A stretch of 28,103 bases of DNA from a virus, in the IMG/VR virus record IMGVR_UViG_3300044630_002647, positions 1 to 28,103 of that record; one strand, written 5' to 3'. A program made the position numbers and the translations under genes. The notes below the pieces were generated by a model. That model saw nothing but the letters and a program-made list of their open reading frames with translations, had not been told where the DNA came from and searched no databases. Shown here one piece after another: positions 1 to 28,103 of this stretch (its first letter is position 1; every line of letters begins with the position of its first letter).

Positions 1-200
1 AGTTCTATGCAACCGAACTAACAATTCTCGTTGACGGTACAAATGTAAATGTCAGCGAATACGGAACAATCGACAATGATGGGAATATTGGCACCATTAA
101 TGTCTCTCGCACTGGAAATACCGTGGCTTTAACAGTCACTCCAGATCCTGCGATCAAGCCAGTCACAGTTCGTTACGCACGAATTGGACTTAAGGCATAA
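1..200 (+). CDS. C-terminal end of a tail fibre protein (5' truncated by window)
   Basis: An open frame runs from the window edge (first full codon at position 3) to TAA at 198-200 and encodes the last 65 residues of a protein. The peptide has alternating hydrophobic/polar beta-strand character and contains a SEYGTID stretch followed by a GNTVALTVTP strand. This parallels TEYGIVG and GANVQLLVTT at the C-terminus of the next protein (218-2269). I therefore infer a shared C-terminal domain of the kind that ends many phage fibre proteins. The stop is 17 bases before the next start codon, so the two genes are probably co-transcribed. The start, length and N-terminal domains are outside the window, so the exact role within the tail cannot be assigned. 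Confidence 0.7.
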   Translation, partial: FYATELTILVDGTNVNVSEYGTIDNDGNIGTINVSRTGNTVALTVTPDPAIKPVTVRYARIGLKA

Positions 201-217
201 CTAAGGAGATATAAAAA

Positions 218-2269
218 ATGGCAACAGTAAATAAAGATTTTAAGATTAAGAGTGGTCTCGTCGTTGAAGGTACAACAGGTACAATCAACGGACTTGACAT
301 TCTTACAAAGAAGCAAGCAGACCAAGACTACATTGTTAGTCTTATTGGTGGAACAGCAACATCTGCTAACGAAGCAAACAAGGTAGTAAAGCGTGATGCT
401 AACGGTAACTTTGCTGCAGGCATAATTACGGCAAATATTACTGGTGATGTAACAGGTGATGTAACTGGTCAAGTATCAGATATTTCAAACCACGATACAG
501 ATGATCTTGCTGAAGGTTCAAGACTATATTTCACAAACCAAAGAGCACTTGATGCAACTAACACTGCATACGATGCAGCAGGAACTGCAGCAACAGAAGC
601 AGGACTTGTAGCAGGAGATCTTTCAGATCACGAAGCACTAACTTCTGGAGTACACGGAGTAACTGGTTCAGTAGTTGGAACAACTGATACACAAGATCTT
701 TCAAACAAGAAGATTATTGACACTCTTTACTTTTCAGATAGCGTAACGGTTGCTAATGAAGCAGAAATTGAAGTACAGGCTGGAAGCCATCTTTTCAACA
801 TTCAGGCTAACCAGGGAGACCTAAATCTACGCACAACAGCAACAGATGCAAGCGTTTATGTAATCTCAGATGATGCAGACATCGTTCTTGCAGCAAATGG
901 TGGTTCATACATTGGAACAGTTGCAGCAGAAAATGAAATTGCAACTAAGGGCTACGCAAACAGTATAGCAACTGGCGCTGAAAATGCACTTGAAGACCAC
1001 GAATTAGCAACATCTGGAATTCATGGTGTAACTGGCAATGTTGTTGGTACAACAGATACACAGACACTTTCTAACAAGACACTTGGTAGCGACCTTGCTG
1101 CTGGTGGATATAAGGTATCTGGTCTTTTGGATCCTTCAGCAAACCAGGATGCAGCAACAAAGTCATATGTTGATACAGCAGTATCAAACCTAATTGGTGC
1201 AGCACCTGAACTTCTTGACACTCTTAACGAGTTGGCAGAAGCAATTGGTGATGACGAAGACTTTATTGGAACAGTAACAGCATCAATTGGTGAGAAGGTA
1301 GCAAAGGCTGGCGACAGCATGTCTGGCAACCTTGACTTTGGCGGAACAAACAAGGTAACAAGCATTGCAGCACCAACAAACTCAGGCGATGCAGCAAACA
1401 AGAACTATGTTGATACAGAGATTTCAACTCTTGATACAGCAGCACAGGGTTATGCAGATGATGCAGAGACAGCAGCAAACTCTTACACAGATGGAAGAGA
1501 AACAGCAATCACAACTGCTTACCAGTCATACGCTGACACAGCAGAAGCAGATGCAAAGACTTATGCAGATGGTTTAGCAGTAAACTATGATGCATCAGGT
1601 TCTGCTTCAGCAGCACAGACAGCAGCAGAAGGTTTTGCTACTGGTCTTAACAATACAACTAATGATCGTATTGATGACCTTACAACATCTGATATTCCAG
1701 AAGGTTCAAACCTTTACTTTACAGATTACGCTGCAAAGGTTTCAGCAGTTGATCTTTTGACTAATGCTCAACAGAACAATATTGAAATTACTTGGACTAA
1801 CCAGGGTGGCCTTGTTATTACCGCAGAAAACGGTGTAGCAGACTCCACAACTACTGATCTTGTAGAAGGAACAAACCTTTACTTCACAGATGAAAGAGCA
1901 GTAGATGCTCTTGAAGCAGTAGTTCCAAACTTCACAGCAGTTGAGGTAAACTCAGTTGCTAAGCAGGTTGCTTCAACCATGTCAGCAGCATCTGCAGGTG
2001 CTCATGTAGGACACGCATTTGCTAAAGCAGATTATCGTTCAGCAGAGTTCCTTGTAAAGGTTGCATACGGCACAGAAACTGAAATCTCAAAGGTACTTTT
2101 GACACTTGATTCTTCAGACAACATTGCAATGACAGAATATGGAATTGTTGGAACAAATGGACCAGCGATGTCAGTTACAGCAAATGTTGACGGAGCAAAT
2201 GTACAACTTCTAGTAACAACCACAAACAATAACTCAACAGTTACTGTTGTCGGAACATTGCTTGCATAA
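218..2269 (+). CDS. Tail fibre protein, 683 aa, modular repeats
   Basis: Probable long tail fibre or virion appendage. The start follows a good Shine-Dalgarno (AAGGAGAT, 203-210). Residues 1-16 (MATVNKDFKIKSGLVV) nearly match the start of the next protein and may be a virion-anchoring peptide. Internal repeats: an LYFT module, D-x-x-EG-[ST]-x-LYFT, at about 97-111, 492-506 and 547-561; a HGVTG/GTTDTQ/LSNK module at 136-165 and 259-288; a [AN][TN]K-x-YVDT module at 313-320 and 393-400; and an APELLDTLNELAEAIGDD module at about 327-346, which recurs in the 610-aa fibre downstream. Residues 400-480 are Ala/Thr/Asp-rich and likely helical. The C-terminal ~100 residues resemble the terminal domain seen in fibre-like proteins of T4-like cyanophages and in the truncated gene upstream (from memory of the family). 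It could equally be a baseplate-attached fibre or a capsid fibre. Confidence 0.82.
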   Translation: MATVNKDFKIKSGLVVEGTTGTINGLDILTKKQADQDYIVSLIGGTATSANEANKVVKRDANGNFAAGIITANITGDVTGDVTGQVSDISNHDTDDLAEGSRLYFTNQRALDATNTAYDAAGTAATEAGLVAGDLSDHEALTSGVHGVTGSVVGTTDTQDLSNKKIIDTLYFSDSVTVANEAEIEVQAGSHLFNIQANQGDLNLRTTATDASVYVISDDADIVLAANGGSYIGTVAAENEIATKGYANSIATGAENALEDHELATSGIHGVTGNVVGTTDTQTLSNKTLGSDLAAGGYKVSGLLDPSANQDAATKSYVDTAVSNLIGAAPELLDTLNELAEAIGDDEDFIGTVTASIGEKVAKAGDSMSGNLDFGGTNKVTSIAAPTNSGDAANKNYVDTEISTLDTAAQGYADDAETAANSYTDGRETAITTAYQSYADTAEADAKTYADGLAVNYDASGSASAAQTAAEGFATGLNNTTNDRIDDLTTSDIPEGSNLYFTDYAAKVSAVDLLTNAQQNNIEITWTNQGGLVITAENGVADSTTTDLVEGTNLYFTDERAVDALEAVVPNFTAVEVNSVAKQVASTMSAASAGAHVGHAFAKADYRSAEFLVKVAYGTETEISKVLLTLDSSDNIAMTEYGIVGTNGPAMSVTANVDGANVQLLVTTTNNNSTVTVVGTLLA

Positions 2270-2304
2270 TAAAAAATAAAAATAGTTGGAAGAAGGAGTA
2301 GTAA

Positions 2305-2754
2305 ATGACAACAGTCGATAAAGACTTTAAAGTCAAGAATGGGTTAGTCGTTGCAAACGGCGGTACATTCGGAGATGCAGTAACAGTAGGAGCACCAACT
2401 CTTAATGCACATGCAGCAACTAAGGAGTATGTCGATAGTCGTTCAATGGCCGTAGGCTCAACTGCTCCTTCTTCACCAACTAATGGAACAATGTGGTTAG
2501 ACACTCTAACAAACAGAGTTAATTTCTATTACGATGGAACTTGGTATACCCAAGCAACTATCGATGATACAAATAATCTTCCACAGCATATTCACGATAC
2601 CGCAATTGATGGAACTGGTTTCATAGTATCTCAGTTCTATGAAGGTGGATCATTCAACAGCCCATTGGGTGTAGGTTTGGATGCAGGTGGCCCCTCTACA
2701 ACAGAGTGGACAGTTGTATTCGATGGCGGTAGTGTAGTAGATAACTTCAATTAA
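2305..2754 (+). CDS. Short fibre-like virion protein, 149 aa
   Basis: Residues 1-16 (MTTVDKDFKVKNGLVV) are almost the same as the N-terminus of the 683-aa fibre, so the two probably share an attachment site on the virion. An ATKEYVD module follows at about 39-44. Next comes a SSPTNGTMWLDT...FYYDGTW stretch (about 56-80), a motif widespread in phage fibres that ends in an aromatic/DGTW strand. The remainder (81-149) is Gly/Asp-rich with IHDTAIDGTGF and contains no recognisable receptor-binding domain. The Shine-Dalgarno GAAGGAG lies at 2292-2298. At 149 residues it is much shorter than its neighbours. It could be a minor fibre, an adaptor for the fibre, or a shortened duplicate of the 683-aa gene; the sequence does not decide. 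Confidence 0.65.
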   Translation: MTTVDKDFKVKNGLVVANGGTFGDAVTVGAPTLNAHAATKEYVDSRSMAVGSTAPSSPTNGTMWLDTLTNRVNFYYDGTWYTQATIDDTNNLPQHIHDTAIDGTGFIVSQFYEGGSFNSPLGVGLDAGGPSTTEWTVVFDGGSVVDNFN

Positions 2755-2811
2755 AACAGGGGTTATAATAAGATAAGTTAATGGGCAGCCCCCATAAGGA
2801 GAAATAAAAAT

Positions 2812-4644
2812 ATGGCAACAAGAATGCAACAGCGCAGAGGAACTGCAGCACAATGGACGGCTGCAAACCCAGTATTGGCAGCAGGTGAAATCGGTTTTGA
2901 AACTGATACAAGTAAGTTTAAGATGGGTAACGGATCATCAGCATGGTCTGCTCTAACATATTTTGCTAACGCAGCAGAACTAGCAGCGATCATTGATGGA
3001 GCCCCAGCACTTCTAAATACACTTGATGAGTTAGCCTTAGCAATGGGGGATGACCCACAATTTTTAGCAACACTAAACACAAATATTGGGCTAAAGGCTC
3101 CAATTAACAATCCTACATTTACAGGAACTGTTAGCGGAGTCACAAAGTCAATGGTTGGTCTTGGAAATGTTGATAACACAACAGATGCTCTTAAGCCAGT
3201 TTCAACAGCAACACAAACAGAATTAGACCTTAAGGCTCCTTTAGCCTCCCCAGCACTTACTGGTGTACCAACAGCACCAACAGCAACTGGAACTACAAAT
3301 ACAACTCAGATTGCTACAACAGCATTTGTTCAAGAAAAAATAAATGGCTTAGTAGATGGTGCTCCAGAAATGCTTAACACACTAAATGAGTTAGCAGCAG
3401 CACTTGCAGATAATGAAAACTTTGCTTCAGAAATAACAAACACTCTTGCACTAAAAGCATCACTAATAAATCTAAGTGATCACAACAGTTCTACAGAAAA
3501 TGTACACGGAATTGCAGACACTTCTCTTCTTGTAACAGATGCTGGTCTTGCACAGGCTTTGACAGACTCAATTGAAGCACACAATGATCTTACAACAAAC
3601 GTACATGGAATTGCAGACACTGCAGAACTTGCTACAGCAGCAGATGTTGCAGCAGCAGGAACAGCGGCTTCTACAGCACTTGGACTGCACTCTGATGCAA
3701 CAACAAGCGTACACGGAATTGCAGATACAAGTCTTCTTGTGACAACAGCAGATCTTGAGACTGCACTAGAAGGAGCAGCAGTTGATCAATCAACTCTTGC
3801 AGGAACTGGTATAGACTGGAACTCAGTTGATAACCGATTTGATATTGATGCAACAATTGCAACAAAAACTTATGCAGACCAAGCAGAAGCAGATGCTATT
3901 ACAGCAGCAGCAGCAGCAGCAGAAGTCCTAGCAAATGCAGCAGTTGTAACAGCAGGAACAAATGCAGACACAAAGATTTCAACTGCAGTAGCAGCACTTA
4001 CAAAGTCTTCAGTAGGACTTGCAAATGTTGACAATACTTCAGATGCATCAAAGCCAGTTTCAACAGCACAGGCTACAGCAATTGCAACTGCTAAGTCAGA
4101 AGCAATCGCAGATGCAACATCACAAGTAAATGCGCTACTATCAGGAGCCCCAGCAGCACTTAATACACTTGATGAACTTGCAGCAGCACTTGGTGATGAC
4201 GCAAACTTTGCATCAACAGTCACAACAAACCTTGCAGCAAAAGCACCAATCAATGCCCCAACATTTACAGGTCTTGTAACAGTTGCAGCATCTGGTGTAG
4301 CATTTACAGACGGAACACAGACAAAGGAAGGAACTCCTTCACGGACTCCTATTGTTCAAAAGTCAGCAAACTATACATTATCAACACTTACTCACAGAGA
4401 TTCTCTAATTGAAGTTTCTGCTGCAGGAATAATTACAGTTCCAACAGATGCAACACTAAACTTCCCAATTGGAACATCAATTGATATCCTTCAAACAGGT
4501 ACAGGAGAAGTTAAGGTTGATCCAGTATCAGTAGCAGTAACAATTAATGCAACACCAGGACGAACACTACGCACACAATGGTCATCTGCAACTCTCTTTA
4601 AGAGAGCAGCAAATACCTGGGTATTGTTCGGAGATCTTAAGTAA
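2812..4644 (+). CDS. Tail fibre with Mtd-like N-terminal domain, 610 aa
   Basis: The N-terminus (about 5-50; RMQQRRGTAAQW, then GEIGFETDTSKFKMGNG and AWSALTY) is the small repeat domain typical of phage fibres and related to the N-terminal domain of the Bordetella phage major tropism determinant. Three copies of a GAP-x-x-LNTL-[DN]-ELA module lie at about 63-107, 183-216 and 445-487; the first and third continue into a KAPIN-x-PTFTG turn. Two VGL-x-NVDNT repeats (about 114-131 and 400-417) and three HGIADT repeats (232, 265 and 301) make it a chain of small modules, as expected of a trimeric fibre shaft. Residues 511-610 form a beta-rich C-terminal domain (NYTLSTLTHRDSLIEV, then LRTQWSSATLFKR) seen at the tips of many fibres and spikes. 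The start has AAGGAG at 2796-2801. It is a likely receptor-binding or shaft component. Confidence 0.85.
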   Translation: MATRMQQRRGTAAQWTAANPVLAAGEIGFETDTSKFKMGNGSSAWSALTYFANAAELAAIIDGAPALLNTLDELALAMGDDPQFLATLNTNIGLKAPINNPTFTGTVSGVTKSMVGLGNVDNTTDALKPVSTATQTELDLKAPLASPALTGVPTAPTATGTTNTTQIATTAFVQEKINGLVDGAPEMLNTLNELAAALADNENFASEITNTLALKASLINLSDHNSSTENVHGIADTSLLVTDAGLAQALTDSIEAHNDLTTNVHGIADTAELATAADVAAAGTAASTALGLHSDATTSVHGIADTSLLVTTADLETALEGAAVDQSTLAGTGIDWNSVDNRFDIDATIATKTYADQAEADAITAAAAAAEVLANAAVVTAGTNADTKISTAVAALTKSSVGLANVDNTSDASKPVSTAQATAIATAKSEAIADATSQVNALLSGAPAALNTLDELAAALGDDANFASTVTTNLAAKAPINAPTFTGLVTVAASGVAFTDGTQTKEGTPSRTPIVQKSANYTLSTLTHRDSLIEVSAAGIITVPTDATLNFPIGTSIDILQTGTGEVKVDPVSVAVTINATPGRTLRTQWSSATLFKRAANTWVLFGDLK

Positions 4645-4673
4645 TATTGTAATAAGAAAAGGGGAATTAAAAA

Positions 4674-5627
4674 ATGGCAAATAAAAGAGTAGGTAAAAAG
4701 TCCCAAGCAGCAAATGACTTCTTGGAGCCAAAGCCACCAATTAACGTATCGGCTTCAGATGTTGGTACAAATAGAGCGTTTAATAGCGCTGCAGCATCAG
4801 TTACTTTTACATTGCCAGAAGGTTCTCCACCAGCAACCTCTTACACAGTGTCTGCAACATTTGTTGCAACTGGTGCAGGAGGAGACGGTTCAACTGGAAC
4901 TACTGTAACTCAGGCTGGAGCATCATCTCCAATTGTTGTAGGTGGACTTAAGTCAGCAGCATCTTATACATTTACTGTGACCGCATCAAACTCTTCTGGA
5001 ACATCTGCAGCATCAACATCTTCTTCTGCGCTTACTGTTACATCAGTGCCAAACAAGGTTGGAACAGTAACTGCATCAGTTACAGCAGGGTCACAAAACG
5101 ATACAATTACTTGGTCAGCCCCAGCAAATGGTGGAAAACCAATCACTACTTACAGATGGACATCATCTGACAGCAAAACTGGAACAACAGCGTCTTTGTC
5201 TGCTGCAGTAGCACAAGAAGCAACAACTGCACAGACTTATCAGGTACGGGCAGAAAACGCTAACTTAGCAGGAGAATATTCTAATCCATCTAATAGTGTT
5301 ACAACCCCTCCATTCTTCCCGCCATTTTTCCCATTCTTCCCTTACTTCCCATTCTTCCCGTTCTTCCCACCATTCTTCCCGTTCTTCCCATTCTTCCCGT
5401 TCTTCCCACCGTTCTTCCCGTTCTTCCCATTCTTCCCGTTCTTCCCACCGTTCTTCCCATTCTTCCCATTCTTCCCGTTCTTCCCACCGTTCTTCCCTTA
5501 CTTCCCGTTCTTCCCGTTCTTCCCACCATACTTCCCACCACCACCACCACCACCTGGCGGAGGCGGATGTAGTTGCCAAGCAACATATTGCTGGCAGTGC
5601 CCTTGCAGTTCCAATTGTTGCTGTTAA
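4674..5627 (+). CDS. Fibronectin-III protein with Phe/Pro tandem repeat and Cys-rich tail, 317 aa
   Basis: Four parts are visible. Residues 1-20 are a basic leader without a signal peptide. Residues ~22-210 hold two fibronectin type III-like domains (PPINVSASD...SYTFTVTASNSSGTSAAS, then VTASVTAGSQNDTITWSAP...YQVRAENANLAGEYS). Residues 212-287 are almost pure Phe and Pro with a few Tyr, built from a 13-residue unit, and lead into seven prolines (288-294) and four glycines (295-298). The last 19 residues (299-317) contain eight cysteines, in the order CSC, C, CPC and a terminal CCC. Fibronectin domains are common in exposed virion proteins. The Phe/Pro tract is expected to be extended and very hydrophobic, and the Cys tail could bind metal or crosslink by disulfides. 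Location directly after the fibres suggests a virion surface role. No known family for the C-terminal half is recognised. Confidence 0.8.
   Translation: MANKRVGKKSQAANDFLEPKPPINVSASDVGTNRAFNSAAASVTFTLPEGSPPATSYTVSATFVATGAGGDGSTGTTVTQAGASSPIVVGGLKSAASYTFTVTASNSSGTSAASTSSSALTVTSVPNKVGTVTASVTAGSQNDTITWSAPANGGKPITTYRWTSSDSKTGTTASLSAAVAQEATTAQTYQVRAENANLAGEYSNPSNSVTTPPFFPPFFPFFPYFPFFPFFPPFFPFFPFFPFFPPFFPFFPFFPFFPPFFPFFPFFPFFPPFFPYFPFFPFFPPYFPPPPPPPGGGGCSCQATYCWQCPCSSNCCC
5307..5555 (+). repeat. In-gene tandem repeat coding the Phe/Pro tract (39-bp unit)
   Basis: The sequence is built from TTC/TTT-CCx triplets. Between about 5367 and 5522 four consecutive 39-bp units encode the 13-residue pattern PPFFPFFPFFPFF (the fourth has one Tyr). 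A longer, imperfect unit precedes them and PPYF with poly-proline follows. The strong pyrimidine/purine strand bias and exact frame preservation indicate coding repeats that could expand or contract in 39-bp or 9-bp steps without frameshift. Confidence 0.9.
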
Positions 5628-5632
5628 TGTTG

Positions 5633-5660
5633 GTGGGTGCATATGAAGGTATGCACTCAC
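5633..5660 (+). terminator. Strong hairpin after the Cys-rich gene; possible terminator
   Basis: GTGGGTGCATAT (5633-5644) pairs with GTATGCACTCAC (5649-5660) through 12 pairs including two G-U, with loop GAAG. It begins six bases after the stop codon and twelve bases before an extended -10 element. No U-run follows, so it may be an RNA-stabilising or Rho-assisted element rather than an intrinsic terminator. Confidence 0.5.
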
Positions 5661-5671
5661 TACTCATTATG

Positions 5672-5680
5672 TGGTATACT
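5672..5680 (+). promoter_or_regulatory. Extended -10 promoter (TGgTATACT) for the 142-aa gene
   Basis: TGG plus TATACT matches the extended -10 form TGnTATAAT at five of six hexamer positions. No -35 box is visible 17 bases upstream. A leader of about 18 bases with AAAGGAGA (5691-5698) precedes the ATG at 5704. Confidence 0.5.
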
Positions 5681-5703
5681 AAAAACATAAAAAGGAGATT
5701 AAT

Positions 5704-6132
5704 ATGTACGCAGTTCTAGTTAAAAATGATAACGATTCTTATGACGTTATTGCACTTCTCAATCATGAGGATCCGCAGGTAATAGTTGGAATCGATGAGG
5801 CACTTGCTTCAGGAAAACCAGTAGTTGGTATGGATGCCTCTGAACATAAATTAACAGCAACCTATGGTTCTAGTTGGAACGGTACTTCTTTTTCTGGAGG
5901 AAAGCCAAGTAGAGCATCCGAGGCAACACAAGAGCAGTTAGATTCTTTTAATTTATATGCGTTCTTGTGTGATAATGTTTTGGTTGCTAGATATGGTGTT
6001 GGCTTAACATCTCCAAAAGTCCAGATGTTTGAAGCAGCATTAGCAAGCGAAGTAACACTTGTTAAGGTCCCTGAAGATCAGGCTGTAACTGTTGGAGAAA
6101 CCCATAACTGGGATGGCTCAAGATTTATTTAA
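5704..6132 (+). CDS. Unknown protein with two W-[ND]-G-[TS] motifs, 142 aa
   Basis: No family is recognised with certainty. The start is well supported by AAAGGAGA six bases upstream. It has no signal peptide, membrane segment or cysteine-rich region. Two similar aromatic turns stand out: SSWNGTSF at 57-63 and HNWDGSRFI at the C-terminus (135-142). Such W-[DN]-G-x-x-F turns are frequent in small phage fibre-associated proteins, where they form short beta-hairpins. The gene stands between the fibre block and the oxygenase block, with a hairpin and a promoter just upstream and another -10-like element downstream, so it may be a single-gene unit. A fibre-associated or chaperone role is plausible only from position. 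Confidence 0.6.
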   Translation: MYAVLVKNDNDSYDVIALLNHEDPQVIVGIDEALASGKPVVGMDASEHKLTATYGSSWNGTSFSGGKPSRASEATQEQLDSFNLYAFLCDNVLVARYGVGLTSPKVQMFEAALASEVTLVKVPEDQAVTVGETHNWDGSRFI

Positions 6133-6167
6133 GTTTAATTATTAAATTATAAACAAAACAGAAAGGC

Positions 6168-6173
6168 TATACT
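6168..6173 (+). promoter_or_regulatory. -10-like element (TATACT) just before the first oxygenase gene
   Basis: TATACT lies four bases upstream of the ATG at 6178. It lacks the TG extension. The 45-base gap before the ATG is very AT-rich. Four bases is short for a leaderless start, and a weak Shine-Dalgarno-like GAAAGG (6161-6166) overlaps the area, so its use is uncertain. Confidence 0.3.
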
Positions 6174-6177
6174 TAAG

Positions 6178-6885
6178 ATGTATGACGAAAACGCAAATCA
6201 CTGGTTTACAAAAGATAGATCAGAAACAGCAATAAATAGATACCCATCAAAGACTATCGGAAATGACATTTTGGTTGAAAATCCAGCACTAGGAATTAAT
6301 TTATATAGAAATGTGTTTTCAAAAGAAGACTCTGAAAGATATATAAATATTCTTGAGTCAAACTTAGGCGGTAATGGAAAGTATAAATGGTCAGAAGCAA
6401 AGGTAACCAACTCTGATGTTCCAATTAAGAAAGCCAGAGACGCTGTAGACTTTAAATTTAAGCAAGAAAATTTAGGTCCAAGAGACGAACACAATGCTGA
6501 ACTTATTGACCTTCACGAAGAGATTTATCAAAAGTTAAAGTTCTGCGTTGACGATTATGCCAGGTACTGGGGAATCAATGTAGTGTATTATGAAGCATTC
6601 AACTTTGTTAAATACGAAGGAGAAGGAACACACTTTAATATTCACGCAGATCATGGCCCAATGTATAACTGCACAGTATCTGCTGTTGTTTATATCAATG
6701 ATGACTATGAGGGTGGAGAAATTAGGTTTCCAAGAATGGATAACTACACTCATGCTCCAAAGGTAGGAGATATTATTCTTTGTCCGTCTAACTATATTTA
6801 TGAACACGCATCATTACCAATGAAAGAAGGAACAAAGTATTGTGTTGTAGTAATGACAGATATTAATGAACTAGGACACAAGTAG
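6178..6885 (+). CDS. 2-oxoglutarate/Fe(II) oxygenase, prolyl-4-hydroxylase type (copy 1)
   Basis: Predicted cytosolic dioxygenase that uses 2-oxoglutarate, O2 and Fe(II) to hydroxylate a substrate. The iron triad is H156-x-D158 (IHADHG) and distal H210 (YEHAS), with K220 (GTKY) in the position of the 2-oxoglutarate-binding basic residue; lysine here is the P4H-alpha style. NDDYEGGE (175-181 region) is the conserved strand-turn between the His motifs. 235 aa is normal for a single-domain viral or bacterial enzyme. It is closely related to copy 2 (shared DAVDFKFK/DCVDFKFK, EAFNF, YNCTVS). The stop TAG shares its G with the GTG start of the next gene. The substrate is unknown; nearby fibre proteins are candidates. 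Confidence 0.88.
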   Translation: MYDENANHWFTKDRSETAINRYPSKTIGNDILVENPALGINLYRNVFSKEDSERYINILESNLGGNGKYKWSEAKVTNSDVPIKKARDAVDFKFKQENLGPRDEHNAELIDLHEEIYQKLKFCVDDYARYWGINVVYYEAFNFVKYEGEGTHFNIHADHGPMYNCTVSAVVYINDDYEGGEIRFPRMDNYTHAPKVGDIILCPSNYIYEHASLPMKEGTKYCVVVMTDINELGHK

Positions 6886-7652
6886 TGTCTTTAGTTGCAA
6901 TATTTAGATCATTTAGGCCATGGCTAAACAAGGAAAGTATTTCTGTTCCAGTTCCAACACAAAAAGAAATTCCAGAATGGTATAAAGATGCAGACAGATT
7001 TGCAAAAATGCCAAATGGAGAATATTACAAGGCTCCAAAAGAAGTTTGTCCATTTCCAAAAGAAGGAACCACAGATGATTATGGAAAGATACCAACATGG
7101 AAAGCATGTCCAGCAATCATGGATGCATTTTCAACTGGATACGTATTTAAAACTCCCTGCGATTTAACATTTACCAAAAATTCTCATGGAATAATTAATG
7201 TCAAAATCGATGATCCCAAATACAAAGACTTTTGTACACAAAGACCACCAATGCCACAGTTTGAGCATCCCAAAGGTTATTACACACATCACTTTGCATG
7301 GAGTTCAGACTGGGGGCTAGAACTTCCAGAAGGTTACAGCGCATTATTTATGACACCGATGAACAGGTTCGACCTTCCATTTTTAAATACTACGGGAGTA
7401 GTTGATTCAGACAAGGTTCATCTTCTTGGTAGTTTCCCATTTTTTGTTGCAGATGGATGGGAAGGAACACTTCCAGCAGGAACACCATACCTTCAGGTAC
7501 TTCCATTTAAAAGAGAAAACTGGGAACATGAAGTAGACATTTTAGATCAGTCTAAAATTTATGATAAAATGGTTAAGAACATGCAGTTTTATCGCCAGCC
7601 AGATGGCGGGATATATAAAAACAAAGTTTGGTCAAGACGAGAGTACAGATAG
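6885..7652 (+). CDS. DUF6065-like protein, 255 aa, coupled to oxygenase copy 1
   Basis: The GTG start overlaps the preceding TAG (TAGTG), which implies translational coupling to oxygenase copy 1. No catalytic motif is recognised. The middle and C-terminal half (TGYVFKTPCDLTFT at about 84-97; LELPEGYSALFMTPMNRFDLPF at 145-166; GTLPAGTPYLQVLPF at 194-208) can be laid alongside the 236-aa protein at 8345 in the same order. Both resemble the DUF6065 family as I remember it: a beta-rich, cupin-like fold of unknown function. There is no signal peptide. Residues 1-75 (Pro/Lys-rich, with IPEWYKDADRF) are absent from the paralogue. Its pairing with an oxygenase suggests it acts on the same substrate or product, but this is inference. 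Confidence 0.6.
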   Translation: MSLVAIFRSFRPWLNKESISVPVPTQKEIPEWYKDADRFAKMPNGEYYKAPKEVCPFPKEGTTDDYGKIPTWKACPAIMDAFSTGYVFKTPCDLTFTKNSHGIINVKIDDPKYKDFCTQRPPMPQFEHPKGYYTHHFAWSSDWGLELPEGYSALFMTPMNRFDLPFLNTTGVVDSDKVHLLGSFPFFVADGWEGTLPAGTPYLQVLPFKRENWEHEVDILDQSKIYDKMVKNMQFYRQPDGGIYKNKVWSRREYR

Positions 7653-7661
7653 GAATACATA

Positions 7662-8345
7662 ATGCAAAGTTGGACAGAAAAAGAAGTTCTTGGACACGGA
7701 ATTGTGTGCTATAGAAATGTTATTAAAAAAGAGTTTGACGTAATAAATAGATTAGAGAATGCTCTTGGATCTGTTGCTGGATATGGAGAATTATCTGCAG
7801 AAGGAAAAAGATACCACTGGATGCCAGCATATGTTGGCTATCAACAACTTATGCCAGAGTACAGAGACTGCGTTGACTTTAAGTTTAAGAAAACAGACAT
7901 AGAGTTAGACAAAAGCGAAGAGTCTCTAAAACTTCAATCTCTATGGCAAGATTTATATGATGTACAGGCTGCTGCTGTAGAAGATTACAGGAGAGATTAC
8001 AATATTATGCCACTAAAGTATTGGGAAGCATTTAACTTTATTAAATATGGACCAGGACAGCACTTTAAGGAACATCATGATCATGGATACTCTTACAACT
8101 GCACAGTATCTCTCGTCGCCTATGTTAACGATGATTATGAAGGTGGAGAACTGTATTTTAGATTACAAGATTTAAACATTAAGCCAAAGGCTGGAGATCT
8201 TTATATCTTCCCATCTAACTTCATGTATCCTCATCAAGCAATGCCAGTGCACTCTGGAACAAAGTACTCTATTGTAACTATGCTTGATTATAGTAAAAAA
8301 TATCACACACCAGACATGTACGATCCAAAGTGGGACAAAGAATAG
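7662..8345 (+). CDS. 2-oxoglutarate/Fe(II) oxygenase, prolyl-4-hydroxylase type (copy 2)
   Basis: Closest relative of copy 1 in the window, with the same layout. The iron ligands are H138-x-D140 (in EHHDHG) and H191 (PHQAM), with K201 (GTKYS) as the probable 2-oxoglutarate anchor. VNDDYEGGE at 155-163 is the family turn. The shared segments YWEAFNFIKY, DHG and YNCTVS show recent divergence from copy 1. It starts nine bases after the previous stop with only a weak ribosome site (TAGGAA). Its own TAG overlaps a GTG start for a DUF6065 gene, exactly as at copy 1, so the two genes form the second member of a duplicated cassette. Confidence 0.88.
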   Translation: MQSWTEKEVLGHGIVCYRNVIKKEFDVINRLENALGSVAGYGELSAEGKRYHWMPAYVGYQQLMPEYRDCVDFKFKKTDIELDKSEESLKLQSLWQDLYDVQAAAVEDYRRDYNIMPLKYWEAFNFIKYGPGQHFKEHHDHGYSYNCTVSLVAYVNDDYEGGELYFRLQDLNIKPKAGDLYIFPSNFMYPHQAMPVHSGTKYSIVTMLDYSKKYHTPDMYDPKWDKE

Positions 8346-9055
8346 TGATAGATATTTCAGTTGAAAAAATGCAAGGCAATAGTTTTGTAATTGCTCCAAT
8401 GACGATTAAGAGAGAGTGGATGGATTCCACGTCGGATAATCATGCTTACAGATGTTTTCCAGTAACACAGGCAAACGTAGTTGGATGGAGTCTTTCTTGT
8501 TTAGAAGATATTGTTTTTACTTGGGATGGCATAAATGATCAAACTCAAGATCATATTAAAATTATTTCTGCTCCAGAAGGATCTTATAGCGGTAGAGGAC
8601 AATCTTCTGTTAGTCTAAATACTGGCCTAATCTTTAGAACCAATCAAGATGTCAGCATCCTTACAATTAATCCAGTAAATTATTTTAGTGAAGATTTTGA
8701 AACAATGTCTAATTTAATCAGTACATCTTTCTACGACAACCCTCTTCCTTTAGCAATTAAAGCAAGGAAAGCAAACGAACAAATAACTATAAAGGCTGGA
8801 ACTGTTTTAGCAACTATAATTCCAATATCTTTAACCAACTTAAATAATAGTTCTATAGAAATTTTTAATTACAAAGATGAATATGGGCTAAGAACGCAAT
8901 CAAATATTTCATATGGAGAGGCAGCGCAAGTTTTAAACTCTTCTGGACAATGGACAGACTGGTACAGGGATGCCGTCAATGAAAATGGAGAAGTTAGAGG
9001 CAATCACGAAACAAAAACTTTAAAACTCTATGTAAAAGACAATAGTGGTGCATAG
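8345..9055 (+). CDS. DUF6065-family protein, 236 aa, coupled to oxygenase copy 2
   Basis: I place the start at the GTG overlapping the upstream TAG (TAGTG), matching the junctions at 6885 and 9055, rather than at the in-frame GTG 15 bases earlier. Recognisable family features are AYRCFPVTQANVVGW (34-48), DIVFTWDG (55-62), LNTGLIFRTNQDVSILTINPVN (91-112), an acidic/Ser segment, then AGTVLATIIPI (151-161) and a C-terminal WTDWYRDAVNENGEVRG (203-219). This order matches DUF6065, a beta-rich protein of unknown function. The homologous gene at 6885 is more divergent and carries an extra N-terminal region. The TAG stop again overlaps the next GTG. Confidence 0.68.
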   Translation: MIDISVEKMQGNSFVIAPMTIKREWMDSTSDNHAYRCFPVTQANVVGWSLSCLEDIVFTWDGINDQTQDHIKIISAPEGSYSGRGQSSVSLNTGLIFRTNQDVSILTINPVNYFSEDFETMSNLISTSFYDNPLPLAIKARKANEQITIKAGTVLATIIPISLTNLNNSSIEIFNYKDEYGLRTQSNISYGEAAQVLNSSGQWTDWYRDAVNENGEVRGNHETKTLKLYVKDNSGA

Positions 9056-9510
9056 TGAACGAGTTAAACACAGTACATGATGTCATGGTCAATGAATATA
9101 TTAATAATTCAAAAGAAGGAAAAGTCAATCACTACATGATAACTGTATCAAGAGACGGAGAGTCTCCAGTAAGATCAATAATTTCTTTTGATAATTTAGA
9201 GCAAGCATTAGAAGGTTATGAGATGTATCAGGATGCTGGTTTTGCAAAAGACTATCTTACCGTTTCTCTTTACCAACCTTCTGGAAACACTCTTACAAAA
9301 GTTTTGAAAAGAAATCATGCTGGAGATCCATCTTTTGTTAGACAAAATTATATAGATACAGTTGAGGCATTGCACTCAGTAAAGGACAAACTGAGCAAAG
9401 AAGACTATGAAGAAATGTGTATTAAAATTGTAACCTCATTTGCAAAAGACAACTGGAGATTTAGTGCAGATAGATTCCTAAAACAATTAGAAATAGACAA
9501 GGAGTTATAG
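9055..9510 (+). CDS. Unknown acidic/charged protein, 151 aa
   Basis: GTG start overlapping the previous stop (TAGTG), the third such junction in a row, so it belongs to the 6178-9510 operon. No family is recognised. Residues 24-75 look like an alpha/beta sandwich (HYMITVSRDGESPVRSIISF, then EQALEGYEMYQDAGF, then YLTVSLYQP), a shape common in small phage proteins. Residues 95-151 are helical and charged. There are no cysteine clusters, signal peptide or membrane segment. It is the last gene before the promoter at 9525, and a role with the cassette is possible. Confidence 0.6.
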   Translation: MNELNTVHDVMVNEYINNSKEGKVNHYMITVSRDGESPVRSIISFDNLEQALEGYEMYQDAGFAKDYLTVSLYQPSGNTLTKVLKRNHAGDPSFVRQNYIDTVEALHSVKDKLSKEDYEEMCIKIVTSFAKDNWRFSADRFLKQLEIDKEL

Positions 9511-9524
9511 GTCTATAAACCCTA

Positions 9525-9533
9525 TGATATAAT
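9525..9533 (+). promoter_or_regulatory. Extended -10 promoter (TGaTATAAT), apparently leaderless
   Basis: A perfect TGnTATAAT ends six bases before the ATG at 9540, so the transcript should begin at or next to the start codon. No Shine-Dalgarno is present between the upstream stop and the ATG. It would drive the five-oxygenase run 9540-13120. Confidence 0.7.
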
Positions 9534-9539
9534 CAAATT

Positions 9540-10214
9540 ATGGATAAATCAGAAGCATCTGTTGTAATTAGAAAGCCATCAATGACACCTTCAGGTTGGT
9601 TTGGCAATAGTAAAGATATGATTGTTGAGTTAGAAAATTTTATGACTCAAGAAGAGATTGAATTTTTAGAAAAGGCTGCAAAGTCTTTAACTATTTGGGA
9701 TGTAACAGAAAGCCATGTTAATGAGAATGGAACAATTGTCTACGACTCAAATTATTGGAAAGACAGAGTTGCAACATATCCTAGTTTAAATAAAAATAAT
9801 CCAGCAATAGCCCCAGTTGTTTCTGGCTTATTTGAAAGATTAAAGCCAATTGTTGAAGAATTTTATAAAGTAAAAGTTATACCTACTGGACCAACGATTG
9901 TTAGATGGTTGCCAGGACAATTACAAAATCCTCACGCAGACAAAGAACTGCATGAGGGTCCAGATGCTGGACTTCCAAACGATTTTCCAAACTATGATCT
10001 TTCAAGCCTTTTCTATTTAAATGAGGACTATGAGGGTGGAGAACTATACTTCCCTTTGCAAGATGTTAAGTTTAAACCTAAAAAAGGAGCAGCGTATTTT
10101 TTCCCAGGGGATATGAATTATGTTCATGGCGTAACAGAAATCAAGAGTGGAATAAGATACACATGCCCATTCTTTTGGGAAATTACAGAGCACACAGGAG
10201 ACAGAAAGCCATGA
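9540..10214 (+). CDS. 2-oxoglutarate/Fe(II) oxygenase (copy 3)
   Basis: A single-domain dioxygenase of 224 aa. The iron triad is H132-x-D134 (NPHADKE) and H196 (YVHGV), and R206 (GIRYT) is the 2-oxoglutarate-binding residue. NEDYEGGEL at 161-169 is the conserved turn between the strands. Arginine instead of lysine at the cosubstrate site sets it apart from copies 1 and 2 and suggests a different subfamily. The start is the ATG six bases after a perfect extended -10 element, with no ribosome site, so translation is probably leaderless. The end overlaps the next gene as ATGA. Substrate unknown. Confidence 0.88.
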   Translation: MDKSEASVVIRKPSMTPSGWFGNSKDMIVELENFMTQEEIEFLEKAAKSLTIWDVTESHVNENGTIVYDSNYWKDRVATYPSLNKNNPAIAPVVSGLFERLKPIVEEFYKVKVIPTGPTIVRWLPGQLQNPHADKELHEGPDAGLPNDFPNYDLSSLFYLNEDYEGGELYFPLQDVKFKPKKGAAYFFPGDMNYVHGVTEIKSGIRYTCPFFWEITEHTGDRKP

Positions 10215-11068
10215 CAGAGATAAAACATATTGAAATATATCCTAAAATCTTTGTATATAAAAACCTTTTTAAGGATATATCTAAAACAACGTCTCTTTTA
10301 AAAGAAGAGGATGAAGAAGGTTTGTTTAGCCCATGGACAAAGTGGGCTCAGGTTGGACACTATCTTAATCCTTTATTTAAGGATCACCCACACACCATGA
10401 CAATGGAGTACATGGAAAAAGAAATAGAAGCAAATACTGAAAAACAAAAAGATCAAAAGTCTGCAATTTTAGAACTTTTTAATAACTTTCATCTGGCAAC
10501 AAAAGACTATATAAATAAAAATAATGTAGAGTTTGATGAAACAGCATTTGTAAAAGATCGTGACGGAGTAAGTCATAAACTGTGGACAACTCATGGACCA
10601 TCAATAGCAAGATATAGAACAGATATAGAAAGTTCTATTGGCTTAGTCTATCACTCAGACTATGTAAGAGAGCCTATAAAGACTCCTGGAGAAAAGTTTG
10701 CAATAACCGCCTTAACATACTTTAACGATGATTATGAAGGCGGAGAAATTGATTTTGTTGTTGATGGAGAGGCATACATGTATAAGCCAGAGGCTGGAGA
10801 CGTTTTAGTTTTTCCAGCAGGCCATCCAGAAATTTTGACTAAGAACGGAAAGGTATACCTACATGGGGTAATGATTCCAAGAAAACAAAACAAGTACATT
10901 TCTAGAATGTACTGGATGAAGTACGAGGATGGATCCGATGAATGGTACGAAAAGGAAAATGAATTTGGAAAGACACTTTGGAAAGAAATGCACACAGACA
11001 TTGTGAAAAAGTTTTGGGAAAATATTACTCCAAAGATAAGTACAGAAAAAGAAAAGAGAATAAAATGA
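10211..11068 (+). CDS. 2-oxoglutarate/Fe(II) oxygenase (copy 4), 285 aa
   Basis: I choose the ATG in the ATGA overlap with copy 3; an upstream in-frame ATG at 10163 would add 16 residues lying wholly inside copy 3. Iron ligands are H148-x-D150 (YHSDY) and H218 (YLHGV), with K228 (NKYIS) or R232 near the expected cosubstrate position. NDDYEGGEI is at 172-180. It is longer than its siblings, with an extra charged helical N-terminal region (about 28-105) and a Lys/Glu-rich tail after 240. It ends in another ATGA overlap. The extra N-terminal part could recognise a substrate. Confidence 0.85.
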   Translation: MTEIKHIEIYPKIFVYKNLFKDISKTTSLLKEEDEEGLFSPWTKWAQVGHYLNPLFKDHPHTMTMEYMEKEIEANTEKQKDQKSAILELFNNFHLATKDYINKNNVEFDETAFVKDRDGVSHKLWTTHGPSIARYRTDIESSIGLVYHSDYVREPIKTPGEKFAITALTYFNDDYEGGEIDFVVDGEAYMYKPEAGDVLVFPAGHPEILTKNGKVYLHGVMIPRKQNKYISRMYWMKYEDGSDEWYEKENEFGKTLWKEMHTDIVKKFWENITPKISTEKEKRIK

Positions 11069-11811
11069 ACCTAAACAATAAAAAAAGAATCACAAAAGAT
11101 ATTGTTGTTTATGAAAACTTTATTGAAAAAGATGATTGTAAAAAAATGATTATGGCACTTGATGCACAAGCAGATAGTGGTAAAATTTCATGGATGCCAA
11201 TTTCTTTTTACGAATCGTACTCTTCTGTATTACCACAAGACAATGATCAGGAAATTTTAGATGCTGGGTTATCTCCAACGATCTTTTCAGATATTGAAAA
11301 AATGATGCCAGAAGCAATAGCATCAGTGCACGATCTTGACCCAAAAACCATTTCTAAGATTGGATACCATACTCAGAAGTGGGAGCCAGGAGCATATGCA
11401 AGAATTCATTCCGATAATACTGATCACGAGGGAAACTCTGGTGCGTTTACAAGAAGCAGATATGCAGGATTCTTATACTTAAATGACAACTTTGAGGGTG
11501 GATTATTAAGGTTTCCAGATCAAAACATAGAGATTAAGCCACAGGTTGGAATGCTTGCCGTATTTGACGGGGGATTTAATAATATGCACGAAGTATCATT
11601 AATAGAAAGTGGAGTAAGATACACTATTGGATCTTTTTGGGACGATAGAGAAGAGTCTGACTACCCACAAGAGTTAAGAGATGCTTGGGCAGAAGAAATG
11701 CGAGAAACTAGAGCCAAGCAAGAAATTGAAAGAGCAGAATGGCAAGAGTTGCTTAAAGAAGGATATAAGTTAGACATAAATAATAATAAGTATAAGGTAG
11801 GGGATAACTAA
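11065..11811 (+). CDS. 2-oxoglutarate/Fe(II) oxygenase (copy 5), 248 aa
   Basis: Start taken at the ATGA overlap with copy 4, not at the in-frame ATG 87 bases upstream, which would duplicate copy 4 coding sequence in another frame. Iron ligands are H115-x-D117 (IHSDNTDHEG) and H175 (MHEV); R185 (VRYT) is the cosubstrate residue. The usual NDDYEGGE turn is altered to NDNFEGGLL (140-148). A 50-residue charged C-terminal helix (about 195-245; EELRDAWAEEMRET-like) follows the catalytic core and is not in copies 1 to 3. The gene is in the five-oxygenase run and ends two bases before the next ATG. Confidence 0.85.
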   Translation: MNLNNKKRITKDIVVYENFIEKDDCKKMIMALDAQADSGKISWMPISFYESYSSVLPQDNDQEILDAGLSPTIFSDIEKMMPEAIASVHDLDPKTISKIGYHTQKWEPGAYARIHSDNTDHEGNSGAFTRSRYAGFLYLNDNFEGGLLRFPDQNIEIKPQVGMLAVFDGGFNNMHEVSLIESGVRYTIGSFWDDREESDYPQELRDAWAEEMRETRAKQEIERAEWQELLKEGYKLDINNNKYKVGDN

Positions 11812-11812
11812 C

Positions 11813-12478
11813 ATGGCAATTTTTTTAGAAAAAGAATTTACTGATGCTAACTATGAAATAGAGGTACTTCATGACGATATCTTGGCTATCAAAAACTTTA
11901 TATCAGATGAAGAGTTAGATACAATTTGGGAAATAATTAATAATGCTACAGAGGCAGACTGGGGCATAGAGTATACAAAAAATCTTGCTAGATTTTGTAT
12001 GGAAAAGTTTGGGAGAGATGACGTAGATAACCTTGTTGCTGAGGGAAAGTTTGAAATTACACAAGGCTGGCAAGATAAAAATTTAAATGTTGTCCATGAA
12101 CCAATTACAGTTACTTTACAAAGAAGACTTGGAAACCTTATACAATTATCAGATCCATCACTAGAACTTGCTGGATTTGGAACATTGCAAAGAATGCAAG
12201 ATGGGGTAGAGTTGAAGTCTCATACAGATCAGCATACTGACCCTTCTATACGATATGCTGCTATTTTGTATATTAACGATGACTACAAAGATGGAACTTT
12301 GTTTTTTGAAAATAAGCCAGGTTCTGATTTAAGACCAGCACCAAAGACTTTGCTTATTTTTCCAGGGACAGAAGAATACGAGCACGGAGTAAGACCTGTA
12401 GGAAAAGATAGCCCAATAAGATATGTAACTGTTGGGTTTATCAAGGTTAAAGGCTGGTACGAAAAAAATAAATACTAA
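11813..12478 (+). CDS. 2-oxoglutarate/Fe(II) oxygenase (copy 6), 221 aa
   Basis: Iron ligands H137-x-D139 (SHTDQHTD) and H191 (YEHGV) with R203 (IRYVT) as cosubstrate anchor, so the catalytic set is complete. The turn reads NDDYKDGTL (155-163), the most degenerate in the cluster. The N-terminal ~60 residues include a DDILAIKNFISDEEL helix typical of the family entry segment (FISDEE). One base separates the upstream TAA from this ATG, so ribosomes probably reinitiate. The most divergent copies (5 and 6) sit side by side in the middle of the run. Confidence 0.85.
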   Translation: MAIFLEKEFTDANYEIEVLHDDILAIKNFISDEELDTIWEIINNATEADWGIEYTKNLARFCMEKFGRDDVDNLVAEGKFEITQGWQDKNLNVVHEPITVTLQRRLGNLIQLSDPSLELAGFGTLQRMQDGVELKSHTDQHTDPSIRYAAILYINDDYKDGTLFFENKPGSDLRPAPKTLLIFPGTEEYEHGVRPVGKDSPIRYVTVGFIKVKGWYEKNKY

Positions 12479-12490
12479 GGAGATTGAAAA

Positions 12491-13120
12491 ATGAAAAGAG
12501 AAATACTTGAAGAAAAGGTTTACTATTACACAGACGTAATTGAAGATCCAAAGAAACTTGTTGACGCAATCGAGAATGACAATAAGGATCCTTGGGGTGA
12601 ATGGATGGCATGTAGCGGTGAAGCCTATGTGTATGGAACAGACAAAAGCATTAAATTAAATGATAGTTCTGATGAAAGCAATAACTACATATATTCAACA
12701 CTACAAAAAGCATTTGACGATGTGGCAAGAGATTATGCAAAGGCTCAAGGCATAGAGCAAGAGCCAAAGTTATTTCCAGTTTATCCTATTAAAAAGTATA
12801 TGCCTGGGACTCATATGGGAGCACATTTTGATCAACAAGAAGGAGACGAAAGACTTAAGGTTTCTTTTGTTATGTACCTAAACGATGACTATGAAGGAGG
12901 AGAGATATCATTTACAATTGCTTCTCCAGGAGGAATTCTAAAAGATTCAAGACCACCAGCAGATTTTGATGATGCTATAAAAGGAGTAACTTATACTTTT
13001 GCAGTAAAGCCAAAAGCAGGAAGTGTTATTGTATTTCCTCCATCACCCCCATATCATCACACTGCTCACTTAGTTAAAAGTGGTGAAAAGATAATGATTC
13101 CACAACACTGGATTCATTAA
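12491..13120 (+). CDS. 2-oxoglutarate/Fe(II) oxygenase (copy 7), 209 aa
   Basis: Iron ligands H112-x-D114 (AHFDQQ) and distal H193 (TAHLV), with K200 (GEK) in the cosubstrate position. NDDYEGGEI is at 131-139. Between the turn and the distal His there is an insertion (about 142-170; ASPGGILKDSRPPADFDD) absent from the others, which may lid the active site. A clear ribosome site (AAGGAG, 12477-12482, overlapping the previous stop) precedes the start. It is the last gene of the run; two small inverted repeats and the reductase promoter follow. Confidence 0.87.
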   Translation: MKREILEEKVYYYTDVIEDPKKLVDAIENDNKDPWGEWMACSGEAYVYGTDKSIKLNDSSDESNNYIYSTLQKAFDDVARDYAKAQGIEQEPKLFPVYPIKKYMPGTHMGAHFDQQEGDERLKVSFVMYLNDDYEGGEISFTIASPGGILKDSRPPADFDDAIKGVTYTFAVKPKAGSVIVFPPSPPYHHTAHLVKSGEKIMIPQHWIH

Positions 13121-13128
13121 ACAATAAC

Positions 13129-13147
13129 CCTAAACAACATATTTAGG
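13129..13147. repeat. Small inverted repeat CCTAAA/TTTAGG
   Basis: CCTAAA (13129-13134) and TTTAGG (13142-13147) are perfect complements around a 7-base loop, nine bases after the last oxygenase stop. The stem is weak and followed by no clean U-run, so a terminator role is only possible. Confidence 0.4.
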
Positions 13148-13148
13148 T

Positions 13149-13173
13149 AGAGTTTTACTTTTTTCAAAACTCT
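13149..13173. repeat. Inverted repeat overlapping the reductase promoter spacer
   Basis: AGAGTTTT (13149-13156) and AAAACTCT (13166-13173) are perfect 8-base arms with a 9-base T-rich loop. The right arm ends on the T of the TG extension of the promoter at 13173. This placement suits an operator for a dimeric repressor or a hairpin ending upstream transcription; the sequence cannot decide. Confidence 0.55.
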
Positions 13174-13181
13174 GCTATACT
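13173..13181 (+). promoter_or_regulatory. Extended -10 promoter (TGcTATACT) for the reductase
   Basis: TGC plus TATACT gives a predicted start near 13188 and a leader of about 30 bases. AAAGGA (13201-13206) is 11 bases from the ATG at 13218. No convincing -35 box. Confidence 0.6.
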
Positions 13182-13217
13182 TAACACTATTCCGTTTTTG
13201 AAAGGACGATACACATT

Positions 13218-15251
13218 ATGTCAGATTTTTTTAGTTTTAAACTTCCAGAGGACTTTGTAGAAAAGTATAAAGCACAAGAGAGCCCGTTTGGTTTTAAAGA
13301 TGCAGCAGAAAACTCACTTGGAGAAATTACTTTTATTCGTACATATTCTCGAATGAAGGAAGATGGAACTAAGGAGCGTTGGCATGAAGTTTGTCGTCGT
13401 GTAATCGAGGGCATGTATTCAGTTCAGAAGAATCATGCTAAAGAAAACCGTTTGCCATGGAATGACTACAAGGCTCAGAAGTCAGCACAAGAAGCATTCC
13501 AAAGAATGTTTGAATTGAAGTGGACACCACCAGGACGAGGTATGTGGGCATTTGGAACTCCTATGACTATGGAGAAGAAGAACTCAGCAGCACTACAGAA
13601 CTGTGCCATGGTCTCCACAAAGGACCTTGACAAGAATGATCCAGGAGCACTATTTGCTTGGGTGATGGATGCACTGATGCTTGGCATTGGTGTAGGGTTT
13701 GACACAGTGGGACAGGATAAGAATTTCTCAATCTATACCCCAACAGAACCAGAACAGGTGTTCGAAATTCCAGACACTCGTGAAGGCTGGGTAGAGTCAG
13801 TCAGACTTCTTATCAATTCATACCTTAGAGCAAACCAGAGCATTCAGAAGTTTAACTACGATTTGATCAGACCTCTTGGAGCACCTATCAAGGGCTTTGG
13901 AGGCGTTGCATCAGGACCTGCACCTCTTATCAAGTTGCACGACCAGATAGACCGTGTAATCGGCTCTAGAGGCGGAGAAACACTAGACTCTCGTGCCATC
14001 GTAGATCTTGTAAACCTTATTGGTACCTGCGTGGTATCAGGCAACGTAAGACGATCAGCAACACTTGCTTTGGGTAATGCAGGGGATGAAACATTTATGA
14101 ACCTAAAGAACTCAGAGATGTTCCCAGAACGTAACTCATTTGATCCAGAAAATCCAGGTTGGGCTTGGATGTCTAATAATTCTATTTCAGCAGAAGTAGG
14201 AACAAAGTACGAAGACTATGTAGACTTAATTACTGAAAACGGAGAACCAGGTTTTATCTGGCTTGATGTTGCTCGTAATTATGGACGACTAAAGGATGCG
14301 CCAGACGGTAAGGATTATCGTGTGATGGGATTTAACCCATGTGCGGAGCAGCCATTGGAATCATACGAACTATGTACACTTGTAGAAGTGCACTTGAATC
14401 GTCATGAATCTAAGGAAGACTTCCTGCGTACCCTTAAGTTTGCATACCTCTATGGAAAGACTGTAACACTTGTTCCAACACATTGGCCACAAACAAACGG
14501 TATCATGCAACGTAATCGTCGTATTGGTACATCACTTACTGGTATCGCATCCTTTGCAGATCAGAAGGGTTTGCCTATTGTTCGTGAGTGGATGGATGAA
14601 GGATACAACAAGATTCGTCACTATGACCACCAGTATTCAGAATGGCTTTGTGTTCGTGAATCAATTCGTGTAACAACAGTTAAGCCATCAGGATCAGTTT
14701 CAATTCTTTCTGGTGCAACTCCTGGAGTTCACTGGGGACCTGGAGGAAACTTCTTCCTTCGTGCAGTTCGATTTGGAAACACAGATCCAATGATGCACTT
14801 GTTCAAAGCAGCGGGGTACACAATTGAAGACGACGTAGTATCAGCAAACACATCAGTCGTTTACTTCCCAATCAAGTCAGGTCATCCAAGATCTGAAAAG
14901 GATGTAACACTATTTGAAAAGATTGCCCTTGCTGCAACTGCTCAAAAGTACTGGTCTGATAATGGTGTTTCTGTAACTCTTTCATTTGACAAGGAAACAG
15001 AGTCAAAGCATGTTGTTCCAGCGCTGCATATGTACGAGGGACAATTAAAGGCAGTTTCGTTCCTACCAATGGGAAATCACACATATCCGCAACAGCCATA
15101 TACTCAGATTACTGAAGAGCAGTATGAGTCATATATTGGCAAGTTAAAGCACATTGATTTTTCTGCTATCTATGACGGAGCAGAAAATCTTGAGGCTCAA
15201 GGAGAAATGTACTGCACCACTGACTACTGTGAAATTAAAATAAATAAGTAG
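13218..15251 (+). CDS. nrdJ: Adenosylcobalamin-dependent ribonucleotide reductase (class II)
   Basis: Reduces ribonucleotides to deoxyribonucleotides for phage DNA synthesis, with a cobalamin-generated thiyl radical. Key residues match the single-chain Lactobacillus leichmannii-type enzyme: C129 (QNCAMVS) as one of the substrate-reducing pair, C375 in NPCAEQ as the radical cysteine with E377, C386 (ELCTL) as the other reducing cysteine, and a C-terminal redox pair C666/C671 (YCTTDYC). The C375-to-C386 and C666-to-C671 spacings equal those of the Lactobacillus enzyme (408/419 and 731/736). 677 aa is a little shorter than that ~739-aa enzyme. It probably takes cobalamin from the host. It has its own promoter and contains many CGT/CGA arginine codons, unlike the AGA-dominated oxygenases. 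Confidence 0.93.
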   Translation: MSDFFSFKLPEDFVEKYKAQESPFGFKDAAENSLGEITFIRTYSRMKEDGTKERWHEVCRRVIEGMYSVQKNHAKENRLPWNDYKAQKSAQEAFQRMFELKWTPPGRGMWAFGTPMTMEKKNSAALQNCAMVSTKDLDKNDPGALFAWVMDALMLGIGVGFDTVGQDKNFSIYTPTEPEQVFEIPDTREGWVESVRLLINSYLRANQSIQKFNYDLIRPLGAPIKGFGGVASGPAPLIKLHDQIDRVIGSRGGETLDSRAIVDLVNLIGTCVVSGNVRRSATLALGNAGDETFMNLKNSEMFPERNSFDPENPGWAWMSNNSISAEVGTKYEDYVDLITENGEPGFIWLDVARNYGRLKDAPDGKDYRVMGFNPCAEQPLESYELCTLVEVHLNRHESKEDFLRTLKFAYLYGKTVTLVPTHWPQTNGIMQRNRRIGTSLTGIASFADQKGLPIVREWMDEGYNKIRHYDHQYSEWLCVRESIRVTTVKPSGSVSILSGATPGVHWGPGGNFFLRAVRFGNTDPMMHLFKAAGYTIEDDVVSANTSVVYFPIKSGHPRSEKDVTLFEKIALAATAQKYWSDNGVSVTLSFDKETESKHVVPALHMYEGQLKAVSFLPMGNHTYPQQPYTQITEEQYESYIGKLKHIDFSAIYDGAENLEAQGEMYCTTDYCEIKINK

Positions 15252-15258
15252 CCTTCTG

Positions 15259-15267
15259 TGGTAAAAT
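15259..15267 (+). promoter_or_regulatory. Extended -10 promoter (TGgTAAAAT), apparently leaderless
   Basis: TGG plus TAAAAT ends nine bases before the ATG at 15277, with no Shine-Dalgarno between. It overlaps nothing but the short gap after the reductase stop. Confidence 0.5.
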
Positions 15268-15276
15268 AGACTTATA

Positions 15277-18200
15277 ATGTCTAGTTCATCAAACCTATAT
15301 GCAGAAAAAATATATGCAGAACATCCCATTGCTCTTTGGGCATTGGATGACGTTGCAGATTATATTAGTTTAATTGATGAGTCTGATAGAGATGTAACCT
15401 CTTGGACAATAACCAATGGAACTGCGGTCAATCATGCTACTACTGACGAGCCATTTATAGACAGTCAAACAACAAAAATTACAGGAATTCTTACAGAGAA
15501 TGACTTTGGACAAATTACCTGTATAAGCAATAATATAGTTAACTTTTCATCTTTAAACGATACTCTGTCTACATTCTCAGTCGGTGCATTTTTTAACTCA
15601 ATAAGTGCCTATGCCTCTAGTTTTGAAATTGGTTATGAATACTATGACACAACTTCAGGAAGCACGATTCAAAGACTTAAGTCTTATACAACATCGGTTA
15701 AAGACAAGTGGTTTTTTATCTCTGAAACATTTGATATTCCAGAAGATAATACAGAGTTTAGAATTGTATTAAAGATCAATTATATTGGTGGTGCATCAAG
15801 CGTAGACGATTACGAATTTCTTGTTAATGGCATTACCGCTGGCCAATGGTGTGAAGAGTTTAACTCATCATCTTTGGGTGTTCAAAAAATATCAATACCA
15901 TCAGATATAGCATTAAGTCCATATTTTGGAATTGAAGCAAACGCCTATGGATTACAAAACAATAAAGGATATTATTTAGTTAAAGATAATAGTCTTATGG
16001 CAAAGAACACTGGTATTCCACTTGTATATGGAGCATCAAACCTTACAAAACTTTTACCAAACAATGGAGATCCTTCTTTAATTATTCCAGGCTTAGGATT
16101 TTTATCTGAGGTAGGCCAATACAAAGAGTATACATTGGAGGCTTGGCTTAGAATCAACTCTGACTCATCGACCATTAAAAGAATTATTGGTCCAATTAGT
16201 TCTGATGATGGTGTTTATGTTGACGGGCCATTTCTTACTTTAAAGATTGGAAGTGGTTCTGGCTCTTATTATGTTGGCGAATGGACAAGACCAATGTTGA
16301 TGCATGTTCGCATTTCAGAAAACTATGCATCTATGCTCATAAATGGCGAAGAAGTTATATCTCTTAACTATATAACTTCAGAACTACAACTACCTTCAAA
16401 ACTTAATTCTTTTGGAAAAGATCAAGACTGGATTGGGTTTTATGCATACGAAGATGTATCCCCAGTAGAACTTGATTGCGTTGCAATTTATACGTATCAA
16501 GTACCTCTAGTATTAGCAAAGAAAAGATTTATATACGGACAAGGTGTTGAATTTCCAGAGGGAATTAATCAGGCATATAGTGGATCATCAGTTTACATAG
16601 ACTATCCCTTTGCAGATTATACAAACAACTACTCTTATCCAAACATTGGAAAGTGGAGTCAGGCAGTAATTGATAACCTTGCTGTAGAAAACAATATGCT
16701 TTGCACACCAGAATATTCATTGCCAGAAATAGTTTTAGGGTCATCTAATATTGACGGTTTATATTCTCAACTACAAACAATGCAAAATGAAAGTGAGAAA
16801 TTCTTTTCTTTTAGCCCAGTGCAAAATGGCTACATGTATTTTGATAACTTAAACTTTTTAAATCAAAAGATTAGGTCATTCTACGGATCGTTTAAATTTT
16901 TGCAAGAGCCAACAACAAAGCAAATACTTTTTAGGATAGAGTCTCAAAATTCTTCAGACTACTTTGAGATATCTACAGTCAATAGCGATGTTGTATATAG
17001 TTTAAAGTATGGCTCAGTTGAGCCAACAACGCTTGCAACATTTTCATGGTATGACGAAAATGCACTTGCTGGGATTACTGTAAATGAGATATTTTCTGCA
17101 GGGCTAGATATAGAAAAAGTTTCTAAATACTTTGGAGGAAATGTTGCATCATTCTTTGGTAACGCAAACACCCTTAAGTTTTATATAGGCGGAAAGTCAG
17201 ACCTCACAGAAACTTTTTCTGGAAAAATTTATAAAGTTGGTTTTTGTACAGCAAGAAATCATAAAAAAATTGAGCACTTGTTTAATGAAAGAGGAATTCC
17301 TATAAGTGGTGAAAACGTTTTTTATCTGTATGCAGATACAGTTGACGTAGAATACAATTCAACAGATAACTATTTTGGAACTAATCCTGCAGAATGGGAT
17401 GAAATTATTGATTCAGGAGGAGTAAACTCTTATTCAATAGAAGGATTCCAAGAGCACACAGCAAGTTATACTCTATCTCCATCTTCATATTTTGAAAATT
17501 ACACATTAGATATTGACGTTCAGGGCTATTGGGAAGACTACATTCCTCTTACATATTTTGCTCAATATATCAAAGACGAAAAAGGCAAAGAGTTATATGA
17601 CTTAGATTTAATTCAATTTAACATTAATTACCCAGCGCCATCTGTATTTGTTGAAGAAGAACAAACTGGCTCTTGGACTTACAAGGAACTATATGACGAG
17701 TATAACATTCCAACACAAAGAACATATTCATCACTAGATAATCAGTTGTTTACTGGTTATTTAAACTATGATGATTTAAAAAATAGAGCGTACAAAAACT
17801 ATAAGTATGACACGTCAAATGCTTTAGTAAAATCGTATATTACTTTTCAATATATTAAAAATGGTACAAACCTGCCAGAATCAAATTTTATTAACAGCGA
17901 AAAACCATCAAATGATTCTTTTGTTGTTCCAGGAGAAAACTGGATTAACACAAAGTATGAAGTAGTTAATAATATGATTATTTATCCACCATCAAATGCA
18001 AGAGCACTTGACCTTGCAATAGTAACTCATTTAGATTTTAATGTAAAGGGAATATTAAAGAATAGAGTTAAACTTAGAAACCTTGAGTATGCTTCTCAAG
18101 CATTCAACTCAACATCTCCAAACCCTATTGGCACAAGATTTGGCAATGAGATATATCCATACAAAAAGTCTGGTTTCTACTATGACTACAAAGACAGAAA

Positions 18201-18987
18201 CCCTTTTACAATTTATAAGGGCAGTTCTCCATATCTATATCTAACAAGATATACTGGCATAGAGTTAAAGGGTATTTATGATCCACTAATTAACCGTGGT
18301 CTTTCAATTCCAATAAATAAAACTATGGCAGAAAATTACAAAGTAATAGCACTACAGACAGCCATAAGGTATGACCAAGATGCATTCCCATATGGTTCAA
18401 CAGAAATATTTGAGATAAAGTCAAGAAACAGCCACATAAAGTTTTATATGGTAGCCATTCATCCAAGCGGAGAGAGAGCAAAAATTTATGCAATCAATGC
18501 AAAGACTGGAAGGCTAGAAGACGGTATATCTTTTTATTGGAATGGCAAACTTGTAAAAGAGCCAGTCATTACAGTAAAAGAATGGGGATTCTTAGGTATA
18601 TCTTTCCCAAACATCTTAGACTTTAAAAATAGGGTTGGATCAATAAATCTTAATGGACCCATTACGTTCAACACCATATCTTACTACCAGTCTACAAACC
18701 TTCAAGAGGTTCAGCAGGTAGAGATTCGACCATGGTTTGCCGTTAAGTATGCAAGCCCACTTACTCTTGAATGGGACTACTGGAAGTCTTCAGCCTTTAT
18801 TTGGGATGGGGTCTTAGTCTTGGCTTCAAGCAGTTATTACGGAGTAAACCCAGAAACAATATATAAGAGTTATACAGGAACAAATAAGATTATTATTGAC
18901 ACAGACAAGGTGTTTACGGTAAACGGATATGAGTACAACGTATATAAAGGTATAACTTCGCAACAAACCACTGTCGATGCTGTCTAA
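15277..18987 (+). CDS. Large virion (minor tail) protein with lectin-like regions, 1236 aa
   Basis: Probably a tail-tip or adsorption protein. The start region NLYAEKIYAEHPIALWALDD (6-25) is a form I associate with large minor tail proteins of actinophages. Two regions have the strand pattern of concanavalin/LamG-type lectin folds: about 275-405 (YTLEAWLRINSD, then MHVRISENYASMLINGEEV, then DCVAIYTY) and about 535-665 (FYGSFKFLQEPTTKQILFRIES, then NTLKFYIGG, then GKIYKVGFCTAR). The rest is Tyr/Asn/Ser-rich and mostly beta. There is no signal peptide or transmembrane segment. The start has no ribosome site but a nearby -10 element. It stands alone between the reductase and the portal block, at a place where siphoviruses more often keep terminase genes. 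Glycan binding is inferred from fold pattern only. Confidence 0.7.
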   Translation: MSSSSNLYAEKIYAEHPIALWALDDVADYISLIDESDRDVTSWTITNGTAVNHATTDEPFIDSQTTKITGILTENDFGQITCISNNIVNFSSLNDTLSTFSVGAFFNSISAYASSFEIGYEYYDTTSGSTIQRLKSYTTSVKDKWFFISETFDIPEDNTEFRIVLKINYIGGASSVDDYEFLVNGITAGQWCEEFNSSSLGVQKISIPSDIALSPYFGIEANAYGLQNNKGYYLVKDNSLMAKNTGIPLVYGASNLTKLLPNNGDPSLIIPGLGFLSEVGQYKEYTLEAWLRINSDSSTIKRIIGPISSDDGVYVDGPFLTLKIGSGSGSYYVGEWTRPMLMHVRISENYASMLINGEEVISLNYITSELQLPSKLNSFGKDQDWIGFYAYEDVSPVELDCVAIYTYQVPLVLAKKRFIYGQGVEFPEGINQAYSGSSVYIDYPFADYTNNYSYPNIGKWSQAVIDNLAVENNMLCTPEYSLPEIVLGSSNIDGLYSQLQTMQNESEKFFSFSPVQNGYMYFDNLNFLNQKIRSFYGSFKFLQEPTTKQILFRIESQNSSDYFEISTVNSDVVYSLKYGSVEPTTLATFSWYDENALAGITVNEIFSAGLDIEKVSKYFGGNVASFFGNANTLKFYIGGKSDLTETFSGKIYKVGFCTARNHKKIEHLFNERGIPISGENVFYLYADTVDVEYNSTDNYFGTNPAEWDEIIDSGGVNSYSIEGFQEHTASYTLSPSSYFENYTLDIDVQGYWEDYIPLTYFAQYIKDEKGKELYDLDLIQFNINYPAPSVFVEEEQTGSWTYKELYDEYNIPTQRTYSSLDNQLFTGYLNYDDLKNRAYKNYKYDTSNALVKSYITFQYIKNGTNLPESNFINSEKPSNDSFVVPGENWINTKYEVVNNMIIYPPSNARALDLAIVTHLDFNVKGILKNRVKLRNLEYASQAFNSTSPNPIGTRFGNEIYPYKKSGFYYDYKDRNPFTIYKGSSPYLYLTRYTGIELKGIYDPLINRGLSIPINKTMAENYKVIALQTAIRYDQDAFPYGSTEIFEIKSRNSHIKFYMVAIHPSGERAKIYAINAKTGRLEDGISFYWNGKLVKEPVITVKEWGFLGISFPNILDFKNRVGSINLNGPITFNTISYYQSTNLQEVQQVEIRPWFAVKYASPLTLEWDYWKSSAFIWDGVLVLASSSYYGVNPETIYKSYTGTNKIIIDTDKVFTVNGYEYNVYKGITSQQTTVDAV

Positions 18988-18989
18988 TA

Positions 18990-18998
18990 TGGTATACT
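18990..18998 (+). promoter_or_regulatory. Extended -10 promoter (TGgTATACT), leaderless, for the portal block
   Basis: TGG plus TATACT begins three bases after the 1236-aa gene stop and ends seven bases before the ATG at 19006, with no Shine-Dalgarno. It would drive the 134-aa gene and portal. Confidence 0.7.
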
Positions 18999-19005
18999 TG
19001 AGTAT

Positions 19006-19410
19006 ATGAACATGCAAGATCCACGTAAAAAAAAGAAAGCATTGCCCAAAATGAAGGGGCAAGTGGGTGAATCCCGTGCAAAGATTATTGAAAAGCACTA
19101 TGATTGGGGTCTTTATGTTTACAAAAAGGCTAACGGTAAGTGGTTTACTGACGGAACTGGATCAGTTTTAAACATTGAGTCTATGAAGGGCGACATCCTT
19201 CAGATTTCAAAACTAAAAGAGGCTGCAAAATATTACGGGGATGAAGGAGATGGAGAATGCATCTTCGTACCAGGACTAACAAGAATTTCAGAAGAAGAGT
19301 ACTCTGAGCAAAAGCAAAGAATGGCAGAGGGATTAATTCCATCTATGAACGATCTTGGTGCAGTTCAGGCAGCCAAGGACACAATTGCAAAGTATGGAAG
19401 TGATGACTAA
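19006..19410 (+). CDS. Unknown basic protein upstream of portal, 134 aa
   Basis: The first 31 residues are strongly basic (RKKKKALPKMKG, then RAKIIEKH), followed by a compact alpha/beta region (YDWGLYVYKKANGKWFTDGTG, 32-52) and a charged helical C-terminus. Function not recognised; proteins of this size just before the portal are found in some phages and may be head or packaging accessories. Translation is likely leaderless. The stop and the portal start overlap as TAATG, so the two are translated together. Confidence 0.65.
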   Translation: MNMQDPRKKKKALPKMKGQVGESRAKIIEKHYDWGLYVYKKANGKWFTDGTGSVLNIESMKGDILQISKLKEAAKYYGDEGDGECIFVPGLTRISEEEYSEQKQRMAEGLIPSMNDLGAVQAAKDTIAKYGSDD

Positions 19411-21017
19411 TGAGTGAAGACAAAGAGTTTTTTATTAGAGCAAAGACAGATACGCCACTTCCAGAAGACGATACTTTTACAAAGCAAGATCCATTTAATC
19501 AATCTTGGGATGTAGTCAAAGATCTACAGGGACTTGATGCAAATTTTAAAAGAAGAACTTCTCGCCTTATAAAAGGAGAAGCAACACCAGCATATATTGA
19601 AAGTTCAAGAGCAGAAAGCACTGGTCGTGATGGAGCAAAGTCTAAAGAGATAAACTCAGGAACTGTATTTAGAAATGCCTATGGACTCTTTGATGTAATC
19701 ACTCCACCATGGAACCTTTACGAACTTGCAAGTTTCTATGACACATCTTTTGCAAACCATGCAGCAATTGATGCCAAGGTAGAAAACATTGTAGGCCTTG
19801 GTTATGAGTTTAAAGTTTCTGCAAGAACAATGCTTAAGTTAGAAGCATCAGAACCAAAGACAGCAGAAAATGCACGTAAGAGAATTGAAAGAGCAAAGAT
19901 TGAACTAAGCGATTGGCTAGAATCGCTAAACACAGAAGACTCATTTACTACAACAATGGAAAAGGTATTTACTGACTTACAAGCAACTGGCAACGGCTAC
20001 CTTGAAGTTGGAAGAACAGTTCGTGGAGACATTGGGTATGTTGGACACATTCCTTCTACAACAATGCGTGTTCGTCGTCTTCGTGATGGGTTCGTTCAGG
20101 TAATTGCAAATAAGGTAGTTTACTTCCGAAACTTTGGAGCAACAAATCCAAACCCACTTGGAACAGATGCTCGTCCTAATGAAATTATTCACTTCAAAGA
20201 ATACTCACCTCTAAATACTTTTTATGGAGTTCCAGATATTATGTCAGCAATTGGGTCTCTGCATGGAGATCAACTTGCCTCACAGTACAACATTGACTAC
20301 TTCCAAAACAAGGCTACACCAAGATATGTAGTTACGCTTAAGGGTGCCAAGTTGTCTGCAGAAGCAGAAGACAAAATGTTTAGATTCCTTCAGACTGGAC
20401 TAAAGGGTCAAAACCACAGAACTCTTTATATTCCTCTTCCAGGAGATTCTGATACAAACAAGGTTGAGTTTAAGATGGACCCAGTTGAAAATGGAGTTCA
20501 AGAGGCATCATTTAAAGAATACAGAAAGCAAAACCGTGATGATATTCTTGTGGCACATCAAGTTCCTCTTTCTAAGATTGGTGGCTCCGACTCTGCAGCC
20601 ATTGCTGCTGCTCTTTCACAAGACCGTACATTTAAAGAGCAGGTTGCAAGACCAGCCCAAAGAAACCTTGAAAAGATGATCAACAAGATTGTCAAAGAAA
20701 AAACAGATATTCTTGAGTTTAAGTTTAATGAACTTACACTTACAGATGAAATTGCTCAATCACAGATTATCGAACGACTCGTCAAGACTCAGGTTATGAT
20801 GCCAAACGAGGGTAGAGAACTTCTTGGTCTTCCACAGATCGAAGGTGGCAATGAACCATTTGACCCAAAGCCAGAACAAGCAGCAAATGATAATGCAAAT
20901 AGACAAAGAGACACCGAAAGAACCAACAACCAGTCTGATGGACAAGCCACAGTAAGTGGAAGAAATCCAAAGGGTGAAGGTCGTAAATCTGACGACGTGT
21001 CCGATATGTCCAAATAG
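19410..21017 (+). CDS. Phage portal protein, 535 aa
   Basis: Forms the dodecameric ring at the head vertex through which DNA enters and leaves and to which the neck binds. The sequence matches the HK97/PBSX-type portal family: NAYGLFDVITPPWNLYELASFYDTSFANHAAIDAK near 89-123; DIMSAIGSLHGDQLASQYNIDYFQNKATPRYVV in the middle; then a KEYRKQNRDDILVAHQVPLSKIGG segment and a stem-like helix. The C-terminal ~55 residues (from about 480) are low-complexity, Asn/Asp/Arg-rich and probably disordered. It overlaps the upstream gene (TAATG). Downstream, a promoter separates it from the protease. Terminase is not in the window. Confidence 0.9.
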   Translation: MSEDKEFFIRAKTDTPLPEDDTFTKQDPFNQSWDVVKDLQGLDANFKRRTSRLIKGEATPAYIESSRAESTGRDGAKSKEINSGTVFRNAYGLFDVITPPWNLYELASFYDTSFANHAAIDAKVENIVGLGYEFKVSARTMLKLEASEPKTAENARKRIERAKIELSDWLESLNTEDSFTTTMEKVFTDLQATGNGYLEVGRTVRGDIGYVGHIPSTTMRVRRLRDGFVQVIANKVVYFRNFGATNPNPLGTDARPNEIIHFKEYSPLNTFYGVPDIMSAIGSLHGDQLASQYNIDYFQNKATPRYVVTLKGAKLSAEAEDKMFRFLQTGLKGQNHRTLYIPLPGDSDTNKVEFKMDPVENGVQEASFKEYRKQNRDDILVAHQVPLSKIGGSDSAAIAAALSQDRTFKEQVARPAQRNLEKMINKIVKEKTDILEFKFNELTLTDEIAQSQIIERLVKTQVMMPNEGRELLGLPQIEGGNEPFDPKPEQAANDNANRQRDTERTNNQSDGQATVSGRNPKGEGRKSDDVSDMSK

Positions 21018-21040
21018 TGATACTTTAGTAAAAAAGGGTA

Positions 21041-21051
21041 TATAATATAAT
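21041..21051 (+). promoter_or_regulatory. Tandem overlapping TATAAT elements before the protease gene
   Basis: TATAAT occurs at 21041-21046 and again, sharing its first T, at 21046-21051. The ATG follows at 21056 (nine or four bases on). No TG extension is present and no good Shine-Dalgarno in the gap, so translation may be leaderless. Confidence 0.45.
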
Positions 21052-21055
21052 AACC

Positions 21056-22372
21056 ATGATTATATCAAAAGCGCATTGGAATTCAGATGGTGATAGTATT
21101 CGCCTGTCTATGCCTTTAACCAAGGTAGATAAAGAGCGTAGAATCGTTTCTGGTTTTGCATCCCTAGATAATGTTGACAAGCAAGATGACATTGTAACAG
21201 CAGAAGCATCTATGTCAGCCTTTGCAAAATTCCGTGGGAATATCAGAGAAATGCATCAGCCAGTAGCAGTAGGCAAGATGGTAGATTTTAAAGAAGACAA
21301 GTACTTTGATCCAGAAACAAAGAAGTTCTATAAGGGTGTTTTTGTTTCAGCATACGTTTCAAAGGGTGCACAGGATACTTGGGAGAAGGTTCTTGATGGA
21401 ACCCTTACTGGTTTTTCTATTGGCGGAAGAATGAATAAGTGGGACGACGCTTATGATGAGAAAGCAGATAAGACAATTAGAGTTATTAAGGAATATGATT
21501 TAGTGGAGTTGAGTCTTGTGGATTCCCCTGCTAATCAATTTGCAAATATTGTTTCAGTAGAAAAAGTTGACGGTGTAGATGTTATCAAGGGTGACTCAAC
21601 TGTCTTGGAAAATGTTTTTTATGACAAGGAAAATGGAATAGTTATAGCATCTGAAAATGAATCAGAACTTAGCCCGATTACTGGTGAGCAGATGGAAAAC
21701 ATAGGATTCGTTGAAAAAACGGATAGCGAAAAAACAAACATGATAAAATTCTTAGTTGATAGTGCTAAAGGCATTAATACTTCTAAGATTAACAAGGAGG
21801 TACAACCTATGACAGCAAACACAGAAACAGTTGCAGAAGTTATTGAAACAGAAGCATCAGTAGAAGTAGAAAAGTCAGAGGTCGCTCCAGAGGTTGATGC
21901 CGTAGTTGAGGCACCTACAGAAGAAGTTGCAAAGGCTGATGAAGCCGTAGCATCTGAAGAAGTTGCAAAGTCTGAAGAGACTCCTGCAGTTGATGTAGTT
22001 GAAGAAGTTACAGAAGTATCTAAATCAGATGAGGCAGTTGTTGACTCAGTTGCTGAAATCAAGAACACTCTAGAATCAGCCTTTAGCGATCTAGTTTCAA
22101 CAGTTAAGTCTTTGCAGGCAGAAGTAGAAATGCTTAAGTCTACAAAGGTGGATGTTGAGACAGCAAAACAATCATTTGAAGCAGTTGCAAAAGATATTGC
22201 AGCAGCAACAAATACATTCAATGAATTTGGTAAGCGTGTGGAACTTGTAGAGCAAGACACTGCTTTCCGAAAGTCTGGCGATCTCGGCGAGATAGTACAG
22301 AATCAACCTGAAACGGTTGAAAAATCCCTATGGGGCGGTAGTTTCCTCAAAACAGCCGACTTATTCAATTAA
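21056..22372 (+). CDS. Prohead protease fused to scaffold domain, 438 aa
   Basis: N-terminal ~175 residues are an HK97-type prohead serine protease (family S78/U35): RIVSGFASLDNVDKQDDIV (29-47), catalytic H67 (EMHQP), and catalytic S121 in GFSIGG, followed by the conserved VELSLVDSPAN strand (150-160). The C-terminal half (about 252-405) is Glu/Val/Ala/Lys-rich with coiled-coil potential (AEIKNTLESAFSDLVSTVKSL region) and fits a scaffolding domain, which normally lies beside the protease and before the capsid gene. An internal ribosome site and ATG divide the two (see nested entry). The protein would cleave itself and the capsid during head maturation. Confidence 0.88.
   Translation: MIISKAHWNSDGDSIRLSMPLTKVDKERRIVSGFASLDNVDKQDDIVTAEASMSAFAKFRGNIREMHQPVAVGKMVDFKEDKYFDPETKKFYKGVFVSAYVSKGAQDTWEKVLDGTLTGFSIGGRMNKWDDAYDEKADKTIRVIKEYDLVELSLVDSPANQFANIVSVEKVDGVDVIKGDSTVLENVFYDKENGIVIASENESELSPITGEQMENIGFVEKTDSEKTNMIKFLVDSAKGINTSKINKEVQPMTANTETVAEVIETEASVEVEKSEVAPEVDAVVEAPTEEVAKADEAVASEEVAKSEETPAVDVVEEVTEVSKSDEAVVDSVAEIKNTLESAFSDLVSTVKSLQAEVEMLKSTKVDVETAKQSFEAVAKDIAAATNTFNEFGKRVELVEQDTAFRKSGDLGEIVQNQPETVEKSLWGGSFLKTADLFN
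21809..22372 (+). CDS. Probable separate scaffold protein from an internal in-frame start, 187 aa
   Basis: A perfect AAGGAGG at 21794-21800 lies eight bases before ATG at 21809, in the same frame as the protease (Met252). Ribosomes entering here would make the C-terminal Glu/Val/Ala/Lys-rich coiled-coil segment alone, in the manner of lambda C/Nu3, where the scaffold is made in excess from inside the protease gene. The protease gene itself has no clear ribosome site, so the internal start may be the stronger one. Confidence 0.6.
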   Translation: MTANTETVAEVIETEASVEVEKSEVAPEVDAVVEAPTEEVAKADEAVASEEVAKSEETPAVDVVEEVTEVSKSDEAVVDSVAEIKNTLESAFSDLVSTVKSLQAEVEMLKSTKVDVETAKQSFEAVAKDIAAATNTFNEFGKRVELVEQDTAFRKSGDLGEIVQNQPETVEKSLWGGSFLKTADLFN

Positions 22373-22407
22373 AAAACAAATAAGTAAAAATCACAGGAGG
22401 TGACAAT

Positions 22408-23556
22408 ATGTCGGAACAAAATATAGAAAAGAACCAGCCTGGAACATCAGGTCAACTTGGTGGAACAGCACCAGGTCTGTATCAGGGACAAGGTGCATTC
22501 GCATCTGGATCTGAAGCAGGTTCAAACGTACCAGGTAATTACACCGATGGTGGCGTGTTAGGAAATATCCCAACAGCACTATCAGGCGTTACATCTGGAC
22601 CAAATGCAGTTAACCCTTCAGGTGAGGCTGGATCAGGTATCCTACGCCCAGAGCAAGCACGTCGTTTTATTGACTACGTGTGGGATGCAACCATTCTCGC
22701 CCAAGATGGCCGTCGCGTTACAATGAGAGCCAATACAATGGAACTCGAAAAGGTAAACGTCGGAGAGCGTGTTATTCGTGCAGCAGCGCAAGCAGTTGGC
22801 GATTACACAAACGCAGGTGCAACATTCTCAAAGGTTGAATTGACTACAAAGAAGATTCGTCTTGACTGGGAAGTATCTGCAGAAGCACTAGAAGATAACA
22901 TCGAAGGTGCAGCACTAGAAGATCACATTGTCCGCTTGATGACAAACGCTTTCGGTAATGATATCGAAGACCTTGCAATCAACGGAACAGGTGCAGGTTC
23001 AGACGCATTTACTTCAATCATGAACGGTTTCGTAAACCGTGTAAAGACTGAAGGAGACGCACATGAGTCAGTTGTAACAGTCGCTAATAACGCTTGGACA
23101 ACAGACGTAATGCAGAACATCATTCTTGCAATGCCACGTAAGTATCGTGCTATCAAGTCTAACTTGAAGTTCTATGCTGGTACAGATGCATTCCAGGGAA
23201 TCGTTAAGAACAACGGTACCCTAGCAGACGCAGTTGCTGAAGCATTTGCTTCACAGGCTGGCGGAACTCCAACTAATCGTCAGGCATACCTTGACGGTGG
23301 AGCACAGACATTCGGTGGAGCACGTACAACACGTGTTCTCGGAATTGACGTACAAGAAGTTCCATACTACCCTGCAGGATATGTCGACTTGACATTCCCA
23401 CAGAACCGTGTATGGGGATTCCAGCGTGACATCACTGTAAACCGTGAATACAAGCCAAAGAAGGACACTGTAGAATATACAGTCTTCGTTCGCTTCGGTA
23501 TTCAGTGGGAAGAGCAGGATGCAATCGCATTCGCTGACGCTGCATCAGATGCATAA
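22408..23556 (+). CDS. Major capsid protein, 382 aa
   Basis: Main shell subunit. Residues 1-75 are Gly/Ser/Pro-rich and probably an N-terminal arm. The HK97-like core follows: LRPEQARRFIDYVWDATILAQ (about 79-99), RVTMRANTMELEKVNVGERVIRAA, WEVSAEALEDNIEGAALEDHIVRLMTNAFGNDIEDLAINGTG, and a C-terminal region with VDLTFPQNRVWGFQRDITVNREYKPKKDTVEYTVFVRFG. The ribosome site AGGAGGTG (22395-22402) is the best in the window. Frequent CGT arginine codons fit high expression. An intrinsic terminator follows within 20 bases of the stop, as is usual for the most abundant virion protein. Confidence 0.88.
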   Translation: MSEQNIEKNQPGTSGQLGGTAPGLYQGQGAFASGSEAGSNVPGNYTDGGVLGNIPTALSGVTSGPNAVNPSGEAGSGILRPEQARRFIDYVWDATILAQDGRRVTMRANTMELEKVNVGERVIRAAAQAVGDYTNAGATFSKVELTTKKIRLDWEVSAEALEDNIEGAALEDHIVRLMTNAFGNDIEDLAINGTGAGSDAFTSIMNGFVNRVKTEGDAHESVVTVANNAWTTDVMQNIILAMPRKYRAIKSNLKFYAGTDAFQGIVKNNGTLADAVAEAFASQAGGTPTNRQAYLDGGAQTFGGARTTRVLGIDVQEVPYYPAGYVDLTFPQNRVWGFQRDITVNREYKPKKDTVEYTVFVRFGIQWEEQDAIAFADAASDA

Positions 23557-23575
23557 TCTGTAAACAGTAAAAATT

Positions 23576-23620
23576 AAGGGGAGTAGGAGTTAACGCTCCT
23601 GCTCCCTTTATTACTTATAA
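23576..23620 (+). terminator. Intrinsic terminator after the major capsid gene
   Basis: A 14-pair stem (AAGGGGAGTAGGAG at 23576-23589 with CTCCTGCTCCCTTT at 23596-23609; two G-U pairs) with a 6-base loop TTAACG is followed by the U-rich stretch ATTACTTATAA. It lies 20 bases after the capsid stop and just before the promoter at 23621. Confidence 0.85.
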
Positions 23621-23629
23621 TGATATAAT
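23621..23629 (+). promoter_or_regulatory. Extended -10 promoter (TGaTATAAT) after the terminator
   Basis: A perfect TGnTATAAT begins immediately after the terminator tail. The -35 position falls inside the terminator stem, so the promoter must work without a -35 box. AAGGAGG (23636-23642) gives a well-spaced ribosome site for ATG 23647. Confidence 0.7.
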
Positions 23630-23646
23630 ACTAACAAGGAGGAATT

Positions 23647-24108
23647 ATGGAAAACAATAATGAAAATCCAATTGTAGAAGAAGCAGTAGTTGAGACACCA
23701 GTATTTGAAGCACCAGTTTTTGAAGCACCAGTTGCAGAAGAGCCTGTTGTAGAGGCACCTGTTGTTGAGCATGTTGTGGAAACTCCAGTTGTAGAAGAAG
23801 TTCAAGCAGTTGTAGAAGCACCTGCTTACCAGGCACCTGAAGAAGTTCAGGCACTTGGATCAGTAGCAGAAGGAGTCATTGGAGCAACAACAGCACCAAA
23901 GGCACCTGAAAGAAAGAAGAAGGAAAAGGCTGCAGAAGTTAAAGAAAAGGTAGCACTTTATTCAACAAAGAATGTAACATGGTCAGGGGTAGGCAAGGTT
24001 TACCGTGGCTATAACATTGTTGAAAAGGACGCTGCTGCAAAGTGGCTTACTCGTTCTCACATCCGCACAGCCACCCCAGAAGAAGTTGCCAAGGAATTTG
24101 GTAAGTAA
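23647..24108 (+). CDS. Head-region protein with Val/Glu/Pro repeat N-terminus, 153 aa
   Basis: Residues 3-70 are a low-complexity chain of VVE, EAPV and ETPV units, expected to be extended and acidic. A basic linker (about 89-103; PERKKKEKAAEVKEK) precedes a compact C-terminal domain (VALYSTKNVTWSGVGKVYRGYNIVEKDAAAKWLTRSHIRTATPEEVAKEF) that I have met at this position in other phages without a known function. Position after the capsid and before the connectors suggests a head accessory or decoration. The strong ribosome site at 23636-23642 and own promoter suggest good expression. Confidence 0.65.
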   Translation: MENNNENPIVEEAVVETPVFEAPVFEAPVAEEPVVEAPVVEHVVETPVVEEVQAVVEAPAYQAPEEVQALGSVAEGVIGATTAPKAPERKKKEKAAEVKEKVALYSTKNVTWSGVGKVYRGYNIVEKDAAAKWLTRSHIRTATPEEVAKEFGK

Positions 24109-24111
24109 AAT

Positions 24112-25032
24112 ATGGAAATATTGAGAGTTCCGCCATATGATGACATCATAGTAAACTTTGTTGTTCCTTCAGGATACAGCGATGTAGATATCTATGCAAG
24201 AGTAACAGATATGGCGGATCTTTCAGTACAAGTTTTAGAATTTTTAGAATGGTCAACAGGAGACAACATCAACATCTCACTTCCTGGAAGATACGACAAT
24301 AATTACAGAGTAGAGATTTTTACAATTGGCGAGGGTGAAGAATTAATTCACGAAGAGTACTACGAACTAGTCAGACCATATGTAGATCCAAACACATTAG
24401 GAACAACAGCATCAGAGATTGCTGAATACAAAATTTTAGAATTAGTAGCAAGATCAATGATAGACACCTTTTGCCCAGAAGGATTTTATAACAAAAAGAT
24501 AACAGTAGTTGGAACTGGTAACGGCTCAGACTACTTTTCTTTATGGGAAAAAGTTTATAGAGTATTTAAGGTTTATGAAAACAATGTCTTAGTTTACGAT
24601 AGATCAAACCCAGAATTGGGCGACTATCAATATATAATAACACCAGATAAGACTGCTATACAAAGAGTTAGTGCAGATGTTCTTGAATTGAATAGATATG
24701 AGTCAACAGCGCAAAACCTACCAGTGGCAAGCGGAGATCTTGGTTACTACGGATATGAAGGAATATCTTTCCCATCAGGATATGACTACACATTTGTTGT
24801 AGACCACGGGTATCTAAACGTTCCTGAAGATGTTGAGTATGCAGCCAAGTTGCTAATAGAAGATCTTAAGTGTGGCAAGTTAGATTATTACAAGAGATAT
24901 GTAACATCATATAATACAGATCAGTTTAAAATTCAGTTTGATAAGGCAATGCTTGGCGGTACTGGTAACTTCTTAGTAGATAAGATTCTTGACAAATATG
25001 TTAAGACCATTGTCAAGCCAGGGATAATTTAA
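24112..25032 (+). CDS. Probable head-tail connector (adaptor-like), 306 aa
   Basis: First of four genes in the neck position, three of them joined by TAATG overlaps. Residues 1-90 look like an Ig-like beta domain (VDIYARVTDMADLSVQVLEF, YRVEIF). The rest is a mixed domain with helices typical of adaptor (gp6-like) proteins: ASEIAEYKILELVARSMIDTFCPEGFYNK, and a C-terminal PEDVEYAAKLLIEDLKCGKLDYYKRYV. Adaptor proteins bind the portal and receive the stopper. The family assignment is by position and general shape, not by a decisive motif. Confidence 0.5.
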   Translation: MEILRVPPYDDIIVNFVVPSGYSDVDIYARVTDMADLSVQVLEFLEWSTGDNINISLPGRYDNNYRVEIFTIGEGEELIHEEYYELVRPYVDPNTLGTTASEIAEYKILELVARSMIDTFCPEGFYNKKITVVGTGNGSDYFSLWEKVYRVFKVYENNVLVYDRSNPELGDYQYIITPDKTAIQRVSADVLELNRYESTAQNLPVASGDLGYYGYEGISFPSGYDYTFVVDHGYLNVPEDVEYAAKLLIEDLKCGKLDYYKRYVTSYNTDQFKIQFDKAMLGGTGNFLVDKILDKYVKTIVKPGII

Positions 25033-25478
25033 TGATATGCGAAGAGCCAGATTTTATATTCCCATTGCAAGCAGATATATATTATCCAATTGTTGAGCAG
25101 GGAACTTATGGCAATGTTAAGAAAACTTGGATTATAGATAAGACTATAGCAGCAAACTTTAATGCTGTAGGAACTGCAGGCAATGAAGAAGTAAGGCCAA
25201 ATGTAAATATAACACAAAGATCAAGTCTAATTGGAAGAGTAAAGACAGACTTAAGAATTTCAAGTTTAGATACCCCACACTCAATAACAAATATTATATT
25301 AACAAACATTCGTGACAAAAACTGCAATTACATATACACAGAGACATCTGGTCCACGTGCAGGAAAGTCAACCATCTTTGAAGTGGCAACTCAAGAACCG
25401 TATGTTGGTCCTTTTGGCGGTATTGAGTATTACAATTTAGTAATCCGTAGATCTGAAAATCAGGCGGTAGATGTCTAA
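25032..25478 (+). CDS. Probable head-tail connector (stopper-like), 148 aa
   Basis: Start overlaps the upstream stop as TAATG. The protein is almost wholly beta (IIDKTIAANFNAVG, SSLIGRVKTDLRISS, STIFEVATQEPYVGPFGGIEYYNLVIRR), with the length and strand pattern of head closure proteins that plug the neck. No invariant motif supports it; the role rests on order between the adaptor-like and gp10-like genes. Confidence 0.5.
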   Translation: MICEEPDFIFPLQADIYYPIVEQGTYGNVKKTWIIDKTIAANFNAVGTAGNEEVRPNVNITQRSSLIGRVKTDLRISSLDTPHSITNIILTNIRDKNCNYIYTETSGPRAGKSTIFEVATQEPYVGPFGGIEYYNLVIRRSENQAVDV

Positions 25479-26152
25479 TGCTGAGTTTAACTATAGATAG
25501 CAGACAGTTTCAAAAAGAAATAAACAACATAATGCAATACTCTACTGGATTTTTAGATGGAGTACAAAAAGGAAAGTCTGCATTCTACATGGACCTGGCA
25601 CCAAAAATAGCAGAACTAGCATCACAGTTTGTTGATGTAAACTCAAGAATGTCTCCAGAACTACTTCACCATATTTATGAATGGCATAAGGTTGGAAGCC
25701 CAGAGGCAAGATTATTTGATATTGATTACAAAATAACCAAGATAGGAATAACTTTTACTTCATCTTTAAAACAATCACAGTCAATTAAAAATGGATCAAA
25801 TGTACCTTTTTATAACAAAGCAAAGATTATGGAAGAAGGGGTTGCAGTTACAATTAGACCTAAAAAAGCAAACGCTTTAAGGTTTGAGGTTGACGGACAA
25901 GAAATTTTTACTTCATCAGAAGTAACTGTAGGTAACCCTGGTGGACAAACAAAAGGTCAGTTTGAGAATGTTCTTAATAACTTCTTTGGTGTATATTTTA
26001 GACAATCATTTTTAAACTCAAGCGGTTTGCTACAATACTTTAAGACTCCAAATACTTATAAAAAAAACCTTGGCTCAGCAAAAAGAGGCGGTAGATCTTT
26101 AGGTCTAAAAACTGGATACCAGTGGGTTGCTAATGCAGGGAGGATTGGATAA
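25478..26152 (+). CDS. Neck / HK97 gp10-like protein, 224 aa
   Basis: Starts with TAATG overlap. An N-terminal helical segment (SRQFQKEINNIMQY, residues 7-20) is followed by a charged alpha/beta domain. A basic C-terminal end (YKKNLGSAKRGGRSLGLKTGYQWVANAGRIG) carries many Lys, Arg and Gly. In siphovirus order, the gene between stopper and tail terminator is a gp10-type neck or tail-completion protein, and the general composition agrees. Confidence 0.45.
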   Translation: MLSLTIDSRQFQKEINNIMQYSTGFLDGVQKGKSAFYMDLAPKIAELASQFVDVNSRMSPELLHHIYEWHKVGSPEARLFDIDYKITKIGITFTSSLKQSQSIKNGSNVPFYNKAKIMEEGVAVTIRPKKANALRFEVDGQEIFTSSEVTVGNPGGQTKGQFENVLNNFFGVYFRQSFLNSSGLLQYFKTPNTYKKNLGSAKRGGRSLGLKTGYQWVANAGRIG

Positions 26153-26718
26153 TGGCAGAATCAACATCAGTATTTAATACACCAGTACTATGGATAAATG
26201 AATATCTAAAAGAAAAAATAGGACTCGATACAGGAATTGGAGTTCCATTTTTCCCATCACGACCAGCATCAATCGATGAGTTGACAGAGAGTTGGATTAT
26301 AATTACTCCAGAAAGTACGATTGAGCCACAAAGACTTGCCTATGCTGGAGTTATGGCTACATGGGATAGGCTTGTTCGTATGCGTAGATCGCCATTTCCA
26401 CACATAAAACAAGAGCAACTTTTATATTATTTTTATGCAACAGAAAGTGATGTTACTGAAAAAATGGTTCAGGTTCAGGAGAAGGTTCTTCGCCTAATGG
26501 ATCGTGAAGACGAGACTGCAGAAGAAATTAACAAGTGGGCAAAGGCCAAAGGCCAGATAGATGGAATGGATTGTAAATTCTTTTTTCATAAGTTTAGGGT
26601 ATATCAATTAGAAGAAGTCAGAGATATAATAGATTTCGGAACAGCCAGAACATATGGCGGAAATAAGATAATTATAGACTTTGAGTATCACCAAGACAGC
26701 GCAATCTTAAACCCATAA
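26152..26718 (+). CDS. Probable tail terminator protein, 188 aa
   Basis: Start by TAATG overlap. Features: N-terminal helix (PVLWINEYLKEKIGLD), then YPFFPSRP-like turn, IIITPES strand, a mid region with HIKQEQLLYYFYATESDVTEKMVQVQEKVLRLMDRED helices and a C-terminal GNKIIIDFEYH strand. This helix-sheet arrangement and size fit tail terminators, which cap the tail tube and join it to the neck. It is the last gene before the tail-tube gene, as expected. Assignment is mostly positional. Confidence 0.5.
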   Translation: MAESTSVFNTPVLWINEYLKEKIGLDTGIGVPFFPSRPASIDELTESWIIITPESTIEPQRLAYAGVMATWDRLVRMRRSPFPHIKQEQLLYYFYATESDVTEKMVQVQEKVLRLMDREDETAEEINKWAKAKGQIDGMDCKFFFHKFRVYQLEEVRDIIDFGTARTYGGNKIIIDFEYHQDSAILNP

Positions 26719-26725
26719 AAAGGCA

Positions 26726-26734
26726 TGTTATACT
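26726..26734 (+). promoter_or_regulatory. Extended -10 promoter (TGtTATACT) for the tail tube gene
   Basis: TGT plus TATACT begins eight bases after the tail terminator stop. The predicted start lies near 26740, giving a leader of about 50 bases that contains a 14-codon open frame. Confidence 0.6.
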
Positions 26735-26738
26735 TATC

Positions 26739-26783
26739 ATGAGGAAACAAGCCCTTTTAATCCAAAAGAAAAAAAAGAGGTGA
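26739..26783 (+). CDS. Possible 14-aa leader peptide before the tail tube gene
   Basis: ATG at 26739, four bases after the -10 element, opens a 14-codon frame (MRKQALLIQKKKKR) ending in TGA at 26781-26783. The stop overlaps the last bases of the tail tube ribosome site (AGAGGTG, 26776-26782). A run of five Lys/Arg codons precedes the stop. It could be translational coupling or a chance frame; the four-base gap is short for a leaderless start. Confidence 0.3.
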   Translation: MRKQALLIQKKKKR

Positions 26784-26788
26784 AAAAT

Positions 26789-27412
26789 ATGGCATATACA
26801 CGTGGTAGCAGCAACAATATTATTGTTGGAGCAGCAGCCCTCTTCACACATGAAGACGGCGTACTCACAGACGCAGGACTTCCAGCATATGTAGCAGGAA
26901 CATCATACAGAGAGACACTTTCTAATGATTCAGACTTCCGCAATGTTGGTTACACAATGAATGGTTTGGAAATTCAATTCCAGCCAGATTTCGGTGAAGT
27001 AGCAGTAGACCAGGTACTTGACGTTGCTAAGTTGTTCAAGCAAGGCATGCAGGTAAACCTAAATACTACATTCGCAGAATCAACACTAGAGAACCTATTG
27101 TTTGCACTAGCAGGCAAGGATGGAGATCTATCAACAGTATCAGGAAACCCAACACTTAACCTTTCAGCAGGAGACATCGGCGAATGCCCAGTCGAACGTG
27201 GTTTGGTTGCAGTTGGTCCAGGAACTGGAGATTGTGCAATTGGAGACGAACTCGAAAGAGTTTACGTAGCATACCGTGCACTCTCAATCGAGAGCGTAAC
27301 AGTATCTGCAAAGAGAGATGAAGCGACAATGTTCGAAGTATCATTCCGTCTTCTTCCAAATGATGATGCGTCATACGGTAAGATCGTAGACCGCACTATC
27401 CCAGCAGCATAA
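26789..27412 (+). CDS. Probable major tail (tube) protein, 207 aa
   Basis: I choose ATG 26789, six bases after AGAGGTG, over an in-frame GTG at 26780 which is part of that ribosome site. The protein is beta-rich with a Gly/Ala-rich N-terminus (SSNNIIVGAAALFTHEDG), a MNGLEIQFQPDFGEVAVDQVLDVAKLF strand-helix stretch (position about 55) and a C-terminal VSFRLLPNDDASYGKIVDRTI, which agree with tail tube proteins that stack as hexamers. It sits between the tail terminator and the chaperone and is closed by a strong terminator, as is typical of an abundant protein. Confidence 0.65.
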   Translation: MAYTRGSSNNIIVGAAALFTHEDGVLTDAGLPAYVAGTSYRETLSNDSDFRNVGYTMNGLEIQFQPDFGEVAVDQVLDVAKLFKQGMQVNLNTTFAESTLENLLFALAGKDGDLSTVSGNPTLNLSAGDIGECPVERGLVAVGPGTGDCAIGDELERVYVAYRALSIESVTVSAKRDEATMFEVSFRLLPNDDASYGKIVDRTIPAA

Positions 27413-27430
27413 TACAACTTAATATACGAG

Positions 27431-27464
27431 AGGCTCAATCCTTCGGGGTTGGGCCTTTCTGTTT
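27431..27464 (+). terminator. Intrinsic terminator with UUCG tetraloop after the tail tube gene
   Basis: AGGCTCAATCC (27431-27441) pairs with GGGTTGGGCCT (27446-27456) over 11 pairs, including G-U, around the stable loop TTCG closed by C-G. The tail TTCTGTTT follows. It lies 18 bases after the tube stop. Confidence 0.88.
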
Positions 27465-27472
27465 GGTATACT
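27464..27472 (+). promoter_or_regulatory. Extended -10 promoter (TGgTATACT), leaderless, for the chaperone gene
   Basis: TGG plus TATACT overlaps the end of the terminator and ends six bases before ATG 27479, with no Shine-Dalgarno. The -35 position lies inside the terminator stem. Confidence 0.7.
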
Positions 27473-27478
27473 TATATA

Positions 27479-28103
27479 ATGCCTACAGAAATATACAAAA
27501 CCTCAACCATTGAACTCTTTGACGGAACAGAGTTGTATATAACCCCATTAAAGATAAAATACTTAAAGTTATTTTTAGAAGAATTTGAGAATGTAAAAAA
27601 ATCAAATGGAGATGACGAGGCAATTCATTATTTGTCTAAGTGTGCAACAATTACAATGAGGCAGTATTATCCAAGCATAAAGACACAAGAAGAATTAGAA
27701 GATAATATCGATATGCCAACAATTTATAAACTATTAGATTTTTCGGCAGGTATAAAGATAAATGAAAAGTCTGAAGAACCAGTAAAGACTCAAGCAACAG
27801 AAAGTGGGTCAACCTGGGATGAGTTAGATTTAGCAGAGTTGGAATCTGAGGTTTTTTTGCTCGGAATATGGAAAGACTATGACGAGTTAGAATCATCTAT
27901 GTCCATGCCAGAGATTGTAGCAACACTAAAAGCAAAAAGAGATCTTGACTATTCTCAAAAGAAATTTCTTGCTGCCATGCAAGGTGTTGATTTAGACAAA
28001 GCCAGTGGCAAAGGAAACGCATGGGAAGAAATGAAGGCAAGGGTATTCAGTGGTGGCCAGGCAGCAGACTCTAAAGATATTGTTGCACTTCAAGGAATTA
28101 ATG
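27479..28103 (+). CDS. Tail assembly chaperone (3' truncated by window), at least 208 aa
   Basis: The frame from ATG 27479 stays open to the window edge. It is soluble and acidic in the middle (TQATESGSTWDELDLAELESEVFLLGIW region), then SMPEIVATLKAKRDLDYSQKKFLAAMQGVDLDK and a C-terminal WEEMKARVFSGGQAADSKDIVALQGIN. The segment around FLAAMQGVDL and the following SGG...DIVALQGIN resembles the chaperones of actinophage tails as I remember them. Its place right after the tail tube agrees. Many such genes use a programmed frameshift near the end; none can be seen before the window stops. The chaperone would bind the tape measure protein (not in the window) during tail assembly. Confidence 0.65.
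   Translation, partial: MPTEIYKTSTIELFDGTELYITPLKIKYLKLFLEEFENVKKSNGDDEAIHYLSKCATITMRQYYPSIKTQEELEDNIDMPTIYKLLDFSAGIKINEKSEEPVKTQATESGSTWDELDLAELESEVFLLGIWKDYDELESSMSMPEIVATLKAKRDLDYSQKKFLAAMQGVDLDKASGKGNAWEEMKARVFSGGQAADSKDIVALQGIN

Follow-up and report, generated by a model that had tools for sequence, protein, structure and literature searches.

A block of seven 2-oxoglutarate/Fe(II) oxygenases in uncultured aquatic phages, a probable hydroxylation cassette for a neighbouring Phe/Pro-repeat protein

The prolyl hydroxylase system of Chlorella virus, vCPH, is not known to include more than a single enzyme. Earlier work, cited in PMC9301287 as Eriksson 1999, reported hydroxyproline in the proteins of Paramecium bursaria Chlorella virus 1 (PBCV-1) and peptide substrates of the viral enzyme, and PMC9301287 calls the viral use of prolyl hydroxylase cryptic. 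In aquatic phages, 2-oxoglutarate (2OG)/Fe(II) oxygenases are widespread auxiliary genes whose role has so far been guessed (DNA repair, nitrogen sensing). Genomes of cultured cyanophages reach 5-7 oxygenases, but these are dispersed, and no more than three were neighbours in the genomes looked at. Three lie close together in S-SCSM1, adjoining a short tail fibre gene, and the annotation of Synechococcus phage S-SSM5 likewise groups several related genes.

The window analysed here, a 28,103-bp IMG/VR fragment (record IMGVR_UViG_3300044630_002647), carries seven oxygenase ORFs tightly packed on a single strand within 7 kb (6178-13120; Table 1). An earlier note on this DNA had described seven intact oxygenases in a row; the ORFs lie where it placed them and give the expected family matches, but only copies 3-7 are strictly consecutive, with three further genes interleaved. 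The ATG of c4 overlaps the TGA of c3, the ATG of c5 overlaps the c4 stop, and the first phrog_7084 gene starts across the c1 stop. The phrog_7084 protein also adjoins repeat proteins without oxygenases. DUF6065/phrog_7084 is without a PDB relative, no paper on its function was found, and a screen of GenBank phages for DUF6065 returned no homologue. The order of the three tail-fibre-like genes upstream is conserved in relatives (L171, L172, L173, L443/L444).

Table 1. Features of the oxygenase locus, with the number of orthologues keeping the iron triad and dN/dS for each oxygenase copy
Feature	Position	Strand	Support	Orthologues with triad	dN/dS
Three tail-fibre-like genes (218-2269, 2305-2754, 2812-4644)	218..4644	+	PHROG tail fibre matches		
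FN3-like Phe/Pro-repeat protein, proposed substrate	4674..5627	+	sequence; linkage, repeat-type and independent-switch tests		
Small ORF between repeat protein and copy 1	5704..6132	+			
Oxygenase copy 1 (c1), Lys type	6178..6885	+	PF13640 1.1e-9	154	0.052
phrog_7084 protein, unknown function, interleaved	6885..7652	+	7.2e-33		
Oxygenase copy 2 (c2), Lys type	7662..8345	+	PF13640 6.9e-16	166	0.063
DUF6065/phrog_7084 protein, unknown function, interleaved	8330..9055	+	PF19541 4.6e-25; phrog_7084 1.4e-7		
ORF without family match (Pfam, PHROG searches), interleaved	9055..9510	+			
Oxygenase copy 3 (c3), Arg type	9540..10214	+	PF13640 1.8e-8	167	0.060
Oxygenase copy 4 (c4), most divergent	10211..11068	+	PHROG_61 2.9e-10; model pLDDT 90.7	95	
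Oxygenase copy 5 (c5), Arg type, C-terminal helical extension	11065..11811	+	PF13640 1.5e-8	130	0.101
Oxygenase copy 6 (c6), Arg type	11813..12478	+	PF13640 1.7e-9	111	0.111
Oxygenase copy 7 (c7), Lys type, core insertion of ~25 residues	12491..13120	+	PF13640 1.2e-10	87	0.124
Ribonucleotide reductase, conserved downstream border	13218..15251	+	phrog_367 2.2e-143		

Six of the seven oxygenases exceed the PF13640 cut-off; c4 falls below it and joins the family through PHROG_61, with a match to bacterial prolyl 4-hydroxylases (4.9e-10) in a PDB profile search. The HxD...H iron triad and the Lys or Arg for 2-oxoglutarate are complete in all seven and essentially invariant across the 87-167 orthologues of each copy, and dN/dS values of 0.05-0.15 indicate strong purifying selection, bearing out the earlier view that none looks dead. 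The cosubstrate residue is Lys in copies 1, 2 and 7 and Arg in 3, 5 and 6, as first described, while both candidates in c4 (K228, R232) are conserved in its orthologues. The extra domains proposed for c5 and c7 stand; the N-terminal domain proposed for c4 does not, with its start most likely at 10211, its extra part a C-terminal helix pair and no clear additional N-terminal domain. An AlphaFold2 model of c4, built from a 38-sequence alignment, aligns with prolyl hydroxylases (PHD2, Z about 15), and Foldseek returns the viral collagen prolyl hydroxylase as its first match. A double-stranded beta-helix is thus predicted for c4 by the model and for the remaining six by sequence homology. The nearest solved proteins by profile are P4H (5e-10), P3H1 (4e-9) and LH3 (3e-4); these and EGLN1 head the profile and fold lists, and act on peptidyl proline or lysine. 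With prolyl and lysyl hydroxylases as their nearest relatives by sequence and fold, the oxygenases are predicted peptidyl hydroxylases, probably prolyl, a placement that fits the virion modification suggested earlier.

The copies form seven orthogroups, each a single clade predating the divergence of these phages, with c1 and c2 43% identical. Seven distinct orthogroups reject simple gene dosage, in agreement with the earlier note. Its companion proposal, that the copies have different substrates, probably does not hold: a single type of substrate common to all is indicated, namely the Phe/Pro-repeat protein, in which each enzyme would have its own positions. Nor is the block an oddity of one genome, being present in whole or in part in about 100 IMG/VR contigs, some with 10-12 copies. 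The phages that carry it are aquatic and uncultured, and form a group. In 50,697 GenBank phage records, the copies and partner genes used as queries found no such block, so the refuting case named in the earlier note, the same block in many related phages already characterised, did not arise.

Just upstream of the block lies a partner that the earlier note had missed, encoding a fibronectin-type (FN3-like) protein with a 77-residue repeat at residues 212-288 (43 F, 31 P, 3 Y; FFPFFPPFFP...) and a Gly/Cys-rich C-terminus. The repeat DNA alone was used as an IMG/VR query, without reference to the oxygenases. An oxygenase lies within 3 kb downstream of the repeat in 76 of the 81 loci having at least 3 kb of downstream flank, and within 3 kb upstream in 1 of 57, against a background of about 0.05 per 3 kb in capsid relatives. 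Such near-constant adjacency suggests that the enzymes serve to decorate the repeat protein. The FFP repeat is nearly restricted to these phages, with three matches in 84,980 genomes, one being the same phage module and the others lacking oxygenases. The small ORF between the repeat gene and c1 has a 29% match near a second FFP gene in G027. Collagen-like Gly-X-Y repeats, considered as a substrate, were absent from the block loci screened.

Homologues of the repeat protein were then compared by oxygenase count up to the ribonucleotide reductase gene, which served both as anchor and as basis of the tree. FFP-type loci average 6.57 oxygenases (30 dereplicated, reductase-anchored loci) and other repeat types, mostly FTPF, average 0.08 (12 reductase-anchored loci), with a Spearman correlation of 0.82. 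The reductase tree shows 9-10 switches of repeat type and block, and in independent pairs the two traits switch together in 6/6 cases (5/6 in some pairings; median p 0.03). A close relative (L168), 97% identical to the window in reductase and 95% in portal, has no oxygenases, and its repeats are of the FTPF type.

The enzyme set present also tracks the repeat motif. Loci with PPYFPPYF repeats retain c2 as the sole remaining copy (4/4) and those with PYFPYF repeats have c1 and c2 (2/2), these six PPYF loci being a small, closely related sample of probably two lineages. More generally, c1 is present where the repeat has isolated FP[FY] prolines, FF-containing repeats accompany 5-8 oxygenases, and FTPF repeats have orthologous oxygenases in 0/20. 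The FTPF loci (loose class F[TSVA]PF) do show 1-2 non-orthologous oxygenases within 7.5 kb, so what is absent is the orthologous block, not all oxygenases. One locus (L322) combines an FFAPPG repeat with c2, c3 and c4-, c5- and c7-like copies, lacking c1 and c6. The sole mismatch between repeat type and block (L256) does have the block, 7 kb off on its contig and next to a different FFP gene. FFP genes also occur on some oxygenase-free contigs, which are fragments (L216/G033, 38 kb; L275/G044, 53 kb). In some relatives several oxygenases lie scattered (eight in G002) and there is no FFP repeat, indicating that other substrates exist.

The seven oxygenases probably constitute a dedicated hydroxylation cassette for the upstream Phe/Pro-repeat tail-module protein, and for other FFP tail proteins too. 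We infer the repeat as substrate, proline as target residue, a virion location and a role in attachment. Each enzyme would act post-translationally, using Fe(II), O2 and 2-oxoglutarate to hydroxylate residues of the repeat, in all likelihood prolines. Pro-Pro steps would fall to c2, isolated prolines in FP[FY] to c1, and Phe-Phe-containing repeats to c3 and the copies after it. The repeat displayed on the virion would then be stiff, rich in hydroxyl groups and less greasy, and would probably serve host attachment; FFP tail proteins encoded at other places in these genomes would be further substrates. A bolder version, offered tentatively as a real possibility short of an expectation, is a position-specific assembly line in which each of 5-12 oxygenases reads a different step of a repeat code (a Pro-Pro pair, an isolated Pro or a Phe-Phe context) and together they turn the pure Phe/Pro repeat into a polyhydroxylated polymer, modified perhaps on Phe as well as Pro, while sister phages would reach a similar surface through encoded Ser/Thr.

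The strongest competing account, which we regard as unlikely, is linkage only: repeat gene and cassette would share one exchangeable tail or host-range module, and the oxygenases would act on another tail protein, a sugar, a lipid or the host surface. The tail region is indeed exchanged as a block, and only a few hundred bases separate the repeat gene from the oxygenases, so that one recombination event can swap both and genetic linkage accounts for part of the co-switching. At this site Streptomyces phage Blueeyedbeauty has glycosyltransferases, and L168 and L366 have HIPKTAG sulfotransferase-like genes, which marks it as a general decoration locus. Linkage sits poorly, however, with the extra FFP genes found at other tail-module sites in block genomes and in none of the block-less records tested, and with a genome (G043) whose block has relocated and again adjoins an FFP gene, the old repeat gene being still FFP. 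Nor would it lead the motif to predict enzyme content, and the closest solved relatives have protein substrates.

Modification of phage DNA, whether TET/JBP-like or as AlkB-like repair, is very improbable. A DNA-repair role has been put forward for the 2OG oxygenases of cyanophages (Weigele 2007, as cited in PMC3037559), and c3, alone among the copies, gives a faint Tet_JBP match (PF12851, E 0.018), but its 14.7 bits fall far short of the 34.9 cut-off. Tet-like PDB entries reach E 0.18 or worse against 1e-9 for prolyl hydroxylases, the genes lie in a tail module, and no methyltransferase or DNA glucosyltransferase was found within the window. Least probable of all is auxiliary metabolism shifting cellular 2-oxoglutarate and succinate during infection, an idea proposed for marine cyanophages (PMC3037559) and taken up again in work on a lake phage (PMC10611076), as burning 2-oxoglutarate needs no seven selected orthogroups, each its own clade, and does not call for linkage to a single repeat type.

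For the hydroxylation cassette, the present work offers a concrete candidate substrate and an evolutionary control in the block-less sister phages with FTPF repeats, and enzyme-by-enzyme predictions follow from the motif rule. If the proposal is correct, the cassette may also supply protein-materials work with hydroxylases that are sequence-specific.

Compared with known systems, the locus combines familiar parts in its own arrangement. T4-like cyanophage oxygenases (PHROG_61, PHROG_2297, PHROG_81) share superfamily and PHROGs with the cassette, but align along only a portion of their length, at 24-40% identity; there, unlike in the window, they are scattered, their roles are putative, and the FN3 repeat protein has no homologue, the screen of GenBank phages having returned none. 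Among cellular enzymes, Bacillus anthracis P4H (3itq/5hv0), Pseudomonas P4H/PiuC, EGLN1/PHD2, P3H1 and LH3 match in profile or fold and share the catalytic triad, but are mostly single and have other protein substrates, and none of these matches comes as a cluster of enzymes next to a single repeat protein. The Stanwilliamsviridae (Streptomyces phages such as Blueeyedbeauty and Yaboi) share the order reductase, portal, protease, capsid, their portal being 46-48% identical to that of the window, itself known from a 28-kb fragment; Blueeyedbeauty has no oxygenase, and its two glycosyltransferases lie upstream of a reductase that in turn lies upstream of the portal. Freshwater actinophages of Ca. 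Nanopelagicales have a variable island that includes genes for tail fibres and collagen-like proteins (PMC10202952), and so have repeat proteins in a variable tail region as here, although that paper mentions neither an oxygenase nor an FFP repeat. vCPH of PBCV-1 (PDB 5c5t) is, like the cassette, virus-encoded and of the same fold; it belongs to an algal virus with other, proline-rich repeats, whereas the cassette belongs to bacteriophages with 5-12 enzymes and a Phe/Pro repeat, and would, if the proposal is right, be a bacterial-virus counterpart of collagen-type hydroxylation acting on a new repeat.

The profile search bore out the earlier note's assignment of seven 2-oxoglutarate (2OG)/Fe(II) oxygenases, with six of the seven scoring above the PF13640 cut-off and copy 4 matched by PHROG_61. 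Pairwise identity among the copies is 20-43%, and the genes read like a single operon because stops and starts overlap (copies 3/4 at 10211-10214, copies 4/5 at 11065-11068). The note's intact active sites and distinct copies were likewise recovered: H, D, H and K/R are invariant save for alignment gaps in IMG/VR orthologues (n = 87-167 per copy), and each copy forms one clade (support 75-100) in a phylogeny of 68 sequences, with cyanophage oxygenases outside all seven clades. Since the active sites are invariant, orthologue dN/dS is low (median 0.05-0.15) and every copy has its own clade, the seven are, judged from sequence, old enzymes, each maintained separately. The oxygenase fold was modelled for copy 4, the most divergent, whose structure, predicted with 38 sequences, reached a pLDDT of 90.7. 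The first Foldseek match of this predicted model is the viral collagen prolyl hydroxylase of PBCV-1, and a second aligner pairs the model with PHD2 (Z about 15, 180-190 residues aligned). Sequence profiles matched copy 4 to the B. anthracis prolyl 4-hydroxylase (5e-10), copies 3/5 to human prolyl 3-hydroxylase 1 (4e-9) and copies 1/2 to the lysyl hydroxylase LH3 (3e-4). All these matched hydroxylases act on proteins. The block encodes intact, selected and diverse prolyl-hydroxylase-like enzymes.

Features of the window (28,103-bp IMG/VR virus fragment) and of compared loci
Feature	Locus	Coordinates	Placement or remark
Tail-fibre-like genes	Window	218-4644	Upstream end, before repeat protein
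FN3-like repeat protein	Window	4674-5627	Between tail-fibre-like genes and oxygenase block
Oxygenase block	Window	6178-13120	Between repeat protein and reductase
Two phrog_7084/DUF6065 family copies	Window	6885-7652; 8330-9055	Distant (20% identical), interleaved with oxygenases
Ribonucleotide reductase	Window	13218-15251	Next after block
Long LamG-like ORF, 1,236 aa	Window	15277-18987	Between reductase and portal
Portal, head protease, major capsid protein	Window		Downstream of LamG-like ORF, in that order
Twelve oxygenases, including paralogues of copies 4 and 7	L086	679-11232	In about 10.5 kb
FN3-repeat protein, Hint-like end	L075	2748-4127	
FN3-repeat proteins, Hint-like end	L084, L262, L273, L342, L353, L397, L406, L415		
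PASTA-like domains bearing FFP repeat	L438	2932-3693	Second-site tail-module protein
PASTA-like domains bearing FFP repeat	L439	2858-3916	Second-site tail-module protein
Gene beginning with sulfotransferase-like LYFLHIPKTAG	L168 (FTPF-type)	4259-5047	At cassette site, replacing oxygenases
Gene beginning with LYFLHIPKTAG	L173	5893-7414	At cassette site, beside oxygenases
Gene beginning with LYFLHIPKTAG	L366 (FTPF-type)	2716-3507	At cassette site, replacing oxygenases

Residues 212-288 of the repeat protein (77 residues) comprise 43 Phe, 31 Pro and 3 Tyr with no other residue, followed by a Gly/Cys-rich C-terminal end. The proline codons vary synonymously (CCA, CCG, CCT), so the repeat is a maintained protein sequence. 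In a low-complexity screen of all loci, relatives covering the place proved to have a protein of this kind upstream of the block. Many FN3-repeat proteins end instead in a Hint/intein/hedgehog-like autoprocessing domain (CxxxxTLI...GD...HN), as in 'CVEENTLIDTPNGQ...HNK', which may mean that the repeat also undergoes cleavage or ligation. The FFP repeat also occurs on PASTA-like domains and is therefore joined to several different heads. The DUF6065 copies, whose ends (PAGT..) look beta-rich, also persist by repeat proteins in phages that lack the block. The long ORF, which we read as resembling LamG, had no match in the PHROG search; its position is kept in relatives, with variable sequence (39-68% identity).

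IMG/VR was searched with the DNA of FFPFFPPFFP, blind to oxygenases. Among the matches listed, an oxygenase lies within 3 kb downstream in 76 of the 81 loci whose flank on that side is 3 kb or longer, versus upstream in 1 of 57 with 3 kb there (Fisher p about 1e-31); the background rate, from 80 loci fetched by capsid protein, is about 0.05 per 3 kb. The pattern was found three times in a search of 84,980 genomes of bacteria and archaea: one match, a 5.3-kb Chitinophagaceae-bin contig with repeat protein, copies 1 and 2, DUF6065 and copy 3, plainly reads as a piece of this phage group, and the other two, without oxygenases, look like chance.

FN3 homologues with other repeats exist. In 42 dereplicated loci, mostly IMG/VR assemblies in which shared ancestry may persist past dereplication, oxygenases were counted from the FN3 gene up to the reductase; the mean was 6.57 in 30 FFP-type loci versus 0.08 in 12 others (Spearman 0.82). 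Repeat states interleave on the reductase tree, with 9-10 switches. The fairest measure of co-switching, the test on six independent pairs, is only just significant, the block following the repeat in 6/6 (5/6 in some pairings) and the opposite in none (median p 0.03). Repeat and block switch jointly, most cleanly in L168, whose reductase and portal are 97% and 95% identical, respectively, to those of the window; it has (F[TV]PF[AS])n repeats and no oxygenase in 53.8 kb. The pairing is near-obligate among records that are all fragments; two FFP-bearing contigs (38 and 53 kb) carry no oxygenase, and G002 carries eight scattered oxygenases and no FFP. Linkage on its own could lie behind part of this pairing. 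Only one locus, L256, departs from the rule; on its 35-kb contig the whole block has moved and now lies about 7 kb upstream of the repeat gene, immediately after another FFP gene that differs from the first. Several block genomes (G004, G027, G031, G035, G038, G040) carry a further FFP gene elsewhere in the tail module, and the block-less records tested held no match to the FFP pattern. Simple neighbourhood explains neither observation.

For 70 loci, each with 7.5 kb of flanking sequence, enzyme content was compared with motif. PPYFPPYF repeats accompany copy 2 alone (4 loci), PYFPYFPYF repeats copies 1 and 2 (2 loci), and Phe-Phe-containing repeats 5-8 oxygenases, copies 2 and 3 among them (44 loci); none of the seven orthologues was found within 7.5 kb of F-T/S/V-P-F repeats (20 loci). 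FFAPPG repeats (L322) accompany copies 2 and 3 and copy 4-, 5- and 7-like genes, with no copy 1 or 6. This suggests that copy 2 reads Pro-Pro, copy 1 isolated prolines and the remaining copies Phe-Phe-containing steps, a prediction rather than a result because the small motif classes are few and related.

We infer that the block enzymes hydroxylate the FFP repeat, most likely on proline. Unmodified, the 77-residue stretch would be very insoluble, and in sister phages without the enzymes Ser/Thr at alternate repeat positions would supply hydroxyls directly. Judged by where its gene lies in the tail module, the repeat protein may be an adhesin or fibre tip, a predicted virion role.

The block is widespread yet unstudied. 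Copy 4 as query retrieved 80 IMG/VR loci, and those with enough flank keep copies 1-7 in order; in some, the oxygenases number ten or twelve (L075, L076, L084, L085; L086). L086 also has one oxygenase lineage near none of the window's copies, and a short-chain-dehydrogenase-like gene (MKTAIVTGAS) lies among its oxygenases, likewise in L171 and L443. Against 50,697 GenBank phage records, five oxygenase/partner proteins gave only cyanophage-type matches below 40% identity, and the repeat protein and DUF6065 none. Sullivan et al. (PMC3037559) list up to five 2OG oxygenase genes per cyanophage. Up to seven were counted in the cyanophages S-SCSM1 and S-RIM50, but scattered, with at most three near each other, those of S-SCSM1 adjoining a short tail fibre gene. 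L428 (JAFMJX010000128.1), a fragment of this phage group with copies 1-3 and an FFP protein that GTDB bins as Chitinophagaceae, has probably been mis-binned, or else its bin hints at the host. The window's portal is 46-48% identical to those of Streptomyces phages of Stanwilliamsviridae, which share its reductase-portal-capsid order, so an actinobacterial host is likely; in one, Blueeyedbeauty, two glycosyltransferases occupy the site where the window has oxygenases.
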